The notes beneath the pieces were generated by a model that worked only from the letters and a program-made list of their open reading frames with translations, had not been told where the DNA came from and did not search any database. Below are positions 1 through 64,000 of a stretch of DNA of 64,000 nucleotides, piece after piece. A program made the translations under genes and the position numbers. Each line of letters starts with the position of its first letter. Positions within the stretch are counted from its first letter, which is position 1. This DNA is from Nocardia ninae NBRC 108245 (GTDB lineage: Bacteria > Actinomycetota > Actinomycetes > Mycobacteriales > Mycobacteriaceae), in NCBI RefSeq assembly GCF_007990755.1, contig NZ_BJXA01000047.1, positions 1 to 64,000 on the forward strand. The letters run 5' to 3'.

Positions 1-156
1 GCTGGTGGACGAGGCGGGCGGCTGGGTCGCCGCCGTGGTGCGGGTCAGCGTCGGCGTGCTCGATGCGGTCGAGTCGTTGCCACCGCAGGCGGCGAGCAGG
101 CCGGTCGCCGCGATCGCCACGACAACGCCGAATACCTTGCCACGGGTCCTCTGCAT
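1..156 (-). CDS. Lipoprotein, 5' end only (gene runs off the window's left edge)
   Basis: Reading leftward from an ATG at 154-156, 52 codons are open to the edge. The N-terminus is a classic lipoprotein signal: MQRTRGK, a hydrophobic stretch, then the lipobox LAAC with the modified cysteine at residue 24, followed by a Ser/Thr/Pro-rich linker of the kind that tethers mycolata lipoproteins at the membrane. The functional domain lies outside the window, so no role can be assigned. The gene is on the same strand as the mycolyltransferase cluster and about 100 bp downstream of its last member, so co-transcription is possible but not shown. Confidence 0.75.
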   Translation of the reverse strand, partial: MQRTRGKVFGVVVAIAATGLLAACGGNDSTASSTPTLTRTTAATQPPASSTS

Positions 157-257
157 GAATTCTGTCCTCGATCTGTTCGCAAACGGGGGAGGTCGCCACC
201 CAACATAGCGGCAAGACTTAAGAGATCGGAGCCGGACAACAAACAGACCGGTCAGAT

Positions 258-2153
258 TTAAAGCCCGTGAACCTCCGGTTTGCCATCGCGCAGCACGATG
301 AAACCGGTTTGGAAGTTCTGCTGCACACCGCCGGGGACGGGGAACTCGTCGCTGATCGGATAGCCGAGCTTGCCGTTCTCATACCCGAGCACCTGCCAGG
401 CCTCCATGAGCGGACCGTTCTTCACCGCCCACGCACCCGAGAGCGGGCTCCAGTAGATATTGCCGCCCTCGAAACGGCTGTACCGGCCGAGGTCCTTCAG
501 CGGCTGCTCCTCGGCGGCGGGGAAGCCGAGCCAGCTGTTCTCGTAACCCATTTGGGCATATTTGCCCAGGATCATGCCCTGCACCCGGTGCACACCGGTC
601 TTGGCGCTGTAGTAGAACGGGCCGTTCTCGAACGACTGCACGGCGCCGTCCCGGCTCGGGGTCGCCACCTCGGGTCCGATCGGGTAGCCCGCCGGGCCGC
701 TCTCGTAACCCTGCTTGCCCCATTCGTCGAGGATTGCGCCGCGCACGGCCTGGGCACCGGTCTGCGGGGTCCAGTAGAGCGAGCCGTGCTGGAAGGTCTG
801 CATGCGGCCCTTGCCGTCCGGCAGTCCGCGTTCGTCACCGGTCGGCAGGCCGAGCGGACCGGCGGCGCCCTGCGTGGCCTGATAACCGCCGCCGATCATG
901 CCGCCGACCGGGTGCGCGCCGCTGCCCGGCGTGAAGTAGACCCGGCCGGATCGGAAGTCTTGGGCCACACCGCCACCCGCCACCGGATACTCGGCGGACA
1001 GGCAGTCGCCCAGCCAGTTGTTCGCGGCGGCCACGGTGGCGATCTGGCCGCCGACCGTGCAGCCGGTCTGCCCGGGATCGACGCCGAGCGCGGCCGCGGC
1101 CTGCGTCCAGGACTGCCGCATCTCGAAGTCCCAGTAGGGCCACGAGTGCGTGCCGGACGGGCGGTAGTTCACCTGCGCCGGGATCGCCAGCTTGCCGAGC
1201 TTGGTGACGAAGTTCTGCGAGGTGAGCCGCGACAGGATCTCCAGCCCCATGCCCGCGTAGTTGGTACTGACGCCGGGAATGCCGGACGCCTGGTCGAACG
1301 GGCCGGAGGCGCCGCTGCCGCTGGACACGTACAGCGTGACGCCCTTGAGCTTCTCGGCCAGCGTGTACGGGTCGTGTGCGGCCCATTCCGGGCTGGTCGG
1401 CGGGCCCCACATGGCGCCGACGTCGTAGCCGCCCGCGTCGCGCATAGCGAACTGGATGGCCTGCGGCATGCCGATCGTGGTGGTGGTGAGGAAGCCAGAG
1501 TACGACGCGGCGTACTTGGCGAAACCGGGGTTGCGCGCGGCCAGGAACATGGCCGCCGTGCCGCCCATCGAAAGCCCCTCCATGCCACGGACATCGGTCG
1601 CGCGCCAATCGGCTTCCAGCAGCGGCGGCAGCTCCTTGGTCAGGAAGGTTTCCCACTTGTAGTTCTTGCCGTTGTCCGGCTGGATCCAGTCGGAGTAGAA
1701 GCTGGACTGGCCGCCGATCGGCAGCACCACGGTGACGTTCTTGTCGGCGAAGAAATCGACGGCGCCCGCGTCCTTGGTCCAGCCGCTCTCCTCGTCGGTG
1801 GCGCGCAGGCCGTCGAGCAGGTAGAGCACCGGGAAGCGCACGTCGGGGCGGGTGTTCCAGTCCTTGGCGAGCAGCAACTGCACCTGGATCGGGGTGGCCA
1901 TGGACGGCGAGTTGATCCACAGGGCGACCCGGCGGTCGGTCAGCCAGATCACCTTCTGCACGGTCGCAGGCACGCCTGCCTCCGCGGCCGCCGGGCCGGG
2001 TGCCGGGGCGGGAGCGGGTTGCGCGGCGGCCGGTGCGACGCCCGCGGCCAACGGGATGACCATGGCGGTGGCGAGCAGCACTAACCGCCCGCGAGCCGGA
2101 CGCGCGCCACGACGCTCGCGTCTCCCCCATCTGCCGCGCCGAATCCCTGCCAC
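258..2153 (-). CDS. Secreted mycolyltransferase (antigen 85 family) with C-terminal LGFP repeats
   Basis: The protein has 631 aa. An N-terminal basic/hydrophobic signal (residues about 18-45) precedes an Ala/Pro linker and an esterase/antigen 85 domain (about 65-350). Ser195 in GLSMGG is the nucleophile; Glu305 and His336 (GTHSWPYW) complete the expected triad. Residues about 375-631 form several LGFP repeats, a module thought to anchor proteins to the mycolic/arabinogalactan wall, as in the corynebacterial PS1-type mycolyltransferases. The predicted role is transfer of mycolic acid to trehalose or arabinogalactan outside the membrane. The start is GTG, with a GGGAG about 14 bases upstream; a start further in is possible. 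It is the last and the only LGFP-bearing member of a five-gene tandem family on this strand. A hairpin at 2368-2405 separates it from its upstream neighbour. Confidence 0.88.
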   Translation of the reverse strand: MAGIRRGRWGRRERRGARPARGRLVLLATAMVIPLAAGVAPAAAQPAPAPAPGPAAAEAGVPATVQKVIWLTDRRVALWINSPSMATPIQVQLLLAKDWNTRPDVRFPVLYLLDGLRATDEESGWTKDAGAVDFFADKNVTVVLPIGGQSSFYSDWIQPDNGKNYKWETFLTKELPPLLEADWRATDVRGMEGLSMGGTAAMFLAARNPGFAKYAASYSGFLTTTTIGMPQAIQFAMRDAGGYDVGAMWGPPTSPEWAAHDPYTLAEKLKGVTLYVSSGSGASGPFDQASGIPGVSTNYAGMGLEILSRLTSQNFVTKLGKLAIPAQVNYRPSGTHSWPYWDFEMRQSWTQAAAALGVDPGQTGCTVGGQIATVAAANNWLGDCLSAEYPVAGGGVAQDFRSGRVYFTPGSGAHPVGGMIGGGYQATQGAAGPLGLPTGDERGLPDGKGRMQTFQHGSLYWTPQTGAQAVRGAILDEWGKQGYESGPAGYPIGPEVATPSRDGAVQSFENGPFYYSAKTGVHRVQGMILGKYAQMGYENSWLGFPAAEEQPLKDLGRYSRFEGGNIYWSPLSGAWAVKNGPLMEAWQVLGYENGKLGYPISDEFPVPGGVQQNFQTGFIVLRDGKPEVHGL

Positions 2154-2367
2154 AAGAGCTTTCTACTCCCGTACGCGCCGTCTTCCGGGGAGGACACGCA
2201 CTATAAGAAAACCACCGTGTTCGTTTTGCGGGCTCGCACAACGCATCCGGCGCCGCCTCTTCCGTGCGAGAAGGTGCGGCGCCGAAGCGGTCTTACCGGG
2301 ACAAATGATGTGTGAGCACAGAGATACCGCAGCGAACGGCCCGGCAAACCATCTGTGCCGAAACGCA

Positions 2368-2405
2368 ACTCGGGCCGTACCCCCTTGAGGGGGTACGGCC
2401 CGAGT
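2368..2405 (-). terminator. Perfect 17-bp hairpin, terminator-like
   Basis: An uninterrupted 17-bp inverted repeat (2368-2384 with 2389-2405) flanks the 4-base loop TTGA. It lies 15 bp past the stop of the mycolyltransferase gene at 2420-3454 and upstream of the LGFP mycolyltransferase. There is no clear T-run, as is common in high-GC actinomycetes. Confidence 0.7.
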
Positions 2406-2419
2406 GGTTGATCAGGCGA

Positions 2420-3454
2420 TCACCAGGCGCCGGTGGCGTCCAGGATCTGGTTGCGCGAGTTGAAGAGCTGACCCTCCCAGTACTTCCAGGAGTGGGTGCC
2501 CTGGGCCGGGAAGTCGAACCGGGCCGGGATACCCAGCGAGGCCAGGCGAGCCTGGAACGCGCGGGTGTTGACCAGCGAGAGGGCCTCGAGCGCCATCGCG
2601 TTGCTGGTGTTGAACACACCGACCGCCGAGTTCGGCGCGTCGAACTGACCCGGCAGGCCGCTGGCCGCCGAGATGTACATCGGCAGGCCCTTGAGCTGCG
2701 GTGCGAACACGAAGGGGTCCATCCGCAGCCACGCCGGGCTCCACGGCGCCGCCATCGAGTCGACGTTGAAGCGGCCCGCGTCCAGCATCGCGACGCGGAT
2801 CGCCTCGCGCATGCCCGGCGCGGAGATGTTCAGGTAGCCCGAGTACGAGGCGGCGAACTTGAACTGGTCCCGGTGGTAGGCGGCGAGCGCGAGCGCGCCA
2901 CTGCCACCCATGGAGAGACCGGCCACCGCGTTGTTGGTGCGGGAGACGCCGTAGCCCTCGAGGAAGGCCGGGAGCTCCTTGGTCAGGAAGGTCTCCCACT
3001 TGTAGGTGGTCTTCTGGCCGTTGGTGTTGCTCGGCGCGTACCAGTCCGTGTAGAAGCTGGACTGACCGCCGACCGGCATCACCAGGGTGATGTTGTCGTT
3101 CGCGAACTGCTGCAGCGCGTTCGTCTCGAACGACCACGCGTTGCGGTCGTCCCGCGCGCGGAGTCCGTCGAGCAGGTAGAGCGCCGCGTTGCCGCCGCGT
3201 GCTGCCCACTGCACCTGAACCTTGATCGGGCCCATGCTGGACGGGACCATCAGATCTTCGAATCCGCCTGCGGGAGCACGCAAGACCGGTGCGTGCACCG
3301 GTGCCGCGGTGGCGATCGGGGCCGCCACGCCCGCGGCGATCGGTAGCGCCAATGCAGCGGCACCGACAGCCAGAATTCGATTACGCCAACCACGAGGTGC
3401 GCCTCGCCGTCCCGACTCACTTCTCATCGGCGCGGCCGCCCTGCCGAAACGCAT
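2420..3454 (-). CDS. Secreted mycolyltransferase, antigen 85 family (single domain)
   Basis: This 344-aa protein carries a basic N-terminus and signal peptide (hydrophobic core about 27-50, ending near ATAAP). The mature part opens with FEDLMVPSSMGPIKVQVQ, matching the start of mature antigen 85. Ser181 (GLSMGG), Glu290 and His321 (GTHSWKYW) form the triad. The GGQSSFY motif (129-135) near the oxyanion hole is retained. It probably transfers mycolates between trehalose monomycolate and arabinogalactan or trehalose. I chose the ATG at 3452-3454 because AGGA lies just upstream, the signal peptide follows directly, and sequence further upstream reads as arginine-rich noise. An upstream in-frame start at 3583 is therefore rejected. 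A strong hairpin follows the stop. Confidence 0.9.
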   Translation of the reverse strand: MRFGRAAAPMRSESGRRGAPRGWRNRILAVGAAALALPIAAGVAAPIATAAPVHAPVLRAPAGGFEDLMVPSSMGPIKVQVQWAARGGNAALYLLDGLRARDDRNAWSFETNALQQFANDNITLVMPVGGQSSFYTDWYAPSNTNGQKTTYKWETFLTKELPAFLEGYGVSRTNNAVAGLSMGGSGALALAAYHRDQFKFAASYSGYLNISAPGMREAIRVAMLDAGRFNVDSMAAPWSPAWLRMDPFVFAPQLKGLPMYISAASGLPGQFDAPNSAVGVFNTSNAMALEALSLVNTRAFQARLASLGIPARFDFPAQGTHSWKYWEGQLFNSRNQILDATGAW

Positions 3455-3847
3455 GAATCCTGCTCTCTTTCTGCTTTTCTGCCTGTTGTGGTGCCGTCGG
3501 CGACCCCGAGAGGGGCGCAACCGCACCAGTGCTGCCAACGAGACGCACGCCGCAGCACACCGGACCCCGACATTCCGGCGCATGCGACTGCGAAACTACG
3601 ATCTGGTCACACTTGCGCTCGCTGGACGATATTCGACACCGGTGGCCTTAGCAAGGCCGAGGCAACCAGGTGGCCGAAATCCGCCCGTACGCAATCTGTG
3701 ATGGTGCGGTGACCCTATCGCGTTCGGCCGGTGATTGTCGTGCCGGAGCACCAAATTTTCACCTGATGGCCGGAAGTGTCAGCGCGGGCGTGGGCGCCGA
3801 ACCCGGCGTGGACAGCGGAGAGTGCCTGGGAATGCGGCGAATTGAGT
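3455..3847. other. 393-bp intergenic region between two mycolyltransferase genes
   Basis: This holds the 5' region of the gene at 2420-3454 (SD-like AGCAGGA next to its ATG) and the 3' end of the gene at 3848-4858. I see no convincing gene and no strong hairpin, only a weak 5-bp stem (CGCCG/CGGCG, 3795-3808). The length suggests a dedicated promoter region, but I could not assign -35/-10 boxes. Confidence 0.5.
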
Positions 3848-4858
3848 TCACCCCAAATTCGCGCTGAGATCTGGCAGCATCTGGAAAACCTGGTCCTGCC
3901 AGTAGTTCCAGCTGTGCACACCCACCGGGGTGTACACGAACACGGCATTGCTCGGACCGAGACTGTTCATCCGCGCTTCGAACGCACGGGTGTTGGCCAG
4001 CGCGATCGTCTCCAACGCCATCGCATTGCCGAGGTGGTAGACGTCGATCGGGGCGTTGATCACATCGCGTGGTCCGTTCACGCCGTTGCCGGTGGCGATC
4101 CACAGGCGAGTTCCGTTGTCGCGCAACAGTGGCGCGAACATGAACGGATCGTTGCGCAACCAGCGCGGATCCCATGGCGGACCCCACATGGCGTCGATGT
4201 TGTAGCCGCCCGCGTCGAGCATGGCCAGCCGCAGGCCTTCCTTCATGGCCGGCGCGGAGATGTTCAGGTAGCCCGAATATGAACCGGCATAACGGAACTG
4301 GTCGGCATGGTATGCGGCCAGCGCGAGCGCGGCGCTGCCACCCATGGACAGGCCGAACACGCCGTTGCCACGCGGGTTGAACCCGAGACGGTCGTGCAGC
4401 GCCCAGCGCAGATTGTCGGTGAGAAAGGTCTCCCACGCATAGGCCTGCTGTTGGCCGTTGGTATTACTCGGCGCAATCCAATCCGAATAGAAGCTGGACT
4501 GGCCGCCGACCGGCATCACCACATTGATGTTCCACTGCGGCAGCACGCGGGAGATGCCGGTGTCGATCTCCCAGCCGCTCAGGTCGTTGCGAGCGCGCAG
4601 TCCGTCCAGCGCGTAGACCACACGGTCGGTGTTGCCGTCCGCGGCGGGGAAGATCCTGGACTTGATCGGGCCCATGCTGGAGTCGACCCAGAAGTCGAAG
4701 CCGCCGGGGTCGAACGCGGCCTGCGCGGGAGTGCCGAGGCCGCCGCCGAATGGCAGGGTAATGGCAATGGCGAGACCGGCGACCGAGCGCCGGAACCAGC
4801 GGCGACCGATCGATTCGCGCCCACTGGCAACCGTTCCGCGTACTTCATCCGACCGCAT
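3848..4858 (-). CDS. Secreted mycolyltransferase, antigen 85 family
   Basis: The protein has 336 aa. The signal peptide core lies at about 26-48 (ending TPAQAAF), and the mature domain starts at FDFWVDSSMGPIK. The predicted catalytic triad is Ser171 (GLSMGG), Glu283 (ALET) and His315 (GVHSWNYW). GGQSSFYSDW (118-127) is intact, as in antigen 85. The chosen ATG (4856-4858) has AAAGGTGA about 7 bases upstream. The in-frame start 63 bp upstream lacks this and adds a charged tail before the signal peptide. Relative to its two upstream paralogues it lacks the Gly/Ser-rich insertion after the SDW motif, and it resembles the gene at 2420-3454 there. It probably acts in the periplasm or outer envelope on trehalose mycolates. 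Confidence 0.9.
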   Translation of the reverse strand: MRSDEVRGTVASGRESIGRRWFRRSVAGLAIAITLPFGGGLGTPAQAAFDPGGFDFWVDSSMGPIKSRIFPAADGNTDRVVYALDGLRARNDLSGWEIDTGISRVLPQWNINVVMPVGGQSSFYSDWIAPSNTNGQQQAYAWETFLTDNLRWALHDRLGFNPRGNGVFGLSMGGSAALALAAYHADQFRYAGSYSGYLNISAPAMKEGLRLAMLDAGGYNIDAMWGPPWDPRWLRNDPFMFAPLLRDNGTRLWIATGNGVNGPRDVINAPIDVYHLGNAMALETIALANTRAFEARMNSLGPSNAVFVYTPVGVHSWNYWQDQVFQMLPDLSANLG

Positions 4859-5195
4859 CGACTTCACCTTTCGCCCGTGCGGTCGTCGTTGGCCGCAACC
4901 GTGGTGCATGGAGATCGACACTCGGCGTCGATGGCTTCCAACGGCGAAGTCCTCGGGCCTATAGCTCTTCTATAGGCAGTTATTCGGGTTTTCCCGTCCG
5001 GGAAACGCATGGCGATGCCGGATCGTGACGGAAACCAGCGATTTGCCGTTATCAGCGAGCAGCCCGCATGTCCTGACAATGACAAGATCGAAATTCGGCC
5101 GCCAGCGATCAACCAGCCAATGAATGCGTTCCGGTAGAAAGCAGCAGACCGCCCGGCGCTGGACAGCGCCGGGCGGTCTGGTTACGACGAATTCG
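4859..5195. other. 337-bp intergenic region: promoter of one mycolyltransferase gene, terminator of the next
   Basis: The part next to 4858 is the 5' leader of the gene at 3848-4858, with its AAAGGTGA ribosome-binding site. The part next to 5196 holds the hairpin at 5145-5180. Nothing coding is supported in between. Confidence 0.5.
5145..5180 (-). terminator. 16-bp GC-rich hairpin, terminator-like
   Basis: Positions 5145-5160 pair perfectly with 5165-5180 around a 4-base loop (GGAC). It starts 15 bp beyond the stop of the mycolyltransferase gene at 5196-6257, so it probably ends that transcript. Confidence 0.7.
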
Positions 5196-6257
5196 TCAGC
5201 CGATATTGGCGGACATGTCCGGAATCATCCGGTAGGCCTCGTCGGTCCAGTTGTTCCACGCGTGAATACCGAAGGCGGGATAGGAGTAGACGGTGTTGCC
5301 GCCGCCCAGCGTCGCCATCCGCACCTGGAACGCACGGGTATTCGCCAAGGCGAGTGCCTCCAGCCCCATGCCGTTCAGGGTGTTGAAGCTCGGTCCGTCG
5401 GTCGCCGTCGGTAAACCGCTCGCCGCGGCGATCCACAGGCGGGTGCCGTTGCGCACCAGGTTGGGCGCGAAGACGAACGGATCCATCCGCAGCCACTGCG
5501 GGCCCCACGGCGGCGCCATCGAGTCGACGTTGTACCCGCCGGCGTCCAGCATCGCGATCCGGATGGCCTCCCGCATGCCCGGCGCGGAGATGTTCAGGTA
5601 GCCGGAGTACGAACCGGCGAAGCTGAACTGGTCCGGGTGGTAGGCGGCCAGGGTGAGCGCCGCGCTGCCGCCCATGGACAGGCCGAACACACCGTTGCGG
5701 GTGTCGCTGAAGCCGAGCCGGTCGCGCAGCGCGTTGCGCAGGTCGCGGGTCAGGAAGGTCTCCCACTGGTACCGGTAGCTCTTGCCCGGCCCCGCGGCCA
5801 GGATGTTGAGCGCGCCGGAGCCGGAGGACGAGCCGGAGCCCGCCGGGATGCCGAGCAGCTCGCTCGGCGCGTTCCAGTCGGCGTAGAAGCTGGACATGCC
5901 GCCGACCGGCATGACGACGTTGATGTTCCAGTCCGCCAGCACCTGGGGAACGTTGGTCTCGATTTCCCAGCCGTTGAGGTTCTCCGGCGCCCGCATGCCG
6001 TCGAGCACGTAGGCGACGCGGTTGGTGTTGCCGTCCCTGGCGCGCAGCACGCGCGACTTGATCGGGCCCATGCCGGAGTCGACCCAGAAGTCGAACGCGG
6101 CGGGGTCGAAGCCCGCCGATGCGGTGGCTCCGCTGCCTGCTGCCGCGATACCGAAGGGCAGCAGAAGTGCCACGGCGATCCCCAGAGCGGATCGCTTGAC
6201 CCACGAACCAGTGGCTCCCGAGGTACCGGGTCTACCTTTCCAGCGGGCAATTCGCAT
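5196..6257 (-). CDS. Secreted mycolyltransferase, antigen 85 family, with Gly/Ser insertion
   Basis: This 353-aa protein has its signal peptide core at about 25-48 (ATASAGF) and a mature start at FDFWVDSGMGPIK. The triad residues are Ser194 (GLSMGG), Glu300 (GLEA) and His332 (GIHAWNNW). Two things differ from the family norm. The usual GGQSSFY reads GGMSSFY (119-125), and a Gly/Ser-rich insertion of about 20 residues (about 138-158) sits after the ADW motif. The histidine motif is HAW rather than HSW. The start ATG (6255-6257) has AAAGG 9 bases upstream, and the 135 bp of open frame before it read as noise. These changes sit near the expected substrate groove, so acyl-donor or acceptor preference may differ. 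That last point is inference. Confidence 0.9.
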   Translation of the reverse strand: MRIARWKGRPGTSGATGSWVKRSALGIAVALLLPFGIAAAGSGATASAGFDPAAFDFWVDSGMGPIKSRVLRARDGNTNRVAYVLDGMRAPENLNGWEIETNVPQVLADWNINVVMPVGGMSSFYADWNAPSELLGIPAGSGSSSGSGALNILAAGPGKSYRYQWETFLTRDLRNALRDRLGFSDTRNGVFGLSMGGSAALTLAAYHPDQFSFAGSYSGYLNISAPGMREAIRIAMLDAGGYNVDSMAPPWGPQWLRMDPFVFAPNLVRNGTRLWIAAASGLPTATDGPSFNTLNGMGLEALALANTRAFQVRMATLGGGNTVYSYPAFGIHAWNNWTDEAYRMIPDMSANIG

Positions 6258-6558
6258 CAAACTCGACCTTTCGTTCGGGCGGCCGGGGGGCAAACAGCTG
6301 GCGATCTTTACCGGCCCCCTCTTCGGACACCGAGTGCCGCTGTCCACCGAAACGGGACGAATCGACCTCTGTGCATGTTCTTCGTGTATCAATCGGCAGC
6401 GGAAGCTTATATGTTGCTGGAAAGTGACTCATGCCACAACTCACCGTCCACTACCTCTCCACATTCGTTACCGAACAGCACTTGGACGACTGGCACACGA
6501 AAAGACCGCCCGGTGCACTCGGCACCGGGCGGTCCTGTCGAACAGACTTACCCGAGAA
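6258..6558. other. 301-bp intergenic region: leader of one mycolyltransferase gene, terminator of the next
   Basis: It contains the ribosome-binding site (CGAAAGG) of the gene at 5196-6257 and, at the other end, the hairpin at 6504-6534. No gene is supported. Confidence 0.5.
6504..6534 (-). terminator. 13-bp hairpin, terminator-like
   Basis: Positions 6504-6516 pair perfectly with 6522-6534 around a 5-base loop. It lies 24 bp past the stop of the mycolyltransferase gene at 6559-7620. Its stem shares the core GACCGCCCGG with the hairpin at 5145-5180, which suggests the terminators were duplicated with the genes. Confidence 0.7.
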
Positions 6559-7620
6559 TCACCCGATATTGGCGGACATATCCGGGATCATCCGATAGAC
6601 CTCATCGGCCCAGTAGGTCCAGTTGTGCACACCGACGGCCGGGAAGTCGTAGGTGGCGTTGCTGGCGCCCAGCGTCATCATCCGAACCTGGAACGCGCGG
6701 GTGTTGGCCAGGGCCAGCGCCTCGAGCCCCATCGCATTGACGGTGTTGAAGCTCAGCCCGTCGGCAGCGCTCGGCAGGCCGCTGCCCGCCGAGATCCACA
6801 GCCGGGTGTTGTTGGCCTTGAGCCGCGGCGCGAAGACGAACGGATCCATCCGCAGCCACTGCGGGCCCCACGGCGGCGCCATCGCGTCGATATTGAAGCC
6901 GCCCGCGTCCAGCATGGCCACCCGCAGCGCCTCGCGCATACCCGGCGCCGAGATGTTCAGGTAGCCGGAGTACGAACCGGCGTAACGGAACTGGTCCGGG
7001 TGGTAGGCGGCGAGGGTGAGCGCGGCGCTGCCGCCCATGGACAGTCCGAACACGGCGTTGCCGGTCGGGCTGAAGCCGAGGCGGTCACGCAGCGCGTAGC
7101 GCAGGTGCTTGGTGAGGAAGGTCTCCCACTTGTAGGTGTTCGACTTGCCCATGCCGGCCGAACCCGACAGCAGGCCCGAGCCGGAGTTGGCCGAACCGGT
7201 GGACGAGGATCCGGCGCTGCCGAGACCGAAGAAATCGCTCGGCCCGTTCCAGTCGGCGTAGAAGCTCGACGGTCCGCCCACCGGCATCACGACGTTCATG
7301 TTCCATTTGGTCAGCTCGCGGACGACCTCGGTGTCGACTTCCCAGCCGCTCAGATCCGGCCGGGCGCGCATGCCGTCCAGCGCGTAGACCACGCGACTGG
7401 TGTTGCCGTCGGCGGCCCGGAACACCCGATTCTTGATCGGGCCCATCTCCGAGTCGACCCAGAAATCGAAGCCATCCGGGTTGAACGCCGCGGACGCCGG
7501 ACCGGCCGGGCCTGCCACCGACACCCCGAGCGGTAGCAGAATCGCCATCGACAGCAGCGCCGAACGCTTCAGCCACGATCCGGCTCTTCGAGTATTCAGA
7601 CGCCCGAACACGCCTCGCAT
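6559..7620 (-). CDS. Secreted mycolyltransferase, antigen 85 family, with Gly/Ser insertion
   Basis: The protein has 353 aa. A signal peptide (hydrophobic core about 20-45, GPASAAF) leads into FDFWVDSEMGPIK. The triad is Ser194 (GLSMGG), Glu300 and His332 (GVHNWTYW). As in its neighbour at 5196-6257, a Gly/Ser-rich insertion (about 134-158) follows ADW, and the conserved GGQSSFY is changed, here to GGPSSFY (115-121). The two genes are clearly each other's closest paralogues. The start ATG at 7618-7620 has GAGAGG about 8 bases upstream. It is the first mycolyltransferase gene in transcription order, downstream of aftB. The predicted role is mycolate transfer in the outer envelope. Confidence 0.9.
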   Translation of the reverse strand: MRGVFGRLNTRRAGSWLKRSALLSMAILLPLGVSVAGPAGPASAAFNPDGFDFWVDSEMGPIKNRVFRAADGNTSRVVYALDGMRARPDLSGWEVDTEVVRELTKWNMNVVMPVGGPSSFYADWNGPSDFFGLGSAGSSSTGSANSGSGLLSGSAGMGKSNTYKWETFLTKHLRYALRDRLGFSPTGNAVFGLSMGGSAALTLAAYHPDQFRYAGSYSGYLNISAPGMREALRVAMLDAGGFNIDAMAPPWGPQWLRMDPFVFAPRLKANNTRLWISAGSGLPSAADGLSFNTVNAMGLEALALANTRAFQVRMMTLGASNATYDFPAVGVHNWTYWADEVYRMIPDMSANIG

Positions 7621-7827
7621 CAGTTTCGACCTCTCGTTCGTGCAACAGCATCGGCCGTTGTCTAACGATGACCCGCCGATGCCAACACCTAGTTGACGCC
7701 ATGACGGGCGTACTTTCGCAGCCTAGCGTGTCATCGTGACTCTGGCGTTATCGAACCGAGACAGAGGGGTGTACACCAGATTTGTGGACTCGACCAATGC
7801 GACGCGCCGGACCCTGTGAAAGCACCA

Positions 7828-7863
7828 ACCCACCGGAACCCGGAAAGTCCAGGCCCGGTGGGT
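7828..7863 (-). terminator. Inverted repeat downstream of aftB, terminator-like
   Basis: ACCCACCGG (7828-7836) pairs with CCGGTGGGT (7855-7863) across an 18-base loop, 16 bp beyond the stop of aftB. It probably closes the galactan/arabinan operon before the mycolyltransferase genes. The loop is long, so confidence is moderate. Confidence 0.5.
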
Positions 7864-7878
7864 CGGTCGCGCACGTTG

Positions 7879-9870
7879 CTAGCGCGGCGGCTGGGGGGCC
7901 CTGGGGAACGGATCGACCAGGCCGCAGCGTTCGATCTCGTACTTGGGCACCCGATCGATCCGGTACTTGGCGAAGGTCAGCGCATTGCGCAGGTTGTGCC
8001 GGAACCGCTCGAAGGTGAGCGGGTCGCGGTAGGAGACCAGCAGCGCCTCGGTGGTCGGGCACGCCATCGCGGTGCGCGCCTGGGTCACCCACTTCTCGTC
8101 CATGTACCAGGGCATCCACGGCTTCTTGTCCACCATGCCGGTGTCCACCACGACCCAGTCCGGGTACAGGGCCTTGTCGTGCCCGATCCGGCCGTCGGTG
8201 AGCCGCTCGGTGTGCGCGGCGAGCGGATAGGCCAGGCCCATCTGGTCGATGACGCGCACGTCCAGCGGGACGTTCATGCTGGTCATGCCGAGGTTGAGGA
8301 AGTAGACCGTGTGCCCGGCGCCGCCCGGCGGGATGGGCTGCGGCGGCGGTGCCATGTACCAGAACATGAACGACGGCGAGTTCAGCAGCAGGCCGCCGTT
8401 CGGGGTCGCGGCGATGGTGTCGACCATCGGCCGGATGCGCGGGTAGTCCAGGTAGTCCTCGGCCAGGATCGGATGATCGTGGCCGGTGTTGAGGACGTAG
8501 TAGACCCGCTCGTCGACGATGCCGGACGCGGAGATCTTGGTGCCGGTCTTGATCGCGGTCGTATTGGCGGCGAACAGCGCCCAGCCCGCGGTGCCGAGCA
8601 ACGCGAACAACACCACCGCGAACGACCAGTCGGCGGCGGTGGCCGAGCGTAATCCGCCCGCGGGCAACCGGATCGGCACCACGGCGACCGGCAACAGCAG
8701 CAAGAACAACTGCGCCAACAGCATTCGGCCGTGCATGAAGTCGCCGCCGACGCGCAGCGCGTAGATCGTGAGCAGGAAACCGCTCACCAGCACCAGAGTG
8801 ACGACCGCGCCCGGCGAGCGCAGCCACACCCGGATCCGGTGCGCGTTCCACCCGGACTGCTCCTCGGGTGCGGCATGGCGCCCGATCGCCGCCGCGGGTA
8901 CCGGCGCCGTGCCGCGCGCCGCGACCACACCCGCGACGAGCAGCACCAGCAACGGCACCCACAGGTAGTACGGGCCGACCAGATCCCACAGGTAGGTGAA
9001 GCCCTGGCCCCACTTCGCGCCGCCCGCGTCCTTGGCCACCGCGGTGTTCGGGTAAGGCAGGCCGTAGTAGCCCATCCGCCAGATCTGATAGCCCATCGGC
9101 ACCAGACCCGCGACGACAACGATCAAGCCGCGCAACACGATCGGGCGCAGCCGCGCCTGCGGCATCGGCGCGATGACGATCATCAGCAGCGCGAGCCCGC
9201 CGACCAGCGTCATCTCCGGGCGGATCAGCGGGGCCAAGCCCGCGAGGAACACCAGCCCGAACAGGCCGGGCAGTCGCACCCGTTCCGCCTGACTCCAGCG
9301 GATCAGCTGCCACCACAGCAGGCCGAGCCAGCAGATCACCAGGCTGCTCTCCAGCCCTGAGGTGACGTAGTCCCGGGCCGGCGGGATGGCGATGTAGACC
9401 AGCATCCCGGCGGGCAGCAGCAGCGCCGACTTCGGTCCGCCCCACAGCCTGCTCGCGCCGAGCATCGCGAACACCACCGCGGCCAGCGACAACGTGAACG
9501 CGATGCCGAGCACCACGTACTCGAGTCGCGCCTGGGTCAGCCAGCTGAAGAACCAGACGATGTACGTCCACGCGGTACTGGTGTTGGTCTCGACGCGCTC
9601 ACCCGCGTTGAAGACGGGCCCGTTGCCTGCCAGCAGGTTACGCACGGTGCGCAGCACGATCAGGCCGTCGTCGGCGATCCAGCGGCGCTGCCAGCCGCCG
9701 ACGGCGAAAAGGACGACGGTGAACGCGATCCCACCGACGAACGTGGCGCGGGATAGGAGGGTGTACCGCGACGCCGAGCGGGCCGGCTGCACAGCCGGCC
9801 CCTCGTTCGCGTATTCCGTTTGCTCCACTCCCGCTACCAACATCTCGTCAGGTGAGATAGACAGCGACAC
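7879..9870 (-). CDS. aftB: Terminal beta-(1->2)-arabinofuranosyltransferase AftB
   Basis: This 663-aa polytopic membrane protein of the GT-C type is expected to use decaprenyl-phosphoryl arabinose to cap arabinan chains with beta-1,2-Araf residues, the sites later mycolylated. The first extracytoplasmic loop carries WIADDG (64-69), with the Asp pair expected to be catalytic, followed by a long conserved block typical of AftB (LRTVRNLLAGNGPVFN). About ten hydrophobic segments fill residues 45-440, and the C-terminal third is a soluble extracytoplasmic domain. The GTG at 9868-9870 has GGAG 6 bases upstream, which decides the start. An ATG at 9841-9843, just after the ubiA stop, is the alternative and gives 654 aa. 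The gene overlaps ubiA by 23 bp, implying translational coupling. It lies last in the glf-glfT2-PAP2-ubiA-aftB operon. Confidence 0.93.
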   Translation of the reverse strand: MSLSISPDEMLVAGVEQTEYANEGPAVQPARSASRYTLLSRATFVGGIAFTVVLFAVGGWQRRWIADDGLIVLRTVRNLLAGNGPVFNAGERVETNTSTAWTYIVWFFSWLTQARLEYVVLGIAFTLSLAAVVFAMLGASRLWGGPKSALLLPAGMLVYIAIPPARDYVTSGLESSLVICWLGLLWWQLIRWSQAERVRLPGLFGLVFLAGLAPLIRPEMTLVGGLALLMIVIAPMPQARLRPIVLRGLIVVVAGLVPMGYQIWRMGYYGLPYPNTAVAKDAGGAKWGQGFTYLWDLVGPYYLWVPLLVLLVAGVVAARGTAPVPAAAIGRHAAPEEQSGWNAHRIRVWLRSPGAVVTLVLVSGFLLTIYALRVGGDFMHGRMLLAQLFLLLLPVAVVPIRLPAGGLRSATAADWSFAVVLFALLGTAGWALFAANTTAIKTGTKISASGIVDERVYYVLNTGHDHPILAEDYLDYPRIRPMVDTIAATPNGGLLLNSPSFMFWYMAPPPQPIPPGGAGHTVYFLNLGMTSMNVPLDVRVIDQMGLAYPLAAHTERLTDGRIGHDKALYPDWVVVDTGMVDKKPWMPWYMDEKWVTQARTAMACPTTEALLVSYRDPLTFERFRHNLRNALTFAKYRIDRVPKYEIERCGLVDPFPRAPQPPR

Positions 9871-10774
9871 CTACCGCTCCGATCCAGGCGATTGCGAGGA
9901 ACTGGAGGACGCGATCCCCCAGTGCGATCTCTTCGGGTTCACCGGCCTCGCCGCCATCGACGTCGACCGCGTAACGCAGGATTGCGATGGTAAACGGAAT
10001 CATAGAAATAGAGAACCAGTTGGTGTCTTTCAGACTGTCCTGCTGGAACGCCCACAGACCGTAGAACACCACGACGGCCGTGGCCGCGAGGGTCCAGATG
10101 AACCGCAGATAGGTCGGCGTGTAGTACTCCAGCGACTTGCGGATCTTGGCGCCGGTGCCCAGCGCGATCTGCAACTCGGCGTAGCGCTTACCCGCCGCCA
10201 TGAACAGCGAGCCGAACGCCATGATCAGCAGGAACCACTGCGACAGCACGATATCCGCGGCCGCGCCACCGGCCACGGCACGCAGCAGGAAGCCCGAGGA
10301 CACAATGCAGATGTCCAGCACCGCCTGGTGCTTGAGGCCGAGGCAGTACGCCAGCTGGATGCCGATGTAAACCGCCATCACCACGGCCAGATGCCAGGAG
10401 GCGAGGAACGATCCGGCGATCGAAGCGGCCAGCAGCAGCACCGCGAGCACATACGCCAGCTTGATCGGGACGACGCCCGCGGCGATCGGCCGGTACCGCT
10501 TGGTCGGGTGCGCCCGGTCGGCGTCCACGTCGAGCGCGTCGTTGATCAGGTAGATGCCCGAGGCGGCCATGCAGAACACCACGAAGGCGATGGCGATCGG
10601 CTGGAGCACGTCGAGTTCGTTGGCCGTGCCCGCGGCCAGCGGGGCCGCGAGCACCAGGACGTTCTTGACCCACTGCCGCGGCCGGACAGCCTTGAACAGC
10701 CCACCGGCCAATGTCTTCGGCGGACCCTTGACGACCGCTTCGGCTAGGTCGGTTCCGGTTGGCTCTTCACTCAT
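9848..10774 (-). CDS. ubiA: Decaprenyl-phosphate phosphoribosyltransferase (UbiA superfamily)
   Basis: The predicted product has 308 aa and is a membrane prenyltransferase of the UbiA superfamily. The M. tuberculosis orthologue (Rv3806c) transfers 5-phosphoribose from PRPP to decaprenyl phosphate, the first committed step to the arabinose donor DPA. The first Asp-rich motif, NDALDVDAD (78-86), is intact, and LKHQAVLD with Asp154 marks the second. About nine transmembrane segments follow. The N-terminal RPRQWVKNVLVLAAPLA block is typical. The ATG at 10772-10774 was chosen because it follows the PAP2 stop immediately and fits the family length; an upstream in-frame ATG at 10805-10807 would overlap PAP2 by 32 bp. 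The adjacent PAP2 gene probably supplies the next step, dephosphorylation. Confidence 0.92.
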   Translation of the reverse strand: MSEEPTGTDLAEAVVKGPPKTLAGGLFKAVRPRQWVKNVLVLAAPLAAGTANELDVLQPIAIAFVVFCMAASGIYLINDALDVDADRAHPTKRYRPIAAGVVPIKLAYVLAVLLLAASIAGSFLASWHLAVVMAVYIGIQLAYCLGLKHQAVLDICIVSSGFLLRAVAGGAAADIVLSQWFLLIMAFGSLFMAAGKRYAELQIALGTGAKIRKSLEYYTPTYLRFIWTLAATAVVVFYGLWAFQQDSLKDTNWFSISMIPFTIAILRYAVDVDGGEAGEPEEIALGDRVLQFLAIAWIGAVGVAVYLT

Positions 10775-10775
10775 A

Positions 10776-11392
10776 TCAACTACCAAAGCTCTTTCTGTGG
10801 CGGTCATCGAGTCTCTTTTCGGCGGCAAGCACAACGGCGGCGGACGCGGCACCGAGCGCCGAACCAGCGAGCACATCGGAGGGATAGTGCACCCCGAGCA
10901 CGACCCGGGAGAGCAGCATCGGTGGGACGAGCACCGCAGGCAAGGGTAGCCCGGTCAATCTGCCGAGCAACACCGCCGCCGCGGTGGTCGAGGTGGCGTG
11001 CGAGGACGGGAAGCTCAGCTTGCTCGGCGTCGACACGTTGACCTGCACCGAGGGATCGTTCGGGCGCGGCCGCCGGACGACCCGCTTGATGACGATCGAG
11101 GCGGCGTGCGCGCCGACCGCACCCACCGCGACGCCGGCCCACTGCCTGCGCCGCGGCTTGTCGACCAGCCATCCCGCCGCGGCGATGCCGACCCAGCCGA
11201 GCGCGTGCTCACCGAAGTGCGACATACCGCGAGCGACCTTGACCACGTCGGGCGTACCGATCTTGGCCTGCACCGCGTTGAGGATCCACACCTCGGTTGC
11301 TGCCTGCTCGGTGGACGGCAACGCGGATACCGGGCCGCCATGGCCGTTCGTGCTCTGCAGCGGCTTATCCACTGCGGTGTTGTCCGCGAGAC

Positions 11393-11396
<4 letters not shown>
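10776..11396 (-). CDS. PAP2-family phosphatase, probable decaprenylphosphoryl-5-phosphoribose phosphatase
   Basis: This 206-aa membrane protein shows all three PAP2 signature motifs: K104 with RRPRP (108-112), PSSH (130-133), and SRVVLGVHYPSD (163-174). The M. tuberculosis gene in the same position, Rv3807c, is proposed to dephosphorylate decaprenylphosphoryl-5-phosphoribose to the ribose form that DprE1/E2 then epimerise. Position and motifs fit this, but the substrate is inferred. The GTG start at 11394-11396 overlaps the glfT2 stop by four bases (GTGA), so translation is probably coupled. The N-terminal 30 residues are polar and variable. Confidence 0.88.
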
Positions 11397-14688
<3,292 letters not shown>

Positions 14689-14752
14689 CTAGTGGAAAGG
14701 GGGTGCTGTCCACTGGACGGTTCGCCCGGCCGAAGTGCGGATGGACAGCCGG

Positions 14753-15310
14753 TCAGGGGTGTGGGGGTTGGTAGGGCATCGGCGCGGGCGCGTGTTGGAC
14801 ATAGTGGGCCGGTGCTTGCGAGGTGGCGGATCCGATCGGCGCGGTGGTCACTGTCAGCACCAAGGAGATCAACGCCAAGGCGGCCCCGATGATGATCATG
14901 GCGGCCAGGATGAAGGAATCGGACAAGCCGTAGTCCCCGCCGTACGTCACGCTGATCAAGCCGCCGACGACCAGCCAAGCGGCACCGATGATCTCCATCG
15001 GCCGGCCGGCCGGCCTGCCGAGCATGGACAGTAGGTTGCCGAGGGCAAGGAGGCCCGCCATCAGCACCGAGACGATCAGCAGAACTTGCAGCACGGAATG
15101 AAATTGCGACGCGAGTTTCCAGGCCTCGTATTTGTCGTCGGTGATCTTCGGCTCGGTAATCCGGTCCACCACCTGAAAATGCTGAAAGCCGGCGAGCGAG
15201 GCCATACCGACCGCCGCCGCGCCGAGCCAGGCCGACAGGATGGTGATCACTCCGGTCAGCCCTTGGTGCGTAGACGTCGAATTGCCTGGTCGGCCATATG
15301 GATCAGCCAT
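14753..15310 (-). CDS. Small four-helix membrane protein of unknown function, proline-rich C-terminus
   Basis: I do not recognise a named family. The 185-aa product has a polar N-terminus (MADPYGRPGNSTSTHQ), about four hydrophobic segments spread over residues 22-160, and a Pro/Ala-rich cytoplasmic or extracytoplasmic tail (HAPAPMPYQPPHP). The start ATG (15308-15310) has a strong GAGGGGGG upstream; the open frame before it is noise. It resembles in layout the proteins at 15403-15984 and 25230-26384, and these may be one local paralogous group. It lies upstream of glf on the same strand, 196 bp away, with no clear terminator between, so partial co-transcription is possible. Confidence 0.7.
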   Translation of the reverse strand: MADPYGRPGNSTSTHQGLTGVITILSAWLGAAAVGMASLAGFQHFQVVDRITEPKITDDKYEAWKLASQFHSVLQVLLIVSVLMAGLLALGNLLSMLGRPAGRPMEIIGAAWLVVGGLISVTYGGDYGLSDSFILAAMIIIGAALALISLVLTVTTAPIGSATSQAPAHYVQHAPAPMPYQPPHP

Positions 15311-15402
15311 CGAACCCCCCTCTAGGTACGGTCGAACCTTACCGCGTGACGAGCGGTCGATCGAGCCGATGAGGGGTATCGGATGACATCGAGTCCGGCG
15401 AA

Positions 15403-15984
15403 CTAAATATCGGATGGCTCCAAAGGCGCTTGGCTGTAAGGAGATTCGGCGCGGAAACGTGGTGGGGTGTAGGCGATCCAGCGAGTGGTGTAGCCCGAGG
15501 AGGCAGTGAGGAACACTGCGAAGGGCAGCACGGCGGCGGTCAGGGTGGCCGGCCATTCGCGGTGGACCAAGGCGGTGACCGAGCCGACCAGGCCGTTGAA
15601 GAGGCCGTTGACGGCTTCGAGCGAATGGCTTTCTGCCGGCAGCCAATCGATGCCGTAGTCGGGCTGGTAGTCGACCAGTGCGCAGGCCAGGGCGACAAGG
15701 GCGACTGCGGTCAGCAGGCCCGAGGTGAGGATCAAGAGGTAGCGGCCAGTTTCGTCACGGCGCAGCAGCAGGACGGCGCCGTAGCCGAGGGCGATGGAGG
15801 CGAGCAGGGCACCCAGGATCGAGAAGACGGCCAGGGAGGTATCGATGTGGGATTCGCCGCGCAAGGCGTTGAGCACGGTTCCGGCGCCCCACAGGTTGAG
15901 CAGCCCGGCGCACAGCGCCAGCACGACTGCGGTGGTCGCGACGGCTCCACTCGGCGCCGCAGGACGCTCACTGGCGTATGTCAT
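15403..15984 (-). CDS. Small membrane protein of unknown function
   Basis: This 193-aa protein starts MTYASERPAAPSGAVATTAVVLALC and has about four transmembrane segments (near 15-38, 50-75, 85-108 and 145-165) with a polar loop between the third and fourth. Its N-terminal block, a proline followed by SGA-A-TA and a glycine-rich helix, resembles the start of the protein at 25230-26384 (APSGATAVTAGVLAC), suggesting common descent. The ATG at 15982-15984 has GAGAAAGGG about 6 bases upstream, which decides it over an upstream in-frame ATG. No catalytic motif is visible, and I assign no function. Confidence 0.7.
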   Translation of the reverse strand: MTYASERPAAPSGAVATTAVVLALCAGLLNLWGAGTVLNALRGESHIDTSLAVFSILGALLASIALGYGAVLLLRRDETGRYLLILTSGLLTAVALVALACALVDYQPDYGIDWLPAESHSLEAVNGLFNGLVGSVTALVHREWPATLTAAVLPFAVFLTASSGYTTRWIAYTPPRFRAESPYSQAPLEPSDI

Positions 15985-16052
15985 CGATGCCCTTTCTCCG
16001 CCGACGGCCGGCACGCATCCAGTATGCGTACCGGCCGTCTGTTGGGCGCGAT

Positions 16053-16808
16053 CTACAGGTGTGTCTCGGCGTAGACCCGCATGGCGTCGCGGATCAGCTC
16101 CGCGGTGCCTGCGCCGTGTACGTCGTAGTTCGCGGTGAAACGCGGGTCAGCGACGTACATCTCGCCGAGCCCGATGAAGGCCTCCTTGGCTACCGGGCGA
16201 CCCTGCCAGCCGATGCCGACCCAGCGGAAATGGCGGGCCGTGATGGCCTGCACCTCCGCGCTGTCCGGGGCAAGCCCGGCGGCGTGGGCCCGGCCGAAAT
16301 CGGCGGCGATGTCGGCCTGGGTCTGCTGGAACTGCTTCTGCTCGGCTTCGCTCATCGAGCGCCACCAGCGATCACCGCTCTCGTAGGCGTCCTTACCCCA
16401 GCGTTCGATCACCTCGTCCTTGTACTGAGTGTGGTCGAAGCCGTCGAAAACCTCTGCGGCCATGAGTGGTTCACCTCTCTCCGTCTTGTGCAGCGTGGTT
16501 TGCACCGACTCGATCTGGCGCCGGATCCGTTCCTGTTCCTGCCGAAGCAGTTCCAGGTGTGTGCGCAGTGCGGTACCGGAGTCCTGTTCACCGGCGAGGA
16601 CTTCGGCGATGACCGGCAGGCCGAGGCCGAGTTCCCGCAGCAGCAGGATGCGTTGCAACCGCACCAGGGAGCCCTGGTCGTAGTAGCGATATCCGTTGGT
16701 GCCGATCCGGCTCGGCGGCAACAGCCCCAGCTGGCCGTAGTGGCGCAGCGTGCGGCTGGTGGTACCGGCCGCCTTGGCCAGATCCTGGATGGACCATTCG
16801 GTGCGCAC
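16053..16808 (-). CDS. MerR-family regulator with C-terminal TipAS-like ligand domain
   Basis: The predicted protein has 251 aa. An N-terminal MerR winged helix (EWSIQDLAKAAGTTSRTLRHY, then GLLPPSRIGTNGYRYY) is followed by a coiled-coil dimerisation helix (about 70-115) and an all-helical TipAS-type domain (about 125-251) with the characteristic KDEVIERWGKDAYESGDRWW region. In TipA such domains bind hydrophobic or thiopeptide ligands and switch the promoter on. I favour the GTG at 16806-16808 because AAGGGAG lies 9 bases upstream and the predicted transcription start leaves a normal leader. ATGs at 16829 and 16853 are alternatives. A MerR-type promoter with a palindrome in a 19-bp spacer lies just upstream (16845-16875), so the gene is probably autoregulated. 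Confidence 0.85.
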   Translation of the reverse strand: MRTEWSIQDLAKAAGTTSRTLRHYGQLGLLPPSRIGTNGYRYYDQGSLVRLQRILLLRELGLGLPVIAEVLAGEQDSGTALRTHLELLRQEQERIRRQIESVQTTLHKTERGEPLMAAEVFDGFDHTQYKDEVIERWGKDAYESGDRWWRSMSEAEQKQFQQTQADIAADFGRAHAAGLAPDSAEVQAITARHFRWVGIGWQGRPVAKEAFIGLGEMYVADPRFTANYDVHGAGTAELIRDAMRVYAETHL

Positions 16809-16844
16809 GACCTCGTTCTCCCTTCTCATCTCGTCGGTGTAACC

Positions 16845-16875
16845 AGCATGCAAGTTGACGTTACGTCAAGGTCAA
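16845..16875 (-). promoter_or_regulatory. MerR-type promoter/operator of the TipA-like regulator
   Basis: Read leftward, TTGACC (16870-16875) serves as -35 and CATGCT (16845-16850) as a weak -10, separated by 19 bp. The spacer contains the perfect palindrome TTGACGTTACGTCAA (16855-16869). A 19-bp spacer with the operator inside it is the hallmark of MerR-family promoters, which are activated by DNA distortion. Confidence 0.65.
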
Positions 16876-16891
16876 CCCCTTTATCCGCAGC

Positions 16892-17968
16892 TCAGCGGAC
16901 GGTCGTTAGCACCGGCTGGGCAGGCGCCGAAGTGGCGATCGGAGCGGTCGGGACGGCAATGGTGACCGGTGCGGTCGGGACGGCATAGGTGACCGGTGCG
17001 GTCGGGGCCGCAGTGTTGGCCAGTCCGGTCGGCGCGGCAAGGGTGACCGGCGCGGTCGGCGCGACAACGTTGACCGGCACCACCTTCGGCCTGCCTGCCA
17101 TCTGGCCGAGCACGGTGCCACCCAGCGCGATGACCAGACCTGCCATCTGCAGCGGGCTCAGCGCTTGCCCGAGCGCGATCCAGCCGATTACGGCGGCGGA
17201 CACCGGGCTGAGCAAGCCGAGGAAGGCCACCGAGGTCGCGGGGACCTTGGAGATGCCGCGCAGCCAGAGCCAGTAGGCCGCCGCGGTTCCGATGATGCCG
17301 ATGTACAGGTAGCCACCGATGGCGCGGCTGTCGAGCGCCGGCGGTGCGCCCTCGATGAGGAAGGCGAGCGGCAGGATGAACAGTCCACCGGCGGTGAGCT
17401 GCCAGCCGGTCATCGCGAGCGGGCCGACGCCTTCGGGGCGTCCCCAACGCTGCGTGAGCACGGTGCCCGCCGCCATGGACGCGGCACCGGCCAGTCCGGC
17501 GACGACGCCGACGGTATCGAGTTGTGCATTGGCTCGCAGCACCACGAGCGCGACTCCGAAGACGCCGATGAGACCGGCAATCACCTTGCGCCCGTTGGGC
17601 TTTTCGGCGAGCACGACGGTGGCCAGGCCGAGCGCGAACATCGGGGCGACCGCACCGAGCACCCCCGCCACGCCGCCCGGCAGCCGGTACGCGGCGAGGA
17701 ACAGCAGCGGAAAGAACGCGCCGATATTGAGCAGGCCGAGCACGGCGGCGCGCCCGATCCAGTTGCCACGCGGCAGCACCCTGGTGATGGCGAGCAGCGC
17801 GAGACCGGCGGGCAGTGCCCGCATCAGCGCCGTGAACAGCGGGCGGTCCGGCGGCAGGAATTCGGTGGTGATGGCGTAGGTGGAGCCCCAGACGATAGGG
17901 GTGAGGGCGGTGACCGCCAGGGTGCCCGCGTACGAGTTTCCGGTGCGCGGGGTGATGCTTGTGGTCAT
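16892..17968 (-). CDS. EamA/DMT-family transporter with Ala/Pro/Thr repeat tail
   Basis: The product has 358 aa. Ten hydrophobic segments form two EamA repeats (about 16-135 and 150-285), typical of drug/metabolite or amino-acid exporters; PIVWGSTYAI opens the first. Residues about 288-345 are an unusual extension with repeated (A/V)PTAPVT-like units. The ATG at 17966-17968 has GAGGAG 8 bases upstream. It is divergent from a MarR regulator, with palindromes in between, so it is probably the repressor's target. The substrate is unknown. Confidence 0.85.
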   Translation of the reverse strand: MTTSITPRTGNSYAGTLAVTALTPIVWGSTYAITTEFLPPDRPLFTALMRALPAGLALLAITRVLPRGNWIGRAAVLGLLNIGAFFPLLFLAAYRLPGGVAGVLGAVAPMFALGLATVVLAEKPNGRKVIAGLIGVFGVALVVLRANAQLDTVGVVAGLAGAASMAAGTVLTQRWGRPEGVGPLAMTGWQLTAGGLFILPLAFLIEGAPPALDSRAIGGYLYIGIIGTAAAYWLWLRGISKVPATSVAFLGLLSPVSAAVIGWIALGQALSPLQMAGLVIALGGTVLGQMAGRPKVVPVNVVAPTAPVTLAAPTGLANTAAPTAPVTYAVPTAPVTIAVPTAPIATSAPAQPVLTTVR

Positions 17969-17992
17969 GTCGTTCGCTCCTCATTGATATTC

Positions 17993-18058
17993 TCAACGTT
18001 GAAATATTTACCCCGTTGGGTGCCTCAACGTCAAGTAGATCAATGTTAAGATTCTTAA
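17993..18058. promoter_or_regulatory. Divergent operator region between transporter and MarR gene
   Basis: Two perfect palindromes lie in the AT-rich spacer between the divergent genes: TCAACGTTGA (17993-18002) and TTAAGATTCTTAA (18046-18058). Related half-sites (TCAACGTC, TCAATGTT) occur between them. The arrangement fits binding by the adjacent MarR protein controlling both genes. Confidence 0.55.
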
Positions 18059-18075
18059 AGTAGAGAGGAGCGGGT

Positions 18076-18573
18076 ATGGACGCGGTGGATCTGTTCACCC
18101 AGCACTGGAATCGGGAGCGGCCGGATGTCGACGTCTCGCCGATGGCGGTGATCGGCCGCATCCAACGGTTGTCCCGTCTGTTCGAGCAGGACCTCAAGCG
18201 GTTCTTCAGCGACTTCGGCATGGAGTTCTGGGAGTTCGACGTGCTCGCCACGCTGCGCCGCTCCGGCAGCGAAACCGGCCTCACCGCGGGTGCGCTGATC
18301 AAGGTGGCCATGGTGACCTCGGGTGCGATCACCAACCGGATCGACCGCCTGGTGGCCAAGGGCTGGATCGAGCGTCAGCCCTGCCCGGAAGACCGCAGGG
18401 TGATCCGAGTCAGGCTCACCCCGGAAGGTCGCAAGGTGATCGACGATGTGCTGCCGAAACATATGGAGAACGAGCAGCGGCTACTCGCGTCGCTGGACCT
18501 GGACTCGCGCGAGCAGCTCGCCGGGTTGTTGCGAACGCTCGCCGAATCACTCGGTGATGGTGCGCCGGACTGA
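18076..18573 (+). CDS. MarR-family transcriptional regulator
   Basis: This 165-aa dimeric winged-helix protein has its HTH at about 50-90 (FDVLATLRRSG, then TSGAITNRIDRLVAKGWIER) and a wing with CPEDRRVIRVRLTPEGR. Its N-terminal (1-40) and C-terminal (125-165) helices should form the dimer interface. The ATG has AGAGGAGC 5 bases upstream. It is divergent from the EamA transporter gene and probably represses it until an inducer, perhaps an exported compound, binds. Confidence 0.9.
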   Translation: MDAVDLFTQHWNRERPDVDVSPMAVIGRIQRLSRLFEQDLKRFFSDFGMEFWEFDVLATLRRSGSETGLTAGALIKVAMVTSGAITNRIDRLVAKGWIERQPCPEDRRVIRVRLTPEGRKVIDDVLPKHMENEQRLLASLDLDSREQLAGLLRTLAESLGDGAPD

Positions 18574-18587
18574 CATCGCTATACCGA

Positions 18588-18657
18588 AAGCCCGGCCTGG
18601 GTGGACACTTTCGACCCCTGCCGGGCTTCTAGCGTTGCGACGCAACGAGAAGTGTCC
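18588..18657. terminator. Nested inverted repeats between convergent genes, probable bidirectional terminator
   Basis: Three interlocking inverted repeats are visible: AAGCCCGGC (18588-18596) with GCCGGGCTT (18620-18628); GGACACTT (18603-18610) with AAGTGTCC (18650-18657); and the palindrome CGTTGCGACGCAACG (18633-18647). They sit between the end of the MarR gene and the end of the convergent SpoIID gene. The first two cannot form together, so alternative folds are possible. Confidence 0.6.
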
Positions 18658-18701
18658 GCCTAGACCGACACCACCGTGCAGTCGTCATTGCCCACAACCC
18701 A

Positions 18702-21035
18702 TCACCGCTCCGTCACAACGGCTTCCGTGGATGCGGCGGCAAGCCGACCGCTGAGCGCACTACCTGTCGGGATACGGATCCCGGGCGTCGGACGTGGCGT
18801 CGGAGTAGCCGCAGTGGTCGGCGCGAGCGTGCGCCCCGGTGACGCTGATGCCGCGGGTGGCAAGGTGCCAGCGGACGGCGCCGACACGGGCGGCACACTG
18901 GAACTCGAAGGCGCGGACTCGAACGCGGGCGGGACGCTCGCGTTCGACGGCGCCGACTCGTACAAAGGTGCCACGACGACATCGGACGGTGCGGGCTCGT
19001 ATGCCGATGGCGCACTCACTCCTGACGGCTCAGAATCCTGCACGGGAGCGATATGCGCACCGGACGGCGCGGATTCACGCATCCACAGCGCGCTCGCGTT
19101 CGACGGCTCCGATTCGTACCGCCGTGACCCGCCGGTACCGGACGGCGCGGATTCTCGCTGCCGCGGCGTGTTCGCGTTCGACGCCACCGATTCGTACCGC
19201 GACGGCACGCTGGTACCGGACAGCACGGGCCCGTTCCCGAGAGGCGCGCTCGCCCCAGATAGCGCAGCTGGCGAATTCGTCCAGGACGGCGCGAATTCCT
19301 TTGCAGCCGTTGAACTTATGCCGGATACCCCGGATTTCCCTGCGGGCGGCGCACTTCCGTTGGGCACAACGGGCGCACGCCCCGACGGCGCACTCACATC
19401 GGTGGGCACGGATTCATCCACAGGCGGCACACCTGTGGATCCGGGTTCGCGCACGGGGGGTGCGTTCAGATCGACCGGTGCGGACTCACCCACACCGACA
19501 GGTGCGGATTCATGCACAGGCGGCACGCTCGATCCCACGGGTGCAGATTCATCCACAGGCGCCACACCCGCAGGCACGGGCTCACCCACAGGAGGCCCGC
19601 TCAAATCGCCAGGTGCAGGTGGTACACCCGTGTCGGCGGGTGCGGATTCATGCACAGGCGGCGTGCTCGAACCGGCCGGTGCGGATTTATCCACAGGCGG
19701 TGTGCCCACGCCGGACTCGCGGGCGGACGGCACGCCCGGGGCGGGTGTGGCCGGGTCGGGGACCAACTGGAGGAGCGTGGTGAAGTCGACGACCTGGGCA
19801 CCGAGGGTAGGGGTTGAGATGATGACGCCGTTGGTGAACATGCGGTAGGTTCCGGCGTTTTCCGGCAGTGCCATCTCCGGGCCCAGTGGCTGGCCGACTG
19901 CGTTGTTCGCACCGCCGATCCGCCGGTACTCGATGTCGATCGGCGATTCGGCGACCGCCGCTCGGGTGCGTGGGTCCACCGGAATCCGCGGTGCATCGGG
20001 GACGAGATCGCTCAGCGCGGGTCCGACTTCGAAGGTGTAGATGTCGGCGGGTTCGCCCCCGTCGGGCGCGGAGGAGTACTCCGATCGCAGGATCCGCCCG
20101 TCCCGCAGCAGCACGGTGCCGGCGCTGGCCGCCACGGCGGCGGCTGTGCGCGGATCTTCTTTGACCGTACCGGGATACACCTGACAGTCAGTGCTGTCGC
20201 AGCTCTGCGCGTATGAATAACGGTGCTCGGCAAGGACATACGAGCGAGCGGCGATCGCCTGGGCGCGCAAGGCCTCGGCCGCGCCCTGGTCCGCCCAGTT
20301 CGCCTGCACCTCGGCCGGCAGGACGCCGAGCAGGTAGTCCTCCACGTCGACGCGGTTGACGGTGCGCGCCGCACCGTTCTCCAGCGCCACCCCGAGCGCA
20401 CCGCGATACCCGGTGCCCCCACAGAGCGTGAGGTGTTCGGCGGCAGGTCGATTCGGGCCAGGGTCGAGCGGATAGACCCACGGATCGTTGGTCCCCGCCT
20501 GCCACAGCACCTCCCCCTCGCACCCGACCGTCACCACCACGTTCGCTCCGCCGTTCGGCAGCGGGGTCAGATGCGCGGCCTGCCCGGCCTGAACCACTCG
20601 ACCGGCGACGCGCAAACCGGCGGCCGCGTAGGTGTCGAGGGTGGAGTCGTCCTGAGCGGTCAGCCGGATGCCGACGGTGTTTGCCGGAACGGTGCCGAGA
20701 GTGGCGCCCGGGTAGTAGTGACCGAGGATGGCTTCGGCGGTCCACCCCTCCTGCGCGTTCGCGAACGCGCCGTGCTGGCTCATGCCGCGCCCGTGGCCCG
20801 GTCCCGCCACCGTCCGATAAGGGGTCTCCCCCGGCCAGGCCCACAGCATGAGCACCGTGCCTACCGCCAGCGCCGCAGTGCCCGTGACCAGCACCGGACG
20901 CGCGGCTAGCGCAGGTCGATCGGGTCCGCGTCTGCGCTGCCCCCGGCGCACCGCTCGCTTTTCTCTGCGCGCAGATTTCACCCGCATTCGTGCTCCCCCC
21001 GTGCTCTTTCGTTCCGGTGCTGTGTTGCGTCGCAT
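18702..21035 (-). CDS. SpoIID/LytB-domain cell-wall protein with long proline-rich tail
   Basis: The predicted product has 777 aa. A very basic N-terminus precedes a membrane segment (about 42-66). The SpoIID/LytB region spans about 70-420: GHGRGMSQHGA (80-90) with ILGHYYPG comes first, then the core VDVEDYLLGVLPAEV with EALRAQAIAARSYVLAE. SpoIID proteins are lytic transglycosylases of denuded glycan in sporulators, and in actinomycetes the role is unproven. The remaining 340 residues are degenerate repeats rich in Pro, Ser, Ala and Val (PPVHESAP-like), likely a wall-spanning stalk. I chose the ATG at 21033-21035 (GGGAG 7 bases upstream); an ATG at 20985-20987 with GGGGGAG is equally credible. 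It is divergent from the PGRP amidase and shares its promoter region. Confidence 0.82.
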   Translation of the reverse strand: MRRNTAPERKSTGGARMRVKSARREKRAVRRGQRRRGPDRPALAARPVLVTGTAALAVGTVLMLWAWPGETPYRTVAGPGHGRGMSQHGAFANAQEGWTAEAILGHYYPGATLGTVPANTVGIRLTAQDDSTLDTYAAAGLRVAGRVVQAGQAAHLTPLPNGGANVVVTVGCEGEVLWQAGTNDPWVYPLDPGPNRPAAEHLTLCGGTGYRGALGVALENGAARTVNRVDVEDYLLGVLPAEVQANWADQGAAEALRAQAIAARSYVLAEHRYSYAQSCDSTDCQVYPGTVKEDPRTAAAVAASAGTVLLRDGRILRSEYSSAPDGGEPADIYTFEVGPALSDLVPDAPRIPVDPRTRAAVAESPIDIEYRRIGGANNAVGQPLGPEMALPENAGTYRMFTNGVIISTPTLGAQVVDFTTLLQLVPDPATPAPGVPSARESGVGTPPVDKSAPAGSSTPPVHESAPADTGVPPAPGDLSGPPVGEPVPAGVAPVDESAPVGSSVPPVHESAPVGVGESAPVDLNAPPVREPGSTGVPPVDESVPTDVSAPSGRAPVVPNGSAPPAGKSGVSGISSTAAKEFAPSWTNSPAALSGASAPLGNGPVLSGTSVPSRYESVASNANTPRQRESAPSGTGGSRRYESEPSNASALWMRESAPSGAHIAPVQDSEPSGVSAPSAYEPAPSDVVVAPLYESAPSNASVPPAFESAPSSSSVPPVSAPSAGTLPPAASASPGRTLAPTTAATPTPRPTPGIRIPTGSALSGRLAAASTEAVVTER
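18760..19735 (-). repeat. Degenerate repeats coding the proline-rich tail of the SpoIID protein
   Basis: About 1 kb of imperfect units of roughly 36-42 bp encode variants of PPVHESAP and (S/N)APxxxESAPS. Units are most alike at 19400-19730 and drift towards 18760. Such tracts expand and contract by slippage or recombination. Confidence 0.65.
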
Positions 21036-21161
21036 CCGTTCACTCCCACGGTATTCCGGGGCCGGGCGGATTGGATACCTGTCGGCATGTCGTTCCGTCC
21101 CGGCCGCATTCCGAGAGCTACATTCGAGCAATCACATAATCCTCAACAAGAGGTTTAGATA

Positions 21162-21185
21162 TGTGACAGTTGTGACTATTGTGGT
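21162..21185. promoter_or_regulatory. Three 9-bp-phased TGTGAC repeats in a divergent peptidoglycan-gene promoter
   Basis: TGTGAC occurs at 21162 and 21171, with a degenerate TGTGGT at 21180, each exactly 9 bp apart. On the other strand this reads GTCACA-n3-GTCACA, resembling the direct GTCACA repeats described for the mycobacterial response regulator MtrA. It lies between the divergent SpoIID and PGRP amidase genes. Binding by an MtrA orthologue is inference. Confidence 0.45.
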
Positions 21186-21253
21186 CGTTGATACATCAGG
21201 AAGCAACCCTGGTTTTGCAGACGATCACTGGTTCGACCTGAATGGAGACGCTC

Positions 21254-24094
21254 GTGCCCTACCGCAAACCGAAACGTTCCTACGTCCTCCCGGTTATCAC
21301 CACGCTTGCGGTAGCGGCCCCGCTCGCGGCGCTCACGATGAGCGACTCGCCCGACTATCGCTCGGCCACCGATACCGAGCTCGCCGCCGTACCGGCGCAG
21401 CTGGCCGAGGTCGTGCTGAATTCGGCGCCCGACATCGTGCTTCCGCTGCGCGAACTCACCGGATTGGACCTACCGGATTTACGCCTGTCCGATCTACGAA
21501 TGCTGCCGCTACCAGCGTCCATTCCCATTCCGGAAGGGCTACCGCTGCCGCCCGGCGTACAACTACCCAAAGAAATTCCGCTACCGAAGCTGAATGGTCC
21601 ACACCCGGCCACTCCCGGCCAGCAGAGCGCGCCAGGTCAGAACTCCACACCTGGACTGAACGCCACTCCCGGGCAGGGCATCGCACCAGGCCAGACGCCA
21701 TTCCCGGGACAAGCCGCCACACCAGGGCAGGCACCAATTCCCGGCCAGGCCACCGCGCCGAATCGAAACGCCATTCCAGGCCAGGCCACCGGGCCTGATC
21801 AGCACTCCGCTCCAGGTCAGGCGACAGCGCCGAATCAGAACGCCGTCCCCGGGCAGGCAGTCGCACCGAGTCAGAACGCCGTGCCAGGCCAGGCGACCGC
21901 ACCGGCGCAGAACCCCTTCCCGGGTCAGGCGATAGCGCCGAGCCAGAGCGTCGCACCAGGCCAAGCCACTGCGCCGCCCCAGAACCCCATCCCAGGGCAA
22001 GCCACTGCGCCGGCTCAGAATGTCGTGCCGGGCCAGGCTGCCGCGCCTGGTCAGAACCCCATTCCAAGCCAGGCAGTCGCACCAGGCCAGGCCACAGCAC
22101 CGGGCCAGGCCACAGCACCGGGTCAGGCCATCGCGCCGAGTCAGAACTCCATCCCAGGCCAGGCCGCAGCACCAATTCAGAACCAAGCCCCAGGTCAGAC
22201 CCCTAATTCCGGGCAACCCGCACAGGAGCCGACATACACTCCCGGCGCCCGTTTCATCGCGGATCCCACCCACCTGGAACCGGGCACCACCCCCGACACG
22301 CCCGCGCTCGCACCCGGCGCCGTCCCAGCTGAATGGGCCGACCAGGTCGGCGCTCAGGTCAAGGAACTGTCCCGGGAAACACCTTTCAGCGTGGTCGCAC
22401 TCACCGCCGCCAACCTGACGAACACCAAGGCGCTGCTGCGCGCGCGCCAGACCGACGGCACCTGGGGCCCCTGGCTCGACACCGAACCGGTGGACACCCG
22501 CCGCACCGATCGCACCGCACCGGGCGGCAAGACCGGCACCGAACCGATCTACGTCGGCACCACCAACGCGGTGCAGATGCTGGTCACCCGCAAGCCCGCC
22601 GCGGCGGCAGTGGACGACGCCGCCGCACCGGACCCCGCGAACCCACCGGCACCGCGCACAGACGATCCCGCGCAGCTGGCGGGTGTCGACCTGACCGCCG
22701 TTCTCATCGATCCGGGTCGCGGCGCCATCGACAGCGCGCTGCACAAGGTCGCGGCACCCGTGCCCGGCGGCGGTGGACCCAAGGTGATCACCCGCGAGGG
22801 GTGGGGTGCAGACGAAAGCATCCGTTGTGAAGAACCCACCTACGACGACGGCCCCGGCAAGGACGGTCTCGGTGGCATCACCGTGCACCACACCGCCGGC
22901 CGCAACGACTACAGCAAGGAAGAATCCGCGGGCATCGTCCGCGCGATCTACACCTATCACGCGCAGACGCTGGGCTGGTGCGACATCGGCTACAACGCAC
23001 TGGTCGACAAGTACGGCCAGATCTTCGAGGGTCGCGCCGGTGGGCTCAACCGCGCGGTGCAGGGTGCGCACGCGGGCGGTTTCAACGAGAACACCGCGGG
23101 TGTCGCGCTGATGGGCAACTACACCTCCGAAGAGCCCAGCGAAGAGTCCATCGAAGCGATGGGCGACTTCATCGGCTGGCGCGCCAAGATCGCGGGCCTC
23201 GACCCGGTCGGCTACACCACGATGTATTCCGAGGGCACCGAATTCACCTCGTACGCCTTCGGTCAGGCGGTGAAGCTGCCGATCGTGTTCGCGCACCGCG
23301 ACGTCGGCAACACCTCCTGCCCGGGTGACGCCGCTTACGACATGATGGATCGAATTCGCGAAATCGCCGCGAGTGTCGCGGGCGGTGCGAGCCTGGCGAA
23401 CAGTGGCGCGAACAACAGCACTGGCACCGACGGCACCGCGAACAGCACGACCCCGCAGGCCGCACCGCGCGGCAAGCCCGACCTCGCCACGCTGGCCGCG
23501 CTCACCAAGAAGCTGCTCAGCATGGTGAACGACAACGCGATCGCCAAGCACTGGGCCGACAAGGGCGGTCCGAGTGGACCACTCGGCGCCGCGCAGACCG
23601 AACCGCTGCCCGCCGCGCAGGGCCAGCAGTACGCCAAGTTCGCCAACGGTTACGTCTACACCGCGCCGGACGGCAAGGTGATCGAGGTGCTCGGCGCGAT
23701 CCTCGATCGCTTCCTACAGCTCGGCGGAGACGCGGGCGTGCTCGGCCTCCCGCAGAGCGACGCGTACCAGGTGCCGGACGGACTGCGTTCGGATTTCCAG
23801 TACGGCTCGCTGATCCTCAACCAGGCGACCGGGATCGTCACCACGGTGTGGAAGACCTACAACGACATGTATCAACAGGAAGCGAGTCGGCCGGCACCGG
23901 CGGCACCGGCTCCGGCCGAATCGCCGGCTCCCGCTGCGGTTCCCGCGCCCGCCATTGTCCCGGCCCCGAGCCAGGACTCGGCCCCGGCCGAGGGCCCCGC
24001 GCCCGCCGAGTTCGCAACTCCGGAACCCGGCACCCTCCAGTTCCCGGCACCCGAGGACTTCCTGCCGCACCCCGCTCCCGAACCAGCGGGCTGA
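21254..24094 (+). CDS. Secreted PGRP/N-acetylmuramoyl-L-alanine amidase with PGQ repeats and LGFP modules
   Basis: The predicted product has 946 aa. A basic N-terminus and one hydrophobic helix (about 9-30) suggest a signal or anchor. Residues about 118-320 hold roughly 21 PGQ motifs in AP-Q-rich repeats. The PGRP amidase domain (about 510-720) has putative zinc ligands: a His in TVHHTA (about 544-545), His near 681 (AHRDVGNTSCPG), and Cys near 689. An LGFP region (about 755-870) and an Ala/Pro tail follow. It should cleave the MurNAc-L-Ala bond of peptidoglycan. The GTG at 21254 is preferred because GGAG lies 6 bases upstream; the ATG at 21242 has no such site. M. tuberculosis Rv3811 is the positional counterpart next to glf. 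Confidence 0.88.
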   Translation: MPYRKPKRSYVLPVITTLAVAAPLAALTMSDSPDYRSATDTELAAVPAQLAEVVLNSAPDIVLPLRELTGLDLPDLRLSDLRMLPLPASIPIPEGLPLPPGVQLPKEIPLPKLNGPHPATPGQQSAPGQNSTPGLNATPGQGIAPGQTPFPGQAATPGQAPIPGQATAPNRNAIPGQATGPDQHSAPGQATAPNQNAVPGQAVAPSQNAVPGQATAPAQNPFPGQAIAPSQSVAPGQATAPPQNPIPGQATAPAQNVVPGQAAAPGQNPIPSQAVAPGQATAPGQATAPGQAIAPSQNSIPGQAAAPIQNQAPGQTPNSGQPAQEPTYTPGARFIADPTHLEPGTTPDTPALAPGAVPAEWADQVGAQVKELSRETPFSVVALTAANLTNTKALLRARQTDGTWGPWLDTEPVDTRRTDRTAPGGKTGTEPIYVGTTNAVQMLVTRKPAAAAVDDAAAPDPANPPAPRTDDPAQLAGVDLTAVLIDPGRGAIDSALHKVAAPVPGGGGPKVITREGWGADESIRCEEPTYDDGPGKDGLGGITVHHTAGRNDYSKEESAGIVRAIYTYHAQTLGWCDIGYNALVDKYGQIFEGRAGGLNRAVQGAHAGGFNENTAGVALMGNYTSEEPSEESIEAMGDFIGWRAKIAGLDPVGYTTMYSEGTEFTSYAFGQAVKLPIVFAHRDVGNTSCPGDAAYDMMDRIREIAASVAGGASLANSGANNSTGTDGTANSTTPQAAPRGKPDLATLAALTKKLLSMVNDNAIAKHWADKGGPSGPLGAAQTEPLPAAQGQQYAKFANGYVYTAPDGKVIEVLGAILDRFLQLGGDAGVLGLPQSDAYQVPDGLRSDFQYGSLILNQATGIVTTVWKTYNDMYQQEASRPAPAAPAPAESPAPAAVPAPAIVPAPSQDSAPAEGPAPAEFATPEPGTLQFPAPEDFLPHPAPEPAG
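21602..22212 (+). repeat. PGQ repeat tract within the amidase gene
   Basis: About 610 bp of imperfect repeats, basic unit 21 or 42 bp, encode APGQ-type heptads with alternating units such as APSQNAVPGQA. About 21 PGQ motifs are present. The tract likely varies in length between strains. Confidence 0.75.
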
Positions 24095-24107
24095 TCCAGG
24101 ACCACCT

Positions 24108-24141
24108 CTCGGAGCTCGCTGCCACGGCAGCGGGCTCCGAG
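24108..24141 (+). terminator. 16-bp hairpin after the amidase gene
   Basis: Positions 24108-24123 pair with 24126-24141, with a single T-G wobble and a minimal loop, starting 14 bp past the stop of the amidase gene. It also lies beyond the 3' end of the convergent HAD gene and may act in both directions. Confidence 0.7.
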
Positions 24142-24314
24142 TTAGTTCACGACAAGTGATCAAGTGCAACCCGGCGTATCCCCGACTCTCGACCGATGTC
24201 ATCGGCTCTGGCATCCGAGTTGCTTCGCCCAGTCGCTGGACCCATAGCCGGGCAGCGAGGGGCACGCCGGAATCGCCTGGGCGCGTGCGGCAGTCGCGCG
24301 CCAGGGTTACCCGC

Positions 24315-25145
24315 TCAGATCCACCAGCGTTCGAGCACGCGGGCAACGCCGTCGTCGGAGTTGGATTCGGCGACCTCGTCCGCCGCCTCTTTGGCTTCGG
24401 CGTGCGCATTCGCCATCGCGACACCGTGGCCGGCCATGGTGAGCATCGGCACGTCGTTGGGCATGTCGCCGAACGCGACGATGTTCGCGGCCTCGACGCC
24501 GAGGCGCTGCGCGACGATCGACAGGCCGGAGGCCTTGGTGACACCGGGTGCGGACAGTTCGATCAGTCCGTGCTCGGTCGAGTAGGTGATGTCGGCGCGC
24601 TCGCCGATCAGCGGCGCCAGCACGGTGCGCATGTCGGAGCTGCGGGCGCCGGGTAGTCGGATCAGCATCTTGATCGCGGGTGCGTCGACGACCTCGTTGC
24701 GGGCCACCGTGGTGTCGTCCGGATTCAGCCAGGCGTGCTCGTACAGCGGCGAGCTCACGAACTGCGGGGTGACCGCGTCGTGCGCGCTCTCCCCGACCCG
24801 CTCGGCCGCGAGCCCGCACCCCGGCAGCGCCTCCTCGGCCAGGTCGGCGATCCAGGACAGGGTGTCCACGTCCAACGTCATGCTGGCCAGCACCCGATCG
24901 GTCGCGCTGTCGTAGATGACCGCCCCGTTGCCGCACACGCACAGCGGCGCGTAGCCGAGCCCGTCGACGACCGGGTCTATCCAGCGCGGCGGGCGTCCGG
25001 TGGCGAGCACGAACGGCACGCCGTCACCGATCAGCGCGTCGACCGCGGCCTTGGTGCGCGCGGTGACCCGCTCGTCGTGGTCGATGAGGGTGCCGTCGAC
25101 ATCGGTGGCCACCATCTTCGGCTTGGGCAGGTGCAGGAGGGTCAC
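24315..25145 (-). CDS. HAD-superfamily (Cof-type) phosphatase
   Basis: The protein has 276 aa. Motif I, DVDGTLID (15-22), supplies the nucleophile Asp15 and acid Asp17. Thr in VLATGRPPRW represents motif II, Lys159 or its neighbourhood in AIKMLIRL is the likely motif III lysine region, and GDMPNDVPML near residues 236-245 is motif IV. The C2-type cap lies between (about 85-190). Family members dephosphorylate sugar phosphates or related small molecules; the specific substrate is unknown. The start is GTG at 25143-25145. M. tuberculosis Rv3813c occupies the same place near Rv3811, so it is probably the orthologue. Confidence 0.88.
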   Translation of the reverse strand: MTLLHLPKPKMVATDVDGTLIDHDERVTARTKAAVDALIGDGVPFVLATGRPPRWIDPVVDGLGYAPLCVCGNGAVIYDSATDRVLASMTLDVDTLSWIADLAEEALPGCGLAAERVGESAHDAVTPQFVSSPLYEHAWLNPDDTTVARNEVVDAPAIKMLIRLPGARSSDMRTVLAPLIGERADITYSTEHGLIELSAPGVTKASGLSIVAQRLGVEAANIVAFGDMPNDVPMLTMAGHGVAMANAHAEAKEAADEVAESNSDDGVARVLERWWI

Positions 25146-25229
25146 CTATTCCATCCTGCCGGACAACCATCTGGAAGTGGCGGGCGTGTCGTGCTGCGCA
25201 CAGGAACCTATCGCTCGACGCCCGAGCGG

Positions 25230-26384
25230 TTACGAAGGTGGCGGACGCCGAACGCCGTCGTCCTCAGCTTTCTGCGGCTCGGAAGATGGTGGCTGCCGGA
25301 CCGTCTCGTCGTCGGGCGCGGGTTGCGGACGCGCCTCCTGACCGCTGGGCGTCTCGGCGGGCGCGCTCGAAGCAGCTTGTGGCTCTGGCCGTGGCCCCGC
25401 AGCCGCACCACTCGGGGTTCGGGTGGGTGCGCCCCGAGCAGCTTGCGGCTCTGGCGGCGACGATTCGGCCTGGCCACGCTGTGGCATGGCACCGGATTGT
25501 GCGGGTCCGCTCCCGCTGGCCGGTGGCGCAGCAGGCACCCACCCGCCCTGTCCGCTCGGCGCCGGGGGCTGGGCGGACAGATTCCAGCCAACCTGTGGTG
25601 CTGAAGGCTCCTCAGCGACCTTCTCGTCCGGCACCGCGCCACCAGATTGCGCGGGCACACCCCGAACGGGTTGGGGCGAGGGTGTAGTGACCTGATCGGT
25701 GGGATCCGCGGACGCGGAGTGCGCAGGAGGTTGGGCGGGCGAGTCCCAGGCGGCTTGTGGTGCGGGTGGCTGGTGCCAGGTCTGATCGGAGATACCCGTT
25801 GGTGCCGCCTGCTGCCAGGGCGGGCCGGGGTAGGGGTATCCGTACTGCTGGGGGATGGCGGCGGCGGGACTGTGTGCCAACCAGCGGGAGGTGGGCGGAA
25901 GCAGGGCGAGTATCGCGGTGGCGACGGGGAAGATCAACCCGATCAAGCTGCCCGCACTGCCGCTGATCACGCCGAGCCCGTCCGAGGAACCATCGATGGA
26001 ACTGACGAGCGCGAACCCGACGATCTCCGCGACGACCACCGTGACACAGCCGACGACGACGAGCAGCCGGCCGAACGATTTCCTGCTGAACATCGCGACC
26101 GCGCCGACGCCGAGCACGACCGCGATCACCAGCGACAGCACGCCGGACACGATGGCCCAGGTCTGAAACCAGTCCTGTGAAAACAGCCCGGATGTGTCGT
26201 AATCCTGCAGTTGCCAGCCGATGAACCCGAACGCCAAACTGATTCCGCCACCGAGCAATTGGCCGATACTGCCGACGCACGCCAGCACCCCGGCAGTCAC
26301 CGCGGTTGCCCCGCTCGGCGCGGGAACTCCGGCCGAATACGCCGGATATGGGTTGTATCCCCCGGGATATTGCGGATAACTCAC
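25230..26384 (-). CDS. Membrane protein with long Pro/Ala/Gln-rich C-terminal region, unknown function
   Basis: I do not recognise a named family. The 384-aa product starts VSYPQYPGGYNPYPAYSAG, a Pro/Tyr/Gly-rich cytoplasmic lead. About four transmembrane segments follow (about 27-55, 75-103, 112-137 and 145-172). From about 185 to the end it is low-complexity Pro/Ala/Ser/Gln. The GTG at 26382-26384 has AAGGGGG close upstream and was chosen over a start 48 bp earlier. The APSGATAVTAGVLAC block at its N-terminus resembles that of the protein at 15403-15984. Such proteins are common in Nocardia, but no role is known to me. Confidence 0.7.
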   Translation of the reverse strand: MSYPQYPGGYNPYPAYSAGVPAPSGATAVTAGVLACVGSIGQLLGGGISLAFGFIGWQLQDYDTSGLFSQDWFQTWAIVSGVLSLVIAVVLGVGAVAMFSRKSFGRLLVVVGCVTVVVAEIVGFALVSSIDGSSDGLGVISGSAGSLIGLIFPVATAILALLPPTSRWLAHSPAAAIPQQYGYPYPGPPWQQAAPTGISDQTWHQPPAPQAAWDSPAQPPAHSASADPTDQVTTPSPQPVRGVPAQSGGAVPDEKVAEEPSAPQVGWNLSAQPPAPSGQGGWVPAAPPASGSGPAQSGAMPQRGQAESSPPEPQAARGAPTRTPSGAAAGPRPEPQAASSAPAETPSGQEARPQPAPDDETVRQPPSSEPQKAEDDGVRRPPPS

Positions 26385-26543
26385 GACTCCCCCTTCGACG
26401 CGTCGCACCGCCCGCGCACCTATGTGCCGCAAGAATAAAGGACATGCCGAACCCCGCGTGACACGCGCGACCGGGTCATCGTCCTTATGATCAGGGGCTA
26501 ATACTCGACGCTGGTCCGTCCAGCCGAAAGACCATGAGGACTG

Positions 26544-27521
26544 ATGACCGGCTTCCTGCTACGACGCGCGCTTCACTATGTCGTGCTGTTGCTGCTGGCG
26601 TCGTTCCTGACCTTCAGCCTGGCGTCGCTGACGTTTCGCCCGCTGGACAGTCTGGAACAACGCAACCCGCGCCCACCGCAGGCGGTGATCGACGCCAAGG
26701 CGGAGGAGTTACACCTCAACGACCCGATCCCGCAGCGCTATATCACCTGGCTCAAGGGGATCCCGCAAGGGGATTTCGGCAAAACCCTGGCCGGTCAGCC
26801 GGTGAGCGAGGAGCTGCCGCGCCGGGTCGCGGTGAGTTTGCGGCTGCTGATCCTGGGTTCCCTGGTCGGCACGGTGCTCGGTGTGCTGATCGGTGCGGCG
26901 GGCGCCATCAGGCAATACAAATTCAGTGACTACTTCACCACGGTGATCTCGCTACTGGTGTTGAGCACGCCGGTGTTCCTGCTCGCAACATTGTTGAAAT
27001 ACGGTGCGCTGGAAATCAATTCGCTCACCGGCTCGCAGATATTCCTCTACACCGGCGAGACTTCGGCGAACCGTATCGACGGATTCTGGCCGCAACTGCT
27101 CGACCGCCTGCAGCATCTGGTGCTGCCGACGGCCGGTCTCGCCCTCGGCGGTATGGCGGGCTACAGCCGCTATCAACGCAACGCGATGCTCGACGTGCTG
27201 CAAAGCGATTTCATTCGCACCGCCCGCGCCAAAGGCCTGACTCGGAGCAAAGCGCTCTACAAGCACGGTTTGCGCACGGCGTTGATTCCCATGGCGACCT
27301 TGTTCGCCTACAGCCTGCTCGGCTTGATCACCGGCGCGACGTTCACCGAGAAGATCTTCGGCTGGCACGGCGTCGGTGAGTGGCTGGTGGATTCGATCAA
27401 TGCCCAGGATCTGTACGTGGTGGTCACGGTGACCGCGTTCGCCGGACTGGTGGTGCTGGTGTCGGGCCTGCTCTCCGATGTGGTGCTGGCGATTCTCGAT
27501 CCCCGGGTGCGTGTGCGATGA
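26544..27521 (+). CDS. dppB: Peptide/nickel-type ABC transporter permease, DppB family
   Basis: This 325-aa protein has about six membrane helices. The first is at 10-30, followed by the large loop typical of DppB/OppB (about 35-95). The EAA motif region reads RTARAKGLTRSKALYKHGLRTALIP (about 225-250) and should dock the ATPase. The ATG has GAGGACTG immediately before it. The stop overlaps the next gene by four bases (ATGA). It is the first gene of an importer operon that continues to 37784. The imported solute is probably an oligopeptide or another large solute recognised by the four downstream binding proteins. Confidence 0.92.
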   Translation: MTGFLLRRALHYVVLLLLASFLTFSLASLTFRPLDSLEQRNPRPPQAVIDAKAEELHLNDPIPQRYITWLKGIPQGDFGKTLAGQPVSEELPRRVAVSLRLLILGSLVGTVLGVLIGAAGAIRQYKFSDYFTTVISLLVLSTPVFLLATLLKYGALEINSLTGSQIFLYTGETSANRIDGFWPQLLDRLQHLVLPTAGLALGGMAGYSRYQRNAMLDVLQSDFIRTARAKGLTRSKALYKHGLRTALIPMATLFAYSLLGLITGATFTEKIFGWHGVGEWLVDSINAQDLYVVVTVTAFAGLVVLVSGLLSDVVLAILDPRVRVR

Positions 27522-28441
27522 CTGAAGCCGTCGAAATCATCGTCCAGGGTGCGCCCGAACCGGCGGCGGCAGGCCGGAGCAAGCTGGTGCTGCGCAGGTT
27601 TCTGCGCAACAAGCCCGCCGTCATCGGCGCGGCGATACTGATCCTGCTGTTCATCGCCAGCTTCGCGTTGCCGCCACTGCTGAAATACGACTACCAGCAG
27701 CTGGATTACACCGCCCTGCTGAAGCCGCCGAGCGCCAAGCATCCGTTCGGCACCACCCAGATCGGGCAGGACGTACTGGCGCAGACCCTGCGCGGCATGC
27801 AGAAGTCGCTGCTGATCGGCCTGTGCGTGGCGCTGGTCTCCACCACCATCGCCGCGACGGCGGGCGCGATGGCCGGGCTGCTCGGCGGCTGGACCGACCG
27901 CGCGATCATGTGGTTGGTCGATCTGCTGCTGGTGGTGCCGAGCTTCATCATCGTCGCGCTGTTCGCGCCGCGCACTAAGGGCAGCGGATCGATCCTGCTG
28001 CTGATTCTGCTGCTCAGCCTGTTCGGCTGGATGATCAGCGCACGCATCGTGCGCGGCTTGACGCTCAGCCTGCGCGACCGCGAATTCGTCAGGGCCGCAC
28101 GGTATATGGGCGCACCGACGCGCACGGTCATCGTCAGTCATATCCTGCCGAACATCGCGTCGATCCTGATCATCGACACCACGCTGGCGGTCGGCGCGGC
28201 GATCATGGCCGAAACGGGGCTCAGCTTCCTCGGTTTCGGTGTGCAGCCGCCGGATGTCTCGCTCGGCTCGCTGATCGCGTCCGGCACCAAGTCGGCGCTC
28301 ACCTATCCCTGGCTGTTCCTGTTCGCCGGTGGCCTGCTGATCACCATCGTGTTGTGCGCCAACCTGGTCGGTGACGGACTGCGCGACGCATTCGATCCCG
28401 GCGCCAAGCGGGCGCGCTCGAAGAAGAAGGCAAAGGTATGA
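27518..28441 (+). CDS. dppC: Peptide/nickel-type ABC transporter permease, DppC family
   Basis: The product has 307 aa. An N-terminal OppC/DppC segment ([16 protein letters not shown]) precedes the first helix, and five more helices follow. [19 protein letters not shown] (about 70-88) is the characteristic DppC loop, and [21 protein letters not shown] is the EAA-type coupling region. ATGA overlaps at both ends (27518-27521 and 28438-28441) indicate translational coupling with dppB and the ATPase. It forms the channel heterodimer with DppB. Confidence 0.92.
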
Positions 28442-30318
28442 CGGGCGCTGACCCCACCGAGAAGGTCGTGGTCGAGAAGAACTTCACCGCACCGCTGCTG
28501 GAGGTCACCGACCTTCGCGTCTCCTTCCCCAGCGAGGAGGGCCGCATCGAGGCGGTACGTGGCGTCAACTACACCGTCTCCGACGGTGAGGTGCTCGCCA
28601 TCGTCGGCGAATCCGGCTCCGGCAAGTCCGTGTCGTCGCTCGCGGTGATGGGCCTGCTGCCGGAGCAGGCGCGGATCGGCGGCTCGATCCGGCTGCGCGG
28701 CCGCGAACTGCTCGGCCTCGGCGATCGCGAATTGTCCAGGCTGCGTGGCAGTTCCATCAGCATGGTGTTCCAGGACCCGCTCTCGGCGCTGACCCCGGTG
28801 TACCGAGTCGGCGAGCAGATCGCCGAAGCCCTGCTGGCGCACGGCAAGATGAGCAAGACCGAGGCGGCGGACCGGGCGGTCGAGCTGCTCGGCCTGGTCG
28901 GTATCGGCGAACCCGAGGTGCGCGCCAAGGCTTTCCCGCACGAGTTCTCCGGCGGCATGCGCCAGCGCGTGGTCATCGCCATGGCCATCGCCAACGATCC
29001 CGCGCTGATCATCTGCGACGAGCCGACCACCGCGCTCGATGTCACGGTGCAGAAGCAGATCCTGAACCTGCTGCGCAAGGCGCGCGATATCACCGGCGCG
29101 GGCGTCATCATGATCACCCACGACATGGGTATCGCGGCCACACTCGCCGACCGGGTCGCGGTGATGTACGCCGGGAAGATCGTCGAAACCGCCACCACCA
29201 CTGAGCTTTTCAGTGCACCGAGGATGCCGTACACGGTGGGCCTGCTCGGCTCCATTCCCCGGATGGACCGCCCGGCCCGCCAGCCGCTGATCCCGATCTT
29301 CGGCGCACCACCCGCCATGCACGCGCTGCCGCCGGGCTGCTCGTTCGCGCCGCGCTGCCCGATCTCCATCGATGAATGCCGGGTCGCCGAGCCGCCGTTG
29401 GAGAAGACCAACCCCGGGCACGCCGCCGCCTGCATCCGCACCGCGGAGGTCGGCACGGACGACCTGTTCGAGGCGTATCGGCAGGAAGTCACCGAGCCGA
29501 GGGTCGAGGCCGAGGTCAGTGCGCAAGTGGTGCTGCGGGTTTCGGAGTTGGTGAAGACCTTCCCGATCACCGCGGGCATCCTGTTCAAGCGCCGTAAGGG
29601 CGAGATCCGCGCGGTCGACGGCATCAGCTTCGAGGTGCACGCGGGCCGCACGCTGGCGCTGGTCGGCGAGTCCGGTTCCGGGAAATCCACGACGCTCAGC
29701 CAGATTCTCGACCTGGTCCGGCCGGAATCGGGCACCATCGAGATCATGGGCAGCGACGTCGCGACCCTGACCAAGGCACGCAAGCGTGAGATCCGCCGGA
29801 AGATGCAGATCGTCTTCCAGGATCCGACCGCGTCGCTGGACCCGCGCCTGCCGATCTTCGACGCGCTGGCCGAGCCGATGCGCATCGACGGACGCGGACG
29901 CGACGAGATCAGCCGCCGGGTACCGGAACTGCTCGAGCAGGTCGGCCTGCGCCGCGATCATGCTGAGCGCTATCCCGCCGACTTCTCCGGCGGCCAGAAA
30001 CAGCGCATCAGCATCGCCCGCGCCCTCGCGCTGGACCCGGAGCTCCTGGTGCTCGACGAACCGGTGTCCTCACTGGACGTCTCCATCCAGGCTGGTGTGC
30101 TGAACCTGTTGCGCGACTTGCAGATCGAGCGCGGACTGTCGTATCTGTTCGTCTCGCACGACCTGTCCGTGGTGCGCAACCTGGCCCACGATATCGCGGT
30201 GATGTACCGCGGCAAGATCGTCGAATCCGGCCCGGCGGAACAGATTTTCGCCGATCCACGGCACGAGTACACCCGCGCGCTCATCGACGCGGTGCCCGTG
30301 CCTGCCGTCAGCCGATAG
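28438..30318 (+). CDS. Fused double-ATPase subunit of peptide ABC importer (DppD-DppF)
   Basis: This 626-aa protein has two complete nucleotide-binding domains in one chain. Domain 1 (about 20-345): Walker A GESGSGKS (57-64), signature FSGGMRQR, Walker [13 protein letters not shown], and the oligopeptide-transporter C-terminal region with the Cys-rich [14 protein letters not shown] segment that in some homologues binds Fe-S. Domain 2 (about 360-626): Walker [10 protein letters not shown] near 410, signature FSGGQKQR, Walker [13 protein letters not shown]. The fusion replaces the separate DppD and DppF subunits. Overlap with dppC by ATGA. A strong AAGGAG follows its stop and serves the first binding-protein gene. 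Confidence 0.93.
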
Positions 30319-30330
30319 AAGGAGAGCGCG

Positions 30331-32019
30331 ATGCCGATCCGAGCGAGCCGAAGGCCGGCATTGCGCTGGGCGATACCGGTGGTCGCGCTGAGCCTGATCA
30401 CGGCGGGTTGTGGCGCCGGTGACACGCCCTCGACCGAGGGCGTGTCGGGCGCGATCGGCTCCACCAGCGACATCAACCCCAAGGGTGTCGACGAGTTGCG
30501 CGACGGCGGGAACCTGCGGCTGGCCACCACCTCGTTTCCCGCCAACTGGAACACCCTGTCCACCGACGGCAACGACGGCGAGATCGCCGACATCGAACGA
30601 CCGTTGATGCCCCGCGCGTTCGACACCAACGCTGCGGGTGAGCTGACGGTCAACCACGACTACTTCACCGATGTCCAGCTCACCAACACCAGCCCCCAGC
30701 AGGTCACCTACACGATCAACCCGAAAGCCGTTTGGTCCGACGGCAATCCGATCACCTGGGAAGACATCGCCTCGCAGGCCAAGGCACTCAACGGCACCGA
30801 CAAACGCTTCCTGATCGCCATCACCGTCGGCTTCGACCGAGTGGAGAAGGTCGAGCGTGGCGTCGACGACCGGCAGGCCGTCATCACGTTCCGTCAGCCC
30901 TTCACCGAATGGCGCGGCCAGTTCGCGGGCAACATGTCGCTGTTCCCCAAGTCGGTGACCGCCGACCCGGAAAGCTTCAACAAGGGTCTCGTCGACAACA
31001 TGGGGCCGACGGCGGGCCCGTTCCTCGTCCAGTCCACCGATCGCGGCCAGGGCCGAATCGTGCTGGGCCGCAACCCGAACTGGTGGGGCGCCAAGCCGAA
31101 GCTCGACACCATCACCTACACCGTGCTCGACCGCAACGCCTGGGTCGGCGGCCTGCAGAACAACGAGCTCGACGCGGTACTGCTCAGCAACCTCGACGAC
31201 GCGACGACCGTGCGCAGGTCCTCGGGCGTCGTCGTCCGCCGCGCACCAGGTAACCGCTGGCGGCACATCACCTTCAACGGCGCACCCGGCTCCATTCTCG
31301 CCGATCCCGCTCTGCGCGTTGCAATCTCGAAGGCGATCGACCGCCAAGGCATCGCCACCGCGGTGCAGAACGGTCTGGTCGAGCAGCCGAAACCGCTGAA
31401 CAACCACGTCTTCCTGGAGGGCCAAACCGGCTATCAGGACAACAGCCTCGGCTTCGATCCGGACGCCGCCGCAAGGGAACTCGACGCACTCGGCTGGAAG
31501 CTCAACGGCGACACCCGCGAGAAGGACGGCCGCAAACTGGTCATCCGGGACGTCATGTACAACGACGACACCTGGGTCCAGATCGCCCGCATCATCCAGC
31601 AGAACCTCGCCCGGATCGGCGTCGAACTCACCATCGACACCAAGCCCGGCGCGGGCTTCTTCACCGACGTCATCATCCCCGGCGACTTCGACACCGCCCA
31701 ATTCTCCTACATCGGTGACGCCTTCCCGCTGAGCAGCATTCCGCAGACCTACGGCTACAACCCCGGCGACTGGCAGAACAACTTCGGCCACATCGGCTCC
31801 CCCGAACTCAACGCCCTGATCGATCGCACCCTCTCCGAACTGGACCCGAAGAAGGCGATCGAGTTGGCCAACGAGGTCGACCGCAAGGTGTTCGAGGAGG
31901 GGCATTCGTTGCCGCTGACCCAGTCGGAAGGGAACTGGGGCGTGCGCGCGGACATCGCCAACTTCGGGTCACCGGGGTTGGCGTCGTATGACTACACCAA
32001 GATCGGATTTATGAAGTGA
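30331..32019 (+). CDS. Solute-binding lipoprotein of peptide ABC importer, family 5 (copy 1)
   Basis: The protein has 562 aa. The lipobox ITAGC puts the lipidated cysteine near residue 27. A family 5 solute-binding domain fills the rest, with PKAVWSDGNPITWEDI and the SPELNALIDRTLSELDPKKA region typical of the DppA/OppA fold. It captures the substrate outside the membrane and delivers it to the permease pair. The ATG has AAGGAGAGCG upstream. It is the most divergent of four tandem paralogues (for example, DRNAWVGGLQNNELDAVLLSNLD here against KLDTLTFSVL-type wording in the others). Its stop overlaps the next start (GTGA). Related mycobacterial proteins include peptide-binding DppA and LpqW, so a lipid or glycolipid ligand cannot be excluded. 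Confidence 0.9.
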   Translation: MPIRASRRPALRWAIPVVALSLITAGCGAGDTPSTEGVSGAIGSTSDINPKGVDELRDGGNLRLATTSFPANWNTLSTDGNDGEIADIERPLMPRAFDTNAAGELTVNHDYFTDVQLTNTSPQQVTYTINPKAVWSDGNPITWEDIASQAKALNGTDKRFLIAITVGFDRVEKVERGVDDRQAVITFRQPFTEWRGQFAGNMSLFPKSVTADPESFNKGLVDNMGPTAGPFLVQSTDRGQGRIVLGRNPNWWGAKPKLDTITYTVLDRNAWVGGLQNNELDAVLLSNLDDATTVRRSSGVVVRRAPGNRWRHITFNGAPGSILADPALRVAISKAIDRQGIATAVQNGLVEQPKPLNNHVFLEGQTGYQDNSLGFDPDAAARELDALGWKLNGDTREKDGRKLVIRDVMYNDDTWVQIARIIQQNLARIGVELTIDTKPGAGFFTDVIIPGDFDTAQFSYIGDAFPLSSIPQTYGYNPGDWQNNFGHIGSPELNALIDRTLSELDPKKAIELANEVDRKVFEEGHSLPLTQSEGNWGVRADIANFGSPGLASYDYTKIGFMK

Positions 32020-33707
32020 CGAAACCGAGCACCCGGATCTCCACGCTGGGTACACGTTTGGCAGTACCGGCACTAGCGTTGGGCCTGGTGCTGTCCGGGT
32101 GCTCGAGCTCGGACGAGAGCGCCGACGACGGGGCGGCCGCCGCGCTGGGCACGACCAGCGACATCAACCCGCACCCCGTCGCCGACCTGCGCGACGGCGG
32201 CAATCTCCGCTTGGCACTGACCACACTGCCGGAGAACTGGAACGCCCTGCACACGGATGCGACGGGCGAGGTCGGCAGCATCGCGCGGCCGATGATGCCG
32301 CGCGCTTTCAAGACCAGCGCCTCCGGCGAATTCTCGGTCAACACCGACTATTTCACCGACGTCGTGCTGTCGAGCACGGACCCGCAGCAGGTCACCTACA
32401 CGATCAACCCGAAAGCCGTCTGGTCCGACGGCAGCCCGATCACCTGGGAAGACATCCGATCCCAGGCCAATGCCCTCAGCGGCGCCGACAAGGCGTACCT
32501 GATCAAGCTGACCAACGGTTTCGACCGGGTGGCGAAGGTCGATCGCGGCGTCGACGACCGGCAAGCCGTCATCACCTTCAAGCAGCATTACGCCGATTGG
32601 CGTGGTCAGTTCTCAGGCAACGCCTTCCTGTACCCGAAGTCGGTGACCGAGTCCGCGGAAGCTTTCAACAAGAGCCTGCTCAACGGCATCACGCTGACCG
32701 CAGGGCCGTTCCTCGTGCAGTCGGTGGACCGCGCCCAGGGCCGGGTCGTGCTCGGCCACAACCCGAAGTGGTGGGGTGACAAACCCAAGCTGGATACCCT
32801 CACCTTCTCGGTGCTCGCCTCCGAAGCCATCATTCCGGCCTTGCAGAACAACGAGATCGACGCGGTCGGCATCGCGTCCATCGATGACATGAAGACCGCA
32901 CGCGACACCGCCGGGGTCGTCATCCGCCGCGCACCGGGCAACAGTTGGTCGCACCTGACCTTCAATGGCGCGCCGGGTTCCATCCTCGCCGATCCCGCGC
33001 TGCGCGTCGCACTGTCGAAGGCCATCGACCGGCAGGGCATCGCGACCGCCGTGCAGAACGGTCTGGTGGCGGAACCCAAGCCGCTGAACAATCATGTGTT
33101 CGTCGAAGGCCAGGTCGGCTACCGGGACAACAGCCTGCCCTTCGATCCGGCCGCCGCGGCCAAGGAACTCGACGCGCTCGGCTGGAAGCTCAACGGTGAC
33201 GTCCGGGAGAAGGACGGGCGGAAACTGGAAATCCGCGACATCATGTATAACGCCCAGAGCTGGGTGCAGATTGCGCAGATCATCCAGCAGAATCTCGCGC
33301 AGGTCGGCGTCAAGCTGGTCATCGAAACGAAGCCGGGCCGCGGCTATTTCTCCGATGTCATCAAGCCGGGCAATTTCGACGTGGCGCAATGGATCTGGTC
33401 GAGCGACGCCTTTCCGTACAACGGACTCCCGCAGATCTACGCCTACAACCCGGACGATCTGCAGGGCAACTACGGCCGCATCGGTTCTCCCGAGATCAAT
33501 GAGCTCATCGAGCGAACCCTCCTCGAACTCGACCCTGAAAAGGCCATCGACCTGGCCAATCAGGTGGACCGGAAGGTGTTCGAGATCGGGTTCTCGCTGC
33601 CACTGGTGCAATCCACCGGCAACGTGGCTGTCCGCGCGAACCTCGCCAACTATGGCGCACCCGGCTTGGCCTCCTACGACTACACCAAGATCGGCTTCCT
33701 GAAGTAA
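32016..33707 (+). CDS. Solute-binding lipoprotein of peptide ABC importer, family 5 (copy 2)
   Basis: This 563-aa protein has a signal peptide with lipobox VLSGC (cysteine at about 29), a Ser/Asp-rich linker, then the family 5 domain. It shares long identical blocks with copies 1, 3 and 4, including QVTYTINPKAVWSDG, PLNNHVFVEGQ-like loops, and the C-terminal ASYDYTKIGFLK. The GTG at 32016-32018 overlaps the stop of copy 1 by four bases, a coupling not shared by copies 3 and 4. A local difference is YFSDVIKPGNFDVAQWIWSS near the predicted binding cleft. This copy carries the divergent substitutions VVLSSTDPQQV where others have VQLTNT. Confidence 0.9.
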   Translation: MTKPSTRISTLGTRLAVPALALGLVLSGCSSSDESADDGAAAALGTTSDINPHPVADLRDGGNLRLALTTLPENWNALHTDATGEVGSIARPMMPRAFKTSASGEFSVNTDYFTDVVLSSTDPQQVTYTINPKAVWSDGSPITWEDIRSQANALSGADKAYLIKLTNGFDRVAKVDRGVDDRQAVITFKQHYADWRGQFSGNAFLYPKSVTESAEAFNKSLLNGITLTAGPFLVQSVDRAQGRVVLGHNPKWWGDKPKLDTLTFSVLASEAIIPALQNNEIDAVGIASIDDMKTARDTAGVVIRRAPGNSWSHLTFNGAPGSILADPALRVALSKAIDRQGIATAVQNGLVAEPKPLNNHVFVEGQVGYRDNSLPFDPAAAAKELDALGWKLNGDVREKDGRKLEIRDIMYNAQSWVQIAQIIQQNLAQVGVKLVIETKPGRGYFSDVIKPGNFDVAQWIWSSDAFPYNGLPQIYAYNPDDLQGNYGRIGSPEINELIERTLLELDPEKAIDLANQVDRKVFEIGFSLPLVQSTGNVAVRANLANYGAPGLASYDYTKIGFLK

Positions 33708-33733
33708 CTACGCAGCATTTCTGCGGAAAGGAG
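33705..33733 (+). repeat. Intergenic leader repeat, copy 1 (small hairpin plus ribosome-binding site)
   Basis: A 29-bp segment from the stop of binding-protein copy 2 to the AAAGGAG of copy 3 recurs at 35417-35445 with three differences. It includes the stem CGCAG/CTGCG (33711-33725) directly before the SD. It marks the duplication unit and may shape translation of the downstream gene. Confidence 0.7.
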
Positions 33734-33739
33734 CGGACC

Positions 33740-35419
33740 ATGCGGGTTCGTTCATTGACCATTCGACTGGCGATTCCGTTGCTCGCCATCGGTTTGATCG
33801 CGGGCGGATGCGCCGCCGACGACACCGACGCACCGGCGGGTTCCACTGCCGCGCTCGGCACCACGAACGACATCAATCCGAAGGATGTCAGCGAATTGCG
33901 CGACGGCGGCAATCTGCGCCTCGCGCTCAGTGCCCTGCCGCAGAACTGGAACGGTCTGCACAACGATGGAAACGACGGCGACACCGCCTCGCTGCTGCGG
34001 CCGATGCTGCCGCGTGCCTTCAAAACTGATGCAGCGGCAGCGCTTTCGGTCAACACCGACTACTTCACCGATGTCCAGCTGACCAACACCGAACCCCAGC
34101 AGGTCACCTACACGATCAATCCCAAAGCCGTCTGGTCCGACGGCAGCCCCATCACCTGGGAAGACATCCAGTCTCAGGCCAATGCCCTCAGCGGTACCGA
34201 TAAATCTTTCCTGATCGCCATCAGCAATGGGTTCGATCGGGTGGAGAAGGTTGAACGCGGCGTCGACGAGCGACAGGCCGTCATCACCTTCAAACGGCAC
34301 TATGCCGACTGGCGTGGGCAGTTCGCGGGGAACTCGTTCCTCTATCCCAAGTCGGTCACGGCGACACCTGAGGCGTTCAACAAGAGCCAGCTGCAAGACA
34401 TCACCTTGACGGCGGGCCCGTTCCTCGTCCAGTCGGTCGACCGGGCGCAGGGCCGAGTTGTCCTCGGCCATAACCCCAAGTGGTGGGGCGACAAGCCGAA
34501 GCTCGATACCCTCACCTTCAGCGTCCTCGACAATGCCGCACGCTTGCCCGCGCTGCAGAACAACGAGATCGACGCGGTCGGCCTGGCCAGCAGGGACGAG
34601 CTCAAGTCCGCGCGCAGTACACCCGGCATCGCTATCCGGCGTGCGCCCGGAAACAACTGGTCGCACTTCACCTTCAACGGTGCGCCGGGTTCGGTGCTCG
34701 CCGACGCCGGTGTGCGCGTTGCCATCTCGAAGGCCATCGACCGGCAGGCCATCGCCACCGCGATCCAGAACGGTCTGGTAGAGGACCCGAAGCCGCTGAA
34801 CAACCATGTCTACCTGCAGGGGCAGGAGGGTTATCGGGACAACAGTCTCGGCTTCGACCCGGCCGCCGCGGCCAGGGAACTCGACGCACTCGGCTGGAAA
34901 CTCAACGGTGACGTCCGGGAGAAGGACGGGCGGAAACTGGAAATCCGCGACGTCATGTACAACCAGGACGTCTGGGTGCAGATGGCCCAGATCATTCAGC
35001 AGAATCTGGCCCAGATCGGCGTCAAGTTGAACATCGAAACCAAGCCGGGCACCGGGTTTTTCACCGATGTGATCCAGCCGGGCAACTTCGATGTCGGCCA
35101 GTGGGCCTGGTTGGGTGATCCGTTCCCGCTGAGCAGCCTCAACCAGATCTACGGCTACAACCCGGACGACCTGCAGGGCAACTACGGCCGCGTCGGATCC
35201 CCCGAGCTCAATGCGCTGATCGAGCAGACGATTTCGGAACTCGACCCGAAGAAGGCCGTCGAGCTGGCCAATCAGGTCGACCGTAAGGTCTTCGAGTTGG
35301 GGCATTCGCTGCCGCTCATGCAATCGCCGGGCAATGTCGCGGTTCGCGACAATCTGGCGAATTTCGGAGCGGCGGGGCTGGCGTCCTACGACTACACGAA
35401 GATCGGGTTCCTGAAGTAA
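33740..35419 (+). CDS. Solute-binding lipoprotein of peptide ABC importer, family 5 (copy 3)
   Basis: The product has 559 aa, with lipobox IAGGC (cysteine at about 25) and the family 5 binding domain. It is very close to copy 4: both share the WAWLGDPFPLSSLNQIYGYNPDDLQGNYG-type region in the C-terminal lobe (WSWVG and LGSL in copy 4). The ATG follows AAAGGAGCG by 5-6 bases. It is separated from copy 2 by a 32-bp leader containing a small hairpin that recurs before copy 4. Probably the result of a recent duplication of a gene-plus-leader unit, supplying an extra receptor to the same permease. Confidence 0.9.
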   Translation: MRVRSLTIRLAIPLLAIGLIAGGCAADDTDAPAGSTAALGTTNDINPKDVSELRDGGNLRLALSALPQNWNGLHNDGNDGDTASLLRPMLPRAFKTDAAAALSVNTDYFTDVQLTNTEPQQVTYTINPKAVWSDGSPITWEDIQSQANALSGTDKSFLIAISNGFDRVEKVERGVDERQAVITFKRHYADWRGQFAGNSFLYPKSVTATPEAFNKSQLQDITLTAGPFLVQSVDRAQGRVVLGHNPKWWGDKPKLDTLTFSVLDNAARLPALQNNEIDAVGLASRDELKSARSTPGIAIRRAPGNNWSHFTFNGAPGSVLADAGVRVAISKAIDRQAIATAIQNGLVEDPKPLNNHVYLQGQEGYRDNSLGFDPAAAARELDALGWKLNGDVREKDGRKLEIRDVMYNQDVWVQMAQIIQQNLAQIGVKLNIETKPGTGFFTDVIQPGNFDVGQWAWLGDPFPLSSLNQIYGYNPDDLQGNYGRVGSPELNALIEQTISELDPKKAVELANQVDRKVFELGHSLPLMQSPGNVAVRDNLANFGAAGLASYDYTKIGFLK

Positions 35420-35445
35420 CTACGCAGCATGTCTGCTGAAAGGAG
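35417..35445 (+). repeat. Intergenic leader repeat, copy 2
   Basis: Near copy of 33705-33733, running from the stop of binding-protein copy 3 to the AAAGGAG of copy 4. The stem is reduced to GCAG/CTGC (35424-35436) because one outer base changed. Confidence 0.7.
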
Positions 35446-35451
35446 CGACCT

Positions 35452-37131
35452 GTGCGGCTCGGTTCATCGGTGACCCTTCTCGCGGTTCCCCTGCTGGCCA
35501 TCGGTTTGGTGGCCACGGGGTGCGGCTCGAACGACGAGGATGCGCCCAAGGGGGCGGTCGCCGCCGTCGGCACGACCAACGACATCAACCCCCACGATGT
35601 CGCTGATCTGCGCGACGGAGGCAATCTGCGGCTGTCGATCTCGGCGTTTCCCGCGAATTGGAACACGCTGTCCAACGACGGGAACGACTACGAGATCGGC
35701 AGCCTCGAACGCCCGATGATGCCGCGGGCGTTCCGCACCAATGCCGCGGGCGAGCTTTCGGTCAACACCGACTACTTCACCGATGTCCAGCTCACCAATA
35801 CCAACCCGCAACAGGTCACCTACACGATCAACCCGAAAGCCGTCTGGTCCGACGGCAGCCCGATCACCTGGGAAGACATCCGATCCCAGGCCAATGCGCT
35901 CAGCGGCGCCGACAAGTCCTTCCTGATCGCCATCAACAATGGGTTCGATCGAGTGGAGAAGGTCGAACGCGGCGTCGACGACCGGCAAGCCGTCATCACC
36001 TTCAAGCAGCATTACGCCGAATGGCGCGGGCAGTTCGCGGGGAACTCGTTCCTGGTTCCGAAAACGGTCACCGCGACGCCGGAATTGTTCAACACGAGCG
36101 AGGTCGACGGGATCGGGTTGACCGCAGGGCCGTTCATGGTGCAGTCGACCGACCGCGCACAGGGCCGAATCGTGCTGGGCCGCAATCCGAAATGGTGGGG
36201 TGACACACCGAAGCTCGACACCATCACCTACAGCGTCCTCGACAGTTCCGCCGACCTGCCCGCTCTGCAGAACAACGAGATCGATGTGGTCGGCCTCGCC
36301 ACCCGCGACGAACTGAAGACCGCGAAGAATACTGCCGGAGTCGCCATCAGGCGGGCACCGGGCAATGGTTGGAGCCATCTGACGTTCAACGGCGCGCCCG
36401 GGTCGGTGCTGTCGGATCCGAAACTCCGGGTGGCGATCTCGAAGGCCATCGACCGGCAAGGCATCGTGACCGCGATCCAGAACGGACTGGTCGAGGACCC
36501 GAAGCCGCTGAACAATCACGTGTATATCCAAGGACAGGCCGGTTACCAGGACAACAGTCTCGGCTTCGACCCGGCTGCGGCCGCCAAGGAGCTCGACGAC
36601 CTCGGCTGGAAACTCAACGGCGATGTTCGGGAGAAGGACGGTCGCAAGCTCGAGATCCGCGACATCATGTACAACGAAGACACCTGGGTACAGATCGCGC
36701 AGATCATTCAGCAGAACCTGGCGCAAGTCGGCGTGCGGCTGAACATCGAGACCAAGTCCGGTAAGGGCTTTTTCACCGAGGTGATCCAGCCGGGTGATTT
36801 CGATGTCGCGCAGTGGTCGTGGGTGGGTGACCCGTTCCCGCTCGGCAGCCTCAACCAGATCTACGGCTACAACCCGGACGACCTGCAGGGTAACTACGGT
36901 CGCATCGGCTCACCCGAGCTCAATGCTTTGATCGAACAAGCGGTTTCCGAGCTCGATCCGGCGAAGGCGATGAAACTGGCCAACCAGATCGACCGCAAGG
37001 TGTTCGAGGATGGCCACTCCCTGCCGCTGATGCAGTCCACCGGCAACGTGGCGGTGCGGGCCGACCTCGCCAACTACGGCGCGGCGGGCCTCGCGTCGCT
37101 GGACTACACGAAAATCGGTTTCCTGAAGTGA
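35452..37131 (+). CDS. Solute-binding lipoprotein of peptide ABC importer, family 5 (copy 4)
   Basis: This 559-aa protein starts with GTG, preceded by AAAGGAGCG. Lipobox VATGC places the lipid anchor near residue 24. The family 5 domain follows with the same landmarks as copy 3. It differs in the hinge and cleft loops (STDRAQGRIVLGRNPKWWGDTP and KSGKGFFTEVIQPG), which could alter ligand choice. Its stop overlaps the next gene by four bases (GTGA), tying the small membrane protein that follows to the importer operon. Confidence 0.9.
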   Translation: MRLGSSVTLLAVPLLAIGLVATGCGSNDEDAPKGAVAAVGTTNDINPHDVADLRDGGNLRLSISAFPANWNTLSNDGNDYEIGSLERPMMPRAFRTNAAGELSVNTDYFTDVQLTNTNPQQVTYTINPKAVWSDGSPITWEDIRSQANALSGADKSFLIAINNGFDRVEKVERGVDDRQAVITFKQHYAEWRGQFAGNSFLVPKTVTATPELFNTSEVDGIGLTAGPFMVQSTDRAQGRIVLGRNPKWWGDTPKLDTITYSVLDSSADLPALQNNEIDVVGLATRDELKTAKNTAGVAIRRAPGNGWSHLTFNGAPGSVLSDPKLRVAISKAIDRQGIVTAIQNGLVEDPKPLNNHVYIQGQAGYQDNSLGFDPAAAAKELDDLGWKLNGDVREKDGRKLEIRDIMYNEDTWVQIAQIIQQNLAQVGVRLNIETKSGKGFFTEVIQPGDFDVAQWSWVGDPFPLGSLNQIYGYNPDDLQGNYGRIGSPELNALIEQAVSELDPAKAMKLANQIDRKVFEDGHSLPLMQSTGNVAVRADLANYGAAGLASLDYTKIGFLK

Positions 37132-37784
37132 GTTTCGGATCAGGCCACCCGCTGGCCTATCCGAGCAGCGTGACGATCGGCGCCCTGGCGATTTGCCTCG
37201 CCTGGGCGCCATTCGGCGATCTGGACCAGGTGGCGGCGCTGGCGACGGTGGCGCTGGGGATCATCGGGTATTCCAGTTACCGGATCGCTGTTGCGCTCGG
37301 GTTTCTGGCGTTCTGGCCGTCTGGATCGGCTCGCACCGTCGGGGTTTCGCGTATCCGCCAGCAGCACCGGCTGCTCAGCCGATCCTGGCTGGAGATCAGC
37401 GGCACTGGTCGACCACGATGGCTCCCGGTCTATTTCGACCCCGCACTGATGACCATGACCGAAAGCCGCGCCGATCTCACCGATCGAATCATCCACGTCG
37501 CGGGCCGCCGTCTCTACCCCTCCGGCCGCATCCGCACCACGGAACCGCCAGGGCGACTGATCGATAACCCGTCCCGCCCCGACCCGAACGCCCCCACCCT
37601 CACCGCGTCCCGCCTACGCCGGCGCCTGCTCCTCGACGCCCAATCCACCGTCGCCGCCCCCTTCGCAGCCCTGTTGTGGATCTACGTCGACGGCGGCTCC
37701 TTCACCACCTTCCTCGCCGCCACCTGCGTCGCCGCCATCACCGCCCTCTGGCTCTCCGCTATCCGCGGCTCCGACCCGAGCTGA
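37128..37784 (+). CDS. Small membrane protein of unknown function, last gene of importer operon
   Basis: I do not recognise the family. The 218-aa product has two hydrophobic segments near the N-terminus (about 15-35 and 38-63), a basic central region (about 75-170) with a long soluble stretch including PRWLPVYFDPALMTM, and one or two hydrophobic segments near the C-terminus (about 172-212). The GTG start overlaps the stop of binding-protein copy 4 (GTGA at 37128-37131), so it is almost certainly translated with the importer. It might be an accessory or assembly factor, but that rests on position alone. Confidence 0.72.
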   Translation: MSFGSGHPLAYPSSVTIGALAICLAWAPFGDLDQVAALATVALGIIGYSSYRIAVALGFLAFWPSGSARTVGVSRIRQQHRLLSRSWLEISGTGRPRWLPVYFDPALMTMTESRADLTDRIIHVAGRRLYPSGRIRTTEPPGRLIDNPSRPDPNAPTLTASRLRRRLLLDAQSTVAAPFAALLWIYVDGGSFTTFLAATCVAAITALWLSAIRGSDPS

Positions 37785-37895
37785 ACCGCGAGCCGGGTCC
37801 GAGTCCTGGCGATAGGTCTCCGCAGCGCGGGACATGGCGGCGGCAAATCGAGGGTGGACTCTCCGTCGTGGCCCTATCGCTACGGCGAAACAAAT

Positions 37896-37906
37896 TGGTC
37901 TGACCA
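37896..37906. promoter_or_regulatory. FadR-type operator candidate
   Basis: TGGTCTGACCA is a perfect TGGT-n3-ACCA palindrome of the type bound by GntR/FadR regulators. It lies 37 bp upstream of the FadR-family gene, so autoregulation is likely. TTGACC at 37908-37913 could be an overlapping -35 element. Confidence 0.6.
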
Positions 37907-37942
37907 CTTGACCTCCTGACCTATAGGGCGCACAGTAGCGGT

Positions 37943-38671
37943 ATGGCTTTGCAACCTGTGGTCAAGCGGTCGGTGTCGGGGGATGTTTTCGAGCAGATCG
38001 CGGCGGATGTGCTGAGTGGGGAGTTGGTGCCGGGGGCGACGTTGCCGAGTGAGCGGCAGTTGGCGGAGGCGTTGGGGGTGTCGCGGCCTGCGGTGCGGGA
38101 GGCGTTGCAGCGGCTGGCGGCGGCGGGGTTGGTTGCGGTGCGGCAGGGGGATGCGACGACGGTGCTGGATTATCGGCGGGGGGCGGGGCTGGAGGTTTTG
38201 CCGCGACTGCTGGTGCAGGCCGGGGAGTTGGATCCGAAGGTGGCGCGCAGCATCTTGGAGGCGCGGCTGCACAACGGGCCGAAGGTGGCCGAGCTCGCGG
38301 CCGGGCGGCTGGGTGTGACGGATGCCGAGACAGTGGGCGCCCTGCTGGCGGGCTCGGTGGAAGCGCTTGCCGCGGAGGAGGATCCGGTCGCGCAGCAGCG
38401 GCATGCGATGGAGTTCTGGGATCACGTGGTGGACGCGGCCGACTCGATCGTGTTCCGGCTGATGTTCAACATGTTGCGCGCCGCTTATGAACCAGCGCTC
38501 GCGGCGCTGGCCCCGATCATGTCCGCCGAGGTGGGCAATGTCGCGGCCTACCGCGAACTGGCCGCCGCCATTGTGGCGGGCCGAGCACAAGAGGCCGCCG
38601 ATATCGCCCGAGCCCTGCTCGAGCCGGCGACCACGGCACTGATCGACGTCCTCGACGGACGCTTCACCTAG
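37943..38671 (+). CDS. GntR-family transcriptional regulator, FadR subgroup
   Basis: The protein has 242 aa. The N-terminal winged HTH includes [24 protein letters not shown] (35-58), nearly the FadR consensus. The C-terminal FCD ligand-binding domain (about 75-235) is all-helical, with His and Asp/Glu residues ([21 protein letters not shown]) that may bind a metal or carboxylate. The first 60 codons of the frame have an unusually G/T-rich codon style compared with the end. It stands 8 bp before a fatty-acid-hydroxylase-like gene and probably controls it in response to a lipid-derived acid. The ligand is not known. Confidence 0.88.
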
Positions 38672-38679
38672 GAAACAAC

Positions 38680-39396
38680 ATGACGAAACCCCATGCTTCC
38701 CAGCAGAATTCAGCCGAGACGAACGCACGGGCCCGAGTACGCAACGATGAGCGATCCTTGCGTCGCCGACTCACGCTCGACGCCGCGTTCCGCGAGTTTC
38801 TACGCCATCCCTCGCCATGGCTCATAGGGGTCACGCTGATCGCGGCCGTCGTCGGCCGAATCCTGGTGAGCGACTGGCAATCCACCGATCTCCTGGTGCC
38901 GGTGGTGATGCTCGCGGTGTTCCCGATCTTCGAATGGATCGTGCACGTCACCGTATTGCACTGGCGGCCGAGACAACTCGGACCGATTCCGATCGACAGC
39001 GAACTGGCTCGCAAACACCGGGAGCACCATGTCGATCCGCGCAATATTCCGCTGATCTTCATTCCGACCAAGACACTGTCGGTGCTGGTGGTGGTACTGC
39101 TCGCACTGGCCGCGTTCGCTTTCCCGCGCCTCGGTCTCGGCCTGACCTTCCTGATCACCATCACGGTCCTCGGCCTCGGCTACGAGTGGACGCACTACCT
39201 GATCCACACCGACTACAAGCCGAAAGGCGCGCTGTACCGGGCGGTCTGGCGGAATCACCGGCACCATCACTACAAGAACGAGCACTACTGGTTCACCGTG
39301 ACGACCTCCGGCACCGCCGACCGCCTCTTCGGCACCCACCCCGACCCCGCCACCACCGAAGCCTCCCCCACCGCCCGCAATCTGCACGCAGGTTGA
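38680..39396 (+). CDS. Membrane fatty acid hydroxylase / sterol desaturase family protein
   Basis: This 238-aa protein has four hydrophobic segments (about 46-64, 70-92, 132-150 and 155-178) and the conserved histidine clusters of the di-iron membrane hydroxylases: H89 and H94, HREHH (113-117), H172 and H176, HRHHH (193-197) and H202. All expected metal ligands look intact. It should use O2 to hydroxylate an acyl chain, sterol or carotenoid-like lipid in the membrane. The ATG follows AGGAAAC. Being 8 bp downstream of a FadR-type regulator suggests the pair handles a fatty-acid signal or modification. The substrate is unknown. Confidence 0.87.
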   Translation: MTKPHASQQNSAETNARARVRNDERSLRRRLTLDAAFREFLRHPSPWLIGVTLIAAVVGRILVSDWQSTDLLVPVVMLAVFPIFEWIVHVTVLHWRPRQLGPIPIDSELARKHREHHVDPRNIPLIFIPTKTLSVLVVVLLALAAFAFPRLGLGLTFLITITVLGLGYEWTHYLIHTDYKPKGALYRAVWRNHRHHHYKNEHYWFTVTTSGTADRLFGTHPDPATTEASPTARNLHAG

Positions 39397-39412
39397 TCGC
39401 GCAATCCACCGG

Positions 39413-39442
39413 AAAAGCCATCGCCCGAGGGCGGTGGCTTTT
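39413..39442 (+). terminator. Rho-independent terminator with T-run
   Basis: AAAAGCCATCGCCC (39413-39426) pairs with 39429-39442 with one T-G wobble and ends in TTTTT, the clearest classical terminator in the window. It follows the hydroxylase gene and insulates it from the copper cluster. Confidence 0.85.
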
Positions 39443-39496
39443 TCGTGCCCAGGCCTTCAGTGACCAGGCGCACTTCTCCCGCCGCGAAACAAGCTC

Positions 39497-39524
39497 TTGA
39501 CTCAGTACCCTAGGGGGGTATGGT
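39497..39524 (+). promoter_or_regulatory. Copper-responsive promoter with CsoR-type operator
   Basis: TTGACT (39497-39502) and TATGGT (39519-39524) form -35 and -10 boxes 16 bp apart. Between them, TACCCTAGGGGGGTA (39506-39520) matches the TACCC/GGGGTA pattern bound by CsoR copper repressors. It drives the CopZ-like gene starting at 39573. No csoR gene is in the window. Confidence 0.7.
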
Positions 39525-39572
39525 AACTAGCAGGAGCACGGCAGAGGCCGTCGCCGGAGTAGGAGAAACACC

Positions 39573-39782
39573 ATGAGCACCGCGATCACCGTGACCGTCA
39601 CCGGAATGACCTGCGGCGGCTGCGCCACGTCGGTGCGCGACGGGATCGGCCGCGTCTCCGGCGTCGACACCGTCACGATCGACCTGCCCACCGGCCAGGT
39701 CACCGTCGAGAGCGCGGCCCCGATCGAGCGCGACACCATCGTCGCGGCCATCGATCAGGCCGGCTACACCGTCGCCGACTGA
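39573..39782 (+). CDS. copZ: Copper chaperone CopZ (heavy-metal-associated domain)
   Basis: This 69-aa protein is a single beta-alpha-beta-beta-alpha-beta HMA domain. GMTCGGC (11-17) supplies the two metal cysteines, Cys14 and Cys17. It binds Cu(I) in the cytoplasm and passes it to the ATPase encoded downstream. The ATG follows GTAGGAGAAACACC with GGAG about 8 bases upstream. It is the first gene after the CsoR-type operator, so expression should rise with copper. A silver or other soft-metal role is possible. Confidence 0.9.
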   Translation: MSTAITVTVTGMTCGGCATSVRDGIGRVSGVDTVTIDLPTGQVTVESAAPIERDTIVAAIDQAGYTVAD

Positions 39783-39802
39783 CACCGGAAACGGAGCATC
39801 CG

Positions 39803-40762
39803 ATGAACGCAACCACCAAGTTCGCCGGCTTCGCCCTCGGCCTGGCCGCCGTCTTCGGGATCGCCATCGCCACCGGCGCGGCGATCGGCCCCGAGCCCGC
39901 AGCCCCCGAATCACACGCGCACGAGGCCGGGCCTGCGACCCCCGCCGCCGGAGAACCCAACGGCACGATGGCTACCAACGGCGGATATACGCTGCGCCTC
40001 GACACCGCACTCACCGCCGCGGCGCCGAATGTCGCGCTGCGTTTCCGCATCCTGAACCAGGACGGCGCACCGCTCACCCGCTACCAGCGCACCCACGACA
40101 AAGACTTGCACCTGATCGTGGTGCGGCGCGACATGACCGCCTTCCAGCACGTGCACCCCGTCCTCGGCGGTGACGGAACCTGGAGCGTCCCACTGGATCT
40201 CACCCGTGCGGGTGACTATCGAGTGTTCGCCGACTTCACCCCCGAGGGCGGCGACAACCTGACCCTCGGCACCGACCTGCGGGTGGCGGGCAACTACGAT
40301 CCGCGGCCGCTGCCGGTCGCGGCGACCACCAGCACGGTCGACGGCTACACCGTCACCCTCGACGGCACCGTCACCCCCGGCCAATCCTCGAAGGTCACGT
40401 TGTCCGTCAGCCGCAACGGCACGCCGGTCACCGACCTGCAGCCCTACCTGGCGGCCTATGGTCACCTCGTCGCACTGCGCGCCGCCGATCTCGCGTACCT
40501 GCACGTGCACCCCGACGGTCACCCCGGCGACGGTGTCACACCGGCGGGACCGGGCATCACCTTCTATGTCACCGCACCGAGTGCGGGCGACTACCGGCTG
40601 TTCCTCGACTTCCAGCACGAAGGGGTGGTCCGTACCGCCGAGTTCACGCTGACCGTCGGCCAGAGCACCGGGGCGGCGGAGTCCGCGACCCACGACGGGC
40701 ACGGCAGCACGCCACCGCCCGCTCCGGCACCCGGCGCCCCGGAACCGGCACACGGCCACTGA
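39803..40762 (+). CDS. Secreted or membrane-anchored His-rich protein with two tandem beta-domains, copper-associated
   Basis: The protein has 319 aa. The N-terminal hydrophobic helix (about 6-28) is a signal or anchor. Two similar Ig-like domains follow (about 58-170 and 175-292), each with a histidine-bearing segment: [10 protein letters not shown] with FQHVHP in the first, and AYGHLVAL with [12 protein letters not shown] in the second. The C-terminus is Ala/Pro-rich and ends in histidines (THDGHG, HGH). It is related to proteins often labelled YtkA-like or heavy-metal-binding, and I cannot assign an enzyme activity. It sits between copZ and copA (20 bp after copZ), so extracytoplasmic copper sequestration is a reasonable inference. 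Confidence 0.78.
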
Positions 40763-40884
40763 TGTCCGGTCGGTGCTTCGCAGGCCGCGAGGCACCGGCT
40801 CGACAGATATCGACCCAGCACGGCGCGCACCACGGTCGCGACGACCGAATCTCCACTACCGTGCCGCACAGAACGGAGCACACG

Positions 40885-43137
<2,253 letters not shown>

Positions 43138-43148
43138 TCGCTGCTGAA

Positions 43149-43186
43149 CCGAAGGGGACGGCACCACACGGTGCCGTCCCTTTCGG
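43149..43186 (+). terminator. 17-bp hairpin after copA
   Basis: Positions 43149-43165 pair with 43170-43186 around the loop ACAC, with one G-T wobble, followed by a short GT-rich stretch. It ends the copper transcript and may also serve the convergent gene at 43290. Confidence 0.75.
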
Positions 43187-43289
43187 TGTGCGCAGTGCAC
43201 GATGGCGCTGTATCCTACTGCTATACCCGTGACCCGCTGCCGCGTCGGCGCTGCTGGTCGCCTACTCGAGTGGTCACCCGCTCGAGCCG

Positions 43290-44180
43290 CTACGCCAGCG
43301 TCATGCGCCCAGGGGTGGCCACATCCGGCGCTTCGAGGAATGCTGCGGCATGATCGGTGACCCAGTCGGCGTAGGTGCGTGGCGTCCGGCCCAGGACCCG
43401 GCTGAGGTCGTCGGTGAGCACAGCGTTGCCGCCTGCACGGACAAAGGCCTGCCCGGCGAGGGCACCCTCGATGAACTCCGCCGACATGCCCAGGGCGCGC
43501 ATGTGTTCGCGGGCCGCCTCGTTCGGCACGTCGAGTACCGGCACCGGGCGACCGAGCACCTCGGCGAGAGTGGCGGCCTGGTCCGTGCTGGTCAGGAGTT
43601 CCGGGCCGGTGAGGGTGTAGATGTTGCCCGAGTGGTCGGCGGAGAGCAGGGCCTCGACCGCGGCTGCCGAGACGTCGCGTGGGTCGACCACCCCTTGCTG
43701 TCCGGTGCCGGTCATGCTGGGCACGGGCTGACCGTTGCGGATCGCGTCGGCCCAGCTCAGCGTGTTCGACGCGAATGAGCTCGGGCGCAGGATGGTCCAT
43801 TCGGCGCCACTCTCGCGGGCCGCCTGTTCACCGGGCAGGTGCCAGGTGCCGACGCGGCCGAGAGCGGTGTCGCCGGTGCCGATGGCGGAGAGTTTCACGA
43901 TGCGGCGGACGCCGGCGTCGCGGGCGGAGGCGATCAAAGCACGGTCGGCGTCAACGTATTCCGGGCCGAGCACGCCGACGATGAACGCCGCATCGGCGCC
44001 TTGCGCGGCCGCCGCCATCGAGCCGGTGTCGCGATAGTCGCCGCGGACCACCTCGACACCGGACGGTAGTTGCGCCCGCGCCGGTTCCCGCGTGACGGCG
44101 CGGACCCGTTCGCCGCGCGCCGCCAATTGCCGGACGAGGTCGCTGCCGATGGTGCCCGTGGCACCGGTGATCAGAATCAT
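43290..44180 (-). CDS. NmrA-like NAD(P)-binding protein (atypical short-chain dehydrogenase)
   Basis: This 296-aa protein opens with MILITGATGTIG, whose GATGTIG (6-12) is the Rossmann nucleotide site. The RAVTREPARA segment fits NADPH binding. NmrA-type family members are either quinone oxidoreductases or redox-sensing regulators; the catalytic YxxxK is not obvious here. The ATG at 44178-44180 was chosen because the Rossmann strand begins at once; the longer frame starts 51 bp upstream. It is divergent from an AraC-family gene 87 bp away, which may regulate it. Confidence 0.85.
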   Translation of the reverse strand: MILITGATGTIGSDLVRQLAARGERVRAVTREPARAQLPSGVEVVRGDYRDTGSMAAAAQGADAAFIVGVLGPEYVDADRALIASARDAGVRRIVKLSAIGTGDTALGRVGTWHLPGEQAARESGAEWTILRPSSFASNTLSWADAIRNGQPVPSMTGTGQQGVVDPRDVSAAAVEALLSADHSGNIYTLTGPELLTSTDQAATLAEVLGRPVPVLDVPNEAAREHMRALGMSAEFIEGALAGQAFVRAGGNAVLTDDLSRVLGRTPRTYADWVTDHAAAFLEAPDVATPGRMTLA

Positions 44181-44267
44181 GAGCTCAACGCTGCCGTCCG
44201 AGCCACCGCGTTCTCTAGGAAATTTCGGCACAGTTACCCGACCTGATCAGCGCTTACAGTGGGTCGG

Positions 44268-45125
44268 GTGACCACCATGCTGCGCACGGCGCCCGTCGTG
44301 ACCACGGACCTCGTCGAAGCGACGGTCCCCGTGCCGGAGTCGTTGCGGCCCTGGTTCACCGAGCTCGGTCGCATTCCGATGGTGCATGACCTGCCCGAGC
44401 TGTTCACCCATCTGCCGCAGACCGCGACCACGCTCGTGCTGCGCACGGAGGAGTTCGGTCCGCGCGAGATGCTGGTCATCGGCCCGCAGACCAAAGCGTT
44501 CTACACCGAGCCCATCAAGCCCGCGGGGTGCGTCCGGCTCCGCCTGGCGCCTGGTGCGGCGCGCCCACTGCTCGGTGTTCCAGCGGTTGCTCTCACCAAC
44601 CGGGTGGTTCGCCTCGCCGATCTGCCGGGTGCCGCAGCGGATCTCGCCGATCAGCTGGCCGAATTGACGCCGGACGAGATCGTTTCGTTCCTGGAAGAGG
44701 CACTGCCGCACCGCATCTCCGAGAACGCGTCGCTGCGCACCCAACGCGACGTGCTCCGTGCGGCCGTGGTGGCGCTGTCGACGGACCCCACCGGGCGCTC
44801 GGTGCAAGCATTGGCCGACGAGCTCGCGGTCAGTGAACGCCAACTCCGCAACCTGTTCACCGCCGGAATCGGCCTGTCCCCCAAGCACTTCGCGCGCATT
44901 GATCGAGTGCGTCGCGTGCTGGCCCAAGCGGGGAACGCGCGGTGGCGCAGTACCAGCACGCAACCGGCCGGGACTCCCCTCGCGCAGTTGGCCGCCGACA
45001 ACGGCTACTTCGACCAATCCCACATGACCGCCGACTTCCGCACCCTCATGGGCGTCCCGCCGACCTCGTTCCTCCGCGGCGCCCTCCCCACCCCGACCCC
45101 CTGCCGACCGCTCGACCGCATCTAG
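44268..45125 (+). CDS. AraC-family transcriptional regulator
   Basis: The predicted protein has 285 aa. The N-terminal 150 residues form an effector domain of the AraC-like group seen in proteins with a DUF6597-type fold. The C-terminal region has two HTHs: SVQALADELAVSERQLRNLFTAGIGLSPKHFARIDRVRRVL (about 180-225), then PLAQLAADNGYFDQSHMTADFRTLMGVPPTSF. No strong SD is visible; GTG at 44259 and ATG at 44277 are alternative starts. It is divergent from the NmrA-like reductase, a common regulator-target layout. Confidence 0.82.
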   Translation: MTTMLRTAPVVTTDLVEATVPVPESLRPWFTELGRIPMVHDLPELFTHLPQTATTLVLRTEEFGPREMLVIGPQTKAFYTEPIKPAGCVRLRLAPGAARPLLGVPAVALTNRVVRLADLPGAAADLADQLAELTPDEIVSFLEEALPHRISENASLRTQRDVLRAAVVALSTDPTGRSVQALADELAVSERQLRNLFTAGIGLSPKHFARIDRVRRVLAQAGNARWRSTSTQPAGTPLAQLAADNGYFDQSHMTADFRTLMGVPPTSFLRGALPTPTPCRPLDRI

Positions 45126-45254
45126 CACGGCGAGCCGCCACCACGGCTGGTCGGTTGGCGACCGTGCGGTGAGTGGCACACCACGGAGTAAGCAACTCGG
45201 CCGATGCCGCAGCCATGTGCCACGCACGCCTGCGCCCGTTGGCGCGGCGGTGAG

Positions 45255-46007
45255 CTAGTGGCGTGGGGGTTGCGATTTGGCTCGGCGGCGGGCTAGTTCT
45301 TCCTGTTCCAGGACGGCGGCCTCGGCGAGCGTGGGTGCGGTGCCGCCCAGGCGGGCGGGGACCCAGCGAGCGCCGGGTTCCATGGGGTAGTCCTGTTGAG
45401 CCTGGTCGAGGAGGTCCCTCATGCGGGTGCGCAGAGTGGCGGTGAGGGTTTCCGGTGGCGGCGCGGGCGGGATGGGTTCACCGATCCGGATGTTGATCGG
45501 AAACCGGTGCCGGCCGAGCTGTTTCGGGATGTCCTTGGTCCAGACGCGGTGGGCACCCCAGATAACCAAGGGGACGATCGGGACGTCGGCCTCGAGCGCC
45601 ATCCGGGCCGCACCGGACTTGAATTCCTTCAGTTCGAAACTGCGGCTGATGGTTGCTTCCGGATAGACCACGACGAGTTCGCCGTCGCGCAGTGCCTGTA
45701 CCGCGCGGCTATAGGATTCGGCGCCCGCCGTGCGGTCCACCCCGATCGCCTTGCAGTGCTTCATCAGAAAGCCCACGATGCCGTGCTCGAGTTCGGCCTT
45801 CATCATGTATCTGACGTTGCGGCCCGACTTGCGGCCGACCAGCCCGACCTCCATGAAGTCCAGGTACGCGGTGTGGTTCACGGCGAGCACCGCGCCGCCG
45901 GTGCGCGGGATCTGGTCCTGGCCCGCGATGTCGAACCGCAGCCCTTGCACCAGGAAAATGGTGCGGACCAAGCCGGTGAGAATGTCGTAAACCGGTTCCC
46001 GCGCCAT
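45255..46007 (-). CDS. 1-acylglycerol-3-phosphate-type acyltransferase, PlsC family (copy B)
   Basis: This 250-aa protein has the catalytic H-x4-D box NHTAYLD (His45, Asp50) and the second motif YPEATISRSF in place of the usual EGTRS. A membrane-associated N-terminus lies around 10-40. It should acylate a glycerolipid or related acceptor at the inner membrane face. The ATG has GGAG 9 bases upstream. It lies 15 bp after its paralogue at 46023-46766, which it follows closely in sequence, so the two are likely co-transcribed. The M. tuberculosis Rv3814c-Rv3816c cluster is the positional counterpart. Confidence 0.88.
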   Translation of the reverse strand: MAREPVYDILTGLVRTIFLVQGLRFDIAGQDQIPRTGGAVLAVNHTAYLDFMEVGLVGRKSGRNVRYMMKAELEHGIVGFLMKHCKAIGVDRTAGAESYSRAVQALRDGELVVVYPEATISRSFELKEFKSGAARMALEADVPIVPLVIWGAHRVWTKDIPKQLGRHRFPINIRIGEPIPPAPPPETLTATLRTRMRDLLDQAQQDYPMEPGARWVPARLGGTAPTLAEAAVLEQEELARRRAKSQPPRH

Positions 46008-46022
46008 CCGAATTCTCCGCTG

Positions 46023-46766
46023 CTACGTGGCCGTCTTCCGCGCGGCCTTCTCCGCGGCCTCGGCGGCATCGAGCGCGTCGGCCTCTTCCAGGGTAGGAGC
46101 GCTGCCGCCGAGCCGGGCCGGTACCCAGTAAGCGCCTGGCTCGTGGGTGTAGTCCTTTTGCAGATCGAGCAGCATCTCCTGCATGGTCGAGCGCAGCTTC
46201 GCGGTCAGCTCGGCGGCCGGCTCGGACGGCGGGATCGGCTCGCCGACCGCGATGGAGATCGGAGTGTTGGTGCGGCCGAGCCGCTTCGGGAAACCCTTGG
46301 TCCACACCCGCTGTGCGCCCCAGATGACGATCGGGATGATCGGCACGTCGGCCTCGATCGCCATGCGCGCGGCGCCGGACTTGAATTCCTTGATCTCGAA
46401 GCTGCGGCTGATGGTGGCTTCGGGATACACGCCGACGAGCTCACCGCGCCGCAGGTATTCGACCGCGGCCTTGTACGAGTCCGCGCCTGCGCCACGGTCG
46501 ACCGGAATGTGCTTGAGCGCACGCATGATCGGGCCGGAGATCTTGTCGTCGAAGACCTCTTTCTTGGCCATGAACCGGATGTAGCGCTTGGGGGTGCGCA
46601 CCGGTAGACCGGCGTAGGTGAAGTCCATATACCCGGTGTGGTTCACCGCGAGCACGGCACCACCCCGCGCGGGGATATGTTCATCGCCCTTGACGGTGAA
46701 CTTCAGGCCTTCGACGAAGAAGACGGTACGGGCTAGGCCGATGATCGTCCGGTAGACGGGTTCCAC
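46023..46766 (-). CDS. 1-acylglycerol-3-phosphate-type acyltransferase, PlsC family (copy A)
   Basis: The predicted product has 247 aa. The H-x4-D box is NHTGYMD (His43, Asp48), and YPEATISRSFEIKEFKSGAA forms the second conserved block. I chose the GTG at 46764-46766 (MEPVYRTIIG), which matches the usual family start and has GGA just upstream; the frame stays open to 46862, but that extension overlaps the promoter region of the divergent lipoprotein gene. It is the first gene of a two-gene unit with the paralogue at 45255-46007. Acceptor unknown. Confidence 0.85.
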   Translation of the reverse strand: MEPVYRTIIGLARTVFFVEGLKFTVKGDEHIPARGGAVLAVNHTGYMDFTYAGLPVRTPKRYIRFMAKKEVFDDKISGPIMRALKHIPVDRGAGADSYKAAVEYLRRGELVGVYPEATISRSFEIKEFKSGAARMAIEADVPIIPIVIWGAQRVWTKGFPKRLGRTNTPISIAVGEPIPPSEPAAELTAKLRSTMQEMLLDLQKDYTHEPGAYWVPARLGGSAPTLEEADALDAAEAAEKAARKTAT

Positions 46767-46886
46767 AATTCCGCTAGCGTAGTCGCTGACTGTCTCATCC
46801 GGCAGTGGGCCGCTGCTTTCTCGGTCACACCGGGCCTGGGACGGCTCGCTCGACCGACGCACGCTGTAGAGAAGAGGATCGTCGAA

Positions 46887-47840
46887 GTGGAAACCGCCCG
46901 TCCGAATTCATCTGGACGCGACCGGAAAACGACGCGCCGAACCGGACAGCAGCTCGGCAGGATCGCCCTGGATCCCTCTCGACTGCTCGGCGCGCGGCAC
47001 TGGTCGGCGTCCCGTGCTCGGCGAGTAGTCGTCGGCGGCGTGGCGATCGCTGGGGCCCTCGTGCTCGCGGGCTGCGACTCGGTCTCGGGCATCCCAGGCG
47101 ACGAGCCTGCGCCCGCCGCGGTCACCACCCCGCCCGCCGCGGTGCCGACCATCCACGCCACCTCGGCGGCGCCCGCACCGTCGGCCGCTGCCCCCTCGAC
47201 CGGCGTCGTCGCTGAACTGCCTGCCGCCGTGCAGCGTTGGGCGAACGACCTGAAAACCAGCACGATCGCCCAACTCCAGGCGAAATGCTGGACCATCGCC
47301 CCGAAGAACGTGTCCGACATGTACAGCGACGAGCAGCCCATCCTGGCCGCGCTCGCCCAGCCGGGCACCGCCACCGAGGACGCGGTCACCTGGAAGACCC
47401 GCACCACCACGGTCGCCGTCGAACGTGCCGCGCTCGACACCGGTTACGCCTGCCCCCGGGTCGCCTCGGCGGGCGCGGACATCGAGTACAACGACGCCGA
47501 TGCCAGGCATACCGTGCGCCGCTACCTGGCCAGAGTCGTCGGCACTCCGCTCGACACGGCGGACAAGGACGGCACCTACCCGTTGGTCTGCAAGGCTGCC
47601 CCGGCGACCTGGGACCCCACCGGCACCGGCAAGGCCATCGCCGCGCCACTGGCCAACAACCCGGGCAAGTTGACCGGCGTCACCAAATTCGCCGATCAGG
47701 AGATCAGCTCGGAGACGCTGCGCGGGGACTACCTCGCGGTAGAGGTCCCGGTCACCAACTCCGTCGGCGTGACCAAGAGCCGCACCTTCACCCTGGTCGC
47801 CGGCGAACAGGGCTACTGCATCGGCGACGTTTCCCCCTAG
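46887..47840 (+). CDS. Lipoprotein of unknown function
   Basis: This 317-aa protein has an unusually long basic N-terminus (about 46 residues) before a hydrophobic stretch and the lipobox VLAGC (cysteine at 63). A Pro/Ala-rich linker (about 72-110) leads to a globular domain with four conserved-looking cysteines (KCWTIAP, YACPRVA, LVCKAAP, GYCIGDV). I do not recognise a family. The GTG has AGAGGA about 10 bases upstream. It is divergent from the PlsC gene pair and followed by the Rieske protein gene after 86 bp. Confidence 0.72.
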   Translation: METARPNSSGRDRKTTRRTGQQLGRIALDPSRLLGARHWSASRARRVVVGGVAIAGALVLAGCDSVSGIPGDEPAPAAVTTPPAAVPTIHATSAAPAPSAAAPSTGVVAELPAAVQRWANDLKTSTIAQLQAKCWTIAPKNVSDMYSDEQPILAALAQPGTATEDAVTWKTRTTTVAVERAALDTGYACPRVASAGADIEYNDADARHTVRRYLARVVGTPLDTADKDGTYPLVCKAAPATWDPTGTGKAIAAPLANNPGKLTGVTKFADQEISSETLRGDYLAVEVPVTNSVGVTKSRTFTLVAGEQGYCIGDVSP

Positions 47841-47926
47841 CCCGGGGTGCTCGTACCGCACCGCGAGCGTCGGCATTCCCTACAGCCACTACCCTGGATG
47901 GCTGGTAACGGTAGGAGGAGCAGCTC

Positions 47927-49468
47927 GTGCAGATCACCAGCGTCGGACACGCCGGATTCCACATCCGCACCGCGGCGGGGTCGATTCTTTGCGACCCGTG
48001 GGTCAACCCCGCGTACTTCGCTTCGTGGTTCCCGTTCCCCGACAACACCCAGCTGGACTGGGACGAGCTGGGCAACTGCGATTTTCTCTACGTATCGCAT
48101 CTGCACCGCGACCACTTCGACGCGAAGAACCTGACCGAGCACGTCAACAAGGACGCGACGGTGCTGCTGCCGGACTATCCGGTGCCGGATCTGCGGCGCG
48201 AGCTCGAGCAGCTCGGCTTCCACAAGTTCTTCGAGACCGAGGACTCGGTCAAGCACACCATCACCGGCCGGGACGGCGCCGCGCTGGACATCATGATCAT
48301 CGCGTTGCGCGCGCCCGCCGACGGGCCGATCGGCGACTCCGGACTGGTCGTCTCCGACGGCGAGACCACCTGTTTCAACATGAACGACGCCCGCCCGGTC
48401 GACATGGACGTGCTGCACGACTCGTTCGGCCACATCGACATCCACCTGCTGCAGTATTCGGGCGCCATCTGGTATCCGATGGTCTACGACATCCCGAGCC
48501 GGACCAAGTCGAACTTCGGTAAGCAGAAGCGTCAGCGCGGCATGGACCGGTGCCGCAGCTACATCGAGCAGGTCGGGGCCACCTGGGTGGTGCCATCGGC
48601 CGGGCCGCCGGTGTTCCTGGACGACGAGCTGCGCTACCTCAACGACGATCGCGGCGACGAGGGCAACATCTTCCCGGACCAGATGGTGTTCCTGGAGCAG
48701 ATGAAGATCCACGGCAACGAGGGCGGGATCCTGATGATCCCCGGCTCGGTCGCCGACGTGCGCGGCGCCGAACTGGAGTTGACGCACCCGTTCGAGCCCG
48801 GGCTGATCTACGACAACAAGGCCGAGTACATCGAGCTGATGGCGCAGCGGCTCGCGCCGGTGCTCGCGGCCGAAAAGGCCGCGTGGGCAACGGGTGACGG
48901 GCCGCTGCTGGAACCGTTGCAGGCGCTGTTCGAGCCGATCATGGCGCAGAGCGACCTGATCTGCGACGGCATCGGCTACCCGGTCGGCCTGGTGCTGGGC
49001 GACGAGACCGTGGTGCTGGACTTCCCCAAGCGCGTGGTACGCGGCCCGATCGAGGGCGAAGGCAAATACCGCTACGGGTTCCGCATCGCGCCCGACCTGG
49101 TGCGCACCGTGCTGCGGGACAACGAACCCGACTGGGTGAACACGATTTTCCTGTCCACCCGCTTCCAGGCGTGGCGGATCGGCGGTTACAACGAATTCCT
49201 CTACACCTTCTTCAAATGCCTCACCGACGAGCGAATCGCTTACGCGGACGGTTGGTTCGCCGAGGCGCACGACGATTCCGCCTCGACCGAATTGGACGGG
49301 TGGGAAGTGCAGCGGCGCTGCCCGCATCTGAAGGCGGATCTGTCGAAATTCGGTGTGGTGGAGGGCAATACCCTTACTTGTAATCTGCACGGCTGGCAGT
49401 GGGATCTGGAATCGGGGCGTTGCAAGACGTCCAAGGGTCACGAACTGCGGTCACGCAAGCTGAGCTGA
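47927..49468 (+). CDS. Metallo-beta-lactamase-fold protein with C-terminal Rieske [2Fe-2S] domain
   Basis: The protein has 513 aa. HLHRDHFD (58-65) contains the metal-binding H-x-H-x-D-H motif of the metallo-beta-lactamase fold, which spans about 1-240. The C-terminal Rieske centre has Cys465 and His467 (RCPH) and Cys485 and His488 (CNLH), all four ligands. The GTG has GGAGGAG about 7 bases upstream. The layout resembles CMP-Neu5Ac hydroxylase-like proteins, in which a Rieske cluster passes electrons to a metal-bound oxygen; the reaction here is unknown. M. tuberculosis Rv3818 is the likely orthologue by position. Confidence 0.87.
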   Translation: MQITSVGHAGFHIRTAAGSILCDPWVNPAYFASWFPFPDNTQLDWDELGNCDFLYVSHLHRDHFDAKNLTEHVNKDATVLLPDYPVPDLRRELEQLGFHKFFETEDSVKHTITGRDGAALDIMIIALRAPADGPIGDSGLVVSDGETTCFNMNDARPVDMDVLHDSFGHIDIHLLQYSGAIWYPMVYDIPSRTKSNFGKQKRQRGMDRCRSYIEQVGATWVVPSAGPPVFLDDELRYLNDDRGDEGNIFPDQMVFLEQMKIHGNEGGILMIPGSVADVRGAELELTHPFEPGLIYDNKAEYIELMAQRLAPVLAAEKAAWATGDGPLLEPLQALFEPIMAQSDLICDGIGYPVGLVLGDETVVLDFPKRVVRGPIEGEGKYRYGFRIAPDLVRTVLRDNEPDWVNTIFLSTRFQAWRIGGYNEFLYTFFKCLTDERIAYADGWFAEAHDDSASTELDGWEVQRRCPHLKADLSKFGVVEGNTLTCNLHGWQWDLESGRCKTSKGHELRSRKLS

Positions 49469-49478
49469 CGCAGCGGGC

Positions 49479-49506
49479 CGGGCAGGCACCTTTCGGTACC
49501 TGCCCG
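49479..49506. terminator. Hairpin between convergent genes
   Basis: A 12-bp stem with one mismatch (49479-49490 with 49495-49506), loop TTTC, between the Rieske protein gene and the convergent small gene. It can serve both. Confidence 0.6.
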
Positions 49507-49529
49507 ATGTTCGCTCCCCTTGTCGGTGG

Positions 49530-49868
49530 TCAGGCGGTCAACTCCCTGGTGAGCCGGGATGACCATGGGCACCAGAAGCATCCGGGCAGGAACGGCCCGC
49601 ACGCCTCGTCGAGGTGGTCCTCCAAATAGGTGATGCTGGCGTCACAGACCTCGATGGCCATGGTGAAGAAGGTGACGGTGTCCGGGTCCAAATGGAAGCT
49701 CCAGCCCGGGTTGTACTCGGCCTGCTGCTTACGAATTCGTCCCATCACGTGGATCGACATCTGTTCCTCGCCGGATAGGATCCGTCGCGCTTCCGCGATG
49801 CGCGCCTCGTTGGTCAATCTGACAACGAATTCTTTGCCGGAGTAATCCGTGAATGCGAAGTCCGCCAT
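49530..49868 (-). CDS. Small BP74-N-like domain protein
   Basis: This 112-aa protein starts FAFTDYSGKEFVVRLTNEARIAEARRIL and ends GCFWCPWSSRLTREL. The pattern, with HLDPDTVTFFTMAIEVCDA and YLEDHLDEACGPFLPG, matches my recollection of the BP74 N-terminal-like family of small actinobacterial proteins; function is poorly known. It has no signal peptide, so it should be cytoplasmic. Three cysteines (in EVCDA, EACGP, FWCPW) could bind metal or form disulfides. The ATG has GAGGTGA 9 bases upstream. It stands alone between convergent and divergent neighbours. Confidence 0.7.
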   Translation of the reverse strand: MADFAFTDYSGKEFVVRLTNEARIAEARRILSGEEQMSIHVMGRIRKQQAEYNPGWSFHLDPDTVTFFTMAIEVCDASITYLEDHLDEACGPFLPGCFWCPWSSRLTRELTA

Positions 49869-50060
49869 GATATTTCACCTCGAAGGATCGGTCGATGGAG
49901 CCTTGCCATTCGATGGTAGCCAGCGCTGTTGTACTATTTCCGGCGAAATCGATTGTGCGGCAACATAATTAAAGGACCGTTCCGTATGCGCTCGGCGAAA
50001 CGGACGAATTTGCTGTAACGGTCGGCGCGGTGCGTACCAGAATCCTGATTCGGCGTGTTC

Positions 50061-51050
50061 TCAGCGCCGGACAACCGTTTTCGCCTGCATTATCAGCTCA
50101 CGCGCGGCGATCGCACCCCTGGCAACGGGGGCGGCGACCCGACCTTCGGCGTCGATGAGTACCGCCGACGGAGTGCCGCGCACGCGGTAGCGCAGCGCCG
50201 CCTCGTTTCCCTGCTGTACCAGCACCGGGATGTCTTCCAGTCCCTGTTCACGCCCCCATTCGGCATGTTCGGCGGCGTCACCGTTGCCGACGACGACGAT
50301 GGTCAGCGCCGACGCGGTGCGCTGCTGCCAGCGCGGCAGTTCCCGCGCCAACGCCGCGCACAGTTCGCACCCTGGATGAACGAAGACCAACAGCACCTGC
50401 CGCCCCCGCTCCAGCAGCGACGCCAAATTCGTTCGGCCACCGGCGACATCGAGCAACTCGAACTCCGGCGCGACCGCGCCGACCGGCAAACCCTCCGCGC
50501 CGAGTGTCGACAAAGCTTGCTCATCGACCCGCTTGCGCAGCGCATGCACCTCACCCCACACCCACGTCAGCATCGCCACCAACACTGCGGCCACGGCGAC
50601 CCAGATCGCATCGTCGGTAGGCAGCACGCCCGGCACCTGCGGGTATGCCACCGCACCCCACGCGACCAGCGCCGCGAGTACCAGCAAGACACCGTTACGC
50701 ACCAGTGTTCGCGTCCCGATGGGCGCCGCACTCATCGCGCCGAAGCACGAGCAGGCCGGACGCTCCCCCCGCCGCAACAGCCGCACCACCGCGGCCGTGA
50801 ACACGAGCAACAACAGCAGCGCCAGCAACGCCCCAGGCAGGACCGTCCACGGCACCAGCACGGCGACGACAACCACCGCCTCCAGCGCCGGTAGCCCCCA
50901 CGCCACCACGGCCACCCATCGAATCGGAACACCGAACTCCCCCACCGCTTTCCGCGTACCGACCGGCTCAGCCACCTTCCCGAAGGCCGACAATCCGAAC
51001 AGCACACCGACCACCAGCCGCGAAATCCACACCCCGTATTCGATCAGCAT
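50061..51050 (-). CDS. MauE-like membrane protein fused to a thioredoxin-fold domain
   Basis: The predicted protein has 329 aa. The N-terminal part (about 1-165) has four membrane helices and the Cys-x-Cys-Phe-Gly motif (Cys100, Cys102) typical of MauE. The C-terminal part is an AhpC/TlpA-type thioredoxin fold (about 190-329) with the CxxC motif CELC (228-231) and GTPSAVLID, containing the cis-proline. In methylamine-dehydrogenase maturation, MauE and the separate thiol protein MauD work together; here they are one chain. No mau genes are nearby. The frame extends upstream as arginine-rich noise, so I start at the ATG at 51048-51050, though no good SD is seen and a GTG at 51066-51068 is possible. 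Confidence 0.8.
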   Translation of the reverse strand: MLIEYGVWISRLVVGVLFGLSAFGKVAEPVGTRKAVGEFGVPIRWVAVVAWGLPALEAVVVVAVLVPWTVLPGALLALLLLLVFTAAVVRLLRRGERPACSCFGAMSAAPIGTRTLVRNGVLLVLAALVAWGAVAYPQVPGVLPTDDAIWVAVAAVLVAMLTWVWGEVHALRKRVDEQALSTLGAEGLPVGAVAPEFELLDVAGGRTNLASLLERGRQVLLVFVHPGCELCAALARELPRWQQRTASALTIVVVGNGDAAEHAEWGREQGLEDIPVLVQQGNEAALRYRVRGTPSAVLIDAEGRVAAPVARGAIAARELIMQAKTVVRR

Positions 51051-51172
51051 GAGCGCACCATCCCACACCCGCAAACCCTCGAAAGACGAATCAGCGGAAC
51101 TACTTCCAGCGCTCGATCGCCGGTGCGTGGCACACCATGGAACTGCGACGCAAGCCAGGGCGGTGGCCCGAC

Positions 51173-52138
51173 TCAGGGGTGGGAACGGGTGGCTATGCCC
51201 ACGGCCACCAAGGTCAACACGCTGCCGACGACTGCGGTGGCGGACAGGCCCGCGCTGGTAGGGGTGGCTAGGTCGAGGGCGATCGACATCAGCAGTTGGC
51301 CTGCGATGGAGGTCAAACCGAGCAGGAGGACGCCGATCCAGCGGACGGTGAGCGCGGCCAGTGCGATGAAGGCGATACCGATCAGTCCGCCGAGGTAGAG
51401 CCAGGGCTGCGTGGGGAATTCGGCGGGCAGGCCGGAACCGATGAGGACGGCGGCCTCGAGCACCACCAGCGCGATCAGGCCGACGCAGAAGTTGACCAGG
51501 GTGGCTGGCAGCGGCCCACCGGCCTGGCCCACCCGGCCGTTCACCGCTTGCTGCCAAGCCAAGCCGATGCCGGCCAGCGCGGGCAGGATGATCAGCAGCG
51601 CGGTCGGTGCGCCGCGTAGCGAGTCGGGGACCGAGAGGGCGCCGGTCGGTGCGCCCGAGCGGCCCGACCCGGCGAGCACCACTGCGATCACTCCCAGTGC
51701 GGCACCGCCGAAACGCAACGCGGTGACCGGAGTTCGCCCGTTCGGAGCCATACCGAGGCGATCGACCACGAGACTGCTCAGCAGCTGACCTGCGACGACG
51801 GCGACGGTGAAAGCCGTGACCCCGATCGCCGCGACCGTAAGGCCCTGGCAGGCGACGAAGAACGCGCCACACAGACCACCGAGCAGCTGCCACGGACGCA
51901 ACGTGCCCGCCGCCAGCGCCCGCCGAACCTGCACCACCCCGCCGCGGAGTCGAGCGCTCAACGCGAACACGATCACCAGGATCAGCAGACCGGTCCCGAA
52001 ACTGACGGTGGCCGCGGCAATCCCGTCGTGCAATCGCGCCCCGAGCGCCCCGTTGATCCGGCCCTGCACGGCCACACCCGCACCGATGCCGAACCCGAAC
52101 ACCAGTCCCAACCTCGCCCGCGCGGTCACCACCGGCAC
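51173..52138 (-). CDS. YdcZ/DUF606-family membrane transporter
   Basis: This 321-aa protein has about ten hydrophobic segments arranged as two repeats. GAGVAVQGRINGALGARL in the first helix pair and its counterpart GIGLAWQQAVNGRVGQAG in the second are the family signature, a Q-x-x-x-N-G pattern. It is of the drug/metabolite transporter superfamily; the substrate is unknown. The start is uncertain among GTGs at 52138, 52132 and 52129; the 5' frame beyond reads as noise. Confidence 0.82.
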   Translation of the reverse strand: MPVVTARARLGLVFGFGIGAGVAVQGRINGALGARLHDGIAAATVSFGTGLLILVIVFALSARLRGGVVQVRRALAAGTLRPWQLLGGLCGAFFVACQGLTVAAIGVTAFTVAVVAGQLLSSLVVDRLGMAPNGRTPVTALRFGGAALGVIAVVLAGSGRSGAPTGALSVPDSLRGAPTALLIILPALAGIGLAWQQAVNGRVGQAGGPLPATLVNFCVGLIALVVLEAAVLIGSGLPAEFPTQPWLYLGGLIGIAFIALAALTVRWIGVLLLGLTSIAGQLLMSIALDLATPTSAGLSATAVVGSVLTLVAVGIATRSHP

Positions 52139-52200
52139 GCTACCGCCGCATCGCCCCACCCCGCCGCGCGCACGCCGCACGAAGGCTGCGGGAGGCGGGA

Positions 52201-53454
52201 TCAGCCTGCGCGGAGGGTGGCGCGGTTCGCGTAGGTGTCGTGCCGGGCGTAGGTGCGGTCGCCGCCGTTGCGGGCGATGGAGCCGCGGACCAGGCGGGTG
52301 CGGATGCGGGCGCCGAGGTTTTCGTGGAAGCGGGTGGCGCCGGGGAGGATTCGGCGGGGCACCTCCAGCGCGCCGTTGACTACGGCGGTGGCCAAGACGG
52401 CGGTCTTGAAGAATCTGCTGTCGGGCAGGTCGAGGAAGTCGGCGTTGCTGGGGCCGAGAATGATTCGGCTGTAGGCGACCATATAGCTGGTGACTACCCG
52501 GCGCACCGCGCGCTGTGCCGCGGTGGTGTCGCCGACGAACAGGCCACCCGCCGCGGGGATCAGAGCTTGGGCCAGGCGCTGGGAATCGGCGTCGGGGATG
52601 AATTCGGTGTCGGCGAGGATCCAGAAGGCGCGCCAGGTGTCGGTCTCACAGGTCGGCAGGATCTCGGCGTCCACGCCGAGCAGGAATCCGACGTAGCGCC
52701 ACAGCTGGAATACCGCGTCCTTCTCCTTGGCCGAGAATTGCAGCCCGAGCGCTTGGGCGCCAACCAGATTCGCCATGGAGAACAGGCCGAGGGTGCCGAC
52801 GGTGAGCACTTGGTTGACCGGGTGGTCCCAGGCCGCGTAATCCCAGTCGGGGCGGCGGTTCATGCCCGCCCGCACCAAAGCGTGCATCAACCGCACGCGC
52901 AGCACGCTCTTGTAGCCGACCGCGTTGCGTTCCAGCCCACCGGGCGTCGTCACGTCCAGCCACCACTGGGTGGTTTCGGCCAGCCTGCGCGGCGCCATCG
53001 CGTCCAGGTCGCCGGTACCGACGAGGGTCTTGTCCGCGCGCGACGCCAGGTATCCGCCCATCAGAGCGAACATGCCCATGGCGATGCCACCCCAGACGCC
53101 GGTGCGACCGACCACGCGGGCCCCGCGATCGATCTTGTCGCGGTCCAGCCAGTACGGCGCCGCTTCCACCTGTTCGAAGAGCGCCACCAGCTCCGGCGGG
53201 GCGTCCGGCACAGCGTCGATGCCGTGTTCGACGGCGAGCTCGAACATCCGGCGGCCCTCGCCGACGGGCAGCCGCTTGAACATGGCGACCACGGCGTCCG
53301 CCAGCGGATCACCGACCTGGGTGAAGCGGCGGAACGAGTCGCGCTGGGCGGCGGTGCAGCTCAGGTCGCCCGGTGCCATGACGGGCACTGCGTACTTGAA
53401 CGGGAACTCCGTGAACAGCTGCGGAGTGGGCAGTTTCTGGTTGTCATGCGCCAT
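52201..53454 (-). CDS. MpaB/Lcp-family (DUF2236) oxygenase-like protein
   Basis: This 417-aa protein has the MpaB/rubber-oxygenase fold, a mostly helical haem-b protein. The LMHALVR segment (about 188-194) provides the expected proximal histidine, and the YLASRADKTLVGTG segment may hold the Arg/Thr distal residues known from Lcp. Members include the mycophenolic-acid pathway oxygenase MpaB and the rubber-cleaving Lcp; the substrate here is unknown. No Tat or Sec signal is visible, unlike Lcp. The ATG at 53452-53454 is divergent from the TetR gene 91 bp away. Confidence 0.83.
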   Translation of the reverse strand: MAHDNQKLPTPQLFTEFPFKYAVPVMAPGDLSCTAAQRDSFRRFTQVGDPLADAVVAMFKRLPVGEGRRMFELAVEHGIDAVPDAPPELVALFEQVEAAPYWLDRDKIDRGARVVGRTGVWGGIAMGMFALMGGYLASRADKTLVGTGDLDAMAPRRLAETTQWWLDVTTPGGLERNAVGYKSVLRVRLMHALVRAGMNRRPDWDYAAWDHPVNQVLTVGTLGLFSMANLVGAQALGLQFSAKEKDAVFQLWRYVGFLLGVDAEILPTCETDTWRAFWILADTEFIPDADSQRLAQALIPAAGGLFVGDTTAAQRAVRRVVTSYMVAYSRIILGPSNADFLDLPDSRFFKTAVLATAVVNGALEVPRRILPGATRFHENLGARIRTRLVRGSIARNGGDRTYARHDTYANRATLRAG

Positions 53455-53491
53455 TGCACTTCACCCGTCGGATCGAGGTTCGTGGTCGAGC

Positions 53492-53517
53492 ATTCTGACA
53501 AGACCGTCCCACAGAAT
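53492..53517. promoter_or_regulatory. Candidate TetR operator between the oxygenase and regulator genes
   Basis: ATTCTG (53492-53497) and CAGAAT (53512-53517) form an inverted repeat with a 14-bp gap in the 91-bp divergent spacer. A further CAGAATG overlaps the start of the regulator gene. Confidence 0.4.
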
Positions 53518-53545
53518 CGGATATCTGGCAAGGAGGTGTGCCAGA

Positions 53546-54199
53546 ATGACTCGGATGGCTACCACCTCGCGGTCCTACGGCGGCGTCCCGATCGAGCAGC
53601 GCAAGGCGCGCCGACGCGGCGCACTGCTCGATGCCGCGCAGGAAATCATCGGGACCTCGGGTTTCGCGAAACTGACCGTCTCCGGTCTGTGCACGCAGGC
53701 GCGGCTCTCCGAGCGGTACTACTACGAGAGCTTCACCGACCTCGACGCGGTGTTCAGCGAAGTGTTCGACCGGATCGTCGACGAGATCGGCCAGGCGGTG
53801 GTCACCGCATTCGTCACCACGCCCACCGACATCCGCGCCAAGACCAGGGCGGCCATCGCCGCGGCCATCGACCTGATCGCCGACGACCCGCGCAAGGCGC
53901 GCATCGCCACCGTCGAGGCGCAGCTGAACCCCGCACTGCTGATGCGCAGGGCCGAGGTGATGCGCTCCTTCGCAGGCATCATGCTGGCCGTGTGCGCGGG
54001 CGAGGTCGGCGCCGACGTCGTCGAAAATGCCGGGGACCACGCCGAATTCGCCGCCACCCACCTCCTCGGCGGCCTCTGGGAAACCACCAACAGCTGGCTG
54101 GCGGGCACCCTTCCGGTCACCCGCACCGCGCTGATCGACCGCTCCACCGACCAATTCCTGCTCACCGCAAGCCATCTCATCGGCGTCACGCTCGACTAA
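53546..54199 (+). CDS. TetR-family transcriptional regulator
   Basis: This 217-aa protein has its HTH at about 28-60 (IIGTSGFAKLTVSGLCTQARLSERYYYESF), the standard TetR recognition pattern, and a helical ligand domain after it. The ATG at 53546 follows AGGAGG by 9 bases. It is divergent from the MpaB-family oxygenase and likely represses it in the absence of an inducer, perhaps the oxygenase substrate. The ligand is unknown. Confidence 0.9.
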   Translation: MTRMATTSRSYGGVPIEQRKARRRGALLDAAQEIIGTSGFAKLTVSGLCTQARLSERYYYESFTDLDAVFSEVFDRIVDEIGQAVVTAFVTTPTDIRAKTRAAIAAAIDLIADDPRKARIATVEAQLNPALLMRRAEVMRSFAGIMLAVCAGEVGADVVENAGDHAEFAATHLLGGLWETTNSWLAGTLPVTRTALIDRSTDQFLLTASHLIGVTLD

Positions 54200-54237
54200 C
54201 CACCGGCCGGCACACGCATGACGCGCCCGGCGATGGC

Positions 54238-55614
54238 TCACCCAGCTGACGACGGGTCGACCGGTTTCGGCGGCAGCCATGAGGTGGTCACCAGAGCGAT
54301 CGGGAGCAGCGTGGCGCCGAGGGTCGCGAGGATGGTCGGCATGGACCACCACGTGGTGGCGATGGCGGCGAAGGCGAACACGACCAGGGCGACGACCTCA
54401 CCGAGCAGCCCGGATACCGAAGTCACCGTGGCTCGAGCGGGGCCCTCGATCGCGTCCTGGAGGCGCGCACCCGCGACGACACCGGCGTTGTAGACGATGC
54501 CGTAGGAGACGCCGATCGCGGTGAACCCCAGGCCGGTAAGGACATACACGGCGCTCGGCCGACCCTCGGCGAGCCCGGCGATGAGCGAGCCGCCGAGGAA
54601 CAGCACACCGCCGAAACCGACCGCGATCGCCATGGTGCGGCCCGACATGCCCTCGGTGCGCCCGGCGAGAACCGAGCCGATGAGCGAGCCGAGCACCGTC
54701 ACGCCGACGAGCAGCGGCACCACCGCCGTCGCCACCCCGGCCGACTCGGCGAGCAGCGCGAAGTACTCGTCGAAGGCGGTGATCCCGAACAGCAGCGCCC
54801 CGAGCAGCACACCGTTGCGCACCGCCCGCACCCGAATCGCCTCGGCGACACCGGTCTTCAGCATGCCGATATAGCGAGCGAATGCACCTGCCACCGCTGG
54901 GTCCGCGCTGTGCGGTCGATCGAGGCCCCGCGCTACCCAGTTGCTGTCACTCGGGCCGTCGCCGACTGTGTCCGCACTCGATGCCATGACCGCGGCAGGA
55001 CTCGTTGCGTGGGCTCCTGAGTCATCGATCGAATGCCCCTCGCCGACTTCGTCTTCCAGCTCTTCGACCGCGGCAGCGGAAACCACCTTCGGCGCACTGG
55101 GCAACGTCATCGCGATCACCGTGTGCAACGCGGCGAATCCGACGCTGGACCAACCGATCAGCGCGTAGCCACCCCACAGATACAGCGGGGTGGCGGCCAC
55201 GATGCCGATGACAATGGCGGTCTCCGCGGCCGCGCGGGTGTAACCGAGGATGCGCGCGTAGGAGGACTGTTCGCCACGGGCGGCGAGGTCGTCGTACAGC
55301 AGGGCCTCGAAGGTGCCGGACACCAAAGCGCCTGCGGTACCCCACAGTACGAATCCCAGCGCGAAGCCGAGGAAGGTGGGCACCAGGGTCCACAGGGCGA
55401 ACCCCGCGGTCAGCAGGACACCGCTGAGGATGAGCAGGGCACGCCGCGACACCGTGTCCGCCCAGGCACCGGACGGCACCTCGAGCAGGAACGCGGTGGT
55501 CGACCAGATCGCGAACAGCGAGGAGATCTGCCCGGTGCTCAGCCCATGATCGGCGAACAGCAGGGAGTACAGCGCATAGAGCGGGATCAGGTCGCCGATG
55601 CCCTTGAACAGCAC
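54238..55614 (-). CDS. Major facilitator superfamily transporter
   Basis: The protein has 458 aa and about 12 helices. GAWADTVSRR (about 49-58) is the cytoplasmic loop 2 motif of the MFS. A long polar loop of about 75 residues (about 178-260) divides the two six-helix halves. The GTG at 55612-55614 is the only in-frame start, as a stop lies a few codons upstream; helix 1 begins almost at once. Its drug or metabolite substrate is not apparent. It is convergent with the TetR gene, separated by 38 bp. Confidence 0.85.
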   Translation of the reverse strand: MLFKGIGDLIPLYALYSLLFADHGLSTGQISSLFAIWSTTAFLLEVPSGAWADTVSRRALLILSGVLLTAGFALWTLVPTFLGFALGFVLWGTAGALVSGTFEALLYDDLAARGEQSSYARILGYTRAAAETAIVIGIVAATPLYLWGGYALIGWSSVGFAALHTVIAMTLPSAPKVVSAAAVEELEDEVGEGHSIDDSGAHATSPAAVMASSADTVGDGPSDSNWVARGLDRPHSADPAVAGAFARYIGMLKTGVAEAIRVRAVRNGVLLGALLFGITAFDEYFALLAESAGVATAVVPLLVGVTVLGSLIGSVLAGRTEGMSGRTMAIAVGFGGVLFLGGSLIAGLAEGRPSAVYVLTGLGFTAIGVSYGIVYNAGVVAGARLQDAIEGPARATVTSVSGLLGEVVALVVFAFAAIATTWWSMPTILATLGATLLPIALVTTSWLPPKPVDPSSAG

Positions 55615-55756
55615 GGCGCGAATAGTCAGCGCGCGCAGCGACGGCGAATCGGTGCTACCCGTCAGCCGGGCAAGCAGCTCACTGACAGGTCAATAGGCAT
55701 AAACGAGCAAACGCATACGGTCAGCATGCGCAGCCGCGCCGGGTCGCGTCAAGCGG

Positions 55757-57664
55757 TTATCGCAGGGGCAGCCAACCGTTGGCGGCGTGCATCGAATCGC
55801 CGTCGTCGAGCCGCCGGTCCGCCGCACCGGGGCCGACCCGTCCGTGGTTCTCGTTGAGGTCGCTGATCAGCTCGGCCACCGGATGCGAGTCGCTGTAGTG
55901 GTAGCCCTGGGCGAGCGCGAAGCCGAGTTCGGTGAGTACGGCGGCCTGATATTCGGTCTCCACCCCCTCGGCGATCACCTGGAGGTCGAGCGCGCTGCTC
56001 AACGCGGCGATCACGCCGAGCAGCGGCGGCGCCGGGGAGTCGGAGCGGATCGCGGCGACGAAGGACTGGTCGACCTTGAGGATGTCACTGGGCAGCGTGG
56101 CCAGCCTGCTGAGCGAGGAGTATCCGGTGCCGAAGTCATCGATGGCGATGCGCACGCCACGCTCGCGCAGCGTGTGCAGATTCGCGATGGCGGTGTGGGA
56201 TTCGGCGGCCAGCTCGCTCTCGGTCACCTCGAGCACCAGTTGCTCGGCGGGCCAGCCGGTGCCGGCGAGGATGCCCGCCACCCGGTCGGCGTAGCCGGCT
56301 TCGGCCAGTTCCAGGCCGCTGACGTTCACGTTCAGCGTCAGGTCGAGCTGGGCGAAGGTGTCCTGCAACCGCGCGGCGTCGGCGCAGGCCCGGCGCAACA
56401 CCAGCTCGTCCAGATCGGCGATGAGGTCGTATTCCTCGGCGACCCGGATCAGGCCCTCGGTGGTGACGTCCGGCTGTGCGCTCGACGACCAGCGCAGCAG
56501 CGCCTCGACGCCGACCGCCTTGCCGCCGCCTTCGGTGAGGCTGACGATCGGCTGGTAGTGCACGTCGAGCAGGCCGCGGTCGATGGCCTCGCGCAACTCC
56601 ACCGCAAGCGGCAGCTGGCGCGACGACTCGAGCACCGTCCGGTTGCGGCCCGCCTGCTTGGCCCGGTACAGGCCGACGTCCGCGCGACTCACCAGCAGCG
56701 AGCCGGATTCGCCCGGCTGCCACGAGGTCACGCCGGCCGAGCAGCCGGTGGTGACCGCCGCGCGTAGCTGCTCGGTGAGTAGGATGGCGGCCTGTTCGGT
56801 GGTGTTCGGCAACAGCATCGCGAACGCGTCGCCGCCGTAGCGGGCCAGACGCTGGTCCGGCGCAAGCAGTTTCGACCAGGTGTCGGCCACCCGCTGCAGC
56901 ACGGCGTCGCCCGCGCGGTGGCCGAGGTGGTCGTTGATCTTCTGGAAGCGGTCGAGGTCGACCAGCACCAGCGCCAGGCCCTGGCCGGTGCGGGTGGCCT
57001 GGTCGATCGCGGAGTTCAGCGCGCGGTCGAAGCCGCGCCGGTTCAACAGCCCCGTCAGCACGTCGATATCGGCTTCCGAGGCCATCCTGGTGAGGATGCC
57101 GACCACCACGCCGACGCCGACGGTGACACCGGCCGGGATCAGCCCGGACCACCACGGCAGCCCCGGGTCCACCGGCCGTGCGGGCAGCACCCACAGGCAC
57201 AACGCCAGCGCGAAGGCGATATGCGCGGCGGCTTGCGACCACGCGAAGAACAGAGCCGCGTCGCAGGCGATGAAGACGTAGAACGCAGCGAGGCTGATCG
57301 CACCGACCGTGTTGGGGAACGCGTACACCGCGATGGTCACCAGCACCGTCGCGATCGCGACGTAACCGTGGTGCACCGAGTGCGGCAACCGCGGTCCCCA
57401 CGCCAGCAGGGTGAGCCCGAGCGTCAGCGCGATCGCCGCTGCCGTGCCGACCAGTGCCCGATTACCCTCGTCGCCCGGGGCGACGGCAGTGATAAGCAGA
57501 CCCAGCACACCACCCATGACGTAGAACGCCCCGGTGGTCCGAGCCATGACCATAGCTGTCGCCAGCGCCGATGCCGCCCGCACCCGGGTTCGGGTATCGC
57601 CGCGCGCCCCGATTCCTCGCACGGTGAATAGCCTAGACACAACGAATCCCAGCGGTTGCCACAT
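55757..57664 (-). CDS. Membrane-anchored GGDEF-EAL protein, likely c-di-GMP phosphodiesterase
   Basis: This 635-aa protein has about six N-terminal membrane segments (about 35-195), a GGDEF domain (about 200-355) and an EAL domain (about 365-610). The signature GGDEF reads GGDAF near residue 276, so the catalytic fourth residue is altered, and no RxxD inhibitory site is seen. The EAL motifs VEALLRW, LEVTESEL, DDFGTGYSS, LKVDQSF and AEGVET appear intact, so net activity is probably c-di-GMP hydrolysis, possibly tuned by GTP bound to the degenerate domain. The ATG at 57662-57664 is used; internal starts are possible. Confidence 0.9.
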   Translation of the reverse strand: MWQPLGFVVSRLFTVRGIGARGDTRTRVRAASALATAMVMARTTGAFYVMGGVLGLLITAVAPGDEGNRALVGTAAAIALTLGLTLLAWGPRLPHSVHHGYVAIATVLVTIAVYAFPNTVGAISLAAFYVFIACDAALFFAWSQAAAHIAFALALCLWVLPARPVDPGLPWWSGLIPAGVTVGVGVVVGILTRMASEADIDVLTGLLNRRGFDRALNSAIDQATRTGQGLALVLVDLDRFQKINDHLGHRAGDAVLQRVADTWSKLLAPDQRLARYGGDAFAMLLPNTTEQAAILLTEQLRAAVTTGCSAGVTSWQPGESGSLLVSRADVGLYRAKQAGRNRTVLESSRQLPLAVELREAIDRGLLDVHYQPIVSLTEGGGKAVGVEALLRWSSSAQPDVTTEGLIRVAEEYDLIADLDELVLRRACADAARLQDTFAQLDLTLNVNVSGLELAEAGYADRVAGILAGTGWPAEQLVLEVTESELAAESHTAIANLHTLRERGVRIAIDDFGTGYSSLSRLATLPSDILKVDQSFVAAIRSDSPAPPLLGVIAALSSALDLQVIAEGVETEYQAAVLTELGFALAQGYHYSDSHPVAELISDLNENHGRVGPGAADRRLDDGDSMHAANGWLPLR

Positions 57665-57785
57665 CCCGTGAATCCGGAGTGGCGAACGGTTGGCTATTCA
57701 TCTTCGCGAAACATTCGGGTAGCCAACGCGACTAGGCCACGGGTGCCCACACTCGATATTCACAGGCGCTATCCAGTGTTCCGAG

Positions 57786-57825
57786 GGGCGGACCGGAGGC
57801 GGTTGGGACGAGCGAATGTCCGCCC
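57786..57825 (-). terminator. Inverted repeat downstream of serS
   Basis: GGGCGGAC (57786-57793) pairs with GTCCGCCC (57818-57825) over a 24-base loop, 20 bp beyond the serS stop. The loop is long, so this is only a candidate terminator. Confidence 0.4.
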
Positions 57826-57844
57826 ACCGCCGCAGGCCCGTCCG

Positions 57845-59107
57845 CTACTTCGGCGGGGTCAGCACCTCGGTGCCGACGAACGGCACCAGCGCCGCGGGCA
57901 CCCGCACCGAACCGTCGGCCTGCTGGTGGTTCTCCAGGATCGCCACGATCCAGCGGGTGGTCGCGAGCGTGCCGTTCAAAGTGGCTGCGATTTGCGGCTT
58001 TCCGTTCTCGTCGCGGTAACGCACCGAGAGGCGACGGGCCTGGAAGGTGGTGCAGTTCGAGGTCGAGGTGAGTTCCCGGTAGGTCTGCTGGGTCGGCACC
58101 CAAGCCTCGCAGTCGAACTTGCGCGCGGCCGAGCTGCCGAGATCGCCTGCGGCGACGTCGATGACCCGGTACGGGACCTCGACGGCCGCGAGCATGTCCT
58201 GCTCCCAGCCGAGCAGGCGCTGGTGTTCGGCGTCGGCTTCTTCGGGCGTGGTGAAGACGAACATCTCCACCTTGTCGAACTGGTGCACCCGGATGATGCC
58301 GCGGGTGTCCTTGCCGTAGCTGCCCGCCTCCCGCCGGAAGCACGACGACCAGCCCGCGTACCGCTTCGGGCCGTCGCTCAGGTCGAGGATCTCGTCCGAG
58401 TGGTAACCGGCCAGCGGCACCTCCGAGGTACCGACCAGGTACAGGTCCTCCTCGGCAAGGCGATAGACCTCCGACGCGTGCTGGCCGAGGAAGCCGGTGC
58501 CCGCCATGATCTCCGGGCGCACCAGCACCGGCGGGATCATCATGGTGAAACCGTTGGCCACCGCCTTCTGCGCCGCGAGCTGCAGCAGACCGAGCTGCAG
58601 CAGCGCGCCGTAACCGGTCATGAAGTAGAAGCGGGCGCCCGAGACCTTCGCGCCGCGTTCCATGTCGATCAGGCCGAGCGACTCGCTGAGATCCAGATGG
58701 TCTTTCGGTTCGAAGTCGAACTCCGGTGGCGTCCCGATGGTTTCGAGCACGACGAAATCGGCCTCGCCGCCGGCGGGAGCGCCCTCCTGCACCACGTTGG
58801 AGATGGCGCGGTGCGCGGCGTCCATATCGGCATCGGCCGCGTGCTGCGCGGCCTCGGCCTCCTTGACCTTGACCGACATCTCCTGCGCCTGCGCGAGCAG
58901 CGCGGGCCGCTCCTCTTTGCTCGCCTTGCCGACCAGCTTGCCCATCGCCTTGTGCTCGGCGCGCAGGTTGTCGGCGGTGGCCACGGCCGCACGGCGGGCG
59001 GCGTCGGCCTCGAGCAGGGCATCGACGAGGGCGGGGTCTTCGCCACGGGCGCGCTGCGAGGCGCGGACCGCGTCGGGGTTGTCCCGCAGGAATCGGAGGT
59101 CGATCAT
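57845..59107 (-). CDS. serS: Seryl-tRNA synthetase
   Basis: The enzyme (420 aa) charges tRNA-Ser. An N-terminal antiparallel coiled coil (about 30-100) recognises the tRNA long arm. Class II motif 2 is [14 protein letters not shown] (about 256-269), and motif 3 has [22 protein letters not shown] followed by NCTTFQARR. The length matches the bacterial family. The ATG at 59105-59107 begins the usual [11 protein letters not shown]. This is an essential single-copy housekeeping gene, and its position matches M. tuberculosis Rv3834c. Confidence 0.97.
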
Positions 59108-59277
59108 GGGGCCTCAGCCTAGTGGTCGGTGTTTCATTTGCGGCACTCCCGGGTCCCTCCGTGGTTACGCTGCGCTACCTCCTCCGGGCCTGCCGCTCGC
59201 GCCGCGGGATATTGCTGTTTCACCCCGATATCCCAGGATGCGGACCGCTCGGCCGAGGACGCGCGCATAGTTGGCTT

Positions 59278-60978
59278 GTGGGTACAACTTTCGACGAATC
59301 AGCCATCGATGACGTACTGACCGAGCTGACTGCGGGCGAGAAAGCCTGGGCGCAGACCCCGCTCCGCCGCCGCCGTGAGCTCCTCGACGACATCCACGCC
59401 CGAACCGGGCGCTTCGCCGGCGACTGGGTGCGGGCGGCGCGGACCATCAAGGGTTTGGACGCCGACTCGCCGCTGGTCGGCGAGGAGTGGATGTCCGGAC
59501 CGCTGACCCTGCTGCAGGCCACGGCCGCGCTCTCCGCGACGCTGGCCGCGCTGGACGAGGGGCGCAGCCCGCTCGACGGAGTCACCGTGCGGACCGCGCT
59601 CGGCAATCGGGTGGCGGTGCCGATCCTGCCGCTGAGCAACTATGACCGGTTGCTGCTCAACGGTTTTCACGGCGAGGTCTGGCTGCGGCCGGGCGTCGAC
59701 GCCGATACCGCGCGGCGCCGGGCCGGGCTGGCGCAGCTCGACCCGACCGCGACCGGCGGCATCGGGGTCGTGCTCGGCGCGGGCAACATCACCTCCATTC
59801 CGCCGCTGGACGCGTTGTACGAACTGTTCGCGCACAACCGGGTGGTCGTGCTGAAGCTGAACCCGATCACCGATCCGCTGTACACGGTGTTCGAGATGGT
59901 GTTCGCGCCGCTGTGCGAGCTCGGCGTGCTGCGGATCGTGACCGGCGACGCCGACACCGGTCGCTACCTCGTGCACCACCCCGAGGTCGCGCATGTGCAC
60001 ATGACCGGCAGCGCGCAGACCCACGACACGATCGTGTGGGGGCCGGGCCCGGAGGGACTGGAACGCAAGAAGGACAAGCGGCCGCTGCTGGACAAGCCGA
60101 TCACCAGCGAGCTCGGCGGGGTGTCGCCGACCATCGTGGTGCCCGGCGACTGGTCCGACGCCGATCTGCGCTTCCAGGCCGAGCACGTGGCGACCCAGCG
60201 GCTGCACAACGGCGGCTACAACTGCGTCGCCGCGCAGGCGGTGGTGCTCAGCAAGGACTGGGCGCTCAAGGACAAGTTCCTGGCCGAGCTGCGCACCGCG
60301 CTCGCGCAGGCCCCGCAGCGGGCCGCGTACTACCCGGGCAGCGACTCGCGGGTCGCGGACGCGCTGGCGTCCTATCCGGGCGCCGGCCAGGTCGGCTCCG
60401 GCCGGGTGCTGATCGAGCAGCTGCCGCTCACCGATACGCCGCTGCTGCGCACCGAGTACTTCTCGCCCGTCCTCGGCGTGGTCGAACTGCCCTACCCGGG
60501 CGGCGAATTCCTGCAGCGAGCGGTCGATTTCGTGAACAACGAACTCACCGGAACGCTCGGCGCCAACGTGCTGGCCCATCCGTCCACCATCCGCAGGCTC
60601 GGCATCGGCTTCGAGCGCGCCATCGAACGGCTGCGCTACGGCGCGATCGCGGTGAACGCGTGGACCGGACTCGCCTTCCTCGCCCCGCACGCCGCGTGGG
60701 GCGCGTACCCCGGCCACACCCTCGACGACGTGCAGAGCGGAATCGGCGTGGTGCACAACGCCTTCCTGCTCGACGACGTGGAGCGCACGGTGGTGCGCGG
60801 ACCGTTCCGGCCGGCGCCACGCTCGCTGCTGCACGGTGAGCTCGCGTTGTCGCCGAAACCGCCGTGGTTCGTCGGCAACACGGCCGCGGCGGCGACCGCG
60901 CGCAAGCTCACCGAGTTCTACGCGAGCGGCAACCCGGCGCGGATTCCCGGCATCTTCGTCTCCGCGTTCCGTGGTTAG
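59278..60978 (+). CDS. Aldehyde dehydrogenase-family protein
   Basis: The predicted product has 566 aa. The catalytic cysteine is Cys316 in GGYNCVAAQ, and Glu278 in SELGGVSP is the general base; the usual spacing is 34, here 38. GAGNITSIPPLDALYELF and MTGSAQTHDTIVWG form the NAD(P)-binding core. A domain of about 100 residues precedes it. Substrate not known; the family includes acyl-CoA reductase-like enzymes. The GTG at 59278 is chosen, and the longer frame up to 59122 reads as noise. No strong SD is visible. It has no counterpart that I recall between serS and Rv3835 in M. tuberculosis, so it is likely an insertion. Confidence 0.83.
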   Translation: MGTTFDESAIDDVLTELTAGEKAWAQTPLRRRRELLDDIHARTGRFAGDWVRAARTIKGLDADSPLVGEEWMSGPLTLLQATAALSATLAALDEGRSPLDGVTVRTALGNRVAVPILPLSNYDRLLLNGFHGEVWLRPGVDADTARRRAGLAQLDPTATGGIGVVLGAGNITSIPPLDALYELFAHNRVVVLKLNPITDPLYTVFEMVFAPLCELGVLRIVTGDADTGRYLVHHPEVAHVHMTGSAQTHDTIVWGPGPEGLERKKDKRPLLDKPITSELGGVSPTIVVPGDWSDADLRFQAEHVATQRLHNGGYNCVAAQAVVLSKDWALKDKFLAELRTALAQAPQRAAYYPGSDSRVADALASYPGAGQVGSGRVLIEQLPLTDTPLLRTEYFSPVLGVVELPYPGGEFLQRAVDFVNNELTGTLGANVLAHPSTIRRLGIGFERAIERLRYGAIAVNAWTGLAFLAPHAAWGAYPGHTLDDVQSGIGVVHNAFLLDDVERTVVRGPFRPAPRSLLHGELALSPKPPWFVGNTAAAATARKLTEFYASGNPARIPGIFVSAFRG

Positions 60979-61044
60979 CCGGCAAAAGCGCTGATCAGAA
61001 CGGGTCGTGGCACCGCGGCGCGGAGACTGCCATGATGGATCGCG

Positions 61045-62181
61045 ATGTCCCCCTCCGATCACGCCCCCGAGCCAGAGCCATCGAGCCGGCCGAGCACACG
61101 CGCCATGCCGTCACGCAGCGGCGGCGGCGCGGCGCGGCGTTCGTTCGACGCGGTACGGGGCGTGTTCACCGGTGAGACGCCGCTGCCTGCTCCGACGCTG
61201 CGCTGGGGGCTGCTGCTGGTGGCCACCGGTGCCGTGATCGCCGCCCTGGTGACGCTGTTCGTGACGGGGTTCGACAACAACAAGATCGAGGCGCACAGCC
61301 CGGCCTCGGCCGGTGAACCGGTGGTCGACAAGGAGTTCGGTACCGCGGTCAAGGGCGATTGCCTGAGCTGGTCCAAGCCCGACCACTCCGACCTGGTCAA
61401 GGTGCGCTGCGAGAGCAAGCACATGTTCGAGGTCGCGGCGGATATCGACATGAGCAAGTACCCGGGCAAGGAGTTCGGGCCCGGCTCACGATTCCCCGAC
61501 TCGCTGCGGCTGACCGAGCTCAAGGAAGAGCACTGCGTGCCCGCGGTGCAGCAGTACATGGGCGGCAAGTTCGATCCGCGCGGGCGCTACATCGTCGGAT
61601 TGATGTATCCGAGCCCCGACGGTTGGCAGCACGGCGATCGCACGCTGCGTTGCGGTTTGCAGTACGCGGCGAGCGCGGGCACGCCGCCGTCGACCGGCAG
61701 CGCCGCCGAACACGATCAGTCGAAGGTGTACGGCCCGGGCGTGTGCCTCGGCATCAACCAGAACCTGCCGACCGACCCGGTGGACTGCTCGCAGGTGCAC
61801 GCCGTCGAGATCGTCTCCACCATCGACCTCGGCCAGCGGTTCCAGGGCGGGCCGCCCGCCAAGGAGGAGCAGGACCGGTTCGTCGAGGAGGAGTGCGCGC
61901 GCACCTCGGCGGAGTATCTCGGCGGGCCCGATGTCGTGCGCAACAAGACGCTGACGCTGTTCTTCGACTTCCTGGATGCGCGCAGCTGGCTGGCTGGTAG
62001 CCGCAAGCTGGACTGCATGGTCGGCAAGGGGGCCGATCGGGAGGGCTTCGCGCCGATCACCGGTTCCGCGCGCGGCGACATCCTGATCAACGGGCAGGCG
62101 CCGCAGCCGCCGCCGAACACCGGCCGCTCCACCCCGACGCCGCTGCCCGGCGCCGCGCCGCTGCCGCCGCAGCCGAGGTAA
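61045..62181 (+). CDS. Septum-formation-domain membrane protein
   Basis: The protein has 378 aa. A polar Pro/Ser-rich N-terminus (1-50) precedes one membrane helix (about 54-76), and two repeated extracytoplasmic domains (about 85-215 and 225-330), each with paired cysteines (GDCLSW, VRCESK; GVCLGI, VDCSQ), follow. This repeat matches the septum-formation family, whose members localise to the division site. A Pro/Thr-rich tail ends it. The ATG is preceded by GGAT. Its position matches M. tuberculosis Rv3835, adjacent to the zincin gene. Confidence 0.82.
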   Translation: MSPSDHAPEPEPSSRPSTRAMPSRSGGGAARRSFDAVRGVFTGETPLPAPTLRWGLLLVATGAVIAALVTLFVTGFDNNKIEAHSPASAGEPVVDKEFGTAVKGDCLSWSKPDHSDLVKVRCESKHMFEVAADIDMSKYPGKEFGPGSRFPDSLRLTELKEEHCVPAVQQYMGGKFDPRGRYIVGLMYPSPDGWQHGDRTLRCGLQYAASAGTPPSTGSAAEHDQSKVYGPGVCLGINQNLPTDPVDCSQVHAVEIVSTIDLGQRFQGGPPAKEEQDRFVEEECARTSAEYLGGPDVVRNKTLTLFFDFLDARSWLAGSRKLDCMVGKGADREGFAPITGSARGDILINGQAPQPPPNTGRSTPTPLPGAAPLPPQPR

Positions 62182-62190
62182 TCCGCGACG

Positions 62191-62541
62191 ATGTCGGTCT
62201 CCATGTCCGAGGACCGGTTCGAGGAGTTGGTCGGCGACGCGCTCGATCGGATCCCGACGGAGCTCGCCCAAGCCATCGATAATGTCGTCGTCCTGATCGA
62301 AGCACGCAATTCGGATGATCCACATTTGCTCGGGCTCTATCACGGAATCGCACTCACCGAACGGGACAGTCACTATGGCGGCGCGCTGCCGGACACCGTG
62401 ACGATCTATCGCGAATCCATCCTCGCCATCTGCTCGGACGAGAGCGAAGTGGTGGAAGAGGTGGCAATCACCGTGATCCATGAGATCGCACACTATTTCG
62501 GCATTGACGAAGACCGCCTGCATCAGCTGGGATGGGGCTAG
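62191..62541 (+). CDS. Zincin-like metallopeptidase (DUF1025-type)
   Basis: This 116-aa protein carries HEIAHYFGIDE (97-107): the zinc ligands are His97 and His101 with the catalytic Glu98, and the Gly-Ile-Asp segment could supply the third ligand, Asp106. It is a minimal single-domain metallopeptidase with no signal peptide, so cytoplasmic. It starts 9 bp after the septum-formation gene and is probably co-transcribed. An internal ATG at 62203 is an alternative start. The counterpart is M. tuberculosis Rv3836. Confidence 0.88.
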   Translation: MSVSMSEDRFEELVGDALDRIPTELAQAIDNVVVLIEARNSDDPHLLGLYHGIALTERDSHYGGALPDTVTIYRESILAICSDESEVVEEVAITVIHEIAHYFGIDEDRLHQLGWG

Positions 62542-62699
62542 TCTTTATCCAGCTGTATGAGTGCGGTTGCAGTTGGGGCGAGACAGGAAGAAGCTTCAGG
62601 GGATTCGATGGAACCGATCGCTTCGCTGTCGCGTCCTATCACTCGAAGGGGGAATTCTCGTGGTTCCGCCCCATAGCCGCCACTAGAAGGAGTCGAGTC

Positions 62700-63020
62700 A
62701 TGGTTGGCCACGTACACGTACAACCCGAGGTCGTCCTTGCTGCCGCCGCTGAGCTGGATCTGCTGGCCGAGCGGCTCGCCGCCGCCGCCGCGCTGACCGC
62801 ACCCGCGACGCATGTCGTCCCCTCCGGGATCGACGAGGTGTCGCTGCACGCCGCGAACCACCTCAACAAGGGTGCCGCGACGCACGACCAAGCCGTAGCC
62901 CAGGGGATTCTCGAACTGCACCACGCCGCCGCGACGTTGCGCAGCCAGCTCGTCACCCACGTCGGTGAGGATGTCGTACGGGCGGGCGCACTCAACATCG
63001 TCAGCGGAACAATCGCTTAA
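62700..63020 (+). CDS. PE-family protein
   Basis: This 106-aa protein is an all-helical PE-type protein. The Pro-Glu motif at residues 9-10 (VQPEVVLAAAAELDLL) opens the first helix, and the second helix (about 50-95) follows a short Pro/Gly turn. PE proteins pair with a PPE partner and are exported by ESX systems. No tyrosine is present anywhere, so the Y-x3-D/E secretion motif is absent. The ATG at 62700 follows AAGGAG by 7 bases. The PPE gene follows 42 bp later. No ESX machinery gene is in the window. Confidence 0.85.
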   Translation: MVGHVHVQPEVVLAAAAELDLLAERLAAAAALTAPATHVVPSGIDEVSLHAANHLNKGAATHDQAVAQGILELHHAAATLRSQLVTHVGEDVVRAGALNIVSGTIA

Positions 63021-63062
63021 CGCCTGCGGGCATCGCATAACGCACAAGCAAGGGGAGAAAGC

Positions 63063-64000
63063 ATGACCGCAGGAATCACCGGGGTGTTCTGGCTGCCCCG
63101 TCAGGCAGAAGGCAACTCGATCGCGCTGAACGCAGGCGCACACGCCATCCCGATCTCGGCAGCGGCCACCGCGTGGGGCGGGCTGACCGCGGCCTGGGTC
63201 GACGCCACCGCGACCGTCGCCCGGGTGATGGCGGAGCTGGGCGTCGGTATGCAGGGCATCAACGGCATCTCGGCGCTGTCCAAGCTCACCGGCTTCATCG
63301 GCTGGTCCGAGCAGCAGGGTGTCATGGCGGCCACCATGAGCTCGAAGGCGGCGAGTAACGCGATCGCCTACACCGTGGCCTCGCTGGCCATGCCGAGCAT
63401 CCCGGAGATCGCGGCGGTGAACGCGGCGCGCATCGCCGCGCACTCGACCGGCGGCGTGCTCAACGGCACCTCGGAGCTGGCCGAGGCCGCCAAGGCCGCG
63501 CTCGACCTGCGGGCCGCGCTGACCATGGAGACCTACGAGGCGGCGACCACCGCGATGGTGGTCACCCCCGGCGAGTTCGTGAACCCGCCGACGATCGCGA
63601 AGGGCGCGGGCACCGCGGACGCGGGCCAGACCGATCAGGCGTTCCAGGCCACCAACGCCGACCCGGTGCAGAGCGCGATCGCCGCGGCAGGCGCGTTCGT
63701 GAACAACCCCGCTGTGGTGGGCGCCGCGACACAGGCGGCAAACATCGCGGGCTCGGTGGCGACCACCGGTGTGTCCACCGTGGGCACCATCGGCTCGCAG
63801 GCGGTCGCGGCCGTCACCACCGCCGCGACACCCGGAATCACCAGTGCCGCACCGGCCGCCATGGTCGGCGGCGCCGGACTGGCCTCCGCCGCCTCGGCCG
63901 CGGGCACGCGGTCCGCGTCGTTCTCCTCCGGCCCCTCGGTCGCCCTCGGCAACGGCTCGCTCAAGCTGCCCGAAGGCTGGGGCGCAGGTGCGCCGACCGG
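63063..64000 (+). CDS. PPE-family protein, partial at the right edge
   Basis: The frame is open from the ATG at 63063 (GGGGAG 5 bases upstream) to the window end: 312 codons with no stop. The N-terminal 160 residues form a PPE-like helical domain: VFWLPRQAEGNSIAL, then the WxG-type turn AWGGLTAAW, then hydrophobic helices. The Pro-Pro-Glu motif itself is not present at the start; MTAGITGVFWLP replaces it. From about residue 160 the sequence is Ala/Thr/Gly-rich low complexity. The upstream PE gene should supply its partner. It is probably secreted or surface-exposed, but the route cannot be seen here. Confidence 0.82.
   Translation, partial: MTAGITGVFWLPRQAEGNSIALNAGAHAIPISAAATAWGGLTAAWVDATATVARVMAELGVGMQGINGISALSKLTGFIGWSEQQGVMAATMSSKAASNAIAYTVASLAMPSIPEIAAVNAARIAAHSTGGVLNGTSELAEAAKAALDLRAALTMETYEAATTAMVVTPGEFVNPPTIAKGAGTADAGQTDQAFQATNADPVQSAIAAAGAFVNNPAVVGAATQAANIAGSVATTGVSTVGTIGSQAVAAVTTAATPGITSAAPAAMVGGAGLASAASAAGTRSASFSSGPSVALGNGSLKLPEGWGAGAPT

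Follow-up and report, generated by a model that had tools for sequence, protein, structure and literature searches.

The operon described here lies in Nocardia ninae NBRC 108245, within a stretch of 64,000 nucleotides (the window). It occupies positions 26544-37784 and contains two permease genes (oppB and oppC), a gene for a fused double ATPase (oppD), four genes encoding family-5 binding lipoproteins (S1, S2, S3 and S4) and a gene encoding a small membrane protein (Table 1). The ATG of oppC falls inside the ATGA overlap with the oppB stop; the Pfam, structure and N. suismassiliense L040 comparisons of OppC were read from 27515, one codon before this start. In the ATPase both ATPase domains are located in a single chain, and the oligo_HPY segment is cysteine-rich. 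The four receptors match SBP_bac_5 (PF00496) with E values of 2e-54 to 4e-58, contain no internal stops and show pairwise protein identities of 67.4-80.3% (80% for S3/S4 and 75% for S2/S4). The signal peptides of S1, S2, S3 and S4 end in TAGC, LSGC, AGGC and ATGC, respectively, which we take to be lipobox-like motifs, and a pattern search detected the lipobox pattern in 158 of 161 other receptors.

Table 1. Features of the importer operon in the window and the block in which it differs from N. suismassiliense.
Feature	Position	Strand	Description
OppB-type permease	26544..27521	+	orthologue of Rv1283c; Pfam PF00528/PF19300; BPD_transp_1; 8j5q_B, E 8e-130
OppC-type permease	27518..28441	+	orthologue of Rv1282c; Pfam OppC_N and BPD_transp_1; 8j5q_C, E 1e-122
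Fused OppD-OppF ATPase	28438..30318	+	orthologue of Rv1281c; two ABC_tran stretches and oligo_HPY; 8j5q_D, E 2e-237, aligned over 18-624
Receptor S1, group A	30331..32019	+	562 aa; SBP_bac_5; 98% to the first L040 receptor
Receptor S2, group B	32016..33707	+	563 aa; SBP_bac_5; 8j5q_A, E 5e-195
Receptor S3, group C	33740..35419	+	559 aa; SBP_bac_5; nearest relative found is the first receptor of N. tenerifensis L041, 89%
Receptor S4, group D	35452..37131	+	559 aa; SBP_bac_5; 8j5q_A, E 5e-203; nearest relative found is the second L041 receptor, 94%
Membrane protein closing the array	37128..37784	+	218 aa; both ends hydrophobic; without Pfam match
Block differing from N. suismassiliense	32017..37127	+	S2-S3-S4 here; two divergent receptors (groups F and E) in L040

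The gene spacing is operon-like. Overlaps of four bases join oppB to oppC, oppC to oppD, S1 to S2 and S4 to the membrane protein gene, and gaps of 12, 32 and 32 bases precede S1, S3 and S4, respectively. The first-pass annotation had recognized a single permease-permease-fused ATPase set followed by four full-length receptors and a membrane protein, with four retained lipoboxes and no stop; the open reading frames (559-563 aa for the receptors), the Pfam matches, the spacing and the four motifs agree with this description. A pseudogene reading of S1-S4 was ruled out by the lack of internal stops and by dN/dS values well below 1. A consensus scan, which is uninformative for an actinobacterium, detected no promoters and no terminator-like sites in 26300-38100 (6.7 were expected from shuffles), and no Rfam matches were found in 24000-40000.

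A short inverted repeat, CGCAG-N5-CTGC(G/T), is present at 33711-33725 and 35423-35437, between the receptor stop and the ribosome-binding site, and a copy also lies ahead of C or D receptors at several further loci. A GntR/FCD regulator gene (37943-38671) is located 158 bases downstream of the operon in the same direction and may encode its regulator; this gene was not seen in the fetched flank of many other loci. On the other side, positions 21242-24094 encode a 950-aa protein with a long degenerate proline/glutamine-rich repeat run and a putative amidase-like region.

The best solved relatives of OppB, OppC, OppD and S4 are the Mycobacterium tuberculosis proteins Rv1283c, Rv1282c, Rv1281c and Rv1280c, respectively (E values in Table 1). 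The search of the receptors covered S2 and S4, and S2, the odd receptor, also has Rv1280c as its best solved relative. By sequence, the operon is thus the counterpart of M. tuberculosis OppABCD (Rv1280c-Rv1283c). Dpp, the name under which the system was first annotated, should be replaced by Opp, and a Dpp identity was ruled out, as the subunits match OppABCD far better than Dpp among solved relatives. In OppABCD-type importers the cysteine-rich segment after the first ATPase domain carries an iron-sulfur cluster, and the corresponding cysteines are present in the Nocardia ATPase, aligned with those of Rv1281c. The likeness to the M. tuberculosis system (PDB 8j5q-8j5u) comprises orthologous subunits, the receptor family and the gene order oppB-oppC-oppD-oppA with a fused D, the M. 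tuberculosis order being inferred from the Rv numbers of the solved chains. However, M. tuberculosis OppABCD has a single receptor, and the Nocardia operon is called a variant of it because four receptors are present instead of one. In an order-wide sample, the 34 matching genomes of the sister genus (g2), which we take to be Mycobacterium, each contain one receptor match at E 1e-80.

The membrane protein (218 aa) has no Pfam match even at E 10. Of the 80 Nocardia loci, 76 have it after the receptors and four are cut off before its position; three genomes from a different family (G131, G226 and G277) also encode it just 3' of the receptor. The order-wide sample contains 25 genomes that match it, none of them from g2. 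The membrane protein is likely a partner of this transporter.

A permease scan, which may leave out the genome of the window itself, identified 449 encoding stretches; the 80 best were retained, and all of these belong to Nocardia, the nearest being N. suismassiliense L040. In 77 of the 80 loci the contig is long enough to show what lies behind the permease-ATPase set, and all 77 have receptors there. Three loci in which the contig ends before the receptors (L046, L054 and L075) and one with a single receptor in two frames (L079) were left out, and a tree of 165 receptors was constructed from the remaining 76 loci and the window. S1, S2, S3 and S4 belong to four groups on this tree (A, B, C and D, respectively); further groups are X, E, F, G and H, with one unplaced row (d), giving about nine groups in total. 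Groups were picked as clades, 13 F rows missed at the first pick being added by hand, and the third receptor of L042, which is in two frames and unlabelled on the tree, was later typed F. Local supports are 99 (A), 99 (B), 96 (C), 87 (D), 99 (E), 98 (F), 96 (G), 100 (H) and 100 (X). Two-frame split receptors occur in L042 (third receptor), L079 and G096 (C4:102930-104602) and reflect decay or sequencing error.

A rooted tree was built from 52 of the 165 receptors, with ten of 24 g2 receptors as the outgroup. All Nocardia receptors fall on one side (100/100), which places the receptor expansion in the Nocardia line, and they form two deep families, E-F-G-H (100/100) and A-B-C-D-X (97/96). Group D, the one with a support of 87 on the larger tree, is weakly supported and does not form a single clade here. 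Recent amplification and an assembly artefact were ruled out, the window copies being 67-80% identical and falling into separate groups common to other species.

The 77 arrays, with counts corrected by hand for L042, contain one receptor in 17 cases, two in 33, three in 25 (L042 included) and four in two, the window and N. aurea L055. A wider sample of 118 Nocardia genomes contains none without a match: 24 have one, 57 two, 33 three and four have four, with the split gene of G096 counted twice; in two of these last four genomes just three matches lie in the array. The first-pass annotation had regarded other strains with a single copy and no fitness difference as evidence against its reading. 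As far as copy number is concerned such strains exist, since single-receptor operons make up 17 of the 77 Nocardia arrays, and four copies are therefore not required in the genus.

The 77 arrays represent 23 group combinations, and no group occurs twice in one array. Group A, to which S1 belongs, comes first wherever it is present; B or X takes the next place, followed by F, C and D in this order and finally by E, G or H. The pairs and sets B/F, B/X, D/E and E/G/H never occur together, so that their mutual order is undefined. No order conflict was found in 118 ordered pairs, nor in 45 when each combination was counted once, and with both ways of counting each of 20,000 shuffles within arrays produced at least one conflict. 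Because related genomes inflate the shuffle test, further genomes were examined. Forty stretches were fetched; 23 of them duplicate loci of the first set, which left 17 new ones, and receptors were assigned to groups by best match. Thirteen of the 17 new arrays have at least two receptors and provide 33 ordered pairs; all 30 pairs that could conflict agree with the order (hand count). The new arrays include three new combinations (AXE, AXF and ACE), and none of the 94 arrays (77 plus 17) has more than four receptors.

The genomes of the window and N. suismassiliense are very similar. Outside the array, 111 of 117 fragments of 500 bp align to N. suismassiliense over at least 350 bases with a median identity of 97%, two of the 111 being below 85% and the other six fragments not reaching 350 aligned bases. 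Of two 6-kb stretches from elsewhere in the N. suismassiliense genome, one shows 94-97% identity and the other 90% over its first 2.2 kb, and the two organisms are therefore considered close but not identical strains. OppB (DppB) is identical in 325 of 325 residues, OppC (DppC) in 307 of 308 and the ATPase in 623 of 626. The array, however, is A-B-C-D in the window and A-F-E in L040. Measured per 100 bases, the two sequences are 92-98% identical throughout S1; starting at the S1 stop codon the values fall to 52-75%, and at the start of the membrane protein gene they recover, with 91-95% over most of that gene; all ten 500-bp fragments in 32000-37000 have 71-83% identity to N. suismassiliense, against the median of 97% outside. 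The breaks between the two arrays thus sit at gene boundaries. As judged from these sequences, the pair is a natural receptor swap behind a nearly identical permease and ATPase, and it suggests that one channel accepts different receptors. That the receptor set varies even between near-identical genomes lay beyond the sight of the first-pass annotation, which was made from the window alone.

The GC3 of the second and third L040 receptors is 76.8% and 79.5%, respectively, compared with 87.7% in the first. Foreign base composition was dropped as proof that the L040 block was imported, as the GC3 of the groups varies widely across other genomes. From 19532 on, L040 also contains about 1.2 kb of extra DNA between the membrane protein and GntR genes, which is lacking in the window and reads, by eye only, like an MFS-kind transporter gene.

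A quick tree of the 3.8-kb permease-ATPase DNA of 76 arrays (without L042) requires no fewer than 32 changes of array type, and the presence of D and of E changes at least 13 and 11 times, respectively. In 29 pairs the permease DNA is 95% identical or more, and nine of these pairs differ in array type. The left edge of the differing part lies no more than about 80 bases from the end of the last high-identity shared gene in nine of the 11 pairs examined, with L091/L094 and L094/L095 taken at the end of A, and in the same nine pairs the right edge lies no more than about 80 bases from the end of the last unshared receptor; L076/L106 and L083/L100 are too diverged for an edge to be placed.

Pure differential loss could produce such a pattern if an ancestor had six or more ordered receptors and each lineage deleted another subset, without any exchange. 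The absence of order conflicts means that every array fits one master order. In addition, the E and F receptors of L040 have dS values of 0.63 and 0.88 to their nearest known kin (L170 and L171), against 0.28-0.48 for the neighbouring genes; these values put the two receptors no nearer to their kin than the adjacent genes, which loss from a longer array would also fit. However, the window and L040 are about 97% identical, and under pure loss their recent ancestor would need A, B, F, C, D and E together, a set larger than that of any array observed.

Third-position divergence was compared with that of the ATPase gene. DppB, DppC and HAD, with 58 pairs each, never exceed twice the ATPase value, whereas the receptor groups exceed this limit in 10 of 49 pairs (A), five of 14 (F), one of 32 (D), none of nine (E), none of three (X), none of two (C) and none of one (B). 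The membrane protein is raised as well, in 12 of 58 pairs. A few lineages account repeatedly for the raised pairs, which are therefore interdependent: each of the six A pairs shown includes L098 or L102, and the five F pairs are drawn from L090, L091, L094 and L095. A uniformly raised synonymous divergence of the receptors was not found, the group medians being 0.89-1.71 of the ATPase value. In group F the third positions of L091 and L094 differ by 8.3 times the ATPase divergence, which loss alone does not give. The raised pairs favour exchange over pure loss, and loss as the sole process appears rather unlikely.

Exchange between copies of one array also probably occurs. S2 and S4 share an identical run of 86 bases (about 32388-32474 in S2 and 35812-35898 in S4), and within this 40-codon stretch 88% of the codons are identical, compared with 42-65% in the remaining stretches downstream of the signal peptide. 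The run is probably the product of gene conversion.

The receptors are under purifying selection. Compared with near orthologues, dN/dS is 0.07-0.13 for S1, 0.14 for S2, 0.08-0.10 for S3 and 0.06-0.08 for S4, and each copy is kept, given this range of 0.06-0.14; the earlier proposal that selection maintains all four is borne out. Between the window copies dN/dS is 0.14-0.30.

M. tuberculosis OppA binds glutathione and bradykinin, as stated in the cited passages (PMC2923189). Docking on a homology model named 12 residues of the glutathione pocket, and the mutants G109S, N110A, N230G, D494N and F496D lost more than half of the binding, according to the same passages (PMC2923189). Thirteen reported contact positions were mapped on the array. 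The group-separating score at these positions is 0.97, compared with 0.52 at random positions (P 0.00065), and their total entropy also differs from that of random positions (P 0.015). S1, S3 and S4 retain the equivalents of G109, N110, N230, D494 and F496. Among the window receptors S2 alone differs there, with A at the G109 equivalent and a gap at N110, in a 109-110 loop that has indels and is softly aligned; in groups E-H a gap falls at N230, and D494 is replaced by S (or G). The receptor groups would accordingly be expected to differ in peptide range. The widened substrate range first proposed for the operon fits this divergence at reported peptide-contact positions, which supports that proposal as far as sequence can.

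We favour, with a probability of about 0.7, a single OppABCD-type importer served by interchangeable lipoproteins, a modular repertoire of constant order that would widen and re-tune the range of peptides taken up. S1-S4 would each be anchored outside the membrane and capture their own peptide spectrum, all four would dock on the same OppBC channel, and the fused OppD would drive uptake. About nine receptor groups would have arisen in the Nocardia lineage in constant order; loss or exchange of whole genes or of blocks would make repertoires differ, with hardly any change in the channel. The difference between the window and N. suismassiliense would then reflect exchange and not loss alone. A more specific form of this reading is held tentatively, at somewhat less than even odds: the array would be an ordered set of receptor cassettes, whole genes at constant positions that are swapped between lineages by homologous recombination at gene ends, re-tuning intake, possibly under the pressure of toxic or signalling peptides.

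Binding receptors are often more numerous than permeases. The copies could accordingly serve gene dosage, as redundant genes making more of one receptor, and the 80% identity of S3 and S4 and the identical S2/S4 tract would suit this; however, the copies belong to separate groups common to other species, the same group never occurs twice in an array and the changes that separate the groups cluster at reported contact positions, which makes dosage improbable. An equally improbable driver of the turnover is the entry of toxic or signalling peptides via the receptors, with lineages changing or dropping receptors to escape or to listen. The receptors vary and the channel does not, two-frame split receptors occur in L042, L079 and G096, and a toxic tripeptide enters Pseudomonas via particular DppA receptors in the cited parts of PMC4206461, but the low within-group dN/dS is unlike an arms race inside a group. 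That some receptors serve other permeases and share only an address in the array is very unlikely: the window genome does encode eight weaker DppB relatives, but each is at most 34% identical to the array permease, and the receptors adjoin this permease-ATPase set in all 77 loci that reach that far. The window genome contains four receptors of this kind, all in the array; the next relatives are at most 30% identical over part of their length, and receptors encoded elsewhere in the genome could also use this permease.

Multi-receptor peptide importers, in which several paralogous receptors accompany one permease unit as in the Nocardia operon, are already known. Borrelia burgdorferi has several receptors (OppA1-A5) for a peptide transporter, and the cited passages report three receptors in tandem at the opp locus and copy numbers that vary among Borrelia species (PMC5736914, PMC7822543, PMC6719511). 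The Borrelia system differs in having two permease pairs, two receptors on plasmids and expansion by duplication, and constant-order exchange is not described in these passages (PMC5736914, PMC7822543, PMC6719511). In Streptococcus pneumoniae five family-5 receptors with differing peptide preferences (AmiA, AliA, AliB, AliC and AliD) serve one permease (AmiCDEF), and the repertoire varies by strain as in Nocardia, AliC and AliD being present only in non-encapsulated strains; in contrast to Nocardia, AmiA alone has a locus number adjoining the permease genes, whereas AliA and AliB are encoded elsewhere and the deleted capsule locus contains AliC and AliD, according to the cited parts of PMC11192437. 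Pseudomonas aeruginosa DppBCDF likewise has one permease and five receptors (DppA1-A5) with differing preferences, four of them near the operon. Its receptors, however, are located upstream and do not form one run with the permease genes, the system transports di- and tripeptides, and the parts of the paper compared here do not describe modular exchange (PMC4206461). The literature matches listed for multi-receptor transporters and Nocardia among open-licence papers include no description of this Nocardia locus; what appears new, as not found described there, is the genus-wide, ordered, high-turnover array with swapped blocks.

Importers with several receptors raise the old question of what sets specificity and how specificity evolves. 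In the Nocardia arrays nature has in effect combined one channel with different receptors many times, and one pair of genomes joins a practically identical channel to different receptor sets. The receptor surface that docks on the channel, the cleft residues that set peptide range and the relation of repertoire to lifestyle are therefore testable.
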